A stretch of DNA of 64,000 nucleotides from Actinoplanes lobatus (GTDB lineage Bacteria; Actinomycetota; Actinomycetes; Mycobacteriales; Micromonosporaceae), in assembly GCF_014205215.1 (NCBI RefSeq), contig NZ_JACHNC010000001.1:4097001-4161000 (forward strand), read 5' to 3'. Every line of letters starts with the position of its first letter. Position 1 is the first letter of the stretch. The notes beneath the pieces were generated by a model. That model was given only the letters and a program-made list of their open reading frames with translations, did no database searches and was not told the DNA's origin. Of the stretch, positions 1-64,000 are shown one piece after another. A program made the translations under genes and the position numbers.

Positions 1-812
1 AGTTGCGCCGGCTGATCGATTGGCAGTTCCTGTTCCTGGCCTGGGAGCTCAAGGGCAAGTACCCGGCGATCCTGGACCAGCCGGTGGCCCGCGAGCTGTT
101 CGACGACGCCAACACGCTGCTCGACCAGATCATCGCGGAGGGCTCGTTCCAGGCCCGCGGCCTGTACGGGTTCTGGCCGGCGCACGCCGACGGCGACGAC
201 ATCAGGCTGGCGAACGGCGCCTCGTTCCCGATGCTGCGGCAGCAGACCGAGAAGCCGGCCGGTCGCGCCAACCGCTGCCTCGCCGACTACGTCGCTCCCG
301 AAGGTGACCACATCGGCGGCTTCGCGGTGGCGATCCACGGCGCCGGGAAGCTGGCCGCGAAGTACGAGGCGGAGCACGACGACTACCGGGCCATCATGGT
401 CAAGGCCCTGGCCGACCGGCTGGCCGAGGCGTTCGCCGAGTACCTGCACCTCAAGGCCCGCCGCGACTGGTTCGAGCCGGACGCCCAGCCCGTGCTCGCG
501 GACCTGCACGCCGAACGGTTCCGTGGCATCCGCCCGGCCCTCGGCTACCCGGCCTGCCCGGATCACAGCGAGAAGCGCGACCTGTTCGAGCTGCTGGGCA
601 CGTCGTCGATCGGCGTCGGCCTCACCGAGTCGTACGCGATGACTCCGGCCGCCGCGGTCAGCGGCCTGATCTTCGCGCACCCGGAGGCCCGCTACTTCAC
701 GGTCGGCCGGCTCGGGAAGGACCAGATCGAGGACTACGCGCGGCGCCGCGGCGTTCCGGTCGCCGAGGTGGAGCGCTGGCTGCGGCCGAACCTCGCGTAC
801 TCGATCGACTGA
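1..812 (+). CDS. metH: Cobalamin-dependent methionine synthase, C-terminal part (5' truncated by window)
   Basis: The reading frame is open from the window edge (first full codon at 3) to TGA at 810-812. The roughly 270 visible residues match the reactivation (AdoMet-binding) domain of MetH. The hallmark is RGIRPALGYPACPDHSEK near residue 172, followed by a segment like LTESYAMTPAAAVSG and the conserved end of the family. MetH transfers a methyl group from methyl-tetrahydrofolate to homocysteine in the cytoplasm; this domain repairs oxidised cob(II)alamin by reductive methylation. The substrate, folate and B12 modules lie upstream outside the window. The TTG at position 3 is not the true start. 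A strong hairpin follows the stop. Confidence 0.95.
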   Translation, partial: LRRLIDWQFLFLAWELKGKYPAILDQPVARELFDDANTLLDQIIAEGSFQARGLYGFWPAHADGDDIRLANGASFPMLRQQTEKPAGRANRCLADYVAPEGDHIGGFAVAIHGAGKLAAKYEAEHDDYRAIMVKALADRLAEAFAEYLHLKARRDWFEPDAQPVLADLHAERFRGIRPALGYPACPDHSEKRDLFELLGTSSIGVGLTESYAMTPAAAVSGLIFAHPEARYFTVGRLGKDQIEDYARRRGVPVAEVERWLRPNLAYSID

Positions 813-820
813 GTGGTTCC

Positions 821-852
821 GGCCGGGCCGCGGAGTGATCCGCGGCCCGGCC
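821..852. terminator. Hairpin between convergent metH and ydjM-like genes
   Basis: A perfect 14-bp stem (821-834 with 839-852) closes a GTGA tetraloop. It lies 8 bp after the metH stop and 5 bp after the end of the opposing gene. There is no T-tract, as is usual for actinobacterial terminators. It could act in both directions. Confidence 0.75.
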
Positions 853-857
853 GTGCC

Positions 858-1679
858 TCAGCGACTGGCCCAGACGTCCAGGTTGAAGCGCTCCAGCAGG
901 CTCGGGACGAACAGCCCGGCGATGGACAGCAGCGCGATCACGGTGAACGCGGTGCGCAGGATGACCACCTCGACCTTGCCGCCGACCTTCACCGCCATGC
1001 TGTTCGGGATGCCGACCATCATCCACATGCGGCGCTTGACCGGGATCGGCCACATGATCGGCACGCCGTTCTTGGTGATCATGTCGCCCAGGATGTGTAC
1101 GAAACAGCCCACCCCGACGGCCAGTCCCAGCAGCGGATAGCCGCGGTCGCTGGGCAGGTTCGCCGCCGTGAACCAGGCGATCAGCGCGGAGCACAGCGTC
1201 ACGATCACCCAGCCGGCCCGCTCCGCCCAGTCGTCGAACAGGCCGCGCAGCGCCAGGCCGCCCATGAAGAAGACGATCCCGATCACCGCCCAGTAGCCGT
1301 AGCGGTCGGCCAGCGCGGTCGTGCCCCAGCCGATCAGGGCACAGAACGGCAGCGTGTGGGTGAAGGTGCGGTGGCCGTTGTCGCGGCGCGGGTCCCGGCT
1401 CAGCTTCGTCGCCGTGTAGACGCCCAGCGAGAACTTCTCCACCACCTCGGCCACGAACAGCGACGCCACACCGAACGTGCGGGCCACCGTGGCGCCACCC
1501 TGGTTCCGGGTCACCTTGCCGGAGAGATCCAGGTCGGGCAGCAGGGCGCCACCGGCGCAGATCGCCGTGCCCACCGCCACCTCGAGTGGTGTCTGGCTCA
1601 CGTTGGCGAACTGGTCGAGCGCCCAACTGCCGGCCAGCCAGGCGGCCGCGCCCGAGAGCGCGTGCGACGGACCCATCAT
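858..1679 (-). CDS. YdjM-like membrane-bound metal-dependent hydrolase (DUF457 family)
   Basis: About 273 residues with several hydrophobic segments and conserved polar motifs of the YdjM/DUF457 family: MGPSHALSG at the start, LLPDLDLSG near residue 50, GHRTFTHT near 105 and HILGDMITKNG near 190. The His and Asp residues are the presumed metal ligands in an integral membrane protein of uncertain substrate. In E. coli ydjM is SOS-regulated; no LexA site was identified here. I place the start at the ATG at 1679 because an AGGGA-like ribosome site precedes it; the frame is open to a TTG at 1703. The gene converges on metH. Confidence 0.8.
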   Translation of the reverse strand: MMGPSHALSGAAAWLAGSWALDQFANVSQTPLEVAVGTAICAGGALLPDLDLSGKVTRNQGGATVARTFGVASLFVAEVVEKFSLGVYTATKLSRDPRRDNGHRTFTHTLPFCALIGWGTTALADRYGYWAVIGIVFFMGGLALRGLFDDWAERAGWVIVTLCSALIAWFTAANLPSDRGYPLLGLAVGVGCFVHILGDMITKNGVPIMWPIPVKRRMWMMVGIPNSMAVKVGGKVEVVILRTAFTVIALLSIAGLFVPSLLERFNLDVWASR

Positions 1680-1792
1680 CTTCTCTTGTCCCTCCCCGAA
1701 CAAACTGGCCCACTCTGGCAGAGTGAACGGGGAAGATCAACGACCGTCGGGTCCATGTCGGAGTGGGGTCGGCCACCCGACACTTCCGGCGA

Positions 1793-2218
1793 TCAACGAC
1801 GGTGGTGGTGGCCGAACGTGTACTCCGGCCGCCAACGACCGTAGGCGGCGTGCTTGACCAGCCCCACCACCAGGAACGTCAGCGGGATCGCCGGCCAGAA
1901 GAAGCCCGAGCCCGAGATGATCCACAGTCCGGTGAGGACACCCGCGAGGATCATGACGAAGCTGGCGTGCCGGCGCAGCGACCGGCGTGTCGCGGCGCGC
2001 GCCTGCGGGGTCCGGGCCAGGGCATGCCGGCCGTCGCCGGGCAGATCGGCCGTCAGCGACGTCAGCTCGTCGCGATACTTCGCGGCGTACGCCGAGGCCA
2101 GCCGCTCCTCTCCCTCCACCATGTCGAGACGGCCCTCGGCCATCGCGGCACGCAGGATCTCGGCGACCTGCTCCCGCTCGGTGTCGGAGGTGCGCAGGCG
2201 GGCCGGAGTGGTTTCCAT
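1793..2218 (-). CDS. DUF1707 protein with C-terminal two-TM (2TM) domain
   Basis: A 141-residue protein. Residues 1-60 form a DUF1707 domain (LRTSDTEREQVAEILRAAM, then a region rich in E, R and L). A basic stretch follows, then two hydrophobic segments near 92-130 (VMILAGVLTGLWII and FFWPAIPLTFLVVGLV), and a His-rich tail. DUF1707 proteins are common in actinomycetes and the domain is thought to mediate protein contacts; no catalytic role is known. The ATG at 2218 has a GGGAGA ribosome site 7 bases upstream. The open frame continues to 2425, but that extension is basic and compositionally unlike a protein. Divergent from the sensor kinase. Confidence 0.8.
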   Translation of the reverse strand: METTPARLRTSDTEREQVAEILRAAMAEGRLDMVEGEERLASAYAAKYRDELTSLTADLPGDGRHALARTPQARAATRRSLRRHASFVMILAGVLTGLWIISGSGFFWPAIPLTFLVVGLVKHAAYGRWRPEYTFGHHHRR

Positions 2219-2445
2219 GATGTCGTCTCCCTCGATCGCGTTTCCCTGCACACCAGAGTGGGCGCCGGACGAGGGCGCGCGCGTCGGCCCGGTGAGGCAT
2301 CCGTGCGGCGCATTCCGCGCCGTTCTCGATCTTCCTTGTACGCCCGGAGTCGTACCCGGCCCGCGGCGGGTGCGCCCCGGGTCGTACCGGAGGGAGCTAC
2401 CGCGCGGCGATGTGCGGGCCCGCACGGTGCCGTAGGTTCGGGTGC

Positions 2446-3729
2446 ATGAGGCAGGCCGACGACTGCGGGCCGCGTGCGGTGGACCCGGCCGGGCCGCCGT
2501 GGCGGCGGCACGGGAGGCATGCCAACTGGCCTCCCGGGGCCGCGGTGGCGGCGTCCCTCTTCCACCTGGTGGGCACCGGCGAGCTGGCCGACCGGGGTGG
2601 CGTCCACCTCGCCACCGGGCCGCTCTACTACTTCCTCCTGCTCGCCGGGCCGGTGGCGCTGCTCTGGCGGCGACGCGCCCCGCTCGCGGCCTTCGCCGTG
2701 TCGGCGGCCGCGTCGATCGCCTTCGCGAGCCACGCCGAGCCGTACTGGATGTATGCGGTCGCCCCCGCCATCGCCCTGTTCACCCTCGCCAAACAGGGCC
2801 GCCGGACCGCCGCCGCGATCGCCGCGTCCGCCGCCTGGACCGGGTACCTCCTGGTTACCGTGGTCCTCGCCGGCCCGCTGGACCTGCCGGCCGGAGTCAG
2901 CCCCGGGCTGCGGGAGTTGACGCTCGCCGCGGCCGGGCTCGGCGGCGCGGTGCTCGCCGGCATGGTGTCCCAGGTGCACCGCGACCAGATGGCGACCATC
3001 GCCCGGGCCCGGCGCGAGCGGGCCCGCGCCGAGGAGGAGCAGGAGCGGCGGCAGGCTTCGGAGGAGCGGCTGCGGATCGCCCGCGAGCTGCACGACGTCC
3101 TCGGGCACCACCTGTCACTGATCAACGTCCAGGCGGGAGTGGGTTTGCATCTGATGGACAACCGGCCGGAGCAGGCGCGGGAGGCCCTCTCGGCGATCAA
3201 GACGGCCAGCGCGGAGGCGTTGCGTGAGGTGCGGTCGGTGCTCGGCGTCCTGCGTACCGAGGACGAGGAGGCGCCCCGGCAACCGGCCCTCGGCCTGAGC
3301 CGCCTGTCCGACCTGACCGCCGGCGCCGGCTTCCCGGTGCGGACCCGTGTCGACGGCGAGGAACGCGAGCTGCCCGCCGAGGTGGACCGCGCGGCGTACC
3401 GGATCGTTCAGGAGGCCCTCACCAACGTGCGCCGCCACGCCGGCCCGGAGCCGACCGCCCTGGTCGAGATCCGCTACACCCCCGGGTCGCTGATGCTGTC
3501 GATCACCAACACCGGCCGGGCGGCCGCTGACCCGGCCGACGGCGCCGGTTCGCGGGGGAGTGGCATAGCCGGAATGCAGGCCCGCGCCGACAGCCTCGGC
3601 GGGACCTTCACCGCGAGGCCGTCCTCCGGCGGCGGCTTCCTGGTCACCGCGGTCCTGCCCACCGAGCCGGCCCGTACCCCCGTCGCCGAGCCGGCGCTGT
3701 CCGAGAACGGGCCGGGGGTGGAACGGTGA
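2446..3729 (+). CDS. NarL-type sensor histidine kinase
   Basis: A 427-residue membrane kinase. The N-terminal half has about five hydrophobic segments. A charged coiled-coil-like region (RARRERARAEEEQERRQ) leads to a HisKA_3 dimerisation domain with the phospho-acceptor His in RIARELHDVLGHHLSLI. The HATPase_c domain contains NVRRHAG and the G-box GSGIAGMQARADSLGG. It should phosphorylate the response regulator encoded next, whose GTG start overlaps this stop by 4 nt, so the pair is translationally coupled. The ATG at 2446 is chosen from its position after GGTTCGGGTGC; an in-frame ATG at 2410 would add a Cys/Arg-rich extension. The stimulus is not evident from sequence. Confidence 0.92.
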   Translation: MRQADDCGPRAVDPAGPPWRRHGRHANWPPGAAVAASLFHLVGTGELADRGGVHLATGPLYYFLLLAGPVALLWRRRAPLAAFAVSAAASIAFASHAEPYWMYAVAPAIALFTLAKQGRRTAAAIAASAAWTGYLLVTVVLAGPLDLPAGVSPGLRELTLAAAGLGGAVLAGMVSQVHRDQMATIARARRERARAEEEQERRQASEERLRIARELHDVLGHHLSLINVQAGVGLHLMDNRPEQAREALSAIKTASAEALREVRSVLGVLRTEDEEAPRQPALGLSRLSDLTAGAGFPVRTRVDGEERELPAEVDRAAYRIVQEALTNVRRHAGPEPTALVEIRYTPGSLMLSITNTGRAAADPADGAGSRGSGIAGMQARADSLGGTFTARPSSGGGFLVTAVLPTEPARTPVAEPALSENGPGVER

Positions 3730-4403
3730 TCTCGGTGGTGCTCGCGGACGATCAGGCGCTGGTGCGGGCCGGGTTCCGGGCGCTGCTCGACGCGGAGCCG
3801 GACATCGACGTGGTCGGGGAGGCGGCGGACGGGCTGCGGGCGGTCGAGGTGGTACGGGCCACGCGGCCGGACGTCGTACTGATGGATATCCGCATGCCCG
3901 GGGTGGACGGCCTGGAGGCCACCCGCCGGATCGCGTCGGACCCGGCCCTCGCCGGTACGAAGGTCGTCATCCTGACCACCTTCGAGCTGGACGAATACGT
4001 CTTCGAGGCGCTGCGGACCGGGGCGTCCGGGTTCCTGGTGAAGGACACCGAGCCGGTGGATCTGCTGCGCGGGGTGCGGGCGGTCGCGGCCGGTGACGCG
4101 CTGCTGTCGCCGAGCGTGACCCGGCGGGTGATCGGCTCGTTCACCGCGGCCGCGGCCCGGGGGCGGCCGCCGGAGCCGCCGCGTGAGCTGGACCAGCTCA
4201 CCGACCGGGAGCGGGAGGTGATGGTGCTGGTCGCCGAGGGGCTCTCCAACGACGAGATCGCGGCCCGCCTGGTGATCAGCCCGGCGACCGCGAAGACGCA
4301 CGTCAGCCGCACGATGATCAAGCTGGGCGCACGGGATCGCGCCCAGCTGGTGGTCTACGCCTACGAGGCCGGCCTGATCCGCCCCGGCTGGCTGGCCACC
4401 TGA
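3726..4403 (+). CDS. NarL/FixJ-family response regulator
   Basis: A 225-residue two-domain regulator. The receiver domain (1-120) carries the phospho-acceptor Asp in PDVVLMDIRMPGVDG, the acidic pocket VVLADDQ and the conserved Lys in GFLVKDTEP. The C-terminal LuxR-type helix-turn-helix (about 155-215) contains LTDREREVMVLVAEGLSN and ATAKTHVSRTMIKLG. It is the partner of the kinase just upstream (4-nt overlap) and should bind DNA as a phosphorylated dimer. The product is complete and of usual length. The gene converges on the Nudix gene with a 10-bp gap. Confidence 0.95.
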   Translation: MISVVLADDQALVRAGFRALLDAEPDIDVVGEAADGLRAVEVVRATRPDVVLMDIRMPGVDGLEATRRIASDPALAGTKVVILTTFELDEYVFEALRTGASGFLVKDTEPVDLLRGVRAVAAGDALLSPSVTRRVIGSFTAAAARGRPPEPPRELDQLTDREREVMVLVAEGLSNDEIAARLVISPATAKTHVSRTMIKLGARDRAQLVVYAYEAGLIRPGWLAT

Positions 4404-4413
4404 CCCGGCCGGG

Positions 4414-4908
4414 CTAATGGCCCGGGATCATGGTGTCGCCGGGTGGAGCGAACCAGGCGGGGCCCTCTTCCGCCAGCGACGTGCGGATACGGTGCAGCGC
4501 GTAGGGGTTGAGGTCCGGGAGCGCGTCCAGCGGGAACCAGCCGACGGCCAGCGACTCGGTGTCGTTGACCCGGGCCACGCCGGAGACCGCGCGGCAGCGG
4601 AACCAGGTGTTGACCATCTGGCAGTGGTCGCCGTTGGGGTAGGTGACCTCGTGCAGCGCCACCCCGGCCAGCCGGTCGATCCTCACCCGGACCGACGTCT
4701 CCTCCTCCACCTCCCGGATCACCGTGTCGGCCGGCTGCTCGCCGGGGTCCATCATCCCGGCTATCAGCGTCCAGCTCGCGTTGTCGCTGCGCTGGTGCAG
4801 GAGGATCTGGCCGCGGTCGTCGAAGACCACGGCGGTCACCGACGGGAACATGATCAGGCCGGGGCCGGTCTTGGCCCGCAGGCCGGTGACGTATTCGGAA
4901 GCTGGCAC
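4414..4908 (-). CDS. Nudix hydrolase
   Basis: A 164-residue cytoplasmic hydrolase with a Nudix box starting at GMMDPGEQPADTVIREVEEE (about residues 51-70), containing the metal-binding REVEEE core. The consensus Gly just after the EE pair is replaced by Thr, a mild deviation. The start is GTG at 4908, 10 bp from the stop of the diguanylate cyclase gene, so the two may be co-transcribed. Family members hydrolyse nucleoside diphosphates linked to another moiety (ADP-ribose, NADH, oxidised dNTPs). The residues C-terminal to the box do not let me choose a substrate. Confidence 0.88.
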   Translation of the reverse strand: MPASEYVTGLRAKTGPGLIMFPSVTAVVFDDRGQILLHQRSDNASWTLIAGMMDPGEQPADTVIREVEEETSVRVRIDRLAGVALHEVTYPNGDHCQMVNTWFRCRAVSGVARVNDTESLAVGWFPLDALPDLNPYALHRIRTSLAEEGPAWFAPPGDTMIPGH

Positions 4909-4918
4909 GTGGCCGACC

Positions 4919-6364
4919 TTAACGGGCGGCCGACAGGATGGCGCGGTTTCGGCCGGCGGCCTTGGCGGCGTACAGGGCCTCGTCGGCGTCGTGCAGCAGC
5001 GCCTCCGGGTCGGGGTCGACGGCGACGGCGGCGCCGATCGAGACGGTCACCGACAGCAGCTCGCCGCCGACGTCGACGGGGAGGCCGGCCATCTCCTCGC
5101 GGAGGCGCTCGGCGAGGGCGTAGAGCTCGCCGGGGCCGGTGTGCGGGGCCAGCACCACGAACTCCTCACCGCCGTAGCGGGCGATCACACCGCCGGCCCG
5201 GCTGCCGGCGGCCAGGCGCCGGGCCACCTCACGCAGGACCTGGTCGCCGGCCGGATGCCCGTACCCGTCGTTGACCTTCTTGAAGTGGTCGACGTCGATG
5301 ATCAGCAGGCCGACGCCGTGGCCGGCGCGGGCGGCCCGGCGGCACTCGACGGCCAGCGCCTGGGTGAAGTGCCGTCGGGTGTGCAGGCCGGTCAGGCCGT
5401 CCGTGACGGCGGCCCGCCGCTGGGCCGCGACCAGGCCGTACATCCGGGCGAGCACGAGCAGGAACATGACCGCGCAGGCCGCGCTGATCAGCGGCACGCT
5501 GACCGGTGTGCCGCGCAGCCACTGGATGAACTGGACGCCCGGCGCCATCAGCACGGCGATGGCGAGGACGCCGAGCCGGCCCGGTGACGCGTCCGGCAGG
5601 GCGGTGTCGCTGCGCTTGTCGAATCGGCGGATGCCGGGGTGCAGGGCGGCCATGCCGAGCAGCCCGAGCGAGATCATCCACATGGCGTCGAGGTACGCCT
5701 CGTCGACCGAGCTGCCGTCGGCGATGCCCTCCACCGCGTACGCCGTGTCCACGGCGAACATGAGGGTGAGGCTGCTGAGGATGAGCCAGAGCACCGGCCC
5801 ACGGTTGCCGGTGCCCATCACCAGACGAATCGCCAGGATCAACACCATCAGATCCAGGACCGGGTACGCCGACTGGGTCAGTTTCGCGTTGAGCGGCAGC
5901 GCCGAGTCGGAGGTCAGCGGCTGGAGCACGTAGATCCAGACGAGTAGGCCGGCGCTGATCGCCACGACCAGGGCGTCGATGCCGCCCGGCAGGTCCCAGC
6001 CGGGGGTGCGGCGCCGGATGAACACCACCACGGCGGCGCAGAGCAGCAGGTAGGAGGCGAAGTACACGAGGTCGGCCGGGGTGGGCTCGAGGAAATCGCC
6101 GAGCCAGTCGTCGCGCACCGTCATTCCGTCCGCGACGGCGTACACCACCTGGGCCGCGGCCAGCAGGAACCAGCCGGCCCGGTGCGGTGGCCGGTGCCGG
6201 TGCGTACCGATCAGCACGGCGACCGGCGTGCCGGCGCTGACCAGCATGTACGGCGCGACGGTAACCAGGTAGGAGGTGCCTGTGGTCCCGAAGCCCACCC
6301 GCAGGGCGACACAGACCACCATCACACCGGCCCAGGTGAGTCCAGCCCAGAGTTCTCGTCGCAC
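4919..6364 (-). CDS. Membrane-anchored diguanylate cyclase (GGDEF)
   Basis: A 481-residue protein. Residues 1-310 hold about nine or ten hydrophobic segments with no recognisable sensor fold. The C-terminal 160 residues are a GGDEF domain with signature RYGGEEF, IIDVDHFKKVNDGYGHPAGD for metal and substrate binding, and VTVSIGAA near the end. The intact GGEEF motif implies active synthesis of cyclic di-GMP from two GTP; I see no clear RxxD inhibitory site immediately before it. No EAL domain is present. The start is a GTG at 6364. The Nudix gene follows 10 bp downstream and the GH63-like gene is divergent. Confidence 0.9.
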   Translation of the reverse strand: MRRELWAGLTWAGVMVVCVALRVGFGTTGTSYLVTVAPYMLVSAGTPVAVLIGTHRHRPPHRAGWFLLAAAQVVYAVADGMTVRDDWLGDFLEPTPADLVYFASYLLLCAAVVVFIRRRTPGWDLPGGIDALVVAISAGLLVWIYVLQPLTSDSALPLNAKLTQSAYPVLDLMVLILAIRLVMGTGNRGPVLWLILSSLTLMFAVDTAYAVEGIADGSSVDEAYLDAMWMISLGLLGMAALHPGIRRFDKRSDTALPDASPGRLGVLAIAVLMAPGVQFIQWLRGTPVSVPLISAACAVMFLLVLARMYGLVAAQRRAAVTDGLTGLHTRRHFTQALAVECRRAARAGHGVGLLIIDVDHFKKVNDGYGHPAGDQVLREVARRLAAGSRAGGVIARYGGEEFVVLAPHTGPGELYALAERLREEMAGLPVDVGGELLSVTVSIGAAVAVDPDPEALLHDADEALYAAKAAGRNRAILSAAR

Positions 6365-6501
6365 GTCAGGAAGGATCCGGTGCCGGAGTTGCTCACCGGG
6401 TGCGGATTCGGGGGACCTCTGGTGCCGGCGTCCCGGGCCTTACATGTTTGACATATGAGCGTGACAGTCTCAGTGTGATCGACTCCGAAAGATGAATTCG
6501 G

Positions 6502-9147
6502 ATGATGGGGGTGGGGACGGACGTGTCGGAGCGGGTACGCCTCGCACAGGCCGATTCCGGTGAGCAGCCGTGGCGCGCGTGGGGGCCGTACCTCGCCGAA
6601 CGCGCCTGGGGCACGGTTCGTGAGGACTACAGCGAGCACGGCACGGCGTGGGACTACTTCCCGCACGATCACGCGCGCTCCCGGGCGTACCGGTGGAACG
6701 AGGACGGCATGGCCGGGCTCTGCGACGACCGGCAGACGTTCGCCTTCGCGCTCGCGCTGTGGAACGGCCGGGACCCGATCCTGAAGGAGCGGATGTTCGG
6801 CCTCGGCGGGGACGGCGGCAACCACGGCGAGGACGCCAAGGACTACTGGTGGTACCAGGACTCCACATCCACCCACTCGTGGATGCGCTGGCGCTACCAC
6901 TACCCGCAGGCCGAGTTCCCGTACGACGAGCTGGTCCGGGTGAACGGGCAGCGGTCACGCAACGAGGCCGAGTACGAGCTGGTCGACACCGGGATCTTCG
7001 ACGAGGACCGGTTCTGGGCGGTCACCGTCGACTACGCGAAGGCCGGCACCCACGACGTCTGCATCGCGGTCACCGTCGCCAACCGTGGCCCGGAGCCGGC
7101 CACCCTGCACGTGCTGCCCACCCTGTGGTTCCGCAACACGTGGTCGTGGGGGCTGCCCAACCGCCAGATCCCGAAGATCATCGGTACGCCGGGGCGGCTG
7201 TCCGGACGGCACCGCTCACTCGGCCGCATCACCCTCGACGGGCAGGGCACGCCCCGGCCGCTGATGTGCGACAACGAGACGAACGCGCAGCGGCTGTGGG
7301 GGCGGCCGGGGCACAGCCCGTTCCCCAAGGACGGCATCAACGACCACCTGACGCTCGACATGCCGACGGTGAACCCGGCCGGGACCGGCACCAAGGGGGC
7401 GCTGCACTACCGGGTGACGCTGGGGGCGGGGGAGAGCCGTACCATCCGGCTCCGGCTCACCCAGAGCGACCGGGCGCTGCCGCCGGCCGACCTCGGCGAC
7501 GGCTGGAGCGCGGTGATGCGCGACCGGCTGGCCGAGGCCGACGAGTTCTTCGCCGAGGTGCTGCCGGAGGCGGCCACCGGCGACGAGAAGGACGTGGCCC
7601 GGCAGGCCGTCGCCGGCCTGATGTGGGGCAAGCAGTTCTACCACTTCGACGTCAAGCAGTGGCTGCACGGCGACCCGGGCAACGCCCCACCGCCACCGGG
7701 CCGGCGCCACGGGCGCAACAACGGCTGGTGGCACATGAACAGCTTCGACGTCATCAGTATGCCGGACCCGTGGGAGTACCCCTGGTACGCCGCCTGGGAC
7801 CTGGCGTTCCACTGTGTCAGCATCGCCCGCGTCGATCCGGGATTCGCCAAGTCCCAGCTCCTGCTGCTGCTCCGCGAGTGGTACATGCACCCGAACGGCC
7901 AGATCCCGGCGTACGAGTGGTCGTTCTCCGACGTGAACCCGCCGGTGCACGCCTGGGCCGCGTTGCAGGTCTTCAAGATCGACGGCGGGCGGGACTTCGG
8001 CTTCCTGTCCCGCGTGATGCACAAGCTGCTGCTCAACTTCACCTGGTGGGTCAACCGCAAGGACGTCGGCGGCAACAACCTCTTCGAGGGTGGCTTCCTC
8101 GGCCTGGACAACGTCGGGCCGTTCGACCGGTCGGCCGCGCTGCCGGTCGCCGGGGTGCTGGAGCAGTCCGACGGTACCGGCTGGATGGCCATGTACGCGC
8201 TCAACCTGCTCGACATGTCGATCATCCTGGCCCTGCACGACCGGGCCTACGAGGACATGGCCACCAAGTTCTTCGAGCACTTCACGTACATCGCGGAGGC
8301 GGCGTACCGGCAGGGGCTGTGGGACGAGGAGGACAGCTTCTTCTACGACGTGCTGCGCCTGCCGGACGGCCACCGGGTGCCGCTCAAGGCCCGCTCGATC
8401 GTCGGCCTGCTGCCGCTGGCCGCCACCACCCGGCTCACCTCGGAGACCCTCGGCCGGCTTCCGGAGATCAACGCACGGGTCCGGTGGATGCTGCATCACC
8501 AGGGAGAGTTCGGTGACGTGATCAGCGCCCGGCGCCTCGGCGGCGCCGACCGGCGCCGGCAGCGCCTGCTCAGCATGGTCGGTCAGGACCAGCTGCTGCG
8601 CATTCTCGCGCGCCTGCTCGATCCCGAGGAGTTCCTTTCCCCGTACGGGCTGCGCACCCTGTCCCGTGCCCACCTGGAGAAGCCGTTCACGGTGTCGCTG
8701 GGCGGCTCCGACTTCACCGTCGGCTACGAGCCGGCCGAAAGTACCAGCGGCCTGTTCGGCGGAAACTCCAACTGGCGCGGTCCGGTGTGGATGCCGGTCA
8801 ACTACCTCCTGGTCCAGGCGCTGCGGGAGTTCGCCGAGTTCTACGGCGAGGACCTGAAAGCCGAGTACCCGACCGGCTCGCAGTGCAAGGCCGGGCTCAC
8901 CGAGATCGCCGACGACCTGTCCCGCCGCCTGATCGGCCTGTTCGTGCCGGACGCCGAGGGTCGCCGCCCGATCTACGGCGCCACCGAGCTTTTCCAGACC
9001 CACCCGGACTGGAAGGACCTGGTCGCCTTCCCGGAGTACTTCAACGGCGACAACGGGGCCGGCCTGGGCGCCTGGCACCAGGCCGGCTGGACGGCCCTGG
9101 TCATCGACCTGATCTTCAACCTGCGGAGTGGCCCCGACCGGCCTTAG
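6502..9147 (+). CDS. GH63-like glucosidase (mannosyl-oligosaccharide glucosidase family)
   Basis: An 881-residue protein without signal peptide, so probably cytoplasmic. It resembles bacterial and fungal GH63-like proteins annotated as glucosidases: an N-terminal beta-rich region with WGTVREDYSEHG and LPTLWFRNTWSWG, then a long (alpha/alpha) barrel containing WYAAWDLAFH, PAYEWSFSDVNPPVHAWA and, near the end, GDNGAGLGAWHQAGWTALV. The acidic residues in the barrel would be catalytic, but I cannot assign them without alignment. The substrate is probably an intracellular alpha-glucoside or oligosaccharide. ATGs at 6502 and 6505 and GTGs shortly after all fit as starts. It stands alone between the divergent GGDEF gene and the convergent anthranilate synthase gene. 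Confidence 0.82.
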   Translation: MMGVGTDVSERVRLAQADSGEQPWRAWGPYLAERAWGTVREDYSEHGTAWDYFPHDHARSRAYRWNEDGMAGLCDDRQTFAFALALWNGRDPILKERMFGLGGDGGNHGEDAKDYWWYQDSTSTHSWMRWRYHYPQAEFPYDELVRVNGQRSRNEAEYELVDTGIFDEDRFWAVTVDYAKAGTHDVCIAVTVANRGPEPATLHVLPTLWFRNTWSWGLPNRQIPKIIGTPGRLSGRHRSLGRITLDGQGTPRPLMCDNETNAQRLWGRPGHSPFPKDGINDHLTLDMPTVNPAGTGTKGALHYRVTLGAGESRTIRLRLTQSDRALPPADLGDGWSAVMRDRLAEADEFFAEVLPEAATGDEKDVARQAVAGLMWGKQFYHFDVKQWLHGDPGNAPPPPGRRHGRNNGWWHMNSFDVISMPDPWEYPWYAAWDLAFHCVSIARVDPGFAKSQLLLLLREWYMHPNGQIPAYEWSFSDVNPPVHAWAALQVFKIDGGRDFGFLSRVMHKLLLNFTWWVNRKDVGGNNLFEGGFLGLDNVGPFDRSAALPVAGVLEQSDGTGWMAMYALNLLDMSIILALHDRAYEDMATKFFEHFTYIAEAAYRQGLWDEEDSFFYDVLRLPDGHRVPLKARSIVGLLPLAATTRLTSETLGRLPEINARVRWMLHHQGEFGDVISARRLGGADRRRQRLLSMVGQDQLLRILARLLDPEEFLSPYGLRTLSRAHLEKPFTVSLGGSDFTVGYEPAESTSGLFGGNSNWRGPVWMPVNYLLVQALREFAEFYGEDLKAEYPTGSQCKAGLTEIADDLSRRLIGLFVPDAEGRRPIYGATELFQTHPDWKDLVAFPEYFNGDNGAGLGAWHQAGWTALVIDLIFNLRSGPDRP

Positions 9148-9212
9148 ACGCACGAAGGGCCGGTGGCCCAAGGTGAGGCTCTCGATCTCCTTGGACCACC
9201 GACACCTTCTCG

Positions 9213-11027
9213 CTACCCGGGGAGGGCCGGGCTAACCACGTCGGACAGAAGCGGCGGCAGAAGTTCGCGGAGCACGTCGACGCCGTCGCGGCTGAGGACG
9301 GACTCGGGGTGGAACTGGACGCCCGCGAAGCCGGCGCCGCGCAGCGCGTGCACCGTGCGGTCGGAAGGGTCGACGGCCAGTTCGGCCGGCCCGTACGGCG
9401 ACGCCGCCACCGGCTCGTCCGACACCGCCGAGAAGCTGGAGTAGAAGCCGACCCGCCGGACCGTCCCGAACAGGTCGACCTCCCGGGCCAGACCCTGGTA
9501 GGGCGAGTCCCGCCGGGCCAGCGACAGCCCCAGCAGCGAGGCCAGGATCTGCTGCCCGAGACAGACCGCGAACAGCGGCCGCCGCGCCTCGAGCGCCTCC
9601 CCGGCGAGCCGGTGCAGGGTCGCCATCTTGGGGTCGGCCAGGTTCGAGGGGTCGCCCGGGCCGGGACCGAACACCAGCAGGTCGCCCTCCGGCAGGGTGG
9701 TCACCGACGTCCACGGCAGCAGGGTGACCCGCAGGCCGAGGGCTTTGAGCTGGTGGGCGAGCATGGCGGTGAACGTGTCCTCGGCGTCGATGATCACCGC
9801 GTGCCGGCCGGCCAGTGACGGCACGGTCAGCGCGCCGGGCGCCCGGGAGTCGAGCCAGAACCGGGCCAGTTCGTCGTTGCGGGCGGCCAGCAGTTCGCGT
9901 ACCTCCGGTGTCTGCGCCGTACCCCGTACCGGAAGGGGTTTTGACGGAACCGCGCCCAGCGCGGAGAGCAGGCCGGACGCCTTGGTGTGGGTCTCCGCGA
10001 CCTCGCCCGCCGCTGTCGAATGGCGGACCAGCGTGGCACCGACCGGGACGCGCAGCGCGCCGTCGGGGGTGATCTCCGCGGTGCGGATGAGGATCGGCGC
10101 GTCCAGCGTCTGCCGGCCCTGCTCGTCGTGGTCGAGCAGGGCGAGCACGCCGGCGTAGTAGCGGCGGCCGCGGCGCTCGTGCCGGGCGATGACCCGGCAG
10201 GCGTTCTCGATCGGGCTGCCGGTGACGGTCGGCGCGAACATGGTCTCCCGCAGCACGTCCCGGACGTCCAGCGAACCGTGCCCGGCCAGGAGGTACTCGG
10301 TGTGGGTGAGGCGGGCCATCTCCTTGAGGTAGGGGCCGGCCACCTGGCCGCCGTGTTCGGCGACCGTGGCCATCATCTTGAGCTCCTCGTCGAGGACCAT
10401 GTAGAGCTCCTCGATCTCCTTCGGGTCGCGCAGGAAGTCGAGCAGGCCCGGGTAGCCGCCGTCGTTGCGGTAGGTGCCGCTGATCGGGTTCATCATGGTG
10501 ACCCCGTCGGTGACGCTGACGTGCCGTTCCGGGGTGGCGCCGACCAGGATCCGCTCCCCGGTGTCGACCAGGAACGTCCAGTAGGTGCCCTGTTCCCCGG
10601 TGAGCAGCCGGCCGAACGCGGCCCGCGCCGCGGCGAGCGGATCGCCCTCGACGGTGGCCTCGTAGACCCGGTGGATGACGAAGTTGGCGCCCTCGCCGTG
10701 CCCGATCTCGTCGCGCAGCACCTCCTCGACGATCCGGCCGTACTCGTCGTCGGACAGGTCGAAACCGCCGTCGCGCAGGGTCAGCGGACCGGGCGGGAAC
10801 GCGTCCAGGGGCTCTCGGCTGGTCGAGCGGACCAGCAGGCACTCCAGCGGGGCGCCGTCGTCGACGCAGTCGAAACCGCGTTCGCCGATCTGCCGGTAGG
10901 GGATCACCGCCAGCACCGGTGTGCCGGGATGCAGCGGGATGTCGGCGAGCGTGGCGACGGTGACGACGTCCCCGGTCAGTACCTCGACGTGGTCGGCGCC
11001 GTCACGGTGGAGCAGGGCGAAGGGCAT
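9213..11027 (-). CDS. trpEG: Fused anthranilate synthase (component I + glutamine amidotransferase)
   Basis: A 604-residue fusion. Residues 1-390 are a chorismate-utilising domain (PISGTYRNDGGYPG, PYLKEMARLTHTEY, FAPTVTGSPIENACRVI). Residues about 410-600 are a class I glutamine amidotransferase with oxyanion loop VFGPGPGDPSN, nucleophile Cys in LFAVCLGQQIL and His-Glu in QFHPESVLS. It makes anthranilate from chorismate and glutamine, the first step to tryptophan. The sequence is close to PhzE (aminodeoxyisochorismate synthase), but no phz genes are nearby and the leader upstream encodes tandem Trp codons, so a tryptophan role is favoured. The ATG at 11027 has an AGAGGA ribosome site; the extension to 11111 runs through the attenuator and is rejected. 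Confidence 0.85.
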   Translation of the reverse strand: MPFALLHRDGADHVEVLTGDVVTVATLADIPLHPGTPVLAVIPYRQIGERGFDCVDDGAPLECLLVRSTSREPLDAFPPGPLTLRDGGFDLSDDEYGRIVEEVLRDEIGHGEGANFVIHRVYEATVEGDPLAAARAAFGRLLTGEQGTYWTFLVDTGERILVGATPERHVSVTDGVTMMNPISGTYRNDGGYPGLLDFLRDPKEIEELYMVLDEELKMMATVAEHGGQVAGPYLKEMARLTHTEYLLAGHGSLDVRDVLRETMFAPTVTGSPIENACRVIARHERRGRRYYAGVLALLDHDEQGRQTLDAPILIRTAEITPDGALRVPVGATLVRHSTAAGEVAETHTKASGLLSALGAVPSKPLPVRGTAQTPEVRELLAARNDELARFWLDSRAPGALTVPSLAGRHAVIIDAEDTFTAMLAHQLKALGLRVTLLPWTSVTTLPEGDLLVFGPGPGDPSNLADPKMATLHRLAGEALEARRPLFAVCLGQQILASLLGLSLARRDSPYQGLAREVDLFGTVRRVGFYSSFSAVSDEPVAASPYGPAELAVDPSDRTVHALRGAGFAGVQFHPESVLSRDGVDVLRELLPPLLSDVVSPALPG

Positions 11028-11073
11028 CGGGTCCTCTTTCGGTCGAGGACCGCCGGCCGAGGGCCGGCCCACG

Positions 11074-11101
11074 AAAAACGGCCGCCTCGGAGAGGCGGCC
11101 G
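11074..11101 (-). terminator. trp attenuator terminator
   Basis: On the minus strand a 10-bp perfect GC-rich stem (11101-11092 with 11088-11079, 3-nt loop) is followed directly by five T. This is a classic intrinsic terminator between the leader peptide and trpEG. A competing 7-bp pairing exists: GGCGGCC just after the leader stop (11130-11124) is complementary to GGCCGCC in the 5' arm (11100-11094) and could act as antiterminator when ribosomes stall at the Trp codons. Confidence 0.88.
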
Positions 11102-11132
11102 CGGTGGTCACGCGCGGGAAAGGGGCCGCCGG

Positions 11133-11168
11133 TCAGGCGGGCCACCACATGGTCAATTTCGCGCGCAT
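11133..11168 (-). CDS. trpL: trp operon leader peptide
   Basis: An 11-codon ORF on the minus strand encodes MRAKLTMWWPA and stops at 11133. Two adjacent Trp codons lie three codons before the stop. It sits about 30 nt upstream of the attenuator hairpin and about 105 nt upstream of the trpEG start. Ribosome stalling at the Trp codons under tryptophan starvation should favour the antiterminator. No strong ribosome site precedes the ATG; the internal ATG immediately before the Trp pair could be used instead. Confidence 0.85.
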   Translation of the reverse strand: MRAKLTMWWPA

Positions 11169-11206
11169 GCCGGGAAGCTTACGGCCGGGCGGCCGGTCGC
11201 GCCAGA

Positions 11207-11237
11207 CCCGTCAGGCGTACGGCGTACGCCTGACGGG
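11207..11237 (-). terminator. 14-bp perfect inverted repeat after the small gene
   Basis: Arms 11207-11220 and 11224-11237 are perfectly complementary around a 3-nt loop. It lies 7 nt beyond the stop of the minus-strand small gene and about 40 nt before the trp leader. No T-tract follows. The likely role is a terminator insulating the trp leader from upstream transcription; an operator is possible. Confidence 0.6.
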
Positions 11238-11244
11238 CCGGCAC

Positions 11245-11478
11245 TCAGGCGGTGAAGGCGAGCCGGACGGCGTCCCGGGCCCAGTTCATCCGTCCGATGG
11301 CACAGTCCGGGTGCTCGCCGTACTCCTGGGCGACGATCTCGGCGCAGCCGGACTCGCCGAGCTGGTCGACCATGGTGGAAACGGCTGTCCGGATCACTTC
11401 CGGAGTCGGCTCCTGGGAGCGCTGCACGTATGAGGCGAAGAGCGCTTCACTCCGTACGTCGTCGATTACGGCGTTCAT
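11245..11478 (-). CDS. Small conserved-looking protein of unknown function
   Basis: A 77-residue acidic protein that I do not recognise. It has no membrane segment or signal peptide; predicted helices include PEVIRTAVSTMVDQLGESG and CAEIVAQEYGEHPDCAIGRM, with two Cys residues. A strong GGGAGG ribosome site sits 4 nt before the ATG at 11478, and codon use matches neighbours, so it is probably expressed. It is divergent from the receiver-domain gene and lies upstream of the trp leader on the same strand, separated by a 14-bp inverted repeat. The function cannot be inferred from context. Confidence 0.7.
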   Translation of the reverse strand: MNAVIDDVRSEALFASYVQRSQEPTPEVIRTAVSTMVDQLGESGCAEIVAQEYGEHPDCAIGRMNWARDAVRLAFTA

Positions 11479-11660
11479 CGTTCCTCCCAGTCGTTCGAGT
11501 TGCGCGGTGGTTGCTCTCGGTACAGCACACCGGCCGCGGGATGCATTGCCGGTCGCACCCGGGTTGCGGGAAGGTTGCAGACCGAACTTCCGAGAACTGC
11601 CTACATACCAGCTTTTATCGGTATAGCGTCCGAGCGCAAATCGAAGATCGGGGGAGCCGC

Positions 11661-12038
11661 GTGACGACCGTCCTGGTGGCCGACGACGACGCCGACATCC
11701 GTGACCTGGTGGCTCTCAAGCTGGAGCAGGCCGGGCTGGAGGTGCTCGCGGTCGGCGACGGGCAGATGGCGGTGGAGACGGCACGGGCCCGGCACCCCAC
11801 GCTGGCCGTGCTGGACGTGTCGATGCCGGGGCTCTCCGGCATCGACGTCTGCCGGATGCTGCGGGCGGATCCGGCGACCGCCGGCACGCTGATCATCATG
11901 CTCACCGCCCGGGTCCAGGAGCATGACGTGGAGGGCGGGTTCGGCGCCGGGGCCGACGACTACGTGACCAAGCCGTTCAGCCCGCGCGAGCTGGTCTCCC
12001 GGATCCAGGAGCTGCTCGCGCGGGCGGAACGTCAGTAG
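11661..12038 (+). CDS. Stand-alone response regulator receiver protein
   Basis: A 125-residue single receiver domain (CheY-like) with no output domain. The acidic pocket is VLVADDDADIRDL, the phospho-acceptor Asp lies in TLAVLDVSMPGLSGID, and the conserved Lys is in DDYVTKPFSPREL. A GTG start at 11661 follows GGGGGAGCC at good spacing; the upstream open frame to 11430 has no coding character. Such proteins relay phosphate or act by protein contacts. No kinase gene is adjacent. Its last 7 bases overlap the end of the convergent GH3 gene. Confidence 0.9.
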   Translation: MTTVLVADDDADIRDLVALKLEQAGLEVLAVGDGQMAVETARARHPTLAVLDVSMPGLSGIDVCRMLRADPATAGTLIIMLTARVQEHDVEGGFGAGADDYVTKPFSPRELVSRIQELLARAERQ

Positions 12039-14224
12039 TTGGCCGCGGCCACCAGCTTCTCCAGGTCACCGGCGCTCAGCGGGCTGCCCGGGAACGAGGC
12101 CAGCCGCGCCAGCGGCAGGCTGGCCAGCATCATCAGCATCTCCGGGTTGGCGGTCATCGCCGACATCGGGCCGTCGCCCGCCGCCTCCGCGAACGCCGCG
12201 CCCAGCACCTCGGCGCCGCGCGGGTCGGCGAACCACTCGCCGACACTGGACTCGGTGGTCAACGGCACCCGGTCCGGGTCGCCGGCCACGTGCACGGTCA
12301 CCGACGCCCGTACGTCCCGGGACGAGGCGCCCACCTCGATCAGGTACTCGCCGCCCTCGACGATCCACCGGCCCAGCCGGATGTCCCAGTAGGCCAGGTC
12401 GTCGCGGTCGACGGTCAGGACGACGTCGGCGGTGTCCCCGCCCTCGACCGGCACACTGGCGAACGCCTTCAGCTCCCGCGGCGCCCGCCGCACCCGCGAG
12501 CCGGGCAGGCTCACGTACACCTGCACCACCTCGCGCCCGTCGCGCGCGCCGGTGTTGGTCACCGGGACGCGGACCTCGACGCCGGTCGCCGTCGCGGTGG
12601 CGCGGGCCGCGCCGTAGCCGAAGGTGGTGTACGACAGCCCGAACCCGAACGGGTAGGCCACCTCCTGCCCGCGCGCGTCGAAGCCCCGGTACCCGACGTG
12701 CAGGCCCTCGCCGTACCGGACGTGGCCGTGCTCGCCCGGGAAGTCCAGGTGGGACGGGTGGTCGGCGAGCTTCACCGGGATCGTCTCGGCGAGCCGGCCG
12801 GACGGGTTGACCCGCCCGAACAGCACGTCGGCGACGGCGCTGCCGCCGGCCTGACCGAGCAGCCAGCCCTCGACCAGGGCGGGCACCTTCTCGTCCCACG
12901 GCCGGGTGGCGAGGACCGCGCCGTTGGAGAGCACCACGACGGTCCGCGGGTTGGCCGCCGCCACCCGCTCGATCAGGGCCACCTGGGTGGCCGGCAGGTC
13001 GATCGAGGTGCGGTCGGCGCCTTCGGTCTCGTGGACGCTGCCGGCGAAGACGATCGCCACGTCGGCGGCCTTCGCGACCGCCACGGCCTCGGCCAGCAGA
13101 CCCTCGTCCGCGTCACCCCGCACGGTGTAGCCGGCCGCGAACCGCACCTCGCCACCGGCCGCCGCGGTGATCTCGGTGAGCGCGTCGTCGAGCCGGGTCG
13201 GCGTGATCTGCGAGCTGCCGCCGCCCTGGTAGCGCGGGGTCCGCGCGAACTCGCCGATCACCGCGAGCGTCGACGAGGAGCCGAGCGGCAGCAGGTCACC
13301 CTCGTTCTTCAGCAGGACGATCGCCCGTCCGGCGATCTCCCGGGCCAGCGCGTGGTGCGCTTCGGCGTCATAGCCGCCGGCCGGTCGCTTCCCGGCCTTC
13401 ACGATCATTTCCCGTACGCGCTCCGCGCTCTGCCGCAGCAGAGCCGGGTCGAGGTCGCCGGACCCGACGGCCGCGACCAGAGCGGCGTCGCCGTCCGCGT
13501 CCGGCCCGGGCATGGTCAGGTCGAGCCCGGCCGCGACCGCCTTCACCCGGTCCACCACGGCGCCCCAGTCCGACACGACCAGGCCCTCGAAGCCCCACTC
13601 GCCGCGCAGCACCTCGGTGAGCAGCCAGTGGTGCTCGCTCGCGTACACCCCGTTGACCCGGTTGTAGGCGCACATCACGGTCCACGGCTGGGCCCGGGTG
13701 ACCACCCGCTGGAAGGCCCGCAGGTACATCTCCCGCAGCGTGCGCTCGTCGACGTCGGCGCTGATCCGCATCCGTTCGGTCTCCTGGCTGTTCACCGCGA
13801 AGTGCTTCAGCGACGCGCCGACGCCCCGGCTCTGGAGGCCGCGCACCCATTCGGTGGCCAGCATCCCGGTCAGGATCGGGTCCTCGGAGAAGTACTCGAA
13901 GTTGCGGCCGCCCAGCGGGGTGCGCTTCAGGTTGACGCCCGGCCCGAGCAGCACCGCCACGTCCTGCGCCCGGCACTCGTCGCCGAGCGCCTCGCCCATC
14001 CGGCGCAGCAGCTCCGGATCCCAGGTGGAGGCGCTGGCCACGGCCGGCGGGAAGCAGGTGGCGGGCACCCCGGCCAGCAGGTCACCGCCGGTCGCCTGCA
14101 TGCGCACCCCGTGCGGGCCATCGGTGACGGTCACCGCGGGGAGGCCCGCCGACTCGACCGGCGAGGTGTGCCAGAAGTCGCCGCCGCTGGTGATCGCCGC
14201 CTGTTCCGAGGTGCTGAGGTCCAT
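12032..14224 (-). CDS. GH3 family beta-glucosidase
   Basis: A 730-residue cytoplasmic enzyme (no signal peptide). The N-terminal GH3 barrel (about 20-310) contains TVTDGPHGVRMQ, LGPGVNLKRTPLGGRNFEYF, the KHFAVNSQE substrate loop and the nucleophile Asp in GLVVSDWGAV. The alpha/beta sandwich domain (about 320-520) and a C-terminal fibronectin type III-like domain (about 560-630, VTNTGARDGREVVQVYVS) complete the usual architecture. It should hydrolyse beta-glucosides or other short beta-linked sugars taken up by the cell. The start is the ATG at 14224. It is divergent from a TetR gene across a 98-bp region with a palindrome, suggesting local control. Confidence 0.93.
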   Translation of the reverse strand: MDLSTSEQAAITSGGDFWHTSPVESAGLPAVTVTDGPHGVRMQATGGDLLAGVPATCFPPAVASASTWDPELLRRMGEALGDECRAQDVAVLLGPGVNLKRTPLGGRNFEYFSEDPILTGMLATEWVRGLQSRGVGASLKHFAVNSQETERMRISADVDERTLREMYLRAFQRVVTRAQPWTVMCAYNRVNGVYASEHHWLLTEVLRGEWGFEGLVVSDWGAVVDRVKAVAAGLDLTMPGPDADGDAALVAAVGSGDLDPALLRQSAERVREMIVKAGKRPAGGYDAEAHHALAREIAGRAIVLLKNEGDLLPLGSSSTLAVIGEFARTPRYQGGGSSQITPTRLDDALTEITAAAGGEVRFAAGYTVRGDADEGLLAEAVAVAKAADVAIVFAGSVHETEGADRTSIDLPATQVALIERVAAANPRTVVVLSNGAVLATRPWDEKVPALVEGWLLGQAGGSAVADVLFGRVNPSGRLAETIPVKLADHPSHLDFPGEHGHVRYGEGLHVGYRGFDARGQEVAYPFGFGLSYTTFGYGAARATATATGVEVRVPVTNTGARDGREVVQVYVSLPGSRVRRAPRELKAFASVPVEGGDTADVVLTVDRDDLAYWDIRLGRWIVEGGEYLIEVGASSRDVRASVTVHVAGDPDRVPLTTESSVGEWFADPRGAEVLGAAFAEAAGDGPMSAMTANPEMLMMLASLPLARLASFPGSPLSAGDLEKLVAAANY

Positions 14225-14243
14225 CGCCGCCCACCTTACTGAG

Positions 14244-14256
14244 TACCTACTAGGTA
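14244..14256. promoter_or_regulatory. Candidate TetR operator between GH3 and TetR genes
   Basis: The palindrome TACCTA-C-TAGGTA lies 20 bp upstream of the GH3 start in the 98-bp divergent spacer. It is the only AT-richer palindrome there, and the adjacent TetR gene suggests it as binding site. This is inference from position and symmetry only. Confidence 0.5.
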
Positions 14257-14322
14257 TTAACTGACCCGTAACATAGCCAGGTCAGAGGCGGTCCGGCAAG
14301 AGGTTGCTGATAGGAAAGAGCA

Positions 14323-14937
14323 GTGCAGACCTCCCCACAGTTCCGGCGCGACCGCGCCCGGTTACCAGCCGCCGAGCGGCGCCGGCAGATCCTCGAGATG
14401 ACCACGAGGCTGATCGCCGAGCGTGGCTTCTGGGGGCTGTCCATGCAGGACGTGGCCGACGGCTGCGGCCTCACCGTGCCCGGCATGCTGCACCACGTCG
14501 GCTCCAAGGACAGCCTGCTCGTGGCCGTTCTGGAATACCGCGACGAGGAGGACGCCCGCTCCCTCGCCGAAAAGCTCGGCCTGCCCGTACACCAGCTCTG
14601 GGCCGAGGAACCGCGCCGCGTCACCCTGCCCGAGGTCTGCTCGGCGCTGGTCCGCCGCAACGCCGAACAGCCCGAGATCGTCCGGCTCTTCGCGGTGCTG
14701 GAGGCCGAGTCACTGGCCCCCGGCCACCCGGCGCACGGCTACTTCAAGGCCCGGCAGCGGCGCACGCTGGACCAGTTCGCCGCCCTGGCCGAGGGCGACG
14801 TGCCCGGCCCGCGCGAACTGGCCATCCAGGTGGTCGCCCTGATGGACGGCCTCCAGATCCAGTGGCTGCGCGAGCCGGAGACGATCGACCTGGTCACCGC
14901 GTGGGACGCGGCGGCGGCCCGCCTGTTCAGGCCTTAG
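14323..14937 (+). CDS. TetR-family transcriptional regulator (linked to GH3)
   Basis: A 204-residue regulator. The N-terminal helix-turn-helix is at about residues 20-66 (RRQILEMTTRLIAERGFWGL, then MQDVADGCGLTVPGMLHHVGSK). The C-terminal ligand domain has no recognisable signature but resembles TetR regulators next to sugar-utilisation genes. It probably represses the divergent GH3 beta-glucosidase gene until a glucoside-derived signal binds. The start at 14323 is the first codon of a reading frame with typical N-terminal basic residues; the initiator appears to be GTG. Its 3' end overlaps the convergent NYN gene by 11 nt. Confidence 0.9.
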   Translation: MQTSPQFRRDRARLPAAERRRQILEMTTRLIAERGFWGLSMQDVADGCGLTVPGMLHHVGSKDSLLVAVLEYRDEEDARSLAEKLGLPVHQLWAEEPRRVTLPEVCSALVRRNAEQPEIVRLFAVLEAESLAPGHPAHGYFKARQRRTLDQFAALAEGDVPGPRELAIQVVALMDGLQIQWLREPETIDLVTAWDAAAARLFRP

Positions 14938-16171
14938 GGTCCGGTGCTCCGAGCCAGGAGCGGACCTCGGCGCACTCCTCCTCGGTCAGCGCGATCGCGG
15001 CCGCCTCGGCCCGGTTCAGCACGTTGTCCGCGAACGCCGTCGCGACCTCCTCGGCGTTCGGCGGCGGCGTCCGGTAGAGCGGGGCGCCGCCGAACGCGGT
15101 CCCCCGGGTGACGAACGCGATCGCCGACCGGCTCACGTCCACCCCCTGCTCGGCCAGCGCGTCCCGGGCCCAGCGGGTCGCCTCGGTGAGGTTGAAATGG
15201 TGGCCGGCGGCGTAGTCGGCCAGCGCCTGGTAGACCGGCGGCCACATGTCCCGCGGCAGCCGCGGCAGGCCGAGCGGGGCGCTCAGCCGGACCACCGGCT
15301 CCGGCGCGGAACCGGCCCCGCCCGCGGTCTCCGGCGGCCCGTGCCGGCTGTCGTCCCACACGAAATGGTTGGAGAACTTGGCGTGCGGCAGCCGCAGGCT
15401 CTCCAGCGCCCGGACGAACCCGCCGAACCCGAACCAGTTCGACTCGTCCACCCCGGTGCCCAGCTGACGGCGCAGGTCGTGGGCGAGCGAGGCCAGGTTG
15501 AGCGGGCCCGGCGCCGCCGTGAACCGCCAGGTGACCAGGTCCCGGAACTGGCCGAAGGAGGCCGGCGGCTCGGGTTCGCCGGACGCCGTCACCACCACCG
15601 GCTGCTCCTCGCTCTCCACCGGCTCGCCCTGCACCAGCTCCAGCAGCTCCTGGCTGGTGATCAGCCGGTCGGCCACCGAGGTGAAGGCGAGCGCGGCGTC
15701 GGCCGGGGAGACGATCGTGGTCCGCCGGTCGGCCCGCCGCAGCCGCACCAGCAGCGGTGTCATGTCCGAGTCGCCGGACGCGATCACGAACTCGTCGTGC
15801 TGCACCGGATCGCCGAGCGCGTCCACCGCGTCGACCACCATCCGGATGTCGGCCGCGTTCTTCGTGTGGGTCAGCCGCGGGCAGTCGATCACCTCGAAGC
15901 CGGCGTTCACGAAGTACGGCCGGAAGCGCGAGTAGTAGAGCCGCTGCGTCCCGGCGGACGGATCGGGATGCGGCACCCAGCCGCCCGGATTCATGTAGCA
16001 CCGCAGGATGAGCCAACGGCGTGGACCGTCCACGGTCAACGACGTGGTCAACCGGGACAGCCAGGCGCCCGGCTCCTCGGCGAACTGGATGGCGACATCC
16101 GGGTCCTGCCTGATGAGGGCGCTGAACACGTTGTCGAAGTCCAGATACAGTGCAGCGCGTACGCGAGCCAT
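14927..16171 (-). CDS. NYN (PIN-like) domain protein
   Basis: A 414-residue protein. The N-terminal NYN domain (1-180) has the acidic residues expected of a PIN-like metal-dependent RNase: YLDFDNVFSAL at 9-19, KNAADIRMVVDAVD, and VIASGDSDMTPLLVRL. The rest is probably an RNA-binding or regulatory extension; a region near 210-290 (DLRRQLGTGVDESNWFGFGG) resembles OST-HTH/LOTUS modules, but I am unsure. It is likely an RNA-processing nuclease of unknown target. The start is the ATG at 16171. Convergent with the TetR gene; divergent from the next hypothetical gene. Confidence 0.8.
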   Translation of the reverse strand: MARVRAALYLDFDNVFSALIRQDPDVAIQFAEEPGAWLSRLTTSLTVDGPRRWLILRCYMNPGGWVPHPDPSAGTQRLYYSRFRPYFVNAGFEVIDCPRLTHTKNAADIRMVVDAVDALGDPVQHDEFVIASGDSDMTPLLVRLRRADRRTTIVSPADAALAFTSVADRLITSQELLELVQGEPVESEEQPVVVTASGEPEPPASFGQFRDLVTWRFTAAPGPLNLASLAHDLRRQLGTGVDESNWFGFGGFVRALESLRLPHAKFSNHFVWDDSRHGPPETAGGAGSAPEPVVRLSAPLGLPRLPRDMWPPVYQALADYAAGHHFNLTEATRWARDALAEQGVDVSRSAIAFVTRGTAFGGAPLYRTPPPNAEEVATAFADNVLNRAEAAAIALTEEECAEVRSWLGAPDPKA

Positions 16172-16232
16172 GACCGAAACCTACCCCGCGTCGCACAACA
16201 CGGGCGTCAGGGCTGCCCCGGAAGACGGTTGA

Positions 16233-16259
16233 CTCCGATCGAAGCCTTGACGATCGGAG
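16233..16259 (+). promoter_or_regulatory. Inverted repeat covering the ribosome site of the next gene
   Basis: CTCCGATCG (16233-16241) pairs perfectly with CGATCGGAG (16251-16259) across a 9-nt loop. The right arm contains the GGAG ribosome site that serves the TTG start at 16267. In RNA this hairpin would hide the ribosome site; in DNA it could be an operator. Confidence 0.5.
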
Positions 16260-16266
16260 CACACCG

Positions 16267-16830
16267 TTGCAGCTCGCCCAGGTCCTCGACGTGATCGAGG
16301 CGCTGTTCCGGGCCGCCGCCCACCCGGAGATCGAGGCGGTGGAGCGCTTCGGCGCGGGCACCGCACCCGGCGGCCCGTCCCCGGCCGGCGTCCGCATCCG
16401 GTACGGCGACGGCGCGCTCGCGTACCTCTGGGGTGCGATCTGGCCGCAGGAGACCGACCTGCCGGTGCCGGAGGTGCTGCCGCCACCCGCGGGCCGCCGG
16501 CCGGACCGGGTGGTGGTGCTCGCCGTGATGCTGCTCGACGCCGCCCGCCCGGCCGCCTTCCGCTCCTGGCAGCTCGTCGCGCTGGCCGACCTCGGCCCCG
16601 GTGGGGAACGCGGGAAGGCGCCGCGCGGCGTGCGGATCGTCTGCGCCGACGGCACCTCGCTGCTGCTGCGGGCCACCGCGGCCGGCGGCCCGGACCGGGC
16701 CGCCGAGCAGGAGCCGTATCCGGACTACCGGATCCCCGCCGGCCTCGGTGCGGCCCTCAGCGCGGGCCTTCCGACCGGCGTCAGCGCGGGCCTCCCCGCA
16801 GGCCTTCCCGCCGGCGTCAGCGCAGGCTGA
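16267..16830 (+). CDS. Hypothetical protein with Gly-Leu-Pro repeat tail
   Basis: A 187-residue protein that I do not recognise. The first 155 residues look globular, with alternating strand-like segments (GVRIRYGDGALAYLWG, RVVVLAVMLLDAARP, VRIVCADGTSLLLRAT). The last 26 residues are a low-complexity repeat of SAGLPxG units, which extends over the end of the convergent gene by 14 nt. TTG at 16267 is favoured because GGAG precedes it; a GTG at 16291 is an alternative. No signal peptide or membrane span. It faces the VWA/MoxR pair but is on the opposite strand, so a link is unproven. Confidence 0.65.
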   Translation: MQLAQVLDVIEALFRAAAHPEIEAVERFGAGTAPGGPSPAGVRIRYGDGALAYLWGAIWPQETDLPVPEVLPPPAGRRPDRVVVLAVMLLDAARPAAFRSWQLVALADLGPGGERGKAPRGVRIVCADGTSLLLRATAAGGPDRAAEQEPYPDYRIPAGLGAALSAGLPTGVSAGLPAGLPAGVSAG

Positions 16831-18604
16831 ACACCTCGCCGCGCGGAGTGAACGGCAGGCGGGCGCCGCGCGGCATGAGGTACGCGTGCGGCCGCCGGAT
16901 CCGCAGCACGTCGCACTCGCCGTCGGTGATCACCAGGATCGGCCCCTCCCGGGGGAAGTCGTCCGCGCGTTCCAGCAGGTCGATCGCCGGCTGGAGGCGG
17001 GTGCCGCCACGGCCGCGCACCCGCACCCGGCCGGCGATGTCGTCGACCGGCAGATAACCGGCGTCGTACGCGGCCGCGTCGCAGAACACCACCCGGGCGG
17101 CCGGCACGTCCCGGGCGGTGGCGTACGACGCGATCGCCCCCAGCGCCCTGCCCATCAGCTGATGGCTCATCGAACCGGAGGTGTCCACCACCACGCCGAA
17201 CGTCTGCCGCCGGACCAGTTCCTCCGGGTAGTGGCGGCCGGGGCGCGGGATGTCCGGGGTCGCCGACTGGCGGCGGGACGGGCGGGCGTAACTCCGGACC
17301 GGCTCCACCAGCGGCACGTGCTCGTCGAACCAGCGGGCCAGCCGCACGTCCCACGGGAGCGGCGGCTGCTCCAGCACCCGGATCTCGGCGACCAGCCCGG
17401 CCGGCAGATCCCCACGGCCACCACCCCGGTGGTACGCGAACCCGGTCAGCAGCGCGCGGCGGCAGTACTCGTCCAGGTCCACTCCACCGGCCCGGCGGCC
17501 GGCCCACGGCAGCGCCTCGCCCAGCATGTCCCCGGCGCCCTGCCCGCGCAGCGTCGCCAGTTTCCGCATCCGGCGCAGGTCACCGGCGATCCGGTCGTAC
17601 ACGTGCTCGGCCGAGGCCCCGGCGAACTCCGGATCGTGCAGTGTCCCGTCCGGCATCACCCCGACCCCCATCTCCACGAGCCAGCCGTTGATCACGAAGT
17701 CGCAGGCCACGTTCCACAGGTACGGGTCCCGGCCGCCCACCCGGTCGGCGTGCCGCAACGCGACGTGCAGCAGCTCGTGGGCCAGCACGAACCGCCACTC
17801 CTCCTCGCTCAGCGACCGCCACGGGTTCACGTAGATCTCGCCCGCCTCGGCCGACACCGCCGCGATCGCGATGCCCTGGCTCTGCGCCAGCACGCCGTCG
17901 GCGACCAGCGTGAACCCGGCCGCCACCCCGCCGAGCAGCGGGTACGACCCGACGAACCAGCTCATCGCCCGCTGTGCCGGGCCCCGGTGGGGAGCCCGTT
18001 CGGTGATCGACCCGCGGGCGCCGCCGGCCACCTCCACCCCGGCCATGGCGGCCGCCGACAGGCCCGACGCGAACCGCTCCGGCCAGGACGGCTCCGCCCC
18101 CGGCCGGAACCGGACCGGGGCGGGATCCAGGTCCGGGGGACCGGCGAGCCCGTCCGGCACCCCCTCCCGGCGCCAGCGGGCCGCCAGCGTGGCCTCCTCC
18201 GCCGTCGGCAGCAGCTGCGGCAGCGGGTCCGGCTCGCGGCCCAGCTTCACGGCCCGCTGGAACCGGGTCACCGCCACGCAGGCCGCCGCCCGGAACGCGG
18301 CGTCGTGCTCGACCGCCGGATCGAAGTGGTCGAAACCCAGGTGCAGCAGGCAGTGCGCGAGCACCCAGCGCCACTCCGCCTCGTCGAGGCGGCGGGCCCG
18401 GCTCGCCGTGATCCGGCCGTCCATGGTGACCCGGGCGCTTCCCGGGACCGGCGCGGCGACCAGCGTCAGCGACGCGTCCGGACGGGGGTGGCCTCGCTCG
18501 CGGGTCATCGGCGCGAACAGCGGGTGCTCGCACAGCTCCCGCCACGCGGCGTGACAGGCGAGCGTGTTCGGATCGGTCTCCGTCGGCTGCGGTGCGCGGA
18601 CCAT
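16817..18604 (-). CDS. VWA and putative metallopeptidase domain protein (DUF2201-like)
   Basis: A 595-residue cytoplasmic protein. A metallopeptidase-like region holds an intact HExxH motif in FVLAHELLHVALRHADR (about residue 280); an earlier similar segment, WVLAHCLLHLGFDHFD (about 65), has Cys in place of the catalytic Glu and looks like a decayed duplicate. The C-terminal VWA domain has the MIDAS sequence VVDTSGSMS. Such proteins pair with MoxR ATPases as chaperone-like machines that insert cofactors or remodel complexes. The true start is the ATG at 18604, 2 nt after the MoxR stop; the frame extending to 19522 overlaps moxR and is not used. Confidence 0.85.
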   Translation of the reverse strand: MVRAPQPTETDPNTLACHAAWRELCEHPLFAPMTRERGHPRPDASLTLVAAPVPGSARVTMDGRITASRARRLDEAEWRWVLAHCLLHLGFDHFDPAVEHDAAFRAAACVAVTRFQRAVKLGREPDPLPQLLPTAEEATLAARWRREGVPDGLAGPPDLDPAPVRFRPGAEPSWPERFASGLSAAAMAGVEVAGGARGSITERAPHRGPAQRAMSWFVGSYPLLGGVAAGFTLVADGVLAQSQGIAIAAVSAEAGEIYVNPWRSLSEEEWRFVLAHELLHVALRHADRVGGRDPYLWNVACDFVINGWLVEMGVGVMPDGTLHDPEFAGASAEHVYDRIAGDLRRMRKLATLRGQGAGDMLGEALPWAGRRAGGVDLDEYCRRALLTGFAYHRGGGRGDLPAGLVAEIRVLEQPPLPWDVRLARWFDEHVPLVEPVRSYARPSRRQSATPDIPRPGRHYPEELVRRQTFGVVVDTSGSMSHQLMGRALGAIASYATARDVPAARVVFCDAAAYDAGYLPVDDIAGRVRVRGRGGTRLQPAIDLLERADDFPREGPILVITDGECDVLRIRRPHAYLMPRGARLPFTPRGEVFSLR

Positions 18605-18606
18605 GG

Positions 18607-19668
18607 CTACGCGCGGGCCGCGACCAGGCGCGGCAGGTCGCGGCTCACCTCGACGAGGAACCAGCCGGGCAGCACCGGGCCGCCGTCGGCGTCCGGCGCG
18701 ATCACCAGGCGGCCGCACTCCAGCGACAGCTCGGCCAGCTCGACAAGCATCGCCTTGGCCCGGTGCGCGAACTGGCGCACATTGGCGGACACGTGCGTCT
18801 TGTTGGCCGGCAGGTCCTTGATCAACCGGGCCCGGAACGCCTCGGCGAGGAAGTAGAGCAGGTCCCGGTCGGACGGCGCGGACGGCCATCCGACATCGCC
18901 GCGGACGATCGCGTCCAGCCCGTACCGATGCTTGATGATCTTGACGTATCCGCCGAAGGCGGTGGCGTGCGCCGGGCTGAGCGTGCCCGCCGCGAGCAGG
19001 GTGAGCATCTCCTCGCCGATGCCGTCGCCGTAGGAGTGCAGGGCGTCGGAGAGCATGTGCCAGCTGCGCGGGGTGGAGAACGCCTCCTCCACCTTGGGCG
19101 GGGCGGACCACAGGTGATCCGGGCGCTCGGTCAGATAGCCGGTCACCCACGGGTGGATGCCCGCGCCCGTCGCCCACCGGTGCCAGTCCGTCCAGGAAGC
19201 CCGCAGATGTACGTGGATCAGACGGTTGACCAGCGCCGACGCCATCGGGCGGGCCAGCGCGTTGTCGCTCGAACGGTTGCCCGCGCCGATCACGATCGAC
19301 CCGGCCGGCAGCTCGAAGTCGCCGATCCGGCGGTCCAGGATCAGCGAGTAGAACGCCTTCTGCACCTCCGGGCTCGACGCGTTCAGCTCGTCCAGGAACA
19401 GACAGTACGGCTGGTCGCGGGCGATCGACTCGGGCGGCGCGAACCGGCTGCGCCCGTCCCGCAGCTCCGGCACACCGATCAGGTCCTCGGCGGCCAACTG
19501 GGTGCCGACCAGGGTGACGCACTCCAGGCCCAGCGCGGCCGCGAAGTCACGGACCAGCGAGCTCTTGCCGATCCCGGGCGCGCCCCACAGGAAGACCGGC
19601 CGCACGACGGCCACGTGGAGCAGCAGGCCGGGCAGCTGGGCGGGAGTGACCGTGATCGCGGAGTGCAT
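18607..19668 (-). CDS. MoxR-type AAA+ ATPase
   Basis: A 353-residue ATPase. Walker A is GAPGIGKSS near residue 30, Walker B is CLFLDELNA near 97, and sensor residues follow in IVIGAGNRSSDN. The lid domain follows from about 200. MoxR proteins use ATP to remodel or activate partner complexes, usually with a VWA partner, and the next gene encodes exactly that with a 2-nt gap. The start is the ATG at 19668. The operon probably begins here, since a GC-rich hairpin separates it from the upstream sigma-fusion gene. Confidence 0.92.
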   Translation of the reverse strand: MHSAITVTPAQLPGLLLHVAVVRPVFLWGAPGIGKSSLVRDFAAALGLECVTLVGTQLAAEDLIGVPELRDGRSRFAPPESIARDQPYCLFLDELNASSPEVQKAFYSLILDRRIGDFELPAGSIVIGAGNRSSDNALARPMASALVNRLIHVHLRASWTDWHRWATGAGIHPWVTGYLTERPDHLWSAPPKVEEAFSTPRSWHMLSDALHSYGDGIGEEMLTLLAAGTLSPAHATAFGGYVKIIKHRYGLDAIVRGDVGWPSAPSDRDLLYFLAEAFRARLIKDLPANKTHVSANVRQFAHRAKAMLVELAELSLECGRLVIAPDADGGPVLPGWFLVEVSRDLPRLVAARA

Positions 19669-19681
19669 GGCGGACAGTCTG

Positions 19682-19703
19682 GCCCGGCCGGACCCGGCCG
19701 GGC
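19682..19703 (-). terminator. GC-rich hairpin after the sigma-fusion gene
   Basis: A 10-bp perfect inverted repeat (19682-19691 with 19694-19703) with a 2-nt centre lies 8 nt downstream of the minus-strand stop at 19711. No T-tract. It may terminate the sigma-fusion transcript before moxR. Confidence 0.45.
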
Positions 19704-19710
19704 ACGCGAA

Positions 19711-21849
19711 TTACGAGCCGCTCATCGAAGCCCCGACGCCGTTGCCGGTGCTCAGATAGTCGGTGCCGGGCAGCTTCGCGGCCGCCGTCCGGGCGCCCTC
19801 GGCGGCCGCCGGATCCACCGACCGGAACGTCGCCTCGGAGAAACCGGACACCTGCCAGCTGTTGCCGGTCGGCTTGGCGGTCGCCGACAGCGCCTGCTCG
19901 CCCCGGTCGTTGCCGATCGCCGCGTTGTTGCGCAGCACGGCCGCGGCGGTGGACATCGAAAAGCCCAGCCCGGTGTTCCGGAACGCGGTGTTGTTGCCCA
20001 GCTCGATCGCCCCGGTGTTGCCCTCGTCGACGAAGCCGTGACCGTCGTTGCCCCAGGCGGCGTTGTGCCGGACCTGGTGCGCCGCGCTCACCGCCGGGGT
20101 GCCGCCGCCCACCGCGAAACCGTTCGCCCCATTGGCGTACGACCAGTTGTACTGCACCGACACCCGGCTGCCGAACGCCCCCAGGTTGATCCCGTCGCCA
20201 CCGTTGCGGAACGACCGGTTGCCGCGCAGCTGGTTGCCGTCGCCGTCGCCGAACTGCACCGCCAGCCCGGAACCCCGGTTCGCGGAGAAGTCGCTGTCCA
20301 GCACCTGGTTCGCGGCCGTCCCGGCGTCCCGCAGCATCATCCCGGTGCCGGCGTTGTCGTGCACCGACAGGCGCAGGTAGACGTTGTTCGTGCAGGACCG
20401 GCAGGTGTAGGCGGCGTCCCGCGCGCCGGTGATCTCCAGGTCCCGCATCGTCCAGTACGACGACTGCTGGGTGATCGCCCACTGGCCGGCCGGGATCGCC
20501 GAGGCGTCGATGACGGCCCGCTCGCCGGCGTACCCGCTGATCGTCACCCGCTTCTCCGCGGTGCCGCTCGTGCTGATCGATATCGGGCTCGTCGGGCGGT
20601 GGACGCCGCCGCGCAACGCGATCGTCCAACCCGGCTTCACCACCGCCACGGCCTTCGCGATCGAGGCGTACGGGCGGGCCAGGCTGCCGTCGCCGTCGTC
20701 CGATCCGCCCGGCGCCACATAGATGTCCGCCTTCGGCACACCCAGCCCCGCGACCGGCCGCGTGGTGGCGGTCGCGCCGGCCGTGGCCGACGGCGCTTTC
20801 GAGCCGGCCGTGGCGGCGGGCCGCGACGGGGTGGTCGCCGCCGGGCCGGCGGTGACGGTCAGCGACGGGCCGATGGCGGCGGGCTTCTCCGGCTCGTAGA
20901 CCACGGCGTACGTCAGACCGCCCCCGACCGCGACGGTGGCCGCCACCGCGGCCGCCGCCAGGCTCTTGTGCGAGGCCAGCGACTGCACGTGGGCGACCAG
21001 CGAGAAACCGGACAGCGCGGACGGCGCGACCGCCGCGCCACCCGTCGCCGCGGCCTGGATCCCGGCCCACAGCGCCACCGGCACCGGCAGCGCCGCGATG
21101 CCCAGCAGCAACCGCTCCGGCGAGACCATTCCGCTCTGGTGGACGCGGCACTTCGGGCAGTCCCGTACGTGCCGGGCCAGGCGCTTGCGCCACACCGAAT
21201 CGGCGCTGCCGTCCCAGAACCGGATCGTCTGCTGCAACTCCGGGCAGATCGGCTTCGCACGCAGCGCGCGGACCACCCCGCGGGAAAGGTCGAGCTGCGC
21301 CTTCATCCGCTGCACCTTCACCGCGGCGTGCTTCGGGTTCAGCTCCAGGGCGGCCGCCAGCTCGGCCCGGGTCAGGTCGCCGCGGGCCTCCTGCCACCAC
21401 AGCCCCAGCAGCTCCCGGTCCCGGTCCTCCAGCCAGCGGGTCGCCTCCGCCAGCTCCCGCCGCTGCTCGGCCACCACCAGCTCGGCGGTGGCGCGCTCGG
21501 CGAAATCGCCGACCGGGTCCGGCACGTCCACCGGCTCCGGATGGCGGCGCCTCAGAGTCATCTTGCGGGAGCGCAGATGCATCTGGACACGGCGGTACGC
21601 GATCGCCACCAGCCATGATCTGAAACGGTCGGGATCGCGGAGGGATCCGAGCCCGTTGATGGCCTGGAGCATGGTGTCCTGCACCAGATCATCGACATCC
21701 GGATGCCCGTTCAGCGCCCGGCCGATGATGTTGTAGATCAGCGAAAGGTGACCGGTGATCAGCTGGTCACGGGAGGCGGCACGGCCCCGCTGGGCATCAC
21801 GAACCAGGGCCGCGATGTCCTGGGCGAACGCGGTATGACTCTCCGTCAC
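19711..21849 (-). CDS. ECF sigma factor fused to zinc motif, membrane segment and beta-helix domain
   Basis: A 712-residue fusion. Residues about 20-95 are sigma region 2 (GHPDVDDLVQDTMLQAINGL, FRSWLVAIAYRRV); about 130-190 are region 4 (TRAELAAALELNPKHAAVKV). H227-x3-C231-x2-C234 (RHVRDCPKC) is an anti-sigma-like zinc motif. Hydrophobic stretches lie at about 246-272 and 297-317, then an Ala/Thr/Pro linker. Residues about 376-700 form a right-handed parallel beta-helix opening with IYVAPGGSDDGDGS, as in polysaccharide lyases and their relatives. The protein could be a membrane-tethered sigma factor that senses carbohydrate or wall outside the cell and is released by proteolysis. Whether one or two segments cross the membrane decides on which side the beta-helix lies. 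Start ATG at 21849. Confidence 0.88.
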   Translation of the reverse strand: MTESHTAFAQDIAALVRDAQRGRAASRDQLITGHLSLIYNIIGRALNGHPDVDDLVQDTMLQAINGLGSLRDPDRFRSWLVAIAYRRVQMHLRSRKMTLRRRHPEPVDVPDPVGDFAERATAELVVAEQRRELAEATRWLEDRDRELLGLWWQEARGDLTRAELAAALELNPKHAAVKVQRMKAQLDLSRGVVRALRAKPICPELQQTIRFWDGSADSVWRKRLARHVRDCPKCRVHQSGMVSPERLLLGIAALPVPVALWAGIQAAATGGAAVAPSALSGFSLVAHVQSLASHKSLAAAAVAATVAVGGGLTYAVVYEPEKPAAIGPSLTVTAGPAATTPSRPAATAGSKAPSATAGATATTRPVAGLGVPKADIYVAPGGSDDGDGSLARPYASIAKAVAVVKPGWTIALRGGVHRPTSPISISTSGTAEKRVTISGYAGERAVIDASAIPAGQWAITQQSSYWTMRDLEITGARDAAYTCRSCTNNVYLRLSVHDNAGTGMMLRDAGTAANQVLDSDFSANRGSGLAVQFGDGDGNQLRGNRSFRNGGDGINLGAFGSRVSVQYNWSYANGANGFAVGGGTPAVSAAHQVRHNAAWGNDGHGFVDEGNTGAIELGNNTAFRNTGLGFSMSTAAAVLRNNAAIGNDRGEQALSATAKPTGNSWQVSGFSEATFRSVDPAAAEGARTAAAKLPGTDYLSTGNGVGASMSGS

Positions 21850-22683
21850 CGTCCCGCTTCCTTCGTCGAAGTGGCCCTCCGAAGACCTTCAAATATCGAA
21901 GCCTGTGGCTGCCGTCGGCCGGGTTCGTGCCTGCTAGCTGCAACAATGTTCGTCGATTCGTAATCGAGCCGTATCGTGGCACAGCTTTTCGGAACCTGTA
22001 AAGCTCGGTCCCGCGAGTTTTGGTACCGCTCCCATGCTGGGGCATCTACTCTCCGCCACCTTCCCCCGAAGCCGGCAGACAGGAGATCCCCATGCCCGGC
22101 GCCCGCTCCCCGCGGCACTCGCCGTGGCAGCACCCGGCGGCGCGATCACGTCCCGCCGCCCGCCGCGGCCACCGCTCACCGCGGCCACCGCTCACCGCGG
22201 CCACCGCTCACCGCGGCCACGTCCCGCCGCCCGCCACGTCCCGCCGCCCGCCGCGGCCACCGCCCACTGCGGCCGCTGCCCACCGCCCGCCGCGGCCGCT
22301 GCCCCACTGCGCCGCCGCCCCGCCCTCCCTGTCGTCCCCCGTCGTCCCTCCGTCCCCGTACCCCGCGTCCCCGTCGTCTCCCGCGGCCGCTGCCCACTGC
22401 GGCCGCCGTCCCCGTCGTCCCCGCTGTACCGCCGTACCGATGCCGCCGCCGTACCGCGGCCGCCACACCGCCCCGCCGCGGCTGCCGCCGTACCGCGGCC
22501 ACCGCCTCCACCTCGGCTACGGCCTTCACCGCCGGAAGCCCTTACCCGTTCGGCCGTATCCCTTCTGCGGGGCGCCTGCTCCGCGAGGCCGGGTTCCGTC
22601 GTCGGGGCGGGGCCTTCCTCGGGGGCGGGCTCTTTCGCCCGGGGCTCGGCGGGAATGTCGTACCCGGCGCATAGTCTGCGATC
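21850..22683. other. 834-bp gene-free region with GC-rich simple repeats
   Basis: From 21850 to about 22080 this is AT-richer sequence that should carry the promoter of the sigma-fusion gene. From about 22100 to 22560 it is a C/G-only-rich stretch of imperfect repeats. It is open in several frames on both strands, but every translation is a low-complexity Pro/Arg/Ala string without recognisable start or domain, so I call no gene. Confidence 0.6.
22163..22218. repeat. 16-bp tandem repeat, 3.5 copies
   Basis: The unit CCGCGGCCACCGCTCA occurs perfectly three times in tandem (22163, 22179, 22195) followed by half a unit. A 17-bp motif, ACGTCCCGCCGCCCGCC, flanks it at about 22148, 22219 and 22236. 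It is probably a slippage-prone expansion. Confidence 0.8.
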
Positions 22684-24738
22684 GTGAGGGCGGAGCCGAG
22701 CATCCTGCACGTCGACCTCGACGCGATGTTCGCCGCGGTCGAGCAGCGCGACAAGGTCTCGCTGCGCGGGCGCCCGGTGATCGTCGGCGGCGTGGCCGGG
22801 CGTGGCGTGGTGGCCACCGCGTCGTATGAGGCCAGGGCCTTCGGCGCCCGCTCCGCCATGCCGATGGCCCAGGCCCGACGGCTCTGCCCACCCGGCACGG
22901 CGTATCTGTCGCCACGGTTCGCGGCCTACAAGAAGACCAGCACCGTCGTCATGGGCCTGCTCCGACACGTGTCCCCGCTGGTCGAGCAGGTGTCCATCGA
23001 CGAGGCGTATGTCGACTTGGCCGCCGCCGACCACGACCTCAGCACGTCCGGGGTGACCGCGCTCGCCCTCCGGCTGAAGGCGGAGATCGCCGAGGCCACC
23101 GGCGGCGTCACCGGTTCGATCGGTGCCGCCTCCAGCAAACTCCTCGCCAAGATCGGCTCCGACCTGCACAAGCCGGACGGGCTGACCGTCGTAGCCCCCG
23201 GCGAGGAACTGGCCTTCCTACATCCGCTGCCGGTCAACCGCCTCGGCGGCGTCGGCCCGGCCACCGAGCAGCGCCTGCACCGCTCCGGCGTCCGTACCAT
23301 CGGCGACCTGGCCACCGTCGCGCTGGACGACCTGGTCGACTGGTTCGGCAACGCCCACGGGACGGGCCTCTACCGCCTGGCCCGCGGCGACGACAGCCGC
23401 CCGGTGATCAGCGAGCGCGAGGCCAAGTCGGTCTCCGCCGAGGAGACCTTCGACGTCGACCTCACCGATCCGGCCCAGCTCAACCGCGAACTCGACCTGC
23501 TCTCCGCCCGCGTCGCCGGCCGCCTCCGCAGCAGCGGCCTGACCGGCCGTACCGTCAACATCAAGGTCCGTTCCCCGGATTTCACCACGGTGACCCGCGC
23601 CTTCACCCGAGACCAGCCCACAGACGACGGCCGCCTGCTGGCCCAGCTGGCCCGCCGCCTCCTGGCCGAGGTAAACACCTCAGGCGGCGTCCGCCTCCTC
23701 GGCGTAGGCGTCTCCACCCTGGCCGACTTCGCCCAGGACGACCTCTTCTCCGCGGCCGCCATGCTCCCCAACCCACCCATTCCCCCGCCCGCAGCCCCTG
23801 TCACTCATCTCCCACCCGGCGCCGCTGCTCACCCCGCTGCCGGTTCCGCTGCCGCTGCTCACCCCGCCGCCGCTTCCGTTGCTGGGCCCGCTGCCGGTTC
23901 CGCTTCCGCTTCTGTTGCCGGTTCCGCTGCTCACCCCGCCGCCGCTTCCGCTGCTGGGCCCGCTGCCGGTTCCGGTTCCGCTGCTCACCCTGCTGCCGGT
24001 TCCGTTGCTGGTTCCGCTGCTCACCCCGCCGCCGCTTCCGTTGCTGGGCCCGCTGCCGGTTCCGCTGCTCATCCTGATACTGATTCCTTCGCTCACTCCG
24101 CAGCCGGTTTCACCGGCCAGGACGGCGATGAGTCTGCTGTTGGTTCCGCTGTTCAAGCGGCTGCCGGGCCTGTTGCGCACCCTGCTTTCGGGTCTGTCGC
24201 TCAAACCGGTGCCAGCTCTGTTGATCAACCTGTGGCCGGGCCCGCTTCTCTCTCGTTCGCTGATCCGTCTGGTGAGTCCGTTGCCGGCTCATCCGCAATC
24301 CGTCCCGGTGAGTCTGTTGCCGGTTCACCCGCAACCCGTCCGGGCGAGTTTTCTGGCTACTCCTCCGCCGGCCTCGCTGATTCGATGGCATCCGCGCCCG
24401 ACGCTCCGGCGGCAGTGACGGATCCAGCTTCCGCCGGGTCTCCACCCGCCCACTTCCCTGGTGTGGCCGACCTTCCTGCCGACGCCGGCGCTGCCGTCGA
24501 TGACCACACCACCACCCCGGGCGATGTAGCGGCCCCAGCACCCGTCTGGCGACCCGGCCAGGATGTGCGGCACGACGATCATGGGACGGGCTGGGTGTGG
24601 GGAAGCGGCCTGGGCCGGGTCACCGTCCGCTTCGAAGGCCCGCACACGCACCCAGGCCCGGTCCGCACCTTCGCCGTCGACGATCCGCATCTGCATCCCG
24701 CCGACCCACCCGACTGGACCCTTCCACCCACCCCTTGA
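22684..24738 (+). CDS. dinB: DNA polymerase IV (Y-family) with expanded low-complexity linker
   Basis: A 684-residue protein, versus about 350-420 for typical Pol IV. Residues 1-360 are the complete Y-family polymerase: catalytic acids in HVDLDAMFA (D11) and SIDEAYVD (D106, E107), helix-hairpin-helix GGVGPATEQRLHRSGVRTIG and the little finger. Residues about 370-600 are an Ala/His/Pro/Gly/Ser repeat tract. Residues about 622-675 are the C-terminal module often found in actinobacterial Pol IV (WRPGQDVRHDDHGTGWVWGS, then VTVRFEGPHT). It performs error-prone translesion synthesis. GTG start at 22684. No recognisable beta-clamp motif was located. The linker is unlikely to be needed for catalysis. 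Confidence 0.92.
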   Translation: MRAEPSILHVDLDAMFAAVEQRDKVSLRGRPVIVGGVAGRGVVATASYEARAFGARSAMPMAQARRLCPPGTAYLSPRFAAYKKTSTVVMGLLRHVSPLVEQVSIDEAYVDLAAADHDLSTSGVTALALRLKAEIAEATGGVTGSIGAASSKLLAKIGSDLHKPDGLTVVAPGEELAFLHPLPVNRLGGVGPATEQRLHRSGVRTIGDLATVALDDLVDWFGNAHGTGLYRLARGDDSRPVISEREAKSVSAEETFDVDLTDPAQLNRELDLLSARVAGRLRSSGLTGRTVNIKVRSPDFTTVTRAFTRDQPTDDGRLLAQLARRLLAEVNTSGGVRLLGVGVSTLADFAQDDLFSAAAMLPNPPIPPPAAPVTHLPPGAAAHPAAGSAAAAHPAAASVAGPAAGSASASVAGSAAHPAAASAAGPAAGSGSAAHPAAGSVAGSAAHPAAASVAGPAAGSAAHPDTDSFAHSAAGFTGQDGDESAVGSAVQAAAGPVAHPAFGSVAQTGASSVDQPVAGPASLSFADPSGESVAGSSAIRPGESVAGSPATRPGEFSGYSSAGLADSMASAPDAPAAVTDPASAGSPPAHFPGVADLPADAGAAVDDHTTTPGDVAAPAPVWRPGQDVRHDDHGTGWVWGSGLGRVTVRFEGPHTHPGPVRTFAVDDPHLHPADPPDWTLPPTP
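23790..24130 (+). repeat. Imperfect tandem repeats inside dinB
   Basis: Multiple imperfect copies of short units such as GCTGCTCACCCCGCC, GCTGGGCCCGCTGCCGGT and TCCGCTGCTC are arranged in larger blocks. They keep the dinB frame open and encode strings of HPAA, GPAAGS and SVAGS. Pyrimidine bias on the + strand is strong. The expansion probably arose by replication slippage. Confidence 0.8.
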
Positions 24739-24743
24739 CCCGC

Positions 24744-25358
24744 AGATCTTGGACGTTTGTCCCCCGGCGGCGGTAGTTGATCGTCCAAGATCTGGGGGGT
24801 TGGTGCGGGGCCGTCGCTGGCCGCTTGGTTGCGGTTCTTGGGGGGTTTGCGGTCCGGCGGATGGCCGATCGTCGAGGTACGGGGGAGCGCCGAGGTAAGC
24901 GCCTCCGTCCCCTCTTTACCCCGCTGTTCGCGGATCTTGGACGTCCTGCCGCCGGACGCGGTGGTAAAACGTCCAAGATCTGGGGGATGTCGGGGCGGGG
25001 CGCCTCCGCCTGCTGCCTGCTCCGCGGATCTTGGACGTTGATCCCCTGGAAGCGGTGGCTAGTCGTCCAAGATCCGGGAAAGCGCTGAGGTGGGCGCCTT
25101 CGGCTTCCGCTTGGCTTGCGGTTCTTGGGTGCTTGCGGTCCGGCTGGGTGGCCGATCGTCGAGGTGCGAGTAGCGCCGGGGTGTGCGCCTTCGTCCCTGC
25201 TCAACCCGCTGTTTGCGGATCTTGGACGCCTTGCCGCCGGATGCGGTGGTCGACCGTCCAAGATCCGGGGGAGTGCTGGGTGGGGACCTTCGCTTGCGGC
25301 TTGGCTTGTTGATGTTGGACGTTTGTCCCCTGGGTGGGGTGGCTGGGCGTTCAAGATC
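24744..25358. repeat. Array of five GATCTTGGACG palindromes
   Basis: Copies lie at 24744-24793, 24933-24980, 25027-25074, 25218-25265 and 25311-25358. Each starts GATCTTGGACG and ends CGTCCAAGATC (the last is degenerate) around a 26-nt G/T/C-rich loop. Copies 1-3, 2-4 and 3-5 are 283-285 bp apart and flanking sequence is also repeated (for example GGCCGATCGTCGAGGT near 24864 and 25150), showing duplication of a block of two palindromes. The same terminal arms recur at 43918-43965 and 58512-58559. Confidence 0.9.
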
Positions 25359-25366
25359 CAAGAGGG

Positions 25367-25490
25367 CTGGATCTTCGTGCCTGGCCGCGAGGGGGCCGAG
25401 GCAACGTCCGCGGCCGGCTGGATCTTCGTGCCTGGCTGCGAGGGGGGGGCGAGGCAACGTCCGCGGCCGGCTGGATCTCCCTGGCTGGGT
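25367..25490. repeat. 51-53-bp tandem repeat, two copies plus partial
   Basis: Units start CTGGATCTTCGTGCCTGGC at 25367 and 25418, with a shortened third at 25471 (CTGGATCTCCCTGGC). Each contains GAGGCAACGTCCGCGGCCGG. It directly follows the palindrome array. Confidence 0.75.
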
Positions 25491-25800
25491 GGTGAGGGCT
25501 GTTCGAAGGTTGTCCAGACAGCGCTCGGGGCCGGCCGGATCTTTTTGGAAGGCGTTGAGACGGCTTCCGCGCCGGCGGCTGGCTGTGAGGGCGAGGCAGG
25601 GGGTCAACGGAGTTGAAACGGCTCCTGGAGGCGGCGGAAGGGTGTGGACTGGGGATCGACGGGTACGCCGCATGGGCGATGGCGACCGCCGGGTTGTGCG
25701 GATGATGCACGGCCCAGGGGTTGATCCGTACTGATGGATGTGGCGCGGCTTGGCAACCAGGTCGCCGGGGAGTACGAACGGTCCAGGGAGGGCAATCCAT

Positions 25801-27549
25801 ATGACCGCAGTTTCCCCTCGTACCGTGCAGGCGCGGCCGTGGCCGGTGCGACGTGAGGTCAGGGGTTCCTGGCTGGCCCGGACGATCCGCACCACCGATG
25901 CCAAGCAGATCGGCATCATGTACATGGCCACGGCCATGGTGTGGTTCGTGCTGGGCGGGCTGATGGCGTTGCTGATGCGTGCCGAGCTGGGCCGGCCGGG
26001 CATGCAGATCCTGTCGCCGGAACAGTACAACCAGCTGTTCACCATGCACGGCACGATCATGCTGCTGTTCTTCGCGACGCCGATCGTGTTCGCCTTCGCC
26101 AACTTCGTGGTGCCGATCCAGATCGGGGCGCCGGATGTGGCGTTTCCGCGGCTCAACTCGTTCGCGTACTGGTTGTACTTCTTCGGCGGGATGATCGCGT
26201 TCGCCGGGTTTCTGGTGCCGGGCGGGGCCGCGGACTTCGGGTGGACCGCTTACGCCCCGCTGAGCACGGCGGCGCACTCGCCGGGCGTGGGCGGGAACAT
26301 GTGGGTGGTCGGGCTGGCGATCTCCGGTGTCGGCACGATCCTCGGCGCGGTCAACATGATCACCACGATCCTGTGCCTGCGGGCGCCCGGGATGACCATG
26401 TTCCGGATGCCGATCATGACGTGGAACATCCTGCTCACGAGCGTACTGGTGGTGCTGGTCTTCCCGTTCCTGGCGGCGGCCCTCTTCGCGCTCGCCGCCG
26501 ACCGGATACTGGGTGCGCAGGTCTTCAACGTGGGGACCGGCGGGCCGCTGCTGTGGCAGCACCTGTTCTGGTTCTTCGGCCATCCCGAGGTCTACATCAT
26601 CGCGCTGCCGTTCTTCGGCATCATCACCGAGGTCATTCCGGTGTTCAGCCGTAAGCCGGTGTTCGGGTACAAGACCCTGGTCGCCGCCACGATCCTGATC
26701 ACCATGCTGTCGATGAGCGTGTGGGCGCACCACATGTTCGCCACCGGTCAGGTGCTGCTGCCGTTCTTCAGCCTGCTCAGCTATCTGATCGCGATCCCGA
26801 CCGGAATGAAGTTCTTCGTCTGGATCGGGACGATGTGGCGTGGGCAGCTCACCTTCGAGACGCCGATGCTGTTCGCCGTGGGGTTCATGGTGACGTTCCT
26901 GCTCGGCGGCCTGACCGGGGTGCTGCTGGCGTCGCCGCCGGTCGACTTCCACGTGACCGACAGCTATTTCGTGGTGGCGCACTTCCATTACGTGCTGTTC
27001 GGGACGATCGTTTTCGCGGTCTTCTCCGGCATCTATTTCTGGTTCCCGAAGATGTTCGGCCGGATGCTCGACGAGAAGCTGGGGAAGGTGCACTTCTGGC
27101 TCACCTTCGTCGGCTTCCACACCACCTTCCTGGTGCAGCACTGGCTCGGCAACGAGGGCATGCCCCGGCGGTATTCGGACTACCTGCCCGGCGACGGTTT
27201 CACCACGCTGAACATGGTCTCGACGGTGGGATCGTTCGTGCTCGGGGCCGCCACATTGCCGTTCATCTACAACGTGTGGCTGTCGTACCGGGCGGGCGAG
27301 GTGGTGACCGTCGATGATCCGTGGGGGCATGGGAACTCGCTCGAGTGGGCGACGTCGAGCCCGCCGCCGCTGCGCAACTTCGACCGGATGCCGCGGATCC
27401 GGTCCGAGCGGCCCGCGTTCGATCACAAGTTTCCCGAGCTTGCGGCCGCTGGGCAGTCCGTCGCCGGGCCGCCGGAGGGCGGGGCGCGCCCGTTCACCGA
27501 GGAATCCACCGGAGGAGCGACCTATCCGGAGGACCGTACCGATCGTTGA
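25801..27549 (+). CDS. ctaD: Cytochrome c oxidase subunit I
   Basis: A 582-residue integral membrane protein with 12 expected transmembrane helices. Hallmarks are the haem a ligand in [13 protein letters not shown], the binuclear-centre Cu_B and Tyr loop [14 protein letters not shown], the His pair in [11 protein letters not shown] and the haem ligands in HFHYVLFGT. It reduces oxygen to water with proton pumping in the aa3 oxidase. The ATG at 25801 follows AGGGAGGG at good spacing; the frame open from 25738 is not needed. No ctaC, ctaE or ctaF gene is adjacent, so subunits are encoded elsewhere or this is an extra paralogue. The upstream repeat array is odd for a core respiratory gene. Confidence 0.95.
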
Positions 27550-27658
27550 GATACACGGGTTAACAACCATGTATCCGGAAATTTCGGACAAGACGGTACG
27601 TGCGAATGGTGCTTTCTGCGCTTAAGCCCCGTAGCCCGCAAACCGTCACAGGCGATGA

Positions 27659-27694
27659 GAGATCCGACAACTCACCCCAGTCGGAAGGGATCTC
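27659..27694 (+). promoter_or_regulatory. Hairpin ending at the start codon of the LAXTG protein gene
   Basis: GAGATCC (27659-27665) pairs with GGATCTC (27688-27694), and inside it GAC pairs with GTC, with the GGAAG ribosome site between as a bulge. The structure ends exactly at the ATG at 27695, so it could limit translation. Inference from complementarity only. Confidence 0.45.
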
Positions 27695-29041
27695 ATGCCG
27701 ATCGCCCGTTCCTCGTCCCGTCCCGCCCACCTCACCGTGGCCGCGGCCGGAATGGCGGCCGCGCTCGTCCTCCCCGTGACGCCGGCGGCCGCGACCCCCG
27801 CGACGCCCGCCCCCGAGGGCTGCCATATCGGCGACTTCACCGCCCGGGCCGAGGCCGGGCTCGCCAAGATCACGGTGCTCGACCCGGGCCCGCTGGTGCG
27901 GGGCCTGCCCGCCCTCGCCGACGTCCGGCTCGCGGTGTCCGACGGCACCGTGAACAGCGCGGGCCGGCCGTTCAAGACGGTTGCCGGAGGCCGGCACGCC
28001 GACGCCAAGCTGCTGGGCATCCCGGGTGGCGGCACCGGGGCGCAGCACATGGCCCCGTCGAGGCAGCCCGGTCCGGTCACCGCCGAGCTGGCCCAGTTCC
28101 AGGCGGCCGGGCTCGCCACGGTGAAAGCCGGCAAGGCCACCGCCCAGGCGACCTGGGAGCGGGGATACCAGTGCGGCCGGACCGGGCCGCTGACCAGGTC
28201 GGCCGTCATGCTCGCCGGGCTGTCGCTGCTGGACGGCACCGGGCCGGTCCCGGCCATCCTCGCCGACCGGCGCCGGACCGGGCTGCTGCGGGTCGGGCCG
28301 AGCGGATCCACCCAGACCGCCACGGACCTCGTGCGGGTGGGGAGGGGCCGGATCGGCGTACGCTCCGCGGCCGGCGCCGCGCTCAGCGACCTGAGCCTGT
28401 TCGCCGGCACCCCGCAGGAGATCTCGATCAAGGTGATCAACCAGCCCCGGCTCGAGGTGATCGCGGGCGGCGACCGGGCCGACTCCAAGGTCACCTACAA
28501 GCCGGCGGTGCTCTCGGTGACCGCGGCCGGCGAATCGGCGCACGTGCTCAAGGACGTCGGCACGGCGGTCTCGCTCGACCTGCTCGGCGGGATCGAGGAG
28601 CGCAGCCCGGCGTCGCTCCAGGTCCGGGTCTCCCTCGGTGACCTGAAGCAGCAGATCAACGGACGACAGGTACGCGCCGAGGCGGCCAGCGTCCGGGTCG
28701 AGGTCAAGCTCGGCCAGGTGCACGTGCTGGACGTGACGCTCGGATACCTGTCCGCGGCGGCCTGCGCGCCGGCCGTCGTGCACGACGACAAGCCCTACGG
28801 CGAGCACCCGCGCGGCCGTACCTCCCCCACGCCCGCCGCGGTGCAGCCGGTCGGCCGGGTTCCGGCCGCGCCTTCGCCCGCCGCCTCGCCTTCGGCTTCG
28901 GTCTCGCCTTCCGGGGGTACGCGTGACGGCCAGCTCGCCCTGACCGGCACCGACGTGACGGCGTACGGCTTCGGCGGCGCGGCCCTCGTCCTCGGTGGAC
29001 TGCTGGCCCTGCTCCTCGGCCGCCGTGGCCGCCGCAACTGA
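27695..29041 (+). CDS. Secreted surface protein with LAXTG sortase anchor
   Basis: A 448-residue protein that I do not otherwise recognise. Residues 1-33 are a signal peptide (basic start, hydrophobic AAAGMAAALVLP, cleavage near TPAAAT). A central region of about 330 residues has no known domain and contains three Cys. A Pro/Ser/Ala-rich spacer at about 350-410 leads to LALTG, a hydrophobic segment and the tail GRRGRRN, which together form a class E-type (LAXTG) sorting signal. It should be attached covalently to peptidoglycan. No sortase gene is in the window. GGAAGG precedes the ATG. The final codons lie in a short repeat that continues past the stop. Confidence 0.82.
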   Translation: MPIARSSSRPAHLTVAAAGMAAALVLPVTPAAATPATPAPEGCHIGDFTARAEAGLAKITVLDPGPLVRGLPALADVRLAVSDGTVNSAGRPFKTVAGGRHADAKLLGIPGGGTGAQHMAPSRQPGPVTAELAQFQAAGLATVKAGKATAQATWERGYQCGRTGPLTRSAVMLAGLSLLDGTGPVPAILADRRRTGLLRVGPSGSTQTATDLVRVGRGRIGVRSAAGAALSDLSLFAGTPQEISIKVINQPRLEVIAGGDRADSKVTYKPAVLSVTAAGESAHVLKDVGTAVSLDLLGGIEERSPASLQVRVSLGDLKQQINGRQVRAEAASVRVEVKLGQVHVLDVTLGYLSAAACAPAVVHDDKPYGEHPRGRTSPTPAAVQPVGRVPAAPSPAASPSASVSPSGGTRDGQLALTGTDVTAYGFGGAALVLGGLLALLLGRRGRRN

Positions 29042-29095
29042 GGCGCCGTGGCCGCCGCAAACGACGCGCCGCGACCGGAGCGCCGTGGCCGCCGC
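29022..29095. repeat. Three copies of GCCGTGGCCGCCGC around a stop codon
   Basis: The 14-mer occurs at 29022, 29045 and 29082. The first encodes the basic tail of the LAXTG protein and the others lie after the stop. This suggests local duplication of the gene end. Confidence 0.65.
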
Positions 29096-29111
29096 GACTG
29101 AGGCGCCGCGG

Positions 29112-29999
29112 TCAGCGCACCTCCCTGAGGAAGTCCGCCAGGGTGCGGCGCGGGGTCCAGCCCTGGGCCCGGGCCCGGCCGACGTCCAGGATCACCGCGT
29201 TGGTGAGCTGTTCCACGGCGTAGCGGGTCAGCACCGGTGGCCGCCGGGTGACGCGGGCCAGGGTGGTCGCCATGGTCGCGGCGGCGGTCGCCACGGGGAT
29301 CGGCAGATGGCGGACGCGGACGCCGCAGACCGCCTCGACGACCCGGTCGCGCTGATAGGGCCCGGCGTCCGCGATGTTGTAGGCCGCCGAGGGCCAGCCG
29401 GCGGCGGCCAGGCAGGCGTCGGCCAGGTTCTCCACCGCGGTCAGGCTGAGCGGGACGTCCGGGCCGGGGAGCAGCGCCCGCCCGCCGCGCACCACGCGCC
29501 GCAGCCGCGGCAGCAGGTGCGGGTCGCCGTGACCGTAGACGGCCCGGGGCCGCAGGACCACCGCGCCGGCCGCCAGGGCGAGGCGTTCTCCGGCCGCCTT
29601 GGTCCGGCCGTAGGCGGTCGTCCCGGCCAGCGGATGGTCCTCGCGGATCGGTTCCGGTCCGGCCGGGGCGTAGACGCTCGCGCTGCTCACCCACACGACC
29701 GTCCGCGTCCCGGCGGCCGCGAGGAGACGGGCCGCGCCGTCCACGTTCACCGCCCGGAAGGCGGCTTCGGCGACGCGGCCGGGCGGCGGGTCACCCACGG
29801 CGGCGGCGAGATGCAGCACGACGTCGGTCCCGGTCAGATCGGGCGGGGTACGGCGGGAAGCATCCCAATACCGGAATTCCCCCACCGGGCCGGGCCGTCG
29901 CCCGAGACAGACCACATCGGCCCCCGCCGCGGCGGCCGTACGAGCCACCACACCCCCGCAGAACCCGCTCGCCCCGGTGACCGCGATCCGCGCCGTCAC
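29112..29999 (-). CDS. NAD(P)-dependent epimerase/dehydratase, OleD/3beta-HSD-like
   Basis: A 295-residue extended short-chain dehydrogenase. The Rossmann motif is VTGASGFCGG at 7-16, the catalytic Ser lies in VWVSSASVYAP, and the YxxxK pair is in YGRTKAAGE. The best family match is the 3beta-hydroxysteroid dehydrogenase/OleD type, which reduces 2-alkyl-3-keto acids in olefin and beta-lactone pathways; sugar epimerases are the main alternative. It is the last gene of the six-gene operon and its start overlaps the P450 stop by 4 nt. Together with the ketosynthase and ligase it supports a lipid-condensation pathway. Confidence 0.8.
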   Translation of the reverse strand: MTARIAVTGASGFCGGVVARTAAAAGADVVCLGRRPGPVGEFRYWDASRRTPPDLTGTDVVLHLAAAVGDPPPGRVAEAAFRAVNVDGAARLLAAAGTRTVVWVSSASVYAPAGPEPIREDHPLAGTTAYGRTKAAGERLALAAGAVVLRPRAVYGHGDPHLLPRLRRVVRGGRALLPGPDVPLSLTAVENLADACLAAAGWPSAAYNIADAGPYQRDRVVEAVCGVRVRHLPIPVATAAATMATTLARVTRRPPVLTRYAVEQLTNAVILDVGRARAQGWTPRRTLADFLREVR

Positions 30000-31093
30000 C
30001 GGGCCGCCACGATCAGGCTGGACCAGCTGGGCAGGGCGCTGCGGCGGTCGGCGCGGGCCGCCCGTACCTCGGGGCGGTAGCGGGCCAGCGCCGTGAGGGT
30101 GTCGGTGAGCTGGAGCCGGGCCAGGCGCGCGCCGGGGCAGGCGTGCGGACCGGCGCCGAAGACCAGCTGGGCGATCCGGGACGGCGCCGGGTCGGTGGGA
30201 TCGGGGTCGCGGTGGTGTGCGCCGGCCGCGTGCCGCGCCACCAGGATCAGCCGGTCACCGGCATCGACCGGGCAGCCGCCGACGACACCGCCGGCCGCCG
30301 CGACCCGGGGCAGCAGCGGGGTCGCCGCGGTCACCCGCAGCAGTTCGGCGGTCAGGGCCCCGGGGGCGGACCCGGCGTACGCCCAGAGATCCGCGTCGGC
30401 GCACCAGGCCACCGCGCGCGGCACCCCGGCGACGGTCGTGTTGATCGCGGCCACCGCCAGCATCGCCGCCAGCCCGTCCCCGGGAGGCGAGCCGGCTGGG
30501 GTGAGCAGGGCGTTCAGGCGGGCCGCGGCGCGGTGGGCGGCCCGGCGGTGGTGCGGGAGGGTGAGGCCGGGCAGGTGTTCGCGGGCGGCGGCCGCGGCGG
30601 CGGTGCGGGCCGCCGCGGCGAGGTCGCGGCCGTCCACGTCGACGCCGAGCAGGGCGGCCGCCGTGGTGCCGGAGAGTTCGGCGGCCACGTCCACCAGGTC
30701 GATCGTCCGGCCGTCGGCGAGTGGGGCCAGGCGGCGTTCGAGGACCGCGAGCCAGATCGGGCGCAGCCGGTCCACCCCGTCCGCGCCGAGCGACTCGGCG
30801 AGGGAGCGGCGGGAGCCTCGGTGGTCGTCGCCCTCCTGGTCGAACAGCAGGCCGCCGCCGGCCAGCCGCCCGGCCGCCCCGCCCGTGGTGCCCTCCGCGG
30901 TCCGGTCCAGCGGGACGCGGGTGAGACCGTCCAGGTAGGCCGTGGGGGAGTTGGCGATCACCGTCCCGCCGAGCCGGAGCGCCGCCCGGCGCCGGGTGGC
31001 CGCGAGCAGCGTGAACAGCACCGGGTGGGCGCGCAGATAGACCATCCGGTCCCGGCGCCGCGCCCGCCGCTGCCCGAGGTCGGCGCCGCTCAT
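29996..31093 (-). CDS. Cytochrome P450
   Basis: A 365-residue P450, shorter than the usual 400 or so. The haem-binding loop is FGAGPHACPGARLARLQL with the Cys ligand, the K-helix ExxR is ELLR, and the I-helix region is AAINTTVAGVPRAV, which lacks a canonical (A/G)GxxT. It should oxidise a hydrophobic intermediate of the operon product using external ferredoxin and reductase, which are not encoded here. ATG at 31093 overlaps the stop of a 26-codon linker ORF; the stop overlaps the SDR start. A missing N-terminal segment might explain the short length. Confidence 0.88.
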   Translation of the reverse strand: MSGADLGQRRARRRDRMVYLRAHPVLFTLLAATRRRAALRLGGTVIANSPTAYLDGLTRVPLDRTAEGTTGGAAGRLAGGGLLFDQEGDDHRGSRRSLAESLGADGVDRLRPIWLAVLERRLAPLADGRTIDLVDVAAELSGTTAAALLGVDVDGRDLAAAARTAAAAAAREHLPGLTLPHHRRAAHRAAARLNALLTPAGSPPGDGLAAMLAVAAINTTVAGVPRAVAWCADADLWAYAGSAPGALTAELLRVTAATPLLPRVAAAGGVVGGCPVDAGDRLILVARHAAGAHHRDPDPTDPAPSRIAQLVFGAGPHACPGARLARLQLTDTLTALARYRPEVRAARADRRSALPSWSSLIVAAR

Positions 31094-31170
31094 CGCGCCA
31101 CCTCCGCTGCGCTCCGGCGTCGCAATGAGTTCATGACTGAGCTGAATGATTCGCTCGCAAGCTCGCTCAT
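31090..31170 (-). CDS. 26-residue linker ORF between GT2 and P450
   Basis: On the minus strand an ATG overlaps the upstream GT2 stop (ATGA, 31170-31167), and 26 codons later the TGA overlaps the P450 ATG (ATGA, 31093-31090). The product starts MSELASES and ends RRRSAAEVAR. The DNA contains GCGAGCTTGCGAGCGAATCA and CGGAGCGCAGCGGAG, motifs that I believe recur between genes in Micromonosporaceae. It may serve to carry ribosomes across the gap rather than make a functional peptide. Confidence 0.5.
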   Translation of the reverse strand: MSELASESFSSVMNSLRRRSAAEVAR

Positions 31171-31925
31171 CGGACGTGGACCTCCGTCGAGGTGGGTGGG
31201 CGCCAGCGGCGGTCCCAGTACCAGAGGAGGGTGCGCCGGGCGCCCCACGCGCGCAGGCGGCGCAGGCTGGCCTCGACGACCACGTTCTCGGCCCGGACGA
31301 TGCGGCTGGTCTCGCGGCGGGCGCGGTTGAGCATGGTGACGTCCTCGGACCCGTCCTCCAGGCGTTCCCGGGCGGTGCCGCCGCAGCGCTGGTAGAGGTC
31401 GGCGGTCACGGCCAGGTTGTGTCCGTGGATCAGGACGTACGGGGTGAGGTACGCCGGATCCCGGTGCGCCTTGCGGTAGCGGCCGTAGAGGGCGGCCAGC
31501 CGGACCGCCGCCGGGAAGACGTGGCGTTCCGCCCAGGTGGGGTTCTCGTCGCGGCGGGGGACGCTGCGCCCGCAGACCAGTTCCGCTCCGGCGGTCAGGT
31601 GGGCGCGGGCGGTCGCCACCCAGTTCGGGGCCGGGCGGCAGTCGGCGTCGGTACGGGCCAGCAGTGTCGCGCCGGTGGCGATGGCGTGCCGGAAACCGGT
31701 GTCGGCCGCGGTTCCGGCACCGGGCGACGATTCGGTGACCACCTCCACCGGGAACGGCGCGCCCACCGCGAACCGGCGGACCACCCCGGCGGTGCCGTCG
31801 GTGGACGCGTTGTCGACCACGATCAGCCGGAAGTCCCGGTCGGTCTGGGCGGCGAGCGCCTCCAGTACGACGCCGATCGTGGCGGCCTCGTCGAAGGCGG
31901 GCACGATCACCGCGAGCTCGCTCAC
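31167..31925 (-). CDS. GT2 family glycosyltransferase (second in operon)
   Basis: A 252-residue cytoplasmic GT-A enzyme. It has AVIVPAFDEAATIGVVLEAL at the N-terminus, the nucleotide-binding VVDNASTDGTA and the metal-binding RTDADCRP, and ends in basic residues without clear membrane spans. It is a paralogue of the GT2 at 33520-34257 (shared DTGFRHAI, LLARTDADC and TSRIV-type segments). Family members move a sugar from a nucleotide or polyprenyl donor; here the acceptor may be a hydroxyl or acid on a lipid made by the operon. The GTG start at 31925 overlaps the stop of a 23-residue linker ORF. Confidence 0.85.
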   Translation of the reverse strand: MSELAVIVPAFDEAATIGVVLEALAAQTDRDFRLIVVDNASTDGTAGVVRRFAVGAPFPVEVVTESSPGAGTAADTGFRHAIATGATLLARTDADCRPAPNWVATARAHLTAGAELVCGRSVPRRDENPTWAERHVFPAAVRLAALYGRYRKAHRDPAYLTPYVLIHGHNLAVTADLYQRCGGTARERLEDGSEDVTMLNRARRETSRIVRAENVVVEASLRRLRAWGARRTLLWYWDRRWRPPTSTEVHVR

Positions 31926-31993
31926 CGGGCGTCCTCGGTGGACCCGTGCGGTGCTCCGTGAAAAGCGAGGACGGGCAGGAAGCGGGTGCTCAT
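31922..31993 (-). CDS. 23-residue linker ORF between ligase and GT2
   Basis: The ATG (31993-31991) overlaps the stop of the ligase gene as ATGA, and its TGA overlaps the GT2 start as GTGA. The peptide begins MSTRFLPVLAFHG and ends GSTEDAR. It fills the only gap between the two genes. A coupling role is favoured over a function for the peptide, but neither is proven. Confidence 0.45.
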   Translation of the reverse strand: MSTRFLPVLAFHGAPHGSTEDAR

Positions 31994-33447
31994 CCCCGTA
32001 CCCCAGGAGGTTTTCTCTGATGTGGAATGCCGGCGGCGAGCGACGCGGCCGCGCCCCGGTCGGGTTTGCGGGAGCGGCCGGCCAGCGGGACCGGCGCGAA
32101 GAGCACGTGGTCCGGGCGGGCCGCGCCCATCCGGCGGAGCGGCTCGCGCAGCGCGGCCTCGACCGCGGGGCGGCTGGCGCCCGGCGCCGTCTCGACCACC
32201 GCGACCACGTGTTCGTCGCCGTCGCCGGCGGGCACGCCGACCAGGACCGCGAGGGCGACGCCGGGCACGTGCAGGGCCGGCTCGTAGAGGCCGGGATAGA
32301 TGTTCTCGGCCCGCCGCAGGATCATGTCCTTGCAGCGCCCGGCCAGGACGACGCGGCGGCCCGTCACCGCCGCCACATCCCCGGTGGCAACCCACTCGTG
32401 CGGCTCCGCGCCGAGGTAGCGGTCGCAGACGCCGGCCCCGGCGAGCAGCAGCTGCCCGGTGTCGTCGAGGCGGGCCCGCACCCCGGGCAGCAGGTCACCG
32501 ACCAGGTCGCCGTCGCCGTCGTAGGCGGCCTTCTCGCCGGACGCGACCGCCGCCGCGGGGAAGACCTCGGTGAGCGCGTAGACACCCCACGCCTCGTCGG
32601 CGCCGGCCGCGCGGACCCGGGCGAGCAGGTTCGCCGAGACCGGGGCGGAGCCGCTGTAGACCCGGCCGGTGAACGGTACGCCGGCGTCGAGGGCGGCCCG
32701 GATCTGCGGCGGCGTCAGGTAGGTGGCCTGCGGTTTCAGGCCGGTGACCTGCTTCGCGAGGGCGCGTGGGCGGCGGGCCGGCGCGGCGACCGGCGCTCCG
32801 GCGGCCAGCGACGGGACCATGACGAAGAAGGTGCCGCCGAGCACCGGGATCCCCGGGCTCGGCCGGACCAGGTCGTGTACGGCGCGCAGGCCGGTGCCGA
32901 GGCCGGAGCGGGTGTGCACCACGGCCCGGGGGCTGCTGGTCGTACCGGAGGTGAAGATGATGACCGCGTCGCCGTCGCCGTCGTAGGCCTTGGGGACGGG
33001 ACCCGTTTTCACCACGAGCGAGGGAGCGTTGCCGGGCAGGCGCGGGCCCACGGTCGCTACCGGCGACATATCAGAAAAATCAGGCAATGATAGGCCGATT
33101 CGCCGCGCCAACGGGGCCGCCCAGCCCGCCACCGCCTGCGCCGCGGCATCCGCGATGATCAACGCGGGCGGGGCGAGCGCCAAACGCGCCCGGAGCACAT
33201 CCGGTCCCGCCGTCGGATCCAGCAGGGCCACCCGGACCCCGAGACGGTAGGCCGCCAGCACCATGGCCAGCGCCCGCGGCCCCGGACGGATCGCGATCCC
33301 GAGCGTGTCACCCACGGTGAGACCCCGCGCGTGCAGGGCGGTCGCGTAACGGTCCCGCAGCACGGCCAGATCACCACGGGTCACCCGGCCGACGAGTGCG
33401 GGCCGGTCGTCGCCGGCCCGCAGGCCCGCGCTCAGCTCATCGAGCAA
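31990..33447 (-). CDS. Adenylate-forming acyl ligase (ANL superfamily, possibly OleC-like)
   Basis: A 485-residue ligase. The P-loop is AVIIFTSGTTSSPRAVVHT near residue 165, motif A5 is WGVYALTEVFP, the TGD motif is WVATGDVAAV, and the C-terminal domain has RRAENIYPGLYEPAL with the catalytic-type Lys in GRSRKPDRGA. It activates a carboxylate as acyl-AMP. In olefin and beta-lactone clusters this position is taken by OleC, which closes a beta-hydroxy acid to a beta-lactone. I do not see the OleC-specific C-terminus, so a CoA ligase or an AMP ligase for another acid is possible. TTG start at 33447 with GAGGA upstream. Confidence 0.8.
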   Translation of the reverse strand: MLDELSAGLRAGDDRPALVGRVTRGDLAVLRDRYATALHARGLTVGDTLGIAIRPGPRALAMVLAAYRLGVRVALLDPTAGPDVLRARLALAPPALIIADAAAQAVAGWAAPLARRIGLSLPDFSDMSPVATVGPRLPGNAPSLVVKTGPVPKAYDGDGDAVIIFTSGTTSSPRAVVHTRSGLGTGLRAVHDLVRPSPGIPVLGGTFFVMVPSLAAGAPVAAPARRPRALAKQVTGLKPQATYLTPPQIRAALDAGVPFTGRVYSGSAPVSANLLARVRAAGADEAWGVYALTEVFPAAAVASGEKAAYDGDGDLVGDLLPGVRARLDDTGQLLLAGAGVCDRYLGAEPHEWVATGDVAAVTGRRVVLAGRCKDMILRRAENIYPGLYEPALHVPGVALAVLVGVPAGDGDEHVVAVVETAPGASRPAVEAALREPLRRMGAARPDHVLFAPVPLAGRSRKPDRGAAASLAAGIPHQRKPPGVRG

Positions 33448-33523
33448 GGGGGATCCTCAACATGGTTCTCATCGGGGCCGGGTTCTCATCGGGGCCGGGT
33501 TCTCATCGGGGGCGGGTTCTCAT
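33437..33523 (-). repeat. 17-bp tandem repeat forming chained micro-ORFs before the ligase gene
   Basis: On the minus strand, ATGAGAACCCGGCCCCG is repeated with 17-bp period after the GT2 stop. ATGs lie at 33523, 33506, 33489 and 33472. The first three each encode MRTRPR and stop in a TGA that overlaps the next ATG; the fourth is an 11-codon ORF that overlaps the TTG start of the ligase (33447). The first ATG overlaps the GT2 stop, so a terminating ribosome meets an unbroken series of restart sites. Confidence 0.85.
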
Positions 33524-34257
33524 CGGGGGTCGGGGGAGAGCGGGCCGCTGCCCCGGTCGAGATACCAGCGGGCGGTCCGCAGCACCCCGTACGCGCGCAG
33601 CCGCCGGGTCGAGTTCTCCACCACCATCGACCGGCTGTGCACGATCGATGAGGTGGTCCGGCGGACCCGGTTGAGGAAGAGCCGGTCGGTCGGCGACGGC
33701 CGCCGCGGCATCCCCCCGCAGGCCTCGTAGAGCGCTGCCGTGATCGCCATGTTGTTCCCGGCGTGCATCCGGTACGGCGCCAGGCTCCCGTCCCCCCGGT
33801 GCGCCGGCCGGATCCGCCCGAACGTCGCGGCCAGCGTCACGAGCAGCGCGAACACCGTCCGCCCGGCCGGACCGTGTTCGTCATGCCGGGCGGTGATCCG
33901 GCCGCACGCCATCCCGGCGCCGCCGTCCAGTGCGGCCCGGGCCGCCGCCACCCAACCGGGCCGGGGCAGGCAGTCGGCATCCGTACGCGCGATCAGGACC
34001 GCCCCGCCCCCGATGGCGTGCCGGAACCCGGTGTCGACCGCGCAGCCGACCCCCTTCTCCGGCTCGACGATCACGTGCACCGGGAACGGGGCGCACGGCG
34101 CGAACGCCCGGACCGCCTCGACCGTCGTGTCGGTGGAGCCGTTGTCGACCACGAGCAGGGTGAAGTCCGTGTCGGTCTGGGCGGCGAGGGCGTACAGGGT
34201 GGCGCTGATCCGGGCGGTCTCGTTGTAGGCGGGCACCACGACCCAGAGGCGGGTCAT
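33520..34257 (-). CDS. GT2 family glycosyltransferase (first in operon)
   Basis: A 245-residue GT-A glycosyltransferase starting MTRLWVVVPAYNETARISAT, with VVDNGSTDTTVEAV for nucleotide binding and ARTDADCLPRPGWV for the metal site. It is a close relative of the second GT2 in this operon, consistent with gene duplication and two sequential sugar transfers. No membrane span. The ATG at 34257 overlaps the stop of the ketosynthase gene by 4 nt. The last codons belong to the 17-bp repeat described separately. Confidence 0.85.
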   Translation of the reverse strand: MTRLWVVVPAYNETARISATLYALAAQTDTDFTLLVVDNGSTDTTVEAVRAFAPCAPFPVHVIVEPEKGVGCAVDTGFRHAIGGGAVLIARTDADCLPRPGWVAAARAALDGGAGMACGRITARHDEHGPAGRTVFALLVTLAATFGRIRPAHRGDGSLAPYRMHAGNNMAITAALYEACGGMPRRPSPTDRLFLNRVRRTTSSIVHSRSMVVENSTRRLRAYGVLRTARWYLDRGSGPLSPDPR

Positions 34258-35231
34258 CGTTCCCAGACCATGGTCATGATGCTGACGCCGCCGCCGAGGC
34301 CCATGAACAGCACCCGATCCCCGGGCGACAAATACGGAAATGTCCTGTTTAACTGGACACCGAGCGTGGCGCTGGCCATGTTCCCCAGCGAGGTGACGGT
34401 GACCTCCAGCCGATCCCGCGGCACCCCGGTCACCTCGACGAACCGCTCCAGGTACGGCAACGTCACCTGATGCACCAGGATCTTCGCGTAGTCGGTGAAC
34501 TCGAACCCGGTCCGCGCCCGCACCCGGTCCAGGATGCTGGCCCCGATCTTCTCGAACACACCGCGCAGCTTGTGCCCGTCACCGGTGAAGTACGAGTACT
34601 CGTCCCCGCGCGGATGCCGTGACCCGCCGCCCGGGATGCCACCGACCGTCCAGTGCTCGGAGAACGTCTCGGTGTCGACGTCCAGGATGCCGCCACGATC
34701 CACCGGCTCGACCACCACGGCCGCCCCGGCGTCGCCGAACGTGAACCCGGCGAACGACCGTCGCGCCTCCGCCATGTCCGCCACCCGCGGCCGCATCACC
34801 CGGCTCGGCGTCTCCCCGGTCACCACGAGCGCCCGCCGGGACCGCCCGGCCAGGATCATCGACCGGGCCAGGTCGACGCCGTTGACGAAGCTGTTGCAGG
34901 CGTTCGTGACGTCCAGGGCGTGCGCCCGGCTGCCGAGGGCGTCCTGAAGGATGTGCGCGGTGGCCGGCTCCACCATGTCCCGGCTGGCCGAGGCGAACAG
35001 CAGCAGGTCGATGTCGAGCGGGTCCAGCTCGGCGGAGTCCAGGGCGGCGCGGGCGGCGTGCAGGCCGAGGGTGGAGGCGTACTCGCCGTCGCCCGCGATG
35101 CGCCGCCGCTCGATGCCGGTGAGCCGGGTGAGCAGGCCGCGGGGCAGCCGGCCGATGCCGTCCTGGAGCTCGGCGGTACCGACCTCACGCTCCGGCAGAT
35201 GCGCGCCCACCCCGGTGATCCCTACCCGCAC
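34254..35231 (-). CDS. 3-oxoacyl-ACP synthase III / OleA-like ketosynthase
   Basis: A 325-residue thiolase-fold condensing enzyme. The active-site Cys is in DVTNACNSFVNGVDL (about 119), the His in KILVHQVTLPYLERF and the Asn in TSLGNMASATLGVQLN, giving the Cys-His-Asn triad of FabH and OleA. It should join two acyl thioesters to a beta-keto product. OleA homologues do this head-to-head with two long acyl-CoAs; FabH uses malonyl-ACP. The neighbouring ligase and OleD-like reductase favour the first. It is the first gene of the operon with a GTG start at 35231 and is divergent from a hybrid kinase with 43 bp between. Confidence 0.85.
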   Translation of the reverse strand: MRVGITGVGAHLPEREVGTAELQDGIGRLPRGLLTRLTGIERRRIAGDGEYASTLGLHAARAALDSAELDPLDIDLLLFASASRDMVEPATAHILQDALGSRAHALDVTNACNSFVNGVDLARSMILAGRSRRALVVTGETPSRVMRPRVADMAEARRSFAGFTFGDAGAAVVVEPVDRGGILDVDTETFSEHWTVGGIPGGGSRHPRGDEYSYFTGDGHKLRGVFEKIGASILDRVRARTGFEFTDYAKILVHQVTLPYLERFVEVTGVPRDRLEVTVTSLGNMASATLGVQLNRTFPYLSPGDRVLFMGLGGGVSIMTMVWER

Positions 35232-35274
35232 TGTCCCCCCATAGCGGCCGCCGGTCGCTCAGCATGACGGTTCA

Positions 35275-37206
35275 GTGTCCGATAGGACGACCGTGCCGGA
35301 ACAGCTCTTCCTGCTGGGAAACCTGGGCACCATGATCACCTATGCGGCGATCGCGGTGGCCATCGCGGTGCCCCTGGCCCGGGCGGGTCAACTGCGCGCC
35401 AACCGGCTCGCGGTCGCCACCGCGCTCATCTTCCTCACCTCGGCGATTGGGCACGGGCTGCACGCGTACCTGGCGTTCGCCAACCTGGACCGGGAGGAAC
35501 ACTCCGTGGCGATCGGCTGGCTCTGGGCGCTGGCCTGGTGGAACGTGTTCACCGCGGCGGTCGGCGTGTACTACTGGACGGTCCGCCAGAGACACGCGCC
35601 GCTGCGCGGCGCGATCTACACCGGCCCGCACCAGCAGCGGCTGCTCGACGAGGCGGACGCGCACCGGGCCACCCTGGAGGCGGTCGTCGAGCACACCGAC
35701 GACGCGATCATCGGGCTGACCCTGGACGGCATCGTCACCGCGTGGAACGGCGGCGCCGAACGGCTCTTCGGCTACCCCGCCGCGGAGATCACCGGGCGGT
35801 CGGTGGCCCTCCTCGCCGACGAGGAGGGCGGGGTCGAGCAGGCGGAGATCCGGCGCCGGATCATCGACCAGCGGGAGCGGGGCGTCACCTACGAGACGCG
35901 GCGCTTCGCCAAGGACGGCACACCGATCGAGGTGTCGCTGAGCGTGGGGGCGATCCGGGACCGTACCGGCCGGCCGGCCGGCATCTCGGTGGTGGCCCGG
36001 GACATCACCGCCGTCAAGGAGGCCGCCGAACGCCGCCGGGTCGTCGAGGAGCGCACCCACCAGGCGCAGCGCATGGAGAGCCTGGGCAAACTGGCCGGCG
36101 GGGTGGCGCACGACTTCAACAACATCCTGGCGATCATCGTGAACTACACCGACTTCGCGGTCGAGGAGGCGGCCGGCAACGAGTCGCTGGAGACCGACCT
36201 CAAGCATGTGCGCAGCGCCGCCGACCGGGCCATCAACCTGACCCGCCAGCTGCTCACCTTCACCCGCGGCGACACCATCCAGCCGCGGGACGTCAACCTC
36301 AACGCGGCCCTCGCCGAGGTCCAGGCCATGCTCGAGCGGACCATCGGCGAGCACATCAACCTGATCACCGTGCCGTCCGCCGAGCCGGTCGTGGTGCACG
36401 CCGACCCCGGCCAGATCCAGCAGGTGCTGCTCAACCTGGCCATCAACGCCCGTGACGCGATGCCGGACGGCGGAACCCTGGTACTGGAGGCCAACGCCGC
36501 CGCCATCGACGGCGACGAGCTCGACATGCAGCCGTCGCTGCCCGCCGGAACCTACGCCCGCTTGCTGGTCAGCGACACCGGCGAGGGCATGACCGCGGAC
36601 GTGGCGGCGCACATCTTCGAACCCTTCTACACCACCAAGCCGCGCGGTAAGGGCACCGGGCTCGGCCTGTCCACCGTCTACGGCATCGTCTCGGAGGCCG
36701 GCGGCAGCCTCAACGTCTACTCCGAACCCGGCGTCGGCACGACCTTCCGCATCTACCTGCCGATGGTCAGGGTCCCCGGCACGGCCACCCCCGCGGCATC
36801 ACGCCAGGACGATCCGCCGCCCGGATCCGGCCAGACCGTCCTGGTGGTCGAGGACGAGCCCGCCCTGGCCCGGGTGGTCACCCGGATCCTGGCCGGCGCC
36901 GGCTACCACGTCCTCACCGCCACCGACGGCCGCCAGGCCCTCGCCCTCTTCCACCAGCACGACTGCGACGCCCTCCTGACCGACGTGATCATGCCCGAGA
37001 TGTCCGGCCGCCGGCTCGCCGAGATCATCCACGGCACGCACCCCGACCTGCCGGTCCTCTACATGTCCGGCTACAGCAACGGCCTGCTCGGCACCACCCA
37101 CGTGCTCGACGGCGACATCGCCTTCATCGAGAAGCCCTTCACCGCGAACGACCTCCTCCACAAGATCGCCGAGGTGGTCCCCACGGCCGTCCGCCCCTCC
37201 CGCTGA
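35275..37206 (+). CDS. Hybrid histidine kinase (TM-PAS-HisKA-HATPase-REC)
   Basis: A 643-residue protein. Residues 1-110 hold three hydrophobic segments; about 125-245 a PAS domain (AVVEHTDDAIIGLTLDG, LFGYPAAEITGRS); about 265-330 HisKA with the phospho-His in GGVAHDFNN; about 370-495 HATPase with NLAINARDA, DTGEGM and GLGLSTVYGIV; about 520-635 a receiver with phospho-Asp in ALLTDVIMPEMSG and Lys in FIEKPF. The H-box type and C-terminal receiver are typical of kinases controlling stress or development. No separate regulator gene is adjacent. The start GTG at 35275 has a poor ribosome site; a GTG at 35293 is an alternative. Confidence 0.9.
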   Translation: MSDRTTVPEQLFLLGNLGTMITYAAIAVAIAVPLARAGQLRANRLAVATALIFLTSAIGHGLHAYLAFANLDREEHSVAIGWLWALAWWNVFTAAVGVYYWTVRQRHAPLRGAIYTGPHQQRLLDEADAHRATLEAVVEHTDDAIIGLTLDGIVTAWNGGAERLFGYPAAEITGRSVALLADEEGGVEQAEIRRRIIDQRERGVTYETRRFAKDGTPIEVSLSVGAIRDRTGRPAGISVVARDITAVKEAAERRRVVEERTHQAQRMESLGKLAGGVAHDFNNILAIIVNYTDFAVEEAAGNESLETDLKHVRSAADRAINLTRQLLTFTRGDTIQPRDVNLNAALAEVQAMLERTIGEHINLITVPSAEPVVVHADPGQIQQVLLNLAINARDAMPDGGTLVLEANAAAIDGDELDMQPSLPAGTYARLLVSDTGEGMTADVAAHIFEPFYTTKPRGKGTGLGLSTVYGIVSEAGGSLNVYSEPGVGTTFRIYLPMVRVPGTATPAASRQDDPPPGSGQTVLVVEDEPALARVVTRILAGAGYHVLTATDGRQALALFHQHDCDALLTDVIMPEMSGRRLAEIIHGTHPDLPVLYMSGYSNGLLGTTHVLDGDIAFIEKPFTANDLLHKIAEVVPTAVRPSR

Positions 37207-37214
37207 CACCCCGC

Positions 37215-38657
37215 TCAGGTGCCGGAGCGGGGGCCGAAGGAGGCCAGGACCACGGTGAAACGGGCCAGCTCGGACGCCCACGACGAGCGGGGTGTCCGCC
37301 ACTCGATCACATAGGACCGGCCGCCGCTGCTGGTCACCCGGCGCACCGCCCGCATGACGGTGCCGTCCGGGGCGCGGAACGTGTACTCCCAGACGCCGCT
37401 GAGCGGTTCGGGTAGTTCCTGGAGGCGCAGGCGGCGGTAACCGTCCAGGCCGGCGTCACGCTCGGCGTCCTCCAGTGAGGCGACCACGTCGCGGGGCGGA
37501 CGGGCGAGCGGGGTGATGCCCAGGACGGTCCGGCCCCGGGTGCCGCCGGTGAAGGACAGCCCACCGGCCGTGGGTTCACCGGGCCGCCAGTTCGCGGGGA
37601 TCGCCACCTGGAACCCGCTCGGGTCGATCCACCAGGTGAAACCGTCCGGGGCCGGTGGCGTCGACGGCACGACGGCGGGGATGCGGGTGGGGACCGCGGA
37701 CGGCGTACCCGAGCGCTCTCCGCCCTCGGCGTTGGCCGCGACGGCGGTGAGGGTGGCGGCCAGGGTGACCGCCGCGGCGATCACCGGAACCCGGCGGCGG
37801 AACCGCGACCGGGACCGCTCCCGCCCGGCCTCGACGATCTTCCGGAGGCGGGCCTCCACCTCGGCCGCCGGCATCCGGCGGTCCGGTTCCCGTCGCAGCA
37901 GCCCGGCCAGCACCGGCGTGAGCGGACCGGCCAGGCGTGGCGGCGGTGGCCGGTCCGCGCCGACCGCACGCAGAATCTCGGTGGTGGTCTCCCGCTGGAA
38001 CGGCGGCCGGCCCTCGACCGCCTGGTAGAGCGTCGCGCCGAGCGACCACAGGTCGGACCGCTCGTCGGAGACGTGGTCGAAGACGCGTTCCGGGGCGATG
38101 TACTTCGGGGATCCGAGGATGACGCCGGCGTCGGAGAGCCGCCGCACCCCGGCCGGGGTGACCGCCGGGCCGAAGTCGGTGAGCACCACCCGGCCGTCCA
38201 GCCCGATCAGGACGTTGCCGGGTTTGACGTCGAGGTGCAGCACCCCGGCCTCGCGGGCGGCCCGCAACCCGCCCAGTACGGCGAGGCCGATGACCGCGAC
38301 CCGGGCCGGTGGCAGTGGACCGGACTCGCGGACCACCTGGTGCAGGGACCGGGACGGAAAATACTCCATCACCAGCCACGGCCCGTCCCACGACGGGAGC
38401 ACGGCGAGGGTGCGGATGACGCTGGGGTGCGCGACCCGGGCGGCGGCCTCGGCCTCGGGGTAGGCCAGGCGGCGGATGAGCTCGTGCTGCGCCGGTGGCA
38501 GCCCGGCCGGGACGGTGCAGTGCTTGACGACCACGAACTCCGGCCCCGCGTCGCCGCCGGACTCGTCGGTGGCCAGCCAGACCCGGCTCATGCCGCCACC
38601 GGCGAGTGGGCGGACGAGACGGTAGCGCCCGGCAACGACCTCTCCCACCGTCGCCAT
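37215..38657 (-). CDS. Membrane Ser/Thr protein kinase with extracytoplasmic domain
   Basis: A 480-residue PASTA-less kinase. The kinase domain (about 10-265) has the Gly loop LAGGGMSRVWLA, the ATP-binding Lys in VVKHCTV, catalytic loop HLDVKPGNVLI (Leu-Asp where HRD is usual) and DFGPA. A basic juxtamembrane stretch (RERSRSRFRRR) precedes one transmembrane helix near 305-325. The outer domain of about 130 residues (WWIDPSGFQVAIPANWRPGE onward) resembles small ligand-binding or PsbP-like folds seen in actinobacterial kinases; I cannot name the ligand. ATG at 38657 has AGGTGA upstream; the frame extending to 38795 is rejected. Confidence 0.9.
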   Translation of the reverse strand: MATVGEVVAGRYRLVRPLAGGGMSRVWLATDESGGDAGPEFVVVKHCTVPAGLPPAQHELIRRLAYPEAEAAARVAHPSVIRTLAVLPSWDGPWLVMEYFPSRSLHQVVRESGPLPPARVAVIGLAVLGGLRAAREAGVLHLDVKPGNVLIGLDGRVVLTDFGPAVTPAGVRRLSDAGVILGSPKYIAPERVFDHVSDERSDLWSLGATLYQAVEGRPPFQRETTTEILRAVGADRPPPPRLAGPLTPVLAGLLRREPDRRMPAAEVEARLRKIVEAGRERSRSRFRRRVPVIAAAVTLAATLTAVAANAEGGERSGTPSAVPTRIPAVVPSTPPAPDGFTWWIDPSGFQVAIPANWRPGEPTAGGLSFTGGTRGRTVLGITPLARPPRDVVASLEDAERDAGLDGYRRLRLQELPEPLSGVWEYTFRAPDGTVMRAVRRVTSSGGRSYVIEWRTPRSSWASELARFTVVLASFGPRSGT

Positions 38658-38866
38658 GCAGTCACCTCGATATGCCTGGTCGGAAGCAGTCTCGACGCTA
38701 CCGATGAGCCGCCACTCGAAACCGCGTGACGTAACTCTCGGGAGTCGCCTGATTATCCACTGTGACCAGCGGGACGACTGTCTCCCATCCGCCACGCGGA
38801 GGAGCGGAGACGGTGTTTACCCGCATCCCGAGTGATGGGGCGAAGCGGGCAACTACCATCGACCGA

Positions 38867-39649
38867 ATGGTGATGCTCGATGTCCGAGGGCTCTCCCACA
38901 CCTACCCCGACGGCCACCCGGCGATCGCCGGCGTCGACCTGAGCGTGGCCGAGGGCGCGCTGGTCAGCATCGTCGGCCCGTCCGGTTGCGGGAAGTCCAC
39001 ACTGCTGCGCTGCGTCGCCGGCCTGCTGCGCCCGTCCGCGGGCGAGATCCGGTTCGACGGCCGGCCCGTCGACGGCGTACCGGACGGGCTGGCCGTCGTC
39101 TTCCAGGACTACGGCCGCTCCCTCTACCCGTGGCTGACCGTCCGCGACAACGTCGCCCTCCCGTTGCGCCGCCGCGGGCTGGCCCGTCCGCAGCGGCGCG
39201 CCGCCGCCACCGGGGCGCTGGAGTCGGTCGGGCTCGGCGGATCGGCCGGGAAGTACCCGTGGCAGTTGTCCGGCGGCATGCAGCAGCGGGTGTCGATCGC
39301 GCGGGCGCTGGCCTACCGGCCCCGGCTGCTGCTCATGGACGAGCCGTTCGGATCGGTGGACGCGCAGACCCGGGAGGACCTGGAGGACCTGCTGCTCGGC
39401 CTGCGCGGCTCGTACGCCATGACGATCCTGCTGGTCACCCACGACATCGACGAGAGCGTCTACGTCGGCGACCGGGTGGTGGTGTTCGGCGGCTCGCCGG
39501 GCCGGATCCGCGCCGACCTGCCGGTCACCCTGCCCGCCCCGCGCGAGCAGATCACCACCCGTACGCTGCCCGAGTTCGTGAAACTGCGCGCCGAGGTGGG
39601 CCGGTCAATAAAGGCTCCCCGCACCGGCGGAGACCGCGACGTCGAGTAG
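38867..39649 (+). CDS. ABC transporter ATP-binding protein (SsuB/TauB/ThiZ type)
   Basis: About 260 residues with Walker A GPSGCGKST, Q-loop VFQDYGRSLYPW, signature LSGGMQQR, Walker B LLLMDEPF and the switch His in LVTHDIDES. The subfamily imports nitrate, sulfonates, taurine or thiamine precursors with NMT1-type binding proteins, so it is the likely ATPase for the permease operon at 41170-43624. It is on the opposite strand and its last 45 nt overlap the end of the convergent decarboxylase gene. ATG at 38867 is preferred because homology starts right after it; the frame extends to 38762. Confidence 0.9.
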   Translation: MVMLDVRGLSHTYPDGHPAIAGVDLSVAEGALVSIVGPSGCGKSTLLRCVAGLLRPSAGEIRFDGRPVDGVPDGLAVVFQDYGRSLYPWLTVRDNVALPLRRRGLARPQRRAAATGALESVGLGGSAGKYPWQLSGGMQQRVSIARALAYRPRLLLMDEPFGSVDAQTREDLEDLLLGLRGSYAMTILLVTHDIDESVYVGDRVVVFGGSPGRIRADLPVTLPAPREQITTRTLPEFVKLRAEVGRSIKAPRTGGDRDVE

Positions 39650-41173
39650 GAACGGGCCGTCCAGCGCCCGGGCCAGCGCGCCCGGCAGTTCGGCGGCCCG
39701 GGTGACCCGCTCGGCCGGGAACCCGAAGCCCCGGGCCAGCGACACCAGATCCAGCTCCGGGAGGTCCACACCGGGCACCGCCGGGATGCCGATCCGGCGG
39801 CCGAGCGCGGACACCGCCTCGTACCGCCGGTTGTTCAGCACCACGACGGTGAGCGGCGCCCGGCGGCGGGCGGCCGTCCACAGTGCCTGGATCGAGTAGA
39901 GGCTCGACCCGTCGCCGACCACGCAGATCACCCGCTCCCCGGCGATCGCCCGGCCCACCGCCACCGGCAGTCCCCAGCCGAGCGCCCCGCTGCCGGTGGT
40001 CAGGTAGCCGTTCGGCCGGGTGACCGGGATCCGCTCGTGGAACGTGTCCTTGTGCGACGGCGCCTCCTCGACCAGCACCGCGTCCGGCGGCCGCAGCCGG
40101 TCCAGCACGGCGAGCACCGCGCCCGCGCCGAGCGGGTCGGTGAGCGGCGGCGCCGGCGGGCGGGCGCGGACCGGCGGATCCGGGCGGGCGCCCGGTTTCA
40201 CCAGCCGGGCCAGCTCCTCCACCCCGGCCCGGACCGTGGTGAGCACGCTGGTCCCGGCGGCCGCCCACGCGGCCGCCGCCGGATCACAGTCCATGTGGAA
40301 CAGCCGGGTGCCGCCGGCGAGGAACGGCCCCTCGCTGTGCACGTGGTAGGTGAAGACCGGCGCGCCGATCACCAGCACCACGTCGTTGCCGGCGAGCAGC
40401 CCGGCGACCGCCGACCGGACCGGCGGCAGGTAGCCCGCGAACAGCGGATGATCCTCCGGGAACGCCGCCCGGCTCGGCATCGGCGCCGCCCACACCGCCG
40501 CCCGTACCGTCTCGGCCAGCACCACCGTGGCGGCCCACGCGCCGTCCTCGTCGATACCCGGACCGGCCACGATCGCCGGGGCACGGGCCGCGTCCAGGGC
40601 CTCGGCGATCTCCCGCAGCGCCTCCGGTCCGGCCGTGAACGCGGCCCGCACGGCACGTCGCGGCACCGGGTCGGCGGGCTCCTCCCAGTCGTCCTCGGGA
40701 ACGGAGAGGAACACCGGGCCGCGCGGCGGCGTCATCGCGACACGATGCGCCTCGGCCAGGGCGGTCGGTACGGCCGCGGCACGCTCCGGCTGGTGACTCC
40801 ATTTGACGTACGGGCGGGGAAAGGCGGCCGGCTCGTCCGCGGACAGGAACGGCCGGGTCGGCAACATCGCCCGGGTCTGCTGGCCGGCCACCACGACCAA
40901 CGGCACCCGATCCCGGTACGCGTTGAACACCGCACCGAGCGCATGCCCCACCCCACCCGCCGAATGCAGGCTGACCAGCGCGGCCCGGCCGGTGGCGACC
41001 GCGTACCCGGCGGCCGCCCCGACCGCCGACGCCTCCTGCAACGCCAGCACGTAGTCGAAGTCGTCCGGCCAGTCCCGCAGCATCCGCAGCTCGGTCGAGC
41101 CCGGATTGCCGAACCAGGTGGTCATCCCGGCGGTCCGGCACACCTCGAAGAACGACTCCCGTACCGACGTCAC
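39605..41173 (-). CDS. mdlC: Benzoylformate decarboxylase-like ThDP-dependent enzyme
   Basis: A 522-residue enzyme of the usual length. N-terminal FGNPGSTELRML, catalytic Glu in LALQEASAVGAAAGYA and His in LHSAGGVGHA are MdlC-like; the ThDP motif starts GDGSS and ends VVLNN about 27 residues later. It should decarboxylate an aromatic or branched 2-keto acid (benzoylformate to benzaldehyde in the type enzyme). The GTG start at 41173 overlaps the permease stop, making it the fourth gene of an ABC importer operon. Related acetolactate synthase-like enzymes are an alternative, but the FAD-binding insert looks reduced. The frame open to 41944 is not coding. Confidence 0.85.
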   Translation of the reverse strand: MTSVRESFFEVCRTAGMTTWFGNPGSTELRMLRDWPDDFDYVLALQEASAVGAAAGYAVATGRAALVSLHSAGGVGHALGAVFNAYRDRVPLVVVAGQQTRAMLPTRPFLSADEPAAFPRPYVKWSHQPERAAAVPTALAEAHRVAMTPPRGPVFLSVPEDDWEEPADPVPRRAVRAAFTAGPEALREIAEALDAARAPAIVAGPGIDEDGAWAATVVLAETVRAAVWAAPMPSRAAFPEDHPLFAGYLPPVRSAVAGLLAGNDVVLVIGAPVFTYHVHSEGPFLAGGTRLFHMDCDPAAAAWAAAGTSVLTTVRAGVEELARLVKPGARPDPPVRARPPAPPLTDPLGAGAVLAVLDRLRPPDAVLVEEAPSHKDTFHERIPVTRPNGYLTTGSGALGWGLPVAVGRAIAGERVICVVGDGSSLYSIQALWTAARRRAPLTVVVLNNRRYEAVSALGRRIGIPAVPGVDLPELDLVSLARGFGFPAERVTRAAELPGALARALDGPFLLDVAVSAGAGSLY

Positions 41174-41910
41174 GGCTGTCCCCTCCACACCTGTCGCTCC
41201 ACCACCCGCAGGCCCGCGTTGAGCGCGTAGCCCAGCATCCCGAGCAGCGCGATCGCCGCCCACACGGTCTCGTAGTCGAACCGGGTCGTCGCCTCCTGCA
41301 ACCGGAACCCGATGCCGTTCGCCGCGCCCGGCTGCAACTCGGAGAAGACCATCAGGATCAGCGCCAGCGACAGCGCCAGCCGCAGACCGGCGAAGATCTT
41401 CGGGAGGCTGGCCGGGACGATGACGTACGCCAGCCGCTCCGGCCCGGTCAGCCGGAACGCCCGGGCCGTCTCCAGATGCAGCGGCTCCACCCGCCGGGCG
41501 CCGTCGGCCGCGTTCAGCAGCACCGGCCACAGCACGCTGAACACGATCGACGCGATCTGCGCGCGCGGCCCGATCGAGAACAGCACCACGAACACCGGCA
41601 CCAAAGTCGGCGGCGGGACCGCCCGGAAGAACTGCAACACCGGATCCAGCAGCTGGAACACCCACCGGGACCGGCCGATCGCCAGCCCGAGAAGCACGCC
41701 GGCCAGCGAGCCCAGCACGAACCCGGCGCCCAGCCGCAGCAGACTGGGCAGCACGTCCCCGGTGCCGGCGCCGGCGCGGGCCAGGCCGTACATCTGCCGC
41801 CCGATCACCGACGGCGGCGGGAAGAACGGATCCGCGGCTGCCGCCGCCACCACCTGCCAGGCCACCACGCAGGCGGCGAACAGCAGCCAGCGCTGCGCGA
41901 AACCCCTCAT
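41170..41910 (-). CDS. ABC transporter permease (SsuC/TauC type), second
   Basis: A 246-residue permease with about six transmembrane helices and the coupling (EAA) loop ARAFRLTGPERLAYVIVPAS facing the ATPase. The signature is of the BPD_transp_1 family for sulfonate, nitrate, taurine or HMP uptake. The ATG at 41910 overlaps the stop of the first permease by 4 nt, and its stop overlaps the decarboxylase GTG. The two permeases should form a heterodimer. Confidence 0.9.
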   Translation of the reverse strand: MRGFAQRWLLFAACVVAWQVVAAAAADPFFPPPSVIGRQMYGLARAGAGTGDVLPSLLRLGAGFVLGSLAGVLLGLAIGRSRWVFQLLDPVLQFFRAVPPPTLVPVFVVLFSIGPRAQIASIVFSVLWPVLLNAADGARRVEPLHLETARAFRLTGPERLAYVIVPASLPKIFAGLRLALSLALILMVFSELQPGAANGIGFRLQEATTRFDYETVWAAIALLGMLGYALNAGLRVVERQVWRGQP

Positions 41911-42665
41911 CGGTACGCCCACCGGAACAACCGCCGCTCGCCACCGGCCAGCAGACCGTTCACGGCCAGCCCGATCAGCCCGGCCCACACCGTCGCGGCC
42001 AGCGTGTCGTCGATGCCACCCGGATAGTTCGCCGCCTGCGCGATGAAGATCCCGATCCCGGAGCCGAACCCGCCGAACATCTCCGCGGTCACCGCCAGGA
42101 TCAGGGCCACCGCCGCCGCCATCCGTACCCCGGTCGCCACGAACGGCAGCGTGGCCGGCAACGACACCCGCAGCAGCACGCTCGGCTCGCCGAACCCGAA
42201 GGCCCGCAACGTCTCCTTGGCCAGCGGGTCGACCTCGCGCAGTCCGTACACCGTGTTGAACAGGATCGGCCAGACCGCCGCGTAGACGATCACCGTGAGC
42301 CGCATCCCCAGCCCGGCCCCGAGCATCATGGCGACCAGCGGGATCAGCGCCACCGACGGGATCGGCCGGAGGAACTCGACGATCGTGGTGACCGCCCGCC
42401 CGACCGGAGGCACACTGCCCAGCAGCAGCCCGAGCGGCACCGCCAGGCCGACCGCGATCAGCAGCCCCAGCCCCCAGGCGGTCAGCGTGGCCGCCACGTC
42501 GGCCCGGAACAGCGGGTCGAACGCCAGTTCCCCGGCCCGGGTGAGGATCACCGACGCCGGCGGCAGGAAGTCCCGGTGCACGATCCCGGCCCGGCCGAGC
42601 ACCTCGCTCGCCGCCACGACCAGCGTGATCCCGGCGGCGCCGAGAACCCACCCGGACCTCGTCAA
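41907..42665 (-). CDS. ABC transporter permease (SsuC/TauC type), first
   Basis: About 252 residues, six predicted transmembrane helices, EAA loop LRAFGFGEPSVLLRVSLPAT. I assign the start to the TTG at 42665, whose last two bases overlap the TGA of the binding-protein gene (TTGA); the frame remains open to 42929, but this would overlap the binding protein by about 260 nt. TTG starts are uncommon, yet all other junctions in this operon have the same 4-nt overlap. It works with the second permease to import the ligand of the lipoprotein. Confidence 0.88.
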   Translation of the reverse strand: MTRSGWVLGAAGITLVVAASEVLGRAGIVHRDFLPPASVILTRAGELAFDPLFRADVAATLTAWGLGLLIAVGLAVPLGLLLGSVPPVGRAVTTIVEFLRPIPSVALIPLVAMMLGAGLGMRLTVIVYAAVWPILFNTVYGLREVDPLAKETLRAFGFGEPSVLLRVSLPATLPFVATGVRMAAAVALILAVTAEMFGGFGSGIGIFIAQAANYPGGIDDTLAATVWAGLIGLAVNGLLAGGERRLFRWAYR

Positions 42666-43624
42666 GGCTGGAACACGATCGTTCCGGCGTCGATCCGGTT
42701 GGTCAGCCGCTTCTGCTCCACCATCAGGTCGATCAGCCTCTGCATGCCGGCCGGGTCGCTGGTGGTGGCGAAGTGCGGCATGGTCATCACCTTCGCCACC
42801 TCCGGGTCGATGCCCCGCGCGTACGTCGGCAGGATCGCCTCCACCTTCGCCCGGTCGGCGGCGATCGCGGACGCCTTGCGCAGCGCCCGCTGGAACGCGG
42901 CCGCCGTCCTCGGGTTCTCCTTCGTCCACGTCTCCAGCGAGAAGTAGCCGTCCAGCGGCAGATCGGTGGCCGGGGCCGCGCCGCCGTCCGCGACCATCCG
43001 CGCCCCGAGCTTGCGGACCGCGTCGGTGAGGAACGGCTCCTGACTGTGGATCGCGTCCAGGTCACCCTTCTGCAGGGCGGCCGCCATCTGCGGGAACACC
43101 ACCTGCCGGTAGTCGATCCTCGACGGGTCGGCCCCGCCCTGCGCGGCGATCGCGTCGAAGGTGATCGCCTGGATGTTGTTGAGCACGTGCACCGACAGGC
43201 TGTGCCCCTCCAGGCCCTTGATATCGGTGATCGGCGACTCCGGCATCACCAGCACGCCCATGAACCTCGGCGTGAGCCGGGTCCCCTCGGCCACCAGGTT
43301 GATCCGCAGGTCACCCTTGTCGTGCCCGAACAGCATCGACGCGTTGTTGGCGAAGACGATGTCCACATCCCCGGTCTTCAGTGCCGGGTACGCCTGCGTG
43401 CTCTGCTGCACCGGCTGCGTCCGCACGGTCAGCCCTTCGGCCTCGAAGAGCTTCTCCTGCACGGCGATGTAGTACGGCGCGTTCACCACCAGCGACAACA
43501 TCGCCACGTTGATGGTCGGCCTCTCCAGCCCGTCCCCGCTCTGCCGGGGCGCGGGATCATCCCCGCAGGCGCTCAGCAGGGCGAGAACGAGCGGGATGCC
43601 GAGAAGCTTCCGGAACCGGCCCAT
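42662..43624 (-). CDS. ABC transporter substrate-binding lipoprotein (NMT1/THI5/SsuA-like)
   Basis: A 320-residue lipoprotein. The signal peptide GIPLVLALLSAC ends in a lipobox Cys. The mature part has the type II periplasmic-binding fold of the NMT1/SsuA family (INVAMLSLVVNAPYYIAVQE, GDVDIVFANNASML, LDAIHSQEPFLTDAV). It captures a small organic acid, sulfonate or pyrimidine outside the membrane for the two permeases. The ATG at 43624 is chosen since the lipoprotein signal starts there; GGAG directly abuts it. The downstream decarboxylase hints that the ligand might be an aromatic keto acid or thiamine precursor, but this is inference. Confidence 0.9.
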   Translation of the reverse strand: MGRFRKLLGIPLVLALLSACGDDPAPRQSGDGLERPTINVAMLSLVVNAPYYIAVQEKLFEAEGLTVRTQPVQQSTQAYPALKTGDVDIVFANNASMLFGHDKGDLRINLVAEGTRLTPRFMGVLVMPESPITDIKGLEGHSLSVHVLNNIQAITFDAIAAQGGADPSRIDYRQVVFPQMAAALQKGDLDAIHSQEPFLTDAVRKLGARMVADGGAAPATDLPLDGYFSLETWTKENPRTAAAFQRALRKASAIAADRAKVEAILPTYARGIDPEVAKVMTMPHFATTSDPAGMQRLIDLMVEQKRLTNRIDAGTIVFQP

Positions 43625-43683
43625 CTCCGCACCATATAGCAGATTGTCGATCCATGGACCACCTCCGGCCCACCCTGCAGACG

Positions 43684-43766
43684 CCCCGCGATCGCCCGGC
43701 CCGCGCTCGCAAGAACCCCGCGATCGCCCGGCCCACCTCCGCAAGGGCCCCGCGATCGCCCGGCCC
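43684..43766. repeat. Three direct repeats with 32-bp period
   Basis: CCCCGCGATCGCCCGGCCC occurs identically at 43684, 43716 and 43748, separated by short similar spacers (CGCTCGC or CCTCCGC). It sits 60-140 bp upstream of the binding-protein start and might be a protein-binding array or a slippage product. Confidence 0.75.
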
Positions 43767-43907
43767 GCGCTCGCTGGGCGCCCTTCAGCTGCCGATGGAC
43801 GCGCCGAACCGTGCGGGGAGCGGAGGTGTGGCGTTTTCGTGGCACCCCTGAGTCCTCTTCTTCGGCTGTCCGCGGCCGAATCCGCAATCCCTCGCAGCGG
43901 GCCGCGT

Positions 43908-44000
43908 CACCCGGAGCGATCTTGGTCGATTTGCCACCGTCTCGGGTGGCAAATCGTTCAAGGTCGCACAGCGTCGGCATGCAAAGCGGGCGAAACGGGC
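43908..44000 (-). repeat. 93-bp dispersed palindromic repeat, copy A
   Basis: Its reverse complement aligns without gaps to 58477-58569 with about 10 differences in 93 positions. The core 43918-43965 is a 48-bp palindrome from GATCTTGGTCG to CGTTCAAGGTC with inner arms CGATTTGCCACC and GGTGGCAAATCG. Its length and ends match the palindromes between dinB and ctaD. Confidence 0.88.
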
Positions 44001-44014
44001 ACTGTTTCCGGCGA

Positions 44015-44371
44015 ATGCCCCAGTTCCGCCTGATGATGCTGGCCGGGCCGCTCTTTCCACACCGAGGAGAGCCCCCTCCTGTTGCGTCGTTCGCTCGCCT
44101 CGTCCTGACCGCCGGGCTGGTGCTCATCGTGGCGGGAGGGATCCAGAACGCACGTCACAAGCGGGCGACGGAGGAGATGAACCGGCGCCGGATGGGTGCG
44201 GGCTGGCAGCCATGCCCCATCTGCGGCGGGTCCGGACAGATCGTGGTGGGACGGACCTACTCCTCGCCCGATGCCGGCGGCGGGGACCGCGCCATCATGG
44301 ACAAGCGCGGCAGTTGCTTCGGGCATGGATGGTTCAGCCCTTCCGTACCCCACACGCCACCGCCGTTGTGA
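44015..44371 (+). CDS. Small membrane protein with CxxCxGxG zinc-ribbon-like motif
   Basis: A putative 118-residue protein. One transmembrane segment (LVLTAGLVLIVAGGIQ) near 28-45 is followed by a basic helix and CPICGGSGQ, a half DnaJ-type zinc motif, and one later Cys. I do not recognise the family. The start is uncertain: ATG at 44015, or 44030/44033 by the tandem ATGs. Its stop codon coincides with the first base of the degenerate CRISPR array. GC3 usage is compatible with coding but the reading frame has no strong ribosome site. Confidence 0.5.
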   Translation: MPQFRLMMLAGPLFPHRGEPPPVASFARLVLTAGLVLIVAGGIQNARHKRATEEMNRRRMGAGWQPCPICGGSGQIVVGRTYSSPDAGGGDRAIMDKRGSCFGHGWFSPSVPHTPPPL

Positions 44372-44826
44372 TCTTCCAACGCCCCGTGCGCAGGGAGCAG
44401 CCGATGATCCGTTCCACCGTCGCGATCGACGCCGAATCATCCCCGCATGCGCGGGAAGCAGTTGGCGGCCGTGACGCTACCGGTCTCCTCAAACGGATCA
44501 TCCCCGCAGGCGCGGGGAACAGCCACGCGCGTACGCGGCGGTGATCCGCACCCAGGGATCATCCCCGTGTGCGGGAAAGAGGCCCAATAGGGCGGCAGCC
44601 GCCGGTCGATCCATGGAGCATCCCCGCATGCGCGGGCAAGCAGGCCGCCGCGATGCTGTGCACGTGGGCCTACGGCGGATCATCCACGCGTGCGCGGGGA
44701 GCAACTCCAGCCCTTGGCCAGCGCGTCCTGAATGAACGGATCATCCCCGCGTGCGCGGGGAGCAGGGACAGGCGCATGATGTCGCCGACGTCGCCGAGGG
44801 ATCATCCCCGCGTGCACCCGGATCAG
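44371..44826 (-). CRISPR. Degenerate type I-E CRISPR array without cas genes
   Basis: Eight repeat units at about 44371-44400, 44434-44461, 44495-44522, 44556-44582, 44615-44643, 44677-44704, 44738-44765 and 44799-44826. The period is 59-62 bp, with six 33-nt spacers and one 32-nt spacer. The best unit (44738) reads GGATCATCCCCGCGTGCG then CGGGGAGCAG, a type I-E repeat in reverse orientation, so transcription would be on the minus strand. Most units carry substitutions or small deletions; the outer units at each end are the most decayed. No cas gene lies within the window. It is probably an eroded, inactive array. Confidence 0.9.
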
Positions 44827-44927
44827 GAGGAACTACCGCGAGCGCCGTCACCCCGTACCCCGGAAGAGGGGGAAGGAGTAGCACGTGGCCGCAGCGGAGG
44901 CAGCGACGGCTTGGTCGTCAGGATGAG

Positions 44928-44961
44928 GACGTCCAGCCGGGTGTGGGCCCGGCTGGACGTC
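44928..44961 (-). terminator. Hairpin after the CNNM/CBS gene
   Basis: A perfect 14-bp stem (44928-44941 with 44948-44961) and 6-nt loop lies 6 nt past the minus-strand stop at 44968. No T-tract. It should stop transcription before the CRISPR remnant. Confidence 0.75.
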
Positions 44962-44967
44962 GCCAGG

Positions 44968-46284
44968 TCAGACCTGGGCCTCCGCCCCGGTGGGCTTCTG
45001 GGCGAGAGAGCGAAGCCGCAGCTTGGTGATCGCGCGGCCGGTGATCTCGACGACCTCGGCGGTGTGGCCGTCGATGGTGACGGTCTCGCCGGGGACGGTG
45101 GGGATGTGGCCGAGCCGGGCCAGGAGCATGCCGGCCACCGTGGTGTAGTCGCCGGCGTCGGTCTCCTCGATCTCGACGCCGATGTCCGGCAGGTCGTGGA
45201 TCGGGAAGGTGCCGGGCAGCAGCATGGCGCCGTCGTCCTCGTGGATCACCGACTGGACGTCGCGGTCGGTCTCGTCGTAGATCTCGCCGACCACCTCCTC
45301 GACCACGTCCTCCATGGTGACGATGCCGTCGATGGCGCCGCGCTCGTCGACGACCAGGGCGAGCTGCTGCCGCTCGACGCGCAGCTGGCGCATGGCGTCG
45401 GACACCTTCAGCGTCTCGGGCAGGAACAGCGGGGTGAACATGTGGTCGCTGACCGAGCCGTCGGCGGCGATCAGGTCGCGCAGGTGGACCACGCCGAGCA
45501 CGTCGTCGAGGCCCATCGGCCCGGTGACCGGCGCGCGGGAGTGGCCGGCCTCGACGAGGCGGGCCAGGCCTTCGGCGGCGGGCAGGCCGGCGGGGAGGAT
45601 CAGCACGTCCCGGCGCGGGACGAGGATCTCCCGCAGGATGCGGTCGGCGATCTCGAAGGCGCCGCTGATGATGGTGCGCTGCTCGGCGGTGATGTCCTGC
45701 TGGGCGGCGACCATGTCGCGGATCTCTTCGGTGCTCACCTCCTCGCGTCCGGCGGCCGGGTCGCCGCCGGCGAGGCGGACGACCAGGTCGGTGGACTTGC
45801 CGAGCAGCCAGACGACCGGCCGGGAGAGGGTGGCCAGTATGTCGAGCGGCCGGGCCACCAGCATCGCCCAGCCCTCGGCGCGCTGCATGGCGATGCGTTT
45901 GGGTGCGAGCTCGCCGATGACCAGGGTGAAGAACGTCAGGACGATGGTGACCAGGATGATCGACACCGGTTCGGCGGCGCCGCCGAGGAAGCTCAGCGGC
46001 TCGATCAGCGGCTGCGCCAGCGACACGGCCGCGGCCGCGGAGGCGAGGAAACCCGCAAGGGTGATGCCGATCTGAATGGTGGCGAGGAACCGGTTCGGGT
46101 CCCGCGCCAGCTTGGCGAGGGTCCGTCCGGTGCGTGACTGCTTCTCGAGACGCTGCAACTGGCTCTCCCGCAGCGAGATGAGCGCCATCTCGCTTCCTGA
46201 GAACGCCGCGTTGAGCAGCACCAGCACCACGACGAGGACGACTTGCCAGCCGTATCCGCCCACGGCGGACATCAACTCCTTCAT
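44968..46284 (-). CDS. CNNM/CorC (hemolysin C-like) membrane protein with CBS pair
   Basis: About 438 residues. The N-terminal DUF21 (CNNM) domain has four hydrophobic segments with FSGSEMALISLRESQLQRL and ELAPKRIAMQ. Two CBS domains follow (about 210-330; ILVPRRDVLILP, VVDERGAIDGIVTMEDVVEE) and a C-terminal CorC_HlyC domain (about 345-425). Family members move or regulate divalent cations such as magnesium or cobalt; true haemolysis is not implied. The ATG at 46284 is the likely start; an ATG at 46272 has AAGGAG close upstream. No partner gene is adjacent. Divergent from the DUF2278 gene. Confidence 0.9.
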   Translation of the reverse strand: MKELMSAVGGYGWQVVLVVVLVLLNAAFSGSEMALISLRESQLQRLEKQSRTGRTLAKLARDPNRFLATIQIGITLAGFLASAAAAVSLAQPLIEPLSFLGGAAEPVSIILVTIVLTFFTLVIGELAPKRIAMQRAEGWAMLVARPLDILATLSRPVVWLLGKSTDLVVRLAGGDPAAGREEVSTEEIRDMVAAQQDITAEQRTIISGAFEIADRILREILVPRRDVLILPAGLPAAEGLARLVEAGHSRAPVTGPMGLDDVLGVVHLRDLIAADGSVSDHMFTPLFLPETLKVSDAMRQLRVERQQLALVVDERGAIDGIVTMEDVVEEVVGEIYDETDRDVQSVIHEDDGAMLLPGTFPIHDLPDIGVEIEETDAGDYTTVAGMLLARLGHIPTVPGETVTIDGHTAEVVEITGRAITKLRLRSLAQKPTGAEAQV

Positions 46285-46481
46285 AAAGAGGCGAAGGTCC
46301 CAGGCTATCCGGAGACCCTGAGAACATTCCCAGCGAGATCGGGAGTTAAGCGGCGCTATTACACCCTTTTGCACCGGTACGACCGAGGCGTCCCGCGACC
46401 GCAATAGCCAAGATCACATTCCTGGGCAATGTCCGATTGTTTTCCTTGACTACCGTGAGGGCCGGGTGTCGAATCCGGTTC

Positions 46482-47495
46482 ATGCCGCTGAAGAGATACG
46501 GGGTATTACGCGCCGCCGTCGTCGACCGCCGCGTGGAGACCACCGGTACTCCGCATTATCAGATTCATCTTCGGGCGGCCGGGACGGATTTCCGGGCGGC
46601 TGTCAACGTGCGTTCCCAGCAGAGCCCGCCCGACCTGCTCTACCTGGGCGTCGAGGACTTCCGGCACCCGATCCTGGACCGGGTTCGCGCATTTCCGGAC
46701 GGCTTCACCGGGATCGAGAGCCGGCCCGGCACGGCGGCGGTCGACTACATTCGCGGAAATCTTTTCGACCGGACCAGGATGCGCCCGGTTCCGGCCGCGG
46801 CGCCCGGGCCGGATAATGATCTCGGCGATTTCCTCGATCATCATGTGCGGCGGGCGCTGGGTGATCTCGACGCCCGGGCGTACGTCTTCGGTGAGGCCTG
46901 GGGCCCGGAGGCGAAGGCCGACAAGGTGTTCGGTTTCCGGCCCGGCAACGGCATCCACGACGTGCACATGAACCAGGGCAACAACGGCCGGTTCGCCGGT
47001 GACGACGGCGTCTTCCAGGACGGCGCGCTGCTGCTGCACTTCCCGGCGGCCGACGAGTGGGTGGCGATCTTCCTGGCCTTCCAGTCGCAGGTCTGGCACA
47101 CCGACGACATCACCGGCCACCGCGTGCCGGGGATCCCGTCGCCGGGCCCGGCGCCCGCCCCGTCGCCGGAGGAGCCCGACCACCTCGTCCGGATCGTCGC
47201 GGCGCTGGTCAACCCGCCCGGCCCGGCGCCCGAACCGGAGAGCGTGACGCTGCTGAACACCACGCCGCGGGAGATCGACCTGGCCGGCTGGTCGTTGACC
47301 GACCGGACCGGGGCCCGGCACCCGCTGAGCGGCCGGCTGGCGGCCGGCGCGGTGCTCCAGGTGCCTGTGGCGCCGGCGCAGCTCGGCAACGGGGGCGGCA
47401 CGCTCACTCTCCTGGACGCCCGCGGGCTCAAGGTGGACGGCGTGGCCTGGACCGGCGATCAGGGCCGGCGCGAGGGCTGGACGGTCGTCTTCTAG
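46482..47495 (+). CDS. DUF2278 (YukJ-like) protein with lamin-tail domain
   Basis: A 337-residue protein. Residues 1-215 match DUF2278/YukJ (PLKRYGVLRAAVVDRR, DYIRGNLFD, GIHDVHMNQGN with conserved His and Asn). A Pro-rich linker leads to a C-terminal lamin-tail domain (about 255-335; VTLLNTTPREIDLAGWSLTD), an immunoglobulin-like fold often found on bacterial surface or nuclease proteins. No signal peptide is visible. The biochemical function of DUF2278 is unknown. The ATG at 46482 is preferred to 46437, which adds a basic extension. Convergent with the TetR gene, 16 bp apart. Confidence 0.8.
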   Translation: MPLKRYGVLRAAVVDRRVETTGTPHYQIHLRAAGTDFRAAVNVRSQQSPPDLLYLGVEDFRHPILDRVRAFPDGFTGIESRPGTAAVDYIRGNLFDRTRMRPVPAAAPGPDNDLGDFLDHHVRRALGDLDARAYVFGEAWGPEAKADKVFGFRPGNGIHDVHMNQGNNGRFAGDDGVFQDGALLLHFPAADEWVAIFLAFQSQVWHTDDITGHRVPGIPSPGPAPAPSPEEPDHLVRIVAALVNPPGPAPEPESVTLLNTTPREIDLAGWSLTDRTGARHPLSGRLAAGAVLQVPVAPAQLGNGGGTLTLLDARGLKVDGVAWTGDQGRREGWTVVF

Positions 47496-47511
47496 GGCGG
47501 GGCCCGCCGGA

Positions 47512-48078
47512 TCAGTCCGGCAGGAAGACGCCGTCGAGCACCAGGTCGACGGCGCGGTCCGCGGCGGCGTGGGCGGCCGTCACGTCGGCGGTGGCCTCGG
47601 AGACGCTCTGCACCATGGTGAAGAGCAGCACCAGGTCGTCCGGGGTGAGGTCGGCGCGGACGTGCCCGTGGTCGCGGGCCCGGCGCAGTGGCGTGGCGAA
47701 GGCGGTGACCAGCCGCCGCATGTAGCGCTGCTGGGTCGCGAGGTCGAAGCGGCGGGCCAGCCGGACCAGGGCGCGCATCCCGATCAGCGAGTGCAGTACG
47801 TCGCGCAGCAGGAGGCGGAGCCCGGCCGGGTCGGTGGAGTGGGCGGCGATCCGGGTCTCCAGCAGCTCCATCTGGTAGCCGAGGACCGCGCCGGTCAGTG
47901 CGGTGCGGTCCGGGAAGTGCCGGTAGAGGGTGGCCTGTCCGATCCCGGCCCGGCGGGCGATCTCGGGCATCAGGGCGCCCGGCTCCTCGCGGGCCAGCAC
48001 CTCGCTCGCCGCCTCGAGGATGGCCGCGCGGTTGCGCTGGGCGTCACGGCGACGTGCTGTCGGGGTTCCGTAGATCAC
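47512..48078 (-). CDS. TetR-family transcriptional regulator (linked to S15-like hydrolase)
   Basis: A 188-residue regulator with an N-terminal helix-turn-helix (RDAQRNRAAILEAASEVLAR, then RRAGIGQATLYRHFPDRTAL) and a C-terminal TetR_C-type domain. The GTG start at 48078 faces the secreted hydrolase gene across 123 bp that contains a palindrome at 48106-48123, so it likely represses that gene and itself. Similar regulators often sense small hydrophobic or toxic molecules. Confidence 0.9.
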   Translation of the reverse strand: MIYGTPTARRRDAQRNRAAILEAASEVLAREEPGALMPEIARRAGIGQATLYRHFPDRTALTGAVLGYQMELLETRIAAHSTDPAGLRLLLRDVLHSLIGMRALVRLARRFDLATQQRYMRRLVTAFATPLRRARDHGHVRADLTPDDLVLLFTMVQSVSEATADVTAAHAAADRAVDLVLDGVFLPD

Positions 48079-48105
48079 TCGCGCCCCCTTGCTACCGACG
48101 AGTCA

Positions 48106-48123
48106 CGTTACTAGCCGGTAACG
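48106..48123. promoter_or_regulatory. Candidate TetR operator
   Basis: CGTTAC and GTAACG form a 6-bp inverted repeat with a 6-bp centre, in the divergent TetR/hydrolase spacer. CGTTAC-type sites with similar spacing are typical of TetR operators. Position 27-45 bp upstream of the TetR start fits repression. Not tested. Confidence 0.6.
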
Positions 48124-48201
48124 AGAAAGTCACCATCTTCAAATTCTCGGAACCGGTTCCTACGCTGCCGCCACGTTCGCTCCGACCACCGAGGAGTGTT
48201 G

Positions 48202-49764
48202 ATGGCGCTTCGTCGTCTGATCACGCTGTTCGCCGCGTTCGCCCTCGTGGCGTCCACTTCGACCATCCCGTCGCCGGCCCACGCCGCCGTGGCCACGACC
48301 GGTTTCAGCGCCGTCGACATCACCGGGGACGGCGGCGTCGTCCTCAAGGCCAACGTCATCGCGCCCTCGGCGGCCGGGCGGCACCCGGCCGTGATCCTGC
48401 CGTCCAGCTGGGGCCTCAACGACCTGGAGTACCTGGCCCAGGCCCGGGTGCTCGCCGGGCGCGGCTACGTCGTCGTGTCGTACACGCCGCGCGGGTGGTG
48501 GCTGTCCGGCGGCGAGATCGACACCGCCGGGCCGAAGGACATGGCCGATCTGTCCAGGGTGGTCGACTGGACGATCGCTAACACCGCCGCCGACCCGGCC
48601 CGGATCGGGGCGGCCGGCATCTCGTACGGGGCCGGGATCAGCCTGCTCGGCGCCGCCTTCGACAGCCGGATCCGCGTGGTCGGGGTGCTCTCCGGCTGGA
48701 CCGATCTGGTCTACTCGCTCTACTCCGACTCGACCCGGCACCGGCAGTCGGCCGGCCTGCTGGAGCTGGCCGCGCAGATCGTCGGCAAGCCGAGCGCCGA
48801 GCTGACCGCCATGCTGGGCAACTTCAACGACAACCGGGACGTCGCCTCGGTGATGGCCTGGGCGAAGGTGCGCTCGGCGGACACCTACATCGACGCGATC
48901 AACGCGAACCGGCCGGCCGTGCTGATCGCCAACGGCTGGGGCGACACCTTCTTCCCGCCGAACCAGCTGGTCGACTTCTACGGCAAGCTGACCACCCCGA
49001 AGCGGCTCGAACTGCGGCCCGGCGACCACGCGATCGCCGAGCTGTCCGGGGTGCTGGGCCTGCCCAACGACGTCTGGACCAGCCTGTACTCCTGGCTCGA
49101 CGAGCACCTGGCGAACGGGGCGGCGCAGGCGAACCCGATCTACCTGAGGCCGCTGAACGCGTCGGGCGAGACCTACCCGACCTGGTCGGCGCAGACCACC
49201 TCGACGGTCCGGCACGGTCTCGGCCGGATCCGCCTGCTGGACGGGACCGGCCTGCTCGGCGGCGCGGTCAGCAGCGGCTGGACCAAGCAGATCCCCACCG
49301 ACGAGGACACGGTCGCCTCCGGCGGCGTCGTGCTGCTCACCAACGGCGCGGCCGCGATCACCGGTGAACAGCCGGAGATCTGGCTGCCGTTCGTGGATCG
49401 TGGGGAGGCCGGCGTCTGGGCGGCCGAGCGGCCGTCGACGGTGCAGCGGATCCGCGGGGTGCCGAAGCTGCACCTGGAGCTGTCCGGCACCGAGTCCCGG
49501 GGCACCCTGGTCGCCTACCTGTACGACCTGGACGCGGTCGGCAACGCCAAGCTGATCACCCACGCCCCGGCCACCTGGCTGACCGGCACGGCCGGCGCCC
49601 GCAGCGTCGACCTGAGGATGCCGGCCGCCGCCTACGACGTGCCGGCCGGGCACTCGCTGACCCTCGTGGTGGACACCGTCGACCCGCTCTACTACGAGGA
49701 GAACGCCGCCGGCGACTCGATCACCATCGGCGGCGGGTCCTACCTGGACGTGCCGATCGGCTGA
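48202..49764 (+). CDS. Secreted S15/CocE-like alpha/beta hydrolase
   Basis: A 520-residue secreted enzyme. Signal peptide 1-28 (LITLFAAFALVASTSTIPSP, cleavage near AHAAV). The alpha/beta hydrolase domain of the X-Pro dipeptidyl-peptidase/CocE family carries the nucleophile Ser in GISYG, Asp in NGWGDTFFPPN and His in PGDHAIAEL. The C-terminal beta-sandwich (about 360-515) is the usual X-Pro C-terminal domain. It may cleave peptides, esters or antibiotics outside the cell. GAGGAG precedes the ATG at 48202. A TetR repressor is divergent and a T-tailed terminator follows. Confidence 0.88.
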   Translation: MALRRLITLFAAFALVASTSTIPSPAHAAVATTGFSAVDITGDGGVVLKANVIAPSAAGRHPAVILPSSWGLNDLEYLAQARVLAGRGYVVVSYTPRGWWLSGGEIDTAGPKDMADLSRVVDWTIANTAADPARIGAAGISYGAGISLLGAAFDSRIRVVGVLSGWTDLVYSLYSDSTRHRQSAGLLELAAQIVGKPSAELTAMLGNFNDNRDVASVMAWAKVRSADTYIDAINANRPAVLIANGWGDTFFPPNQLVDFYGKLTTPKRLELRPGDHAIAELSGVLGLPNDVWTSLYSWLDEHLANGAAQANPIYLRPLNASGETYPTWSAQTTSTVRHGLGRIRLLDGTGLLGGAVSSGWTKQIPTDEDTVASGGVVLLTNGAAAITGEQPEIWLPFVDRGEAGVWAAERPSTVQRIRGVPKLHLELSGTESRGTLVAYLYDLDAVGNAKLITHAPATWLTGTAGARSVDLRMPAAAYDVPAGHSLTLVVDTVDPLYYEENAAGDSITIGGGSYLDVPIG

Positions 49765-49779
49765 GACCTGAGCACGGAC

Positions 49780-49820
49780 ATGGATCACCGGTCGCTCGGC
49801 CGGTGATCCATATCCTTTTA
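49780..49820 (+). terminator. Intrinsic terminator after the S15-like hydrolase gene
   Basis: A 12-bp perfect stem (49780-49791 with 49800-49811), 8-nt loop and T-rich tail CCTTTTA. It is 16 nt after the stop. One of the few T-tailed terminators here. Confidence 0.85.
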
Positions 49821-49924
49821 GGACTCCTCTGCCGGACTGGGAAACAGCACCGAATCACGAGTGTCACTGCGGTTTCAGCCCGGGGCCCCGGGCCCGCAAT
49901 GAACGGCCCATAGCTTGGGGCATC

Positions 49925-52900
49925 GTGAGAGCGCGATCGGTAATGGTCATCGTCGCTGTCCTGGCAGCGGCGCTCCTCGGGCCGCCGCCGGCGACCGCGG
50001 CCCCGCCGGCGGACTTCCAGACCTCGCTCGTGGTCGGCGGCGATCTCGACGAGCCGTCCGGCTTCGAGATCGCCCCGGACGGGCGGATCTTCATCCTGGA
50101 GCGGGCCGGGACCGTCAAGATCTTCAAGGACGGGCACCTGCTCGCGACGCCGTTCGCCGTGCTGCCGTCCGAGCCGACCGGCGACCGGGGACTGATCGGC
50201 ATCGCCTTCGACCCCGGGTTCGGCGTCGCCAACCACTGGGTCTACTTCTATTACACCGGCCTGGACCTGCACAATCGCCTGGTTCGATTCGATGCCTCGG
50301 GGGATGTCGGCACCGACGGGCCGTACACGATCTTCCGTACCGAATCGCTCTCCCAGCATCTGCACGTCGGTGGCAGCATCCGGTTCGGGCCGGACGGCAA
50401 GCTGTATTTCGCGGTCGGCGACAACGGCTACTCCAGCAACGCGCAGATCCTCTCCAACCCGCACGGCAAGATCCTGCGGATCAACCCGGACGGCACCGTC
50501 CCGGCCGACAACCCCTTCGCCGGGCAGGCGGACAAGGAACAGGCGATCTGGGCGTACGGGTTCCGCAACCCGTGGCGCTTCCAGTTCGACAGCGTGACCG
50601 GGCGCCTCTACGGCGGCGACGTGGGCGACTACACCTGGGAGGAGATCAACCAGATCGTCAAGGGCGGCAACTACGGCTGGCCGCTCAAGGAGGGGAAGTG
50701 CACCGCCGGCTGCGCCGGGTTCATCGACCCCATTCATGTGTACGCCCATGACGGCGAGAGCGCCGCGGCCACCGGCGGACCGGTCTACCGGGGATCGGAG
50801 TTCCCACCGGAGTACCAGGGCAATCTGTTCTTCGCCGACTACGCCAAGGGTTTCATCCGCCGCGCCGTGCTGGACGACGCCGGCAACGCCACGGCGGTGC
50901 ACGACTTCGACGCGCAGGCCGGCGCGGTCGTCGACCTGAAGGTGGCGCCGGACGGCGACCTCTACTACCTGACCTACATCCCGGGACGGCTCTACCGGGT
51001 CACCTACAGCCTGGGCAACCACTCGCCGACCGCGAACGCCACCTCCGACGTCGACAAGGGACTGAACCCGCTCACGGTGAACTTCTCCAGTGCGGGCAGC
51101 AGCGACCCGGACGGCGACGAGCTCACCTACGCCTGGGACTTCGGCGACGGCGGGAGCAGCACGGCGGCGAACCCGGTGCACGTCTACGACGACGTCGGCG
51201 TCTACACGGCCACCCTCACCGTCACCGACAGCGAGGGGCGCACCGGCACGTCCGTACCGTTGATCGTGCAGGTGGGGATCGCGCCGACGGTGACCATCGC
51301 GGTGCCGGCGGACGAGTCCACCTACCGGGCCGGGGACGTCGTCACCTACAACGCGTTCGCCCAGGACGCGGCCGGGTTCGACCTGGACGACAACGGCATC
51401 CGGACGACCGTGATCCTGCACCACCACACGCACATCCACCCGTTCCTCGGGCCGCTCACCGGACGGGCCGGGCAGTTCACCGTCCCGGACACCGGCGAGT
51501 CCTCGGCCGACACCTGGTACGAGATCCGGGTGACGGCCACCGACACCAACGGGCTGAGCACCTCGAAGTCGATCGAGATCCGGCCGGTCACCAGCACGTT
51601 CACGGTCGCCACCAGCCCGCCGGGGCTCACCGCCTACCTGGACGGGGTGCCGGTGGAGACCCCGCACTCGGTGCTCGGCGTGGAGAACTTCCAGCGTGAG
51701 CTGTACGCCCCGCCCACCGCGGTCGGCGCGGACGGCACCGTTTACCAGTTCCAGGGCTGGTCGGACGGGAAGGCGATCCGGCACACCGTCGCCATCCCGG
51801 CGGCGGACACCACCTACACGGCCACCTACGTGCCGTCGCCGCCCTTCACCGCCACCTTCTACGACAACAAGAACCTGGCCGGGACCCCGGTGCTGACCCG
51901 CTCCGACCCGCGGATCGACTTCGTCTGGGGCGAGGCCGCGCCGGACCCGGCGGTGCCGGCGAACGCGTTCTCCGCCCGGTGGACCAAGAGGCAGCACTTC
52001 GCGGCCGGCCGCTACCGGTTCACCACGGTCTCCGACGACGGGGTACGCCTCTACGTCGACCGGCAGCTCGTGCTGGACCGGTGGCAGGGCCAGTCCGGCA
52101 CCGCCTACGACTGGATCGGCGACCTCGGCGAGGGCGTGCACACGATCACCCTCGAATACTTCGACGAGGGCGGCGACGCGATGGCCAAACTGGACTGGGC
52201 CGCCTCGATCGACCAGCCGTCCGGCGACTGGACCGCCGAGTACTGGAACACGCCGGGCGCCGGATCGGCCCCGACCGTGCCCACCACCACGCCCACGCTG
52301 ACCCGCGCCGAGCCGAACGTGGACCACGACTGGGCGCTCGGCTCCCCGGACCCGGCGATCACCCCGGACCACTTCACCGCCCGCTACCGCCGCACGATCA
52401 ACCTCTCCCCGGGCGAGTACGAGTTCACCGCCACGGCCGACGACGGTGTCCGGGTGACCGTCGACGGACTGCGGATCATCGACGCCTGGGCCGACTCCGG
52501 CGCCACCGCGCACACCGCCACCACCCTGCTCGGCGGCGGCCCGCACACGGTGGTGATGGAGTACTACGAGAACGGCGGCGACGCGGTCGCGCGGCTCGCC
52601 TACCGGCAGACCGCGGAGGCGGCCGATCCGCCCGACTGGACCGGTGAGTACTTCACCGGCATGGACCTCGCCGGACAGCCGGTCCTGGTCCGGCCGGACA
52701 CCACGATCGGCTTCGACTGGGGTGGCGGCCCACCCGATCCGGCGCTCCCGGCCGACGGGTTCTCGGCCCGCTGGAGCCGCACCGACACGCTGCCCGCCGG
52801 GATCTACCGGTTCGAGGGGCAGAGCGACGACGGCATCCGGGTCTACCTGGACGGTGTCCCGATCGTCGACAAGTGGGTCAACCAGAACGACACGTTCCGC

Positions 52901-53392
52901 ACCGACCGGCTCGTGCTCGCCGGGCCGCACCAGATCCGGGTCGAGTACTTCGAGAACGGCGGCGGCGCGATCGCGAAGTTCGGCTACCAGCGGATCGGCG
53001 ACGTCGGGCCGGTCGGCACCTGGAACGCCGAGTACTTCGCGAACCGCACCCTGGACGGCACCCCGGTGGTGACCCGCGCCGACGACGCGGTCGCCTTCGA
53101 CTGGGGCGCCGGCAGCCCGGATCCGGCCGTCCCGGCGGACGGGTTCTCCGCCCGCTGGACGCGGACCGCCACCTGGGAGGCCGGGACGTACACGTTCACG
53201 GCCACCGGCGACGACGGGATCCGGGTCCGGCTCGACGGGGTCACGGTCGTCGACGGCTGGTCCGACCACGGCCCCACCACCTTCAGCGCCGACGTCGGCA
53301 TCGGCGCCGGGGAACACACCGTCGTCGTCGAGTACTACGAGGCCGGCGGCGGCGCGGTCGCACGATTCCTAACCGAGAGGGAGTCCCGGTAA
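49925..53392 (+). CDS. Secreted glucose/sorbosone dehydrogenase-like propeller with PKD and four PA14 modules
   Basis: A 1155-residue secreted protein. Signal peptide 1-26. Residues about 30-362 are a PQQ-type six-bladed propeller of the GSDH family (PSGFEIAPDGRIFILERAG, RGLIGIAFDPGF, GYGFRNPWR-like YGFRNPWRF, GGNYGWPLKEG). A PKD domain lies at about 368-453. A PKD- or Big-like stretch follows to 635, then four PA14 repeats start near 639, 767, 902 and 1031, each with DDGVR or DDGIR and an EY(F/Y) ending. PA14 modules bind carbohydrates. It should oxidise or bind sugars at the surface. GTG start. First gene of a four-gene operon with glycosyltransferases. Confidence 0.88.
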   Translation: MRARSVMVIVAVLAAALLGPPPATAAPPADFQTSLVVGGDLDEPSGFEIAPDGRIFILERAGTVKIFKDGHLLATPFAVLPSEPTGDRGLIGIAFDPGFGVANHWVYFYYTGLDLHNRLVRFDASGDVGTDGPYTIFRTESLSQHLHVGGSIRFGPDGKLYFAVGDNGYSSNAQILSNPHGKILRINPDGTVPADNPFAGQADKEQAIWAYGFRNPWRFQFDSVTGRLYGGDVGDYTWEEINQIVKGGNYGWPLKEGKCTAGCAGFIDPIHVYAHDGESAAATGGPVYRGSEFPPEYQGNLFFADYAKGFIRRAVLDDAGNATAVHDFDAQAGAVVDLKVAPDGDLYYLTYIPGRLYRVTYSLGNHSPTANATSDVDKGLNPLTVNFSSAGSSDPDGDELTYAWDFGDGGSSTAANPVHVYDDVGVYTATLTVTDSEGRTGTSVPLIVQVGIAPTVTIAVPADESTYRAGDVVTYNAFAQDAAGFDLDDNGIRTTVILHHHTHIHPFLGPLTGRAGQFTVPDTGESSADTWYEIRVTATDTNGLSTSKSIEIRPVTSTFTVATSPPGLTAYLDGVPVETPHSVLGVENFQRELYAPPTAVGADGTVYQFQGWSDGKAIRHTVAIPAADTTYTATYVPSPPFTATFYDNKNLAGTPVLTRSDPRIDFVWGEAAPDPAVPANAFSARWTKRQHFAAGRYRFTTVSDDGVRLYVDRQLVLDRWQGQSGTAYDWIGDLGEGVHTITLEYFDEGGDAMAKLDWAASIDQPSGDWTAEYWNTPGAGSAPTVPTTTPTLTRAEPNVDHDWALGSPDPAITPDHFTARYRRTINLSPGEYEFTATADDGVRVTVDGLRIIDAWADSGATAHTATTLLGGGPHTVVMEYYENGGDAVARLAYRQTAEAADPPDWTGEYFTGMDLAGQPVLVRPDTTIGFDWGGGPPDPALPADGFSARWSRTDTLPAGIYRFEGQSDDGIRVYLDGVPIVDKWVNQNDTFRTDRLVLAGPHQIRVEYFENGGGAIAKFGYQRIGDVGPVGTWNAEYFANRTLDGTPVVTRADDAVAFDWGAGSPDPAVPADGFSARWTRTATWEAGTYTFTATGDDGIRVRLDGVTVVDGWSDHGPTTFSADVGIGAGEHTVVVEYYEAGGGAVARFLTERESR

Positions 53393-55491
53393 TGGCGGAC
53401 ATCGCCCCAGTTCGGCTCGCAGCGCCACCGGCGGTCAGCGTCGTGGTGCCCACCCGCAACGAGGCGGAGAACGTACAGCCCTTGGTCGAGCAGCTGAAGC
53501 AGGCGCTCGGCGGAACACCCAGCGAGATCGTCTTCGTCGACGACAGCGACGACGACACCCCGGCGACGGTCACCGCACTGTCCGAACGGGACCCGGACGG
53601 CGTACGCCTGGTCCATCGCGCCGCGGGTGAGCGGACCGGTGGCCTGGGTGGCGCGGTGGCCGCCGGACTGGCCGAGGCGCGGGCGCCGTGGGTGGTGGTG
53701 ATGGACGGCGACCTGCAACATCCGCCGGAGACCGTGCCCGCGCTGCTGGCCGCCGGCCGGCGGAACCGGGCCGACGCGGTGGTGGCCAGCCGGTACCGCA
53801 CGCCCGGCCGCGTGGACGGCCTCTCCGGTGGCTTCCGGCGGCTGGTGTCCCGTGCCTCCGGCACCCTCGCGAAGGTGTTCTTCCCGCGCCGGCTGCGGGC
53901 GGTCACCGACCCGATGAGCGGGTTCTTCGCGGTCCGGCGTGAGGCGGTGGACCTGGACGCGCTGCGGCCGCGGGGCTACAAGATCCTGCTGGAGGTGGTG
54001 ATCCGCAGCCGGATGACACGGGTCGACGAGGTGCCGTACACGTTCCGGCCGCGGGCCGCCGGGGAGAGCAAGGCGTCCTTCCGGGAGGGGGTCCGCTACC
54101 TGCGGCACCTGAGCCTGCTGCGGCTGGCCGCCACCCGGCATCCCGCCTCGCCGCTGGGCCGGATGACCGGGTTCGCGCTGGCCGGCGCGGCCGGGACGGC
54201 GGTCAACTCGGCGGCGCTGTGGGCGCTCGGCGAGGTGGCCGGACTGCCCTACCTGCTGGCCGCGTTCCTGGCCGTGCAGGTGGCGATCGTGTGGAACTTC
54301 GCGGTCATCGACAACCTGGTGATGCCGCCCGGCGAGCACGCGCGGCGCCGCCGGTTCGGCCGGTTCCTGCTGTTGAACAACAGCCTCACTCCCGTACATC
54401 TGGGGTTGCTCTTCGGTCTTGTGCAGTGGGGTGGCCTGCACTATCTGCCCGCCAACCTGGTGGCGATCGTCGTGGTGTTCACCCTCCGGTACGCGGTGAC
54501 CAGCCGATGGGTCTACGGCGCGCCACCGTCCGGGATGGTGACCACGGTCCGCCGGGCCGTGCAGACCCGCCTGCTGCTGGCCGTGCTGCTCACCGCGCTG
54601 GCCTTCCCGGCCCTCGTCGCGATCGCCTGGAACGGCCTGTGGACCCGCGGTGACGCGGTGCCGCTGCTGATTCCGCTGGCCGCCGGGGCCGCGCTGGTCG
54701 CCGGCCGGATCCGGCCCGGTCCCGCCGAGCCGGACGTCCACGACCGGCAGGTGGACGGCCTGCTCGCCGCGGTCTTCCTGACCGCCGCCGGTACGCTGCT
54801 GGCGCTGATGCCATCGCCCGGCTGGCTGGTTCCGGCGGCGCTCGCCTTCCTCGCCGGCTCGGCGATCCTGCTGGTGGGGACGCGCGCCGTGGCCCGGCTG
54901 CGGTGGGCGCTGCTGCTGCCGCTGGTGGCGATCGGCGGGGTGATGCCGGCCGTCAGCGGCGCGGTCGACACCGGGCTGCGGGCGGTCGTCACCCTGCTCG
55001 GCCGTCCGGCCGGCCCGACCAGCAGCGACGGCGGGCTGGTCACCGCGTACCAGGGCGCCGAACTGTTGCTGCCCGCACACCAGTTGCCCGGCCTGGCCCT
55101 GGCCGGTGGGGTGGTCTGTCTGCTGATCAGTGCTGTGGTGATCTTCGGGTTGCGGGGGCGGGCCGTGCTCCGGGCGGCCGCCGCCGCAGCCTTGCTGGCC
55201 GCGGTGACCGTCGGCGCGGTCCTGGCCGTGCTGCTGGTGGGCCGGCTCTTCGGTCCCGCCGCGTTCCGGATCGCCCTGCTGCCGGTCTTCACCGACATCC
55301 TGCTGGCCGTCGTCGTGGCGACCGTCGTGTCCCGCTGGTCGCCCGGGCCGGAGCGGGCCCCGGCCCGGACGGTTCGCCAGCATCTGCCGCGCGGCCGGTT
55401 CGTTCTGGTGGCCCTGGTGGCCATGGCCGTTCTGCTGAGCGCCCAGACGCTGCCGCAGATCGAGTGGATCACCGCCGGGGGTGTCCGGTGA
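53392..55491 (+). CDS. GT2 glycosyltransferase fused to GtrA and a C-terminal membrane domain
   Basis: A 699-residue protein. Residues 12-235 are a dolichol-phosphate-mannose-synthase-type GT2 (VSVVVPTRNEAENVQPLVEQ, FVDDSDDDTPA, VMDGDLQHPPETV). Residues about 260-385 are a GtrA domain with four transmembrane helices. Residues about 390-699 add about eight hydrophobic segments of unknown type; their spacing loosely resembles exosortase-like proteins, but the catalytic Cys motif is absent. It probably makes polyprenyl-phosphate sugar and flips it. The ATG at 53392 overlaps the TAA of the previous gene by 1 nt with GAGGGAG before it; its own stop overlaps the next GTG. Confidence 0.88.
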   Translation: MADIAPVRLAAPPAVSVVVPTRNEAENVQPLVEQLKQALGGTPSEIVFVDDSDDDTPATVTALSERDPDGVRLVHRAAGERTGGLGGAVAAGLAEARAPWVVVMDGDLQHPPETVPALLAAGRRNRADAVVASRYRTPGRVDGLSGGFRRLVSRASGTLAKVFFPRRLRAVTDPMSGFFAVRREAVDLDALRPRGYKILLEVVIRSRMTRVDEVPYTFRPRAAGESKASFREGVRYLRHLSLLRLAATRHPASPLGRMTGFALAGAAGTAVNSAALWALGEVAGLPYLLAAFLAVQVAIVWNFAVIDNLVMPPGEHARRRRFGRFLLLNNSLTPVHLGLLFGLVQWGGLHYLPANLVAIVVVFTLRYAVTSRWVYGAPPSGMVTTVRRAVQTRLLLAVLLTALAFPALVAIAWNGLWTRGDAVPLLIPLAAGAALVAGRIRPGPAEPDVHDRQVDGLLAAVFLTAAGTLLALMPSPGWLVPAALAFLAGSAILLVGTRAVARLRWALLLPLVAIGGVMPAVSGAVDTGLRAVVTLLGRPAGPTSSDGGLVTAYQGAELLLPAHQLPGLALAGGVVCLLISAVVIFGLRGRAVLRAAAAAALLAAVTVGAVLAVLLVGRLFGPAAFRIALLPVFTDILLAVVVATVVSRWSPGPERAPARTVRQHLPRGRFVLVALVAMAVLLSAQTLPQIEWITAGGVR

Positions 55492-56879
55492 ACCCGTTCT
55501 CCGCGCGTACCGTGCTGTCCCGGGCGCAGCGTGCCGGGCTGATCGTGGCGCTCGTACTGATCGCGGTGTGGGCGGTGCTGCGCCCGATGGCCGTGCTGCA
55601 GACCGTGGTGGCGGTCGTGACCGTGGCCTACGGCGCCGCCATCGTCTTCCGGGTGGTGCTGGTCTGGGCGGCGAGCCGCGGCGAGCACCTGATCCGGGTC
55701 ACCGACGAGGAGGCCCGCGCGATTCCGGACGCCGACCTGCCGGTCTACACGGTGCTGGTCCCGGCCTACCGGGAGCCGAGTGTCATCGGCCTGCTGATGT
55801 CCCACCTCGGCGCCCTGGAATACCCGAAGGACCGGCTCGAGGTGATCCTGCTGCTGGAGGAGGACGACCGGGAGACCATCGAGGCGGCGTCGGCGGTCGC
55901 CACCGAGCCGCACGTACGCATCCTGGTGGTCCCCGAGTCGCAGCCGAAGACCAAACCGAAGGCCTGCAACGTGGGCCTGGAACAGGCGACCGGCGAGTTC
56001 GTCACGATCTACGACGCCGAGGACATCCCGGATCCGCTGCAACTGCGCCGGGCCGTGGTCGCGCTGCGCCGGCTGGGGGCGGAGTACGTCTGCCTCCAGG
56101 CCGAACTCGGCTACTTCAACGTCGACCAGAACCGGATCACCCGGTGGTTCGCGCTGGAGTACGCCACCTGGTTCCGCTCCCTGCTGCCCGGGCTGGTGGC
56201 GCTGCGGATGCCGATTCCGCTGGGCGGCACGAGCAACCACTTCCGGGCGCGGGAGCTGCGGGAACTGGGGGCGTGGGATCCGTACAACGTGACCGAGGAC
56301 GCCGACCTGGGCATCCGGCTGGCCCGCTCCGGCCTGCGCGTCGGGGTGCTGCACTCGATCACCCTGGAGGAGGCGAACTCCGACTTCATCAACTGGATCA
56401 AGCAGCGCAGCCGCTGGTACAAGGGCTACCTGATGACCTGGCTGGTGCACCTGCGCGCACCCCGGGCCACGATCCGGCAGCTCGGCTGGCGCGGCCTGCT
56501 CTGCCTCAACCTGTTCGTCGGCGGCACCCCGCTCGCGGCGCTGCTCAACGCGGTCCTGTGGGCCACCACGATCCTGTGGTTCCTGGACCGGCCGCCGGTC
56601 ATGGAGGAGATCTTCGTGCCGCCGTTCTACTACCTGGGTGTCCTCTGCCTGGTCTTCGGCAACGCCACGGTGATCTACCTGAACGTGCTGTCGGCCCGCA
56701 CCATGGACCGTCCCGACCTGCTCGGCACGGCCCTGCTGTCACCCGTGTACTGGGCCATGATGAGCCTGGCCGGGGCCAAGGCCGCGTGGCAGCTGATCGT
56801 CAAACCGTCCTATTGGGAGAAGACGACCCACGGCTTGCACCTCCCGTCTTCGTCGAAGGAGGCGGCCGATGTCAGTTGA
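55488..56879 (+). CDS. Membrane GT2 glycosyltransferase (cellulose synthase/NrfB-like)
   Basis: A 463-residue processive-type GT2. Two N-terminal membrane helices precede the GT domain (VYTVLVPAYREPSVIGLLMS, TIYDAEDIPDP for the D-x-D, LGGTSNHFRARELRELGAWD, TEDADLGIRL and the QxxRW motif QRSRWYKGYLMTW). Three or four more helices follow. It should polymerise or add sugars across the membrane. The GTG start at 55488 is from the GTGA overlap with the gene upstream, and the product overlaps the next gene by 11 nt, so the operon is tight. Confidence 0.9.
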   Translation: MNPFSARTVLSRAQRAGLIVALVLIAVWAVLRPMAVLQTVVAVVTVAYGAAIVFRVVLVWAASRGEHLIRVTDEEARAIPDADLPVYTVLVPAYREPSVIGLLMSHLGALEYPKDRLEVILLLEEDDRETIEAASAVATEPHVRILVVPESQPKTKPKACNVGLEQATGEFVTIYDAEDIPDPLQLRRAVVALRRLGAEYVCLQAELGYFNVDQNRITRWFALEYATWFRSLLPGLVALRMPIPLGGTSNHFRARELRELGAWDPYNVTEDADLGIRLARSGLRVGVLHSITLEEANSDFINWIKQRSRWYKGYLMTWLVHLRAPRATIRQLGWRGLLCLNLFVGGTPLAALLNAVLWATTILWFLDRPPVMEEIFVPPFYYLGVLCLVFGNATVIYLNVLSARTMDRPDLLGTALLSPVYWAMMSLAGAKAAWQLIVKPSYWEKTTHGLHLPSSSKEAADVS

Positions 56880-58422
56880 TGTCGCGACTCGCCCGGTTTT
56901 AAAAAGCCGGACATATGCCTATGCGCTGGTCTATCTGGCCATGGCCCTCTGGTTCTGGCAGAGCGACCTGGTCCCCGGCGACTCGGCCAGCCGTGTCGCG
57001 AACGCCTACTACACCCTGTTCAGCCGGGATCCGCACCTGGCCGCCATCGGCTTCGTCTGGAACCCGCTGCCGTCACTGATCCTGCTGCCGTTCCTGCCGC
57101 TCGGCCTGCTCTTCCCACCGCTCACCCAGCAGGGCCTGCTGGTGGTGCTGATGTCCGCGGCGCTGATGACGGCGACCGTCGCGGTGGTCCACGACGTGCT
57201 GCGCCGCTCCGGCGCGCCGCGGATCCCCCGGCTCGTGCTGACCGCCGCGTTCGCCCTGCACCCGATGATCGTCGTCTACTCCGGCAACGGGATGAGCGAG
57301 GCCTGCTTCCTGCTCTGCCTGATGCTGGCGGTCCGGGCCCTGCTCATCTGGTTCACCGACGGCCGGGCCGAGTCGCTGGTCCCGCTGGGCCTGGCGGTCG
57401 GCCTCGCCTACGGCGCGCGCTACGAGGCACTCGCCCCGGTCGCCGCGGTCCCGCTCATCGTCTTCCTGACAACCCTTTGGCGTACGCCCGGAGCACTCCC
57501 GAGACGCAGGGCCCTCGCCCGGACCGACGCCGTGATCGCCGGCCTGCCCGGGGTGCTGGCGGTGCTGCTGTGGGCGCTGGCCGGGAAACTGATCGTGGGC
57601 CAGTGGTTCGCCACCTTCTCCAGCCAGTACGGCAACTCGGCCCAGGTGTCCGCGAACGCCACCGGGATCGGCTCGGTGACCGGCGGCGACCTGCCGGCCC
57701 GGGCCGGCTACTGGCTCCAGCAGATGACCGGCCTGGCCCCGTTCTTCCTGGTGCTGCTGGCCGCCGCCCTGGCCGTGGCGTGGCGGCGCCGGGACCCGCG
57801 GGTGCTGGCCCCGGTCACCGTCCTCGGCTCGGTGCTGGCCTTCGACGGCCTGGCCTTCCTGTCCGGCACCAGTTTCGGCTGGCTGCGCTTCCACATCACG
57901 GTGATCCCGCTGACCGTCCTGCTGGCCGGCCACCTGATCGCCCACCTCCACCGCCGGCCGGTCACCGCGGCGGTGCTCGCGCTGGTCCTGGCGTCCGTAC
58001 CGGCCACCCTGATCACCTTGAACCGCCCGGAGCTGGCCCGCGAGGAATCGGAGTGGCTGACCGCCGAGGGCGCCGCCCGCACCCGGGGCCTGGCGCTGGT
58101 GAACCGCCAGGTGGCCGCCGACCTGGATGCGATGAACCTGCCCGACGGCGCCGTCCTCACCGACGCCGCCTACGCCTTCGGGGTGGTCCTGGCCAGCGAC
58201 CGCCCCGGCCAGTTCGTCATCACCCCGGACCGCGACTTCGCCACGGTCCTGGCCGACCCGCCCGCCCACGGCGTCCACTACCTGCTGGTCTCCGCTCGCG
58301 GTGCGGCCGACGCGGTCCGCCTCCGGCACTTCGGCCCGGACCCCGCCACGGTGCCCACCACCGGCGTCCGAACCTGGCACGACCCGGCCGGCAATCTCCA
58401 GTGGACCCTGGTCCCCCTCTGA
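56869..58422 (+). CDS. GT-C type membrane glycosyltransferase (PMT/ArnT-like)
   Basis: A 517-residue protein with about eleven hydrophobic segments and a C-terminal soluble region (about 400-517). The first loop after helix 1 has the acidic DLVPGDSASRVANAYY, placed as the catalytic Asp of GT39/ArnT-like enzymes, which use polyprenyl-phosphate sugars on the outer face. The GT2-GtrA gene of the operon could supply such a donor. GAAGGAG is 8 nt upstream of the ATG at 56869. The acceptor is unknown. Confidence 0.82.
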   Translation: MSVDVATRPVLKSRTYAYALVYLAMALWFWQSDLVPGDSASRVANAYYTLFSRDPHLAAIGFVWNPLPSLILLPFLPLGLLFPPLTQQGLLVVLMSAALMTATVAVVHDVLRRSGAPRIPRLVLTAAFALHPMIVVYSGNGMSEACFLLCLMLAVRALLIWFTDGRAESLVPLGLAVGLAYGARYEALAPVAAVPLIVFLTTLWRTPGALPRRRALARTDAVIAGLPGVLAVLLWALAGKLIVGQWFATFSSQYGNSAQVSANATGIGSVTGGDLPARAGYWLQQMTGLAPFFLVLLAAALAVAWRRRDPRVLAPVTVLGSVLAFDGLAFLSGTSFGWLRFHITVIPLTVLLAGHLIAHLHRRPVTAAVLALVLASVPATLITLNRPELAREESEWLTAEGAARTRGLALVNRQVAADLDAMNLPDGAVLTDAAYAFGVVLASDRPGQFVITPDRDFATVLADPPAHGVHYLLVSARGAADAVRLRHFGPDPATVPTTGVRTWHDPAGNLQWTLVPL

Positions 58423-58476
58423 CCACGGCGCGGGAGCCATCACACGACCTCGTCATCCGCTGCAACTGCTCCCTGC

Positions 58477-58569
58477 GCCCGTTTCGCCCGCTTTGCAGGC
58501 CGACGTCGTGCGATCGTGAACGATTTGCCACCCGCAACGGTGGTAAATCGTTCAAGATCGCTCCGGGTG
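58477..58569 (+). repeat. 93-bp dispersed palindromic repeat, copy B
   Basis: It is the inverted relative of 43908-44000 with about 10 differences and no gaps. The 48-bp core is 58512-58559 (GATCGTGAACG to CGTTCAAGATC, inner arms ATTTGCCACC and GGTGGTAAAT). It sits in the 259-bp gap after the glycosyltransferase operon; the stop at 58422 is 54 bp away. Confidence 0.88.
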
Positions 58570-58681
58570 GGCGGCGACCGCACGCGGTGTGAGGGTGGCC
58601 TCTGTTGCGGGGCGAGCGGCACCTGCCACGAAACAATCGTGGGTGAGAGCCAGGGCGGCGCGTGAGGAGAATCCGGGTCGG

Positions 58682-59674
58682 ATGACGGTGGAGTTTCTGG
58701 GTATGCGGCGGCAGATGCGCCTGGGTGTGCTCGATGTCGGGTCGAATACGGTCAACCTGGTGGTGGCCGACGCGGAGTCGGGGCTGCCGCTGCCGGTCCA
58801 CACGTGGGAGCGGCGGCCGCGGCTGGCGCACCGGCTGCCGGCCGACGGCACGATCGGCGACGAGGCGATGCGGCGCATGATCGCCGCGGTGGGCGAGGCG
58901 GCCGGCGAGGCCCGCCGTGCCGGGGTGAACCGGATGTTCGCCTACACCACGGCGGTGGTCCGGGACGCGCCCAACCGCGACGAGGTGCTGGCCGCGGTCG
59001 AGAGGGAAACCGGCGTACGCCTCGGCACGCTCTCCGGTGTCGAGGACGCCCGGCTCACCTTCCTGGCCGCCCGGCGCTGGCTGGGCTGGCAGGCCGGCCC
59101 GATGCTGATGGTCGACATCGGCGGCGGCTGCCTCGAGGTGGCGTTCGGCCGGGACCGGCTGCCCGAGTCGGCGATGTCCCTGCCGCTCGGCGCCGGCCGG
59201 CTGACCCGCGAGTTCCTCCGCGACGCCGATCCGCCCTCGCCGCGGGCCGTCGAACGGCTGCGGCGGCATGTGCGGGACCGGTTCGCCGAGGTCGCCGCCC
59301 GTACCTCCTGGGAGTCGCCGCGGACCTCGGTGGCCGCCTCGAAGACCTTCCAGCAGCTGGCCCGGCTGACCGGGGCGCCGCCGCTGCGGCTCGGCCCGTT
59401 CGTGCCGCGCGAGCTGACGGCCCGGGCGCTGCGGCCCTGGATCAAGCGGCTGGCCGCGATGCCCAGCCCGAAACGGGCCCGGCTGCCCGGTGTGTCGCCG
59501 CACCGGGCCCGGCAGATCCTGGCCGGGGCCATCGTGGCGCACGAGGTGATGCGCCGCCTCGGCGTCGAGTCGCTGCGGATCTGCCCGTGGGGCCTGCGCG
59601 AGGGCATCCTGCTGCGCGAACTGGAGGCCCGGCAGGTTCCGCTGGGCAACGCCGCCTGGGTGCCCTGGGACTGA
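58682..59674 (+). CDS. Ppx/GppA-family phosphatase
   Basis: About 330 residues. The actin-like ATPase/phosphatase fold starts with RLGVLDVGSNTVNLVVADAE, followed by FAYTTAVVRDAPNRDEVL, the second phosphate loop MVDIGGGCLEVAFG and MSLPLGAGRLTREF. Members degrade polyphosphate or pppGpp and share a dimer fold. It is the shorter actinobacterial form without a C-terminal HD domain. Start candidates in frame are ATGs at 58682, 58703 and 58715; the last fits the family start best, but GGAG lies before the second. Located alone between the repeat and the next operon. Confidence 0.88.
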   Translation: MTVEFLGMRRQMRLGVLDVGSNTVNLVVADAESGLPLPVHTWERRPRLAHRLPADGTIGDEAMRRMIAAVGEAAGEARRAGVNRMFAYTTAVVRDAPNRDEVLAAVERETGVRLGTLSGVEDARLTFLAARRWLGWQAGPMLMVDIGGGCLEVAFGRDRLPESAMSLPLGAGRLTREFLRDADPPSPRAVERLRRHVRDRFAEVAARTSWESPRTSVAASKTFQQLARLTGAPPLRLGPFVPRELTARALRPWIKRLAAMPSPKRARLPGVSPHRARQILAGAIVAHEVMRRLGVESLRICPWGLREGILLRELEARQVPLGNAAWVPWD

Positions 59675-59792
59675 GAGCCGCGTGAAGCGCTGCCGGCTTG
59701 ACCCCTATCGGTCGAACATTCGTCCTAGACTCCCCAGGGTGATGTGACGCGCACCATCATGCGTCTATGGGTCGACAGGAGGGGAGTGGAAC

Positions 59793-60911
59793 GTGAGCGG
59801 TGTTCGATTGCTGGTCGGGACGCGCAAGGGACTGTTCATCCTGACCTCGGACGGCAAGCGCGAGGACTGGAAGGTGGACGGCCCGCACTTCGCCGGATGG
59901 GAGATCTACCACGCCAACGGCTCGCCGGCGGACACCGACCGGCTCTGGGTGTCGCAGTCCGGGGGCTGGTTCGGCCAGGTCATCCAGCGCTCCGACGACG
60001 GCGGCGCCAACTGGGAGACGGTGGACAACGACTTCACCTACGCCGGCGACGTCGGCGACCATCTCTGGTACGACGGGACCCCGCGCCCGTGGGAGTTCAA
60101 ACGGGTCTGGCACCTGGAGCCGTCCCGCACCGACCCCGACACGGTGTACGCCGGGGTCGAGGACGCCGCCCTCTACAAGAGCACCGACGGCGGCCAGAAA
60201 TGGGTGGAGCTCACCGGCCTGCGTACCCACCCGTCGGCGCCGAAGTGGCAGCCCGGCGCCGGCGGCATGTGCCTGCACACGATCCTGCTGGACCCGGTGA
60301 ACCCGGACCGCATCTACGTGGCGATCTCGGCGGCCGGCGTGTTCCGCAGCGACGACGGGGGCGAGACCTGGCAGCCGATGAACCGGGGGTTGCAGAGCAA
60401 CATGGAGCTGCCCGACCCGGACGCCGAGGTGGGCCACTGCGTGCACCGGCTCGCCATGCACCCGTCCCGCCCGGACACGCTGTTCATGCAGAAGCACTGG
60501 GACGTGATGCGTACCGACGACGCCGGCGCCAACTGGCGTGAGGTGAGCGGGGACCTGCCGACCGACTTCGGCTTCCCGATCGCGGTGCACGCGCACGAGC
60601 CGGAGACGATCTACGTGGTGCCGATCACCAGCGACCAGCAGCACTTCGTGATGGACGGCAGACTGCGCGTCTACCGCAGCCGGACCGGGGGCGAGCGGTG
60701 GGAGGCCCTCACCGCAGGCCTGCCCCAGGAGAACTGCTACGTCAACGTGCTCCGCGACGCCATGGCGGTCGACACGCTCGACTCCTGCGGCATCTACTTC
60801 GGCACGAGCGGCGGCCAGGTGTACGCCTCCGCCGACAGCGGCGACACGTGGCGCGCCGTCGTCCGCGACCTGCCGCCGGTGCTCTCCGTGGAAGTGCAGG
60901 TGCTGCCGTGA
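59793..60911 (+). CDS. Asp-box (BNR) beta-propeller protein
   Basis: A 372-residue cytoplasmic propeller. It contains at least five Asp-box motifs: [44 protein letters not shown] and [11 protein letters not shown]. The fold is that of sialidase/VPS10-like exo-alpha-sialidase repeats, but no sialidase active-site Arg triad is evident, so glycosidase function is not claimed. The GTG start at 59793 follows GGAGGGGAG. Its stop overlaps the start of the MoaD-like gene, a pair I believe is conserved in actinobacteria. Confidence 0.85.
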
Positions 60912-61204
60912 TCCGTGTCATCCTCCCGCCCCACCTGCGCAATCTCGCGCACGTGACCGGGGAGGTGCGGGTCGAGGTGCCCGGGGAGGTGACCCAGCGG
61001 CACGTGCTCGACGCGGTCGAGGAGCGTTATCCGATGCTGCGCGGCACCATGCGGGACCGGGCCACCGGCAAGCGGAGGGCGCTGGTGCGTTTCTTCGCCT
61101 GCGAGGAGGACCTGTCCAACGAGTCGCCGGACGATCCGCTGCCGGACCGGGTGGTCAAGGGTGAGGAGCCGTTCATGGTGGTCGGCGCGATGGCCGGCGG
61201 CTGA
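60908..61204 (+). CDS. MoaD/ThiS-family protein
   Basis: A 98-residue ubiquitin-fold protein. The GTG start overlaps the previous TGA (GTGA). It has the beta-grasp pattern and ends in AMAGG, with the C-terminal diglycine used for adenylation and thiocarboxylate formation in MoaD, ThiS and related carriers. A matching activating enzyme (MoeB/ThiF) is not in the window. The neighbouring propeller may be its partner. It could supply sulfur for cofactor or thio-modification; the pathway is not known from context. Confidence 0.85.
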
Positions 61205-61259
61205 CCCGGACCCCGGCCTGCCGGGATCGGCGATGCTGGTGGCGGCATACGATCGGGGC

Positions 61260-61808
61260 ATGGCCAGGCGTACCGGGGAGGCGACCCGCGAGGAGATCCG
61301 TAACGCGGCGACCCGTCTCTTCCGGGAGCGTGGCTTCGCCCGCACGTCGGTGCGCGACATCGCGGCGCAGGCCGCCACCAACCCGGCGCTGGTGATCCGG
61401 CACTTCGGGACCAAGGAGCTGCTGTTCCTGGACACCATGCACCTGACGATCGACGACGAGCCGCTGCTGGACGTCCCGCTGGAGCGGTTCGGCGAGCGTT
61501 TCATCGAGGTGCTGCTCGCCGACGACGACATCCGCGGCGTCTACCTGGCGCTGGTGCACGGCAGCAACGAGCCGCAGATCCGGGCCCGCCTCCAGGACAT
61601 CCACGAGCGCACCTTCGTCGCACCGGTGCGGGCCCGGCTCACCGGCCCGGACGCCGACATCCGGGCCCGGCTGGCCGCCGCGGTGGTCGGCGGTCTGCTC
61701 TACGCCCTCTGGGTGGTGGAGGACGAGCATCTGGTGACCGCCGACCGGCCGCTCCTGGTGGCGCACTACGGCGCGCTGTTGCAGCGGGCCCTGAGCCCGC
61801 GCGGGTGA
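61260..61808 (+). CDS. TetR-family transcriptional regulator
   Basis: A 182-residue regulator with N-terminal helix-turn-helix (REEIRNAATRLFRERGFART, VRDIAAQAATNPALVIRHFG) and a C-terminal ligand domain of the TetR_C_17-like kind. The ATG at 61260 begins MARRTGEATREE, as in many actinobacterial TetR proteins. It converges on the SDR gene, with stops 4 bp apart, so the target is unclear; divergent-promoter logic does not apply. Confidence 0.9.
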   Translation: MARRTGEATREEIRNAATRLFRERGFARTSVRDIAAQAATNPALVIRHFGTKELLFLDTMHLTIDDEPLLDVPLERFGERFIEVLLADDDIRGVYLALVHGSNEPQIRARLQDIHERTFVAPVRARLTGPDADIRARLAAAVVGGLLYALWVVEDEHLVTADRPLLVAHYGALLQRALSPRG

Positions 61809-61812
61809 CCGG

Positions 61813-62826
61813 TTACTGCACGGACCAGCCGCCGTCGGACGGCAGGACCACGCCGTTGAGGTTCACCCCGTCGTCGCTGAGCAGGAAGGTGATCGACGCG
61901 GCCAGGTGCTCGGCCATCGCCACACCCGGGATGAGCTGGAGGAACGGGCCGGTCCGCCCGCGGCCGAACTCGGAGGTGTTCACCGGTGCCATGCCGGTGG
62001 CCACCCCGCCGGGCGCCACCGCGTTGGTCCGGATGCCCTGCTGCCCGTACATGAACGCGGTGTTCTTGGTGATGCCGACGACCGCGTGCTTGGACGCCGT
62101 GTAGGCGATGCCCGCGGCGTTGCCCCGCAGCGCCGCCTCGGAGGCGACGTTGACGATCGCGCCGCGCCCGGCGGAGAGCATGGCCGGCAGGACCGCGCGG
62201 GTGAGGCGGAAGACGCCGTCCACGTTGACCGCGAAGACCTTCTCCCAGACGGCGTCGGACGCCTCGTGGGCCGGGCTGAAGTCGTCGACCACACCGGCGA
62301 TGTTGGCCAGGCCGTCGATGCGGTCGCCGGCGGCGGCGACGATCCGTTCGATGTCGTCCGACCGGGTGATGTCGCCGGCGACCGCGACGAACGACTCACC
62401 CAGCTCGGCCTCGGCCTCCTTGAGCTTCTCGGCGGTGATGTCGACGCCGATGACCCGGCCGCCCTCGCGGACGATGCGGGACGCGGTGGCCCGCCCGATG
62501 CCGGAGGCGGCGCCGGTCACGATGACCGTCCGGCCGTCGAACCGGCCGGCGGTGATCCGCTCCTGCCAGCCGGCGCCCGCACCGGACTCGACCGGGGCGA
62601 CGCCGCCGTTGACCTGGAGCACCAGGTCGTCGATCACCGACTGCGGCATCTTGCCCTGGCTGAGGGCGACCAGTTGCTGGAGCGGGAGTCCGCGGACCGG
62701 CGCGAGCGAGGAGGCGTCGGCGCCGCCCGCCGCGAGCAGCTCGCCCAGAGCCGGGCCGCCCACCGGGTGGTCGAGCCATTCACCGACGGTGTTCGCCGCG
62801 GTCAGGGGCTTCGGCGCGGTCGTCAT
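61813..62826 (-). CDS. SDR family oxidoreductase with N-terminal extension
   Basis: A 337-residue short-chain dehydrogenase. The classical SDR domain starts near residue 95 with VIVTGAASGIGRATA, has NIAGVV, the catalytic Ser region VNVASEAALRG and YTASKHAVVG (YxxxK). Residues 1-90 are an extra N-terminal helical region unlike typical 250-residue SDRs; it resembles sequences seen in some actinobacterial SDRs and may mediate oligomerisation. Substrate is unknown. The ATG at 62826 is chosen over 62868 because GAAGGGA lies upstream. Confidence 0.87.
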   Translation of the reverse strand: MTTAPKPLTAANTVGEWLDHPVGGPALGELLAAGGADASSLAPVRGLPLQQLVALSQGKMPQSVIDDLVLQVNGGVAPVESGAGAGWQERITAGRFDGRTVIVTGAASGIGRATASRIVREGGRVIGVDITAEKLKEAEAELGESFVAVAGDITRSDDIERIVAAAGDRIDGLANIAGVVDDFSPAHEASDAVWEKVFAVNVDGVFRLTRAVLPAMLSAGRGAIVNVASEAALRGNAAGIAYTASKHAVVGITKNTAFMYGQQGIRTNAVAPGGVATGMAPVNTSEFGRGRTGPFLQLIPGVAMAEHLAASITFLLSDDGVNLNGVVLPSDGGWSVQ

Positions 62827-62944
62827 AGGGTGTTCCCTTCGGTCAAGGGGAGCGGGAGCGGAAGTCAACTTAGTTTACTTCGGCTCTCCCGGCGAGCCCC
62901 GGCCAGGAGCGGATCGATCCGGCGAAACACGCTACGGTCCACCA

Positions 62945-64000
62945 ATGGGACTGCTGGACAGGTTCGCCGGTTCGCCGCGGCGCCGTTTCGCCCAGCTCGC
63001 TCTCCGGGTGGCCCGGCGTACCCCCGGCGTGGAGCGTGCGGTCTACCAGCCGGACGACTTCGCCATCGCGATTCACCGGACCGGTGTGGCCGGTCCGGCC
63101 CATCTCTACCTCTCCAACGTCTTCCGGGAGACCGCGGACGCCTCGCCGGCGGAACGCCGGCAACAGCTCGAGCGCCTCATCCGGCTGATCGCGCCGCTCC
63201 CGGAAGAGGACTGGGACGCGGTACGCGCGAAGCTGCGCCCGGTGCTGCGCCCGGTGACGTTCGGCGCGGCCGGGCCGACCGGGATGCGCCCGCCGCTGTC
63301 CCGCCCGGCCATGCCGCACCTGCGCGAGCTCGTCGTGATCGACACCCCGGAGGCGATGGCGTACGTGTCGCCGGACCGCCTGGAGACGTGGGGCGTACCG
63401 GTCGACGAGGTGTTCGCGGTGGCCCGGCAGAACCTGGCCGTCATCGCCCGCGGCGCCCTGGACCGGCCGTGGCGCGACAGCACGGCGATCAGCATCCTCG
63501 ACGACGGCGACGGCTACTTCACCTCGCTGCTGCTGTCGCCGGGCTGGCTGTCCGAGGTGGGGGAGCGGATGGGCGGCCCGGCCCTGGCGTTCGTGCCGGA
63601 CAGCAACACCCTGCTGGTCACCCCGCTGCCGGACACCGGCGCGGAGCAGATCTACGCCGCCGTGGAGCACTCCTTCGGCGAGGCGGTCCGCTACCTGTCC
63701 CCGGTCGGCTACGTGGCCGGGCCGGACGGCCGGTCGGTGCCGTACGCTCCCCCGCCGGGGCACCCGCACCACCGGCCGGCCCGCCGAGCCGACGCGGTGC
63801 TGGCGCTCACCGAGTACTCGAACCAGACCGAATGGCTCTCCGACCAGTACGCCAAAGCCGGCGTCGACGTGCACGTGGGCAGCCTGATCGCGGTCGAGCC
63901 GTCCGGCGGCGGCCCGGTCGAGACCATCGCCACCTGGACCGACGGCGTCTGCACACTGCTGCCCCGCGCCGACTCGGTGGCGTTCGCCCGGGCCGGCGAC
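62945..64000 (+). CDS. Uncharacterised protein, 3' end outside window
   Basis: An open frame from the ATG at 62945 runs 352 codons to the window edge without a stop. The product starts MGLLDRFAGSPRRRFAQLAL, with later parts such as HLRELVVIDTPEAMAYVSPD and SILDDGDGYFTSLLLSPG. Codon use is strongly G/C-ending in the third position, supporting coding. I do not recognise the family. No membrane segment or signal peptide is visible. It is divergent from the SDR gene. Confidence 0.8.
   Translation, partial: MGLLDRFAGSPRRRFAQLALRVARRTPGVERAVYQPDDFAIAIHRTGVAGPAHLYLSNVFRETADASPAERRQQLERLIRLIAPLPEEDWDAVRAKLRPVLRPVTFGAAGPTGMRPPLSRPAMPHLRELVVIDTPEAMAYVSPDRLETWGVPVDEVFAVARQNLAVIARGALDRPWRDSTAISILDDGDGYFTSLLLSPGWLSEVGERMGGPALAFVPDSNTLLVTPLPDTGAEQIYAAVEHSFGEAVRYLSPVGYVAGPDGRSVPYAPPPGHPHHRPARRADAVLALTEYSNQTEWLSDQYAKAGVDVHVGSLIAVEPSGGGPVETIATWTDGVCTLLPRADSVAFARAGD

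Follow-up and report, generated by a model that had tools for sequence, protein, structure and literature searches.

An OleA-type ketosynthase operon of Actinoplanes lobatus with a P450 and glycosyltransferases: a candidate pathway to a glycosylated head-to-head lipid

Lipstatin, from which a lipase-inhibiting drug derives, is among the beta-lactones made by ole-type genes (PMC7064751). The closest described relative of the locus considered here is the ole cluster of Actinoplanes atraurantiacus, for which a glycosylated beta-lactone was proposed in mBio in 2020: the genome has no oleB, the ketosynthase (KS) is active on p-nitrophenyl hexanoate, yet purified OleA, obtained as a little, precipitating protein, showed no reaction with the acyl-CoAs assayed (PMC7064751). 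The window, a 64,000-nucleotide stretch of Actinoplanes lobatus DNA, holds a sister of this cluster, six minus-strand genes at 29112-35231 (Table 1). The A. atraurantiacus cluster (L054) has the same core in the same order, with identities of 70% (KS), 76% (GT2a), 68% (ligase), 57% (P450) and 63% (SDR), to which the window adds GT2b and a 77-bp repeat ahead of the P450 gene. The gene set is therefore not new: the first-pass annotation's statement that it knew no characterised cluster with these genes holds strictly, but both the set and the same kind of product had already been put forward (PMC7064751).

Two other systems are close in logic. The oleABCD olefin operon shares with the window an OleA-type KS, an ANL ligase that groups with OleC in the tree and an OleD-like SDR, whereas the A. 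lobatus operon lacks OleB, has a ligase outside the OleC clade and adds a P450 and GT2 enzymes. Lipstatin-type clusters, to which the LstA/LstB naming belongs, carry a KS pair and an NRPS; one of them, L162, sits elsewhere in the A. lobatus genome. They resemble the window in having a KS of the OleA type, a ligase where OleC would be expected and an OleD-like reductase, and in the absence of OleB, but the window has one KS instead of an active and a catalytically dead pair, and sugar transferases with no condensation-type/NRPS protein in the operon.

Table 1. Features of the A. lobatus locus, numbered along the window. Gene coordinates are those of the ORF list; our own gene caller mis-set the SDR and ligase starts.
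Feature	Coordinates	Strand	Details
KS III, OleA type	34254..35231	-	Catalytic triad Cys-His-Asn: C112, H254, N284; E88 = OleA glutamate equivalent
GT2a, family 2 glycosyltransferase	33520..34257	-	Glycos_transf_2; 4-base overlap with KS gene
ANL ligase	31990..33447	-	AMP-binding; clade that groups with OleC in the tree; A10 Lys461 in GRSRK
GT2b, GT2a paralogue, optional	31167..31925	-	Glycos_transf_2
Cytochrome P450	29996..31093	-	Heme Cys319 and ExxR (E250) present; I-helix acid replaced by Asn
Extended SDR	29112..29999	-	Epimerase/3Beta_HSD; best NCBIfam model OleD
77-bp MIRU-like repeat	31094..31170	-	GT2b stop/P450 start junction; 26-codon ORF inside
17-bp tandem array, 3.8 copies	33464..33528	.	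GT2a/ligase junction

The six-gene operon read by the first-pass annotation is borne out, with all six ORFs in place and the Pfam families expected (ACP_syn_III with its C domain for the KS; the P450 at 25.9 bits against p450, cut-off 22.8). The synteny it had called for exists: the window-type (type I) gene order is collinear in 22 further loci, which excludes chance for the gene set, and 4-bp overlaps occur at 31 of the 50 gene junctions in the ten of these loci that carry all six genes. KS, ligase and P450 are present in all 22 loci (the L055 P450 is cut by a contig end and that of L056 aligns in two pieces), the SDR in 21 (the L055 contig ends before it), GT2a in 21 (missing: L036) and GT2b in 13, so that the conserved unit is a five-gene core with an optional second GT2. 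Adjacent ctaD (5 other loci) and kinases (4 and 6) are not counted in the system, because the loci sharing them are nearly all close relatives. A promoter and terminator scan returned no promoter-like and one terminator-like site, the same as in shuffles. The 77-bp repeat splits the operon between GT2b and P450; differences in the peptide of its ORF are even across codon positions, with no sign of selection on the peptide.

Besides type I, a second architecture (type II) exists, with 16 loci counted and 15 distinct (L044 and L067 lie on contigs of equal length, give equal matches and appear to be one locus). Modules swap between these clusters. L042, from a genome in the same family, pairs a KS (65% identical to that of the window, nested within the type I KSs) and a P450 (61%), in the same direction, with a ligase of the OleC family (485 bits), an SDR resembling OleD (215 bits) and an NRPS that contains A and T domains; these last three and the lack of a GT match within the 18 kb covered set it apart from the window. 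Reciprocally, Nocardia L059 and L060 join lipstatin-type KSs to a type II ligase and one GT2, as does L070, in which the first KS is a 68-residue piece alone. The Nocardia loci have no SDR match and type I locus L036 has no GT; hence neither the SDR nor the GT step is universal.

We propose, at about even confidence, that the product of the operon is a glycosylated pair of fatty acids joined head to head, with the ligase most likely closing a beta-lactone. The KS would join two acyl-CoAs without decarboxylation into a 2-alkyl-3-keto acid, the SDR would reduce the ketone, the P450 would hydroxylate a chain and one or two GT2 enzymes would place a sugar on the new hydroxyl. The ligase, a distant OleC relative in OleC's place, would adenylate the beta-hydroxy acid and most likely convert it into the lactone, which, with no OleB found, would stay undecarboxylated. 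Gene order, residues, trees, module swaps and the failure to find OleB are observations; the reactions, the sugar and the lactone are inferred. In favor stand the OleA glutamate, the KS clade, the grouping of the ligase with OleC, both swaps, and the earlier A. atraurantiacus proposal with its KS activity; against stand the acyl-CoA inactivity of the A. atraurantiacus OleA, the ligase's motif and profile score, an NRPS-type grouping that the AU test does not reject, an SDR far below the OleD cut-off, and the lack of an SDR match in the Nocardia loci and of a GT in L036.

The ligase carries most of the uncertainty. Its gene starts with TTG, and the same kind of beginning, MLDEL or MLxxL, recurs in several relatives. 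Against OleC profile NF045786 it scores 46.4 bits (cut-off 900, reached in 0 of the 246 genomes profiled), as compared with 469 bits for the other OleC of its own genome, which passes PRK09274. At the A10 lysine, RH[NA][SA]K is found in 20/20 OleC/OleBC rows (N in 18) and in 0/42 window-type ligase rows, where GR..K takes its place in 42/42 (two of these rows are the same locus). OleC membership thus fails on profile and motif, and the first-pass doubt over the OleC C-terminal signature was justified, even though the tree groups the ligase with OleC. An arginine near the A10 lysine was dropped as a joint mark of both groups when an ungapped check put it one residue apart (RHN.K vs GR..K). The A8 motif also deviates: its Gly and Glu/Asp positions, kept in 83 and 79 of 85 background ANLs, are Ala and Leu in 23/23 type I ligases, and type II ligases keep the Gly in 3/16 and have the Leu in 15/16. 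None of the 60 PDB matches listed (of 95) is named as an OleC structure.

Ligase trees were built from 59 of 78 extracted ligases and from 61 of the same 78 and 86 further ones. Both architectures and OleC/OleBC split off together from 38 other ANLs (100/99). The AU test rejects a tree in which the ligases are held together with ten rows resembling acyl-CoA ligases (p 0.014), and with this an acyl-CoA ligase identity; to that extent the aryl-CoA placement named beforehand as contrary evidence did not come about, aryl-CoA ligases not being separated out within those rows. It does not reject their placement with four rows of NRPS-type A domains (p 0.127). Together with the module swaps, the OleC grouping suggests that the ligase probably fills OleC's slot. 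The main competing possibility, which we regard as a tentative second reading, is that it closes no lactone and activates a 3-hydroxy acid (or starter acid) for transfer, giving an open-chain glycosylated hydroxy-acid lipid. The missing OleC signature, the separate A10 motif and the low OleC score fit this reading, as does the presence of the ligase in most genomes of the genus, and a glycolipid of the membrane, or one that is exported, would fit the fusion of GT2b to a BrkB membrane domain in the relatives L033 and L035. The uniform A8 replacements in type I, the swaps into OleC's slot and the rejected acyl-CoA-ligase grouping argue against it.

OleB itself is absent from the operon by a Pfam scan of the six genes, and a search of the A. 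lobatus genome with a single query, the OleB-type hydrolase of L167, gave 0 matches at E <= 1e-10; the oleB gene elsewhere in the transcription unit that was named as contrary evidence did not turn up. The P450 could in principle replace it, oxidatively decarboxylating the lactone or hydroxy acid so that an alkene-type product results. The reading of P450 and GT motifs covered 16 type I rows (L042 included) and 5 type II rows, with 8 named type I loci left out. The I-helix acid is lost in 16/16 type I rows, as would suit such chemistry; the same loss occurs in some non-classical P450s. This substitution for OleB is nevertheless improbable: type II P450s keep a normal acid-alcohol pair in 5/5 examined, in L042 this type of P450 accompanies OleC, OleD and an NRPS, an arrangement better suited by hydroxylation followed by acylation, and the GTs would have nothing to do if a hydrocarbon were formed. 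GT2a retains a DAD motif, its C-terminal ED pair being replaced by [RI]PSPTDR in 14/14 type I copies examined, and GT2b is 54% identical to it. A heme-free, EryCII-type glycosyltransferase activator is a still fainter prospect for the P450: the best NCBIfam model of its L042 counterpart is TIGR04515, for P450-derived GT activators (45 bits, cut-off 343), but heme Cys and ExxR persist in 21/21 rows, L042 has the P450 without a GT match, and known P450-derived activators serve GT1 enzymes.

On its residues and tree the KS is assigned to the OleA type. E88 aligns with the OleA glutamate 26 residues ahead of the OleA cysteine, which we take to be Glu117 of the literature numbering; Glu occupies this position in 37/37 OleA-type rows and in 0/3 FabH-type KSs of the A. 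lobatus genome (3 of its 7 KS III matches). In a tree of 40 of 59 KS rows, the window clade (98/95) takes in KSs from L166, L167 and L173, three clusters in which OleC, OleD and an OleB-type hydrolase are present as well; those of L164, L165 and L171, likewise beside OleB, OleC and OleD, fall outside. L006, which gave no usable match, is left out of the counts. The published OleA pattern EPxx[AS]x(14,18)DxxNACL (PMC7158056), a search filter, mismatches the window KS at the final residue alone (NACN) and is also missed by the KSs of OleB-bearing L166, L167 and L173. The best NCBIfam model of the SDR is OleD NF042422 at 60.6 bits; type II SDR (154), L042 (215), L162 (215), L167 (358) and L173 (336) also stay below its cut-off of 580. 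Residues, tree and best-scoring profile accordingly back the OleA and OleD logic proposed at the outset, although no profile attains its cut-off. A side operon for fatty acids or polyketides that is led by an ordinary FabH and includes an aryl- or acyl-CoA ligase is very unlikely: the KS has generic KAS III PRK09352 as top model (156.7 bits, cut-off 249) and PqsD and a FabH as best single-sequence PDB matches, but the OleA glutamate and a tree that sets it apart from the FabH-type KSs of this genome lead us to reject FabH identity, and the OleD model and ligase tree speak against such an operon. The grouping of the KS with ordinary FabH that was named beforehand as contrary evidence did not occur.

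What is new here is the ligase in 59/67 genomes of the genus Actinoplanes, the second architecture, type I P450s without the I-helix acid, and the 77-bp repeat. As far as the literature examined goes, glycosylated beta-lactones from ole-type genes are a prediction only; because most genomes of the genus carry the ligase, many strains offer a place to look for the product. Exchanges of ligase and OleC that have occurred in nature open to test the question of which features let an ANL enzyme close a lactone. More speculatively, the ligase may found a third branch of beta-lactone-forming ANLs, marked by an A10 motif of its own and separate from both OleC and the OleBC fusions. It would serve a glycosylated head-to-head lipid that is near-core and for the most part vertically inherited in Actinoplanes-type bacteria; the role of this lipid would be physiological, in the membrane, the spore or at the cell surface, rather than that of a sporadic antibiotic.

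The operon proposed in the first-pass annotation, which runs KS - GT2a - ligase - GT2b - P450 - SDR with all six genes on the minus strand, is real and conserved. The window (G000:C1:4097001-4161000) lies in a 10.4-Mb genome; a divergent hybrid histidine kinase adjoins the operon upstream, and its downstream flank encodes one protein without a Pfam match and ctaD. The ketosynthase III (KS) is present in 49 of 150 family genomes (E <= 1e-40), at 66% identity or more in 38 (own genome counted) and at 44-47% in 11. Within the genus, 59 of 67 genomes encode the adenylating (ANL) ligase (E <= 1e-60); class-wide, 23 of 394 do so (E <= 1e-40), eight of the 23 belonging to one genus at 66-68% identity; among the matches listed, its closest named relatives are from Actinoplanes siamensis (78%) and A. 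regularis (77%), with Streptomyces, Kitasatospora and Phycicoccus at 60-66%.

Relatives show two architectures. Type I, that of the window, follows the order KS-GT-ligase-(GT)-P450-SDR and recurs at 22 further loci, while type II, KS-GT-P450-ligase-SDR, occurs at 16 loci (15 distinct) in hosts including Actinomadura, Planomonospora, Sphaerisporangium, Hamadaea, Catellatospora, Amycolatopsis, Actinomycetospora and a Gemmatimonadaceae MAG; no KS was found within the locus DNA examined at two of these (L071, L073). At another type II cluster, L045, a TnpB-like protein lies between the divergent P450 and KS.

Coordinates of features in the window and in compared loci
Feature	Sequence	Coordinates	Strand or orientation	Position
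Six-gene operon	window	29112-35231	-	
77-bp repeat	window	31094-31170	-	GT2b/P450 junction
17-bp tandem array, 3.8 copies, 97% matches	window	33464-33528		GT2a/ligase junction
Hybrid histidine kinase	window	35275-37206	divergent from operon	upstream neighbour
BrkB (PF03631) membrane domain fused to GT2b	L033	8475-10061		
BrkB (PF03631) membrane domain fused to GT2b	L035	8985-10427		
NRPS-like protein, 1005 aa	L042	9996-13013		end of hybrid KS-P450-OleC-OleD cluster
TnpB-like protein (Cas12f1-like TNB domain)	L045	5493-6950		
Second, lipstatin-like cluster of own genome	L162 (G000:C1:4520000-4539999)	6003-11920		

The ligase scores 46 bits against the OleC profile NF045786, as compared with 469 for the OleC encoded elsewhere in the same genome. 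In two trees (25 and 11 window-type rows), window-type ligases form a single clade (100/100) beside OleC and the OleBC fusions, the latter (L144-L161) labeled by an OleB-like stretch detected in each by tblastn; together they separate, at 100/99, from the other ANLs (15 in the first tree, 38 in the second). Grouping the ligases with ten acyl-CoA-ligase-like rows is rejected (AU p 0.014), and holding them with four NRPS-type rows is not (AU p 0.127). In motif A8, two positions differ from the background in type I ligases: Gly (83 of 85 background rows) is replaced by Ala, and Glu or Asp (79 of 85) by Leu; the Gly is retained in 3/16 type II ligases and is mixed in OleC rows (5/13, in a gappy column), where the Glu position is Q, P or R in 13/13. 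In motif A10, background rows having an aligned Lys read GK in 79 of 84 cases and OleC/OleBC rows read RH[NA][SA]K (20/20); all 42 window-type rows carry GR..K instead, bearing out the earlier doubt about an OleC signature. The profile score, trees, AU tests and A8/A10 motifs thus mark the ligase as a probable relative of OleC and not a member of that family.

Counting against an OleA assignment, the KS falls below the cut-off of every profile and departs from the published OleA search pattern, as excerpted from PMC7158056, at the final residue. In a profile of 12 KSs, its E88 aligns with the OleA (3row) glutamate 26 residues ahead of the active-site Cys; an equivalent Glu is present in 37/37 OleA-type rows of a 40-row alignment, and the position is Q, C and Q in the three FabH-type KSs of the same genome. 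Type I and type II KSs form one clade (98/95) with those of L166, L167 and L173, clusters which also carry OleC, OleD and an OleB-type hydrolase; very large ORFs adjoin these three clusters, and a scan of the one at L167 identifies a PKS. Outside this clade, where long branches meet, fall the KSs of L164, L165 and L171 (beside OleB, OleC and OleD) and the lipstatin-type KSs, a label used here purely to denote the pairing of an active KS with a partner that lacks Cys, His and Asn (4/4 partners). In L162, the second cluster of the A. lobatus genome, an OleA-type KS is accompanied by a KS partner that lacks Cys/His/Asn, by OleC (469 bits) and by an OleD-like SDR; a further protein, which has no Pfam match, shares 46% identity with the N-terminal region of the NRPS-like protein of L042.

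The P450 heme Cys and ExxR are retained in 21/21 rows; at the position of the I-helix acid, 14 of the 16 type I rows (L042 counted among the 16) have Asn and two have Thr, against Glu in 5/5 type II rows. Type I GT2a has lost its C-terminal ED pair (14/14). BrkB-GT2b fusions occur at two loci, and a 17-bp tandem array marks the GT2a/ligase junction of the window.

The GT2b/P450 junction of the window, a 73-bp gap as compared with a 4-bp overlap in 7/10 other six-gene loci (net +77), holds a 77-bp repeat. Its 53 matching units occupy 40 genomic places, window included, with 1 to 3 tandem units each. At 21/21 places inspected the repeat starts with ATGA and ends directly 5' of an ATG. The reading frame downstream stays open as far as the examined DNA extends in 20/21, and upstream a frame of at least 67 codons enters the TGA of the ATGA in 19/20. 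The window copy contains a 26-codon ORF (MSELASES...), as do 24 of 27 start matches among the copies retrieved, and a search for selection on the peptide gave no sign of it. Diverged copies occur in only 2 of 14 other same-genus genomes (5 and 8 copies), and none in ten other genomes. The repeat resembles mycobacterial MIRUs as excerpted from PMC12548453; a literature search returned no publication on it in Actinoplanes.

The first-pass annotation also reported OleB to be missing. A search of 26 genomes with a single query, the L167 hydrolase, gives no OleB-type match at 1e-10 in the A. lobatus genome, and likewise none in G140 and G129; the remaining 23 carry relatives of varied strength. No OleB-type match lies near L042, L059, L060, L070, L162, L168 or L169. 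The annotation's reading is correct in outline. The gene set, of which it knew no characterized cluster, has been described before in a sister strain, A. atraurantiacus, whose cluster we take to be L054 by matching species and strain name form. In the excerpted text of that report, the region comprises OleA, a glycosyltransferase, OleC, a P450 and OleD in a genome without oleB; OleA is active on p-nitrophenyl hexanoate, the scant purified protein being inert with the acyl-CoAs tested; and a hydroxylated, glycosylated β-lactone is proposed as the product (PMC7064751). The lactone step and the product are proposals. Judged by title and abstract start, our search found no further publication on this gene set; others may exist.

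Modules of these pathways are exchanged. In L042, from the same family, a type I P450 and a KS that falls within the type I clade accompany an OleC-family ligase (485 bits; PRK09274 559.7, cut-off 478) and an OleD-like SDR (215 bits); a glycosyltransferase search at this locus gave no match. Pfam assigns A and T domains to the NRPS-like protein at the end of the cluster, a candidate for an aminoacylated β-lactone. Conversely, in Nocardia L059 and L060, lipstatin-type KS pairs are found with GT2 and a type II ligase; in Nocardia L070 the first KS is a 68-residue piece only, and an SDR search gave no match in any of the three. These swaps are most simply read as the ligase and OleC occupying the same pathway slot.
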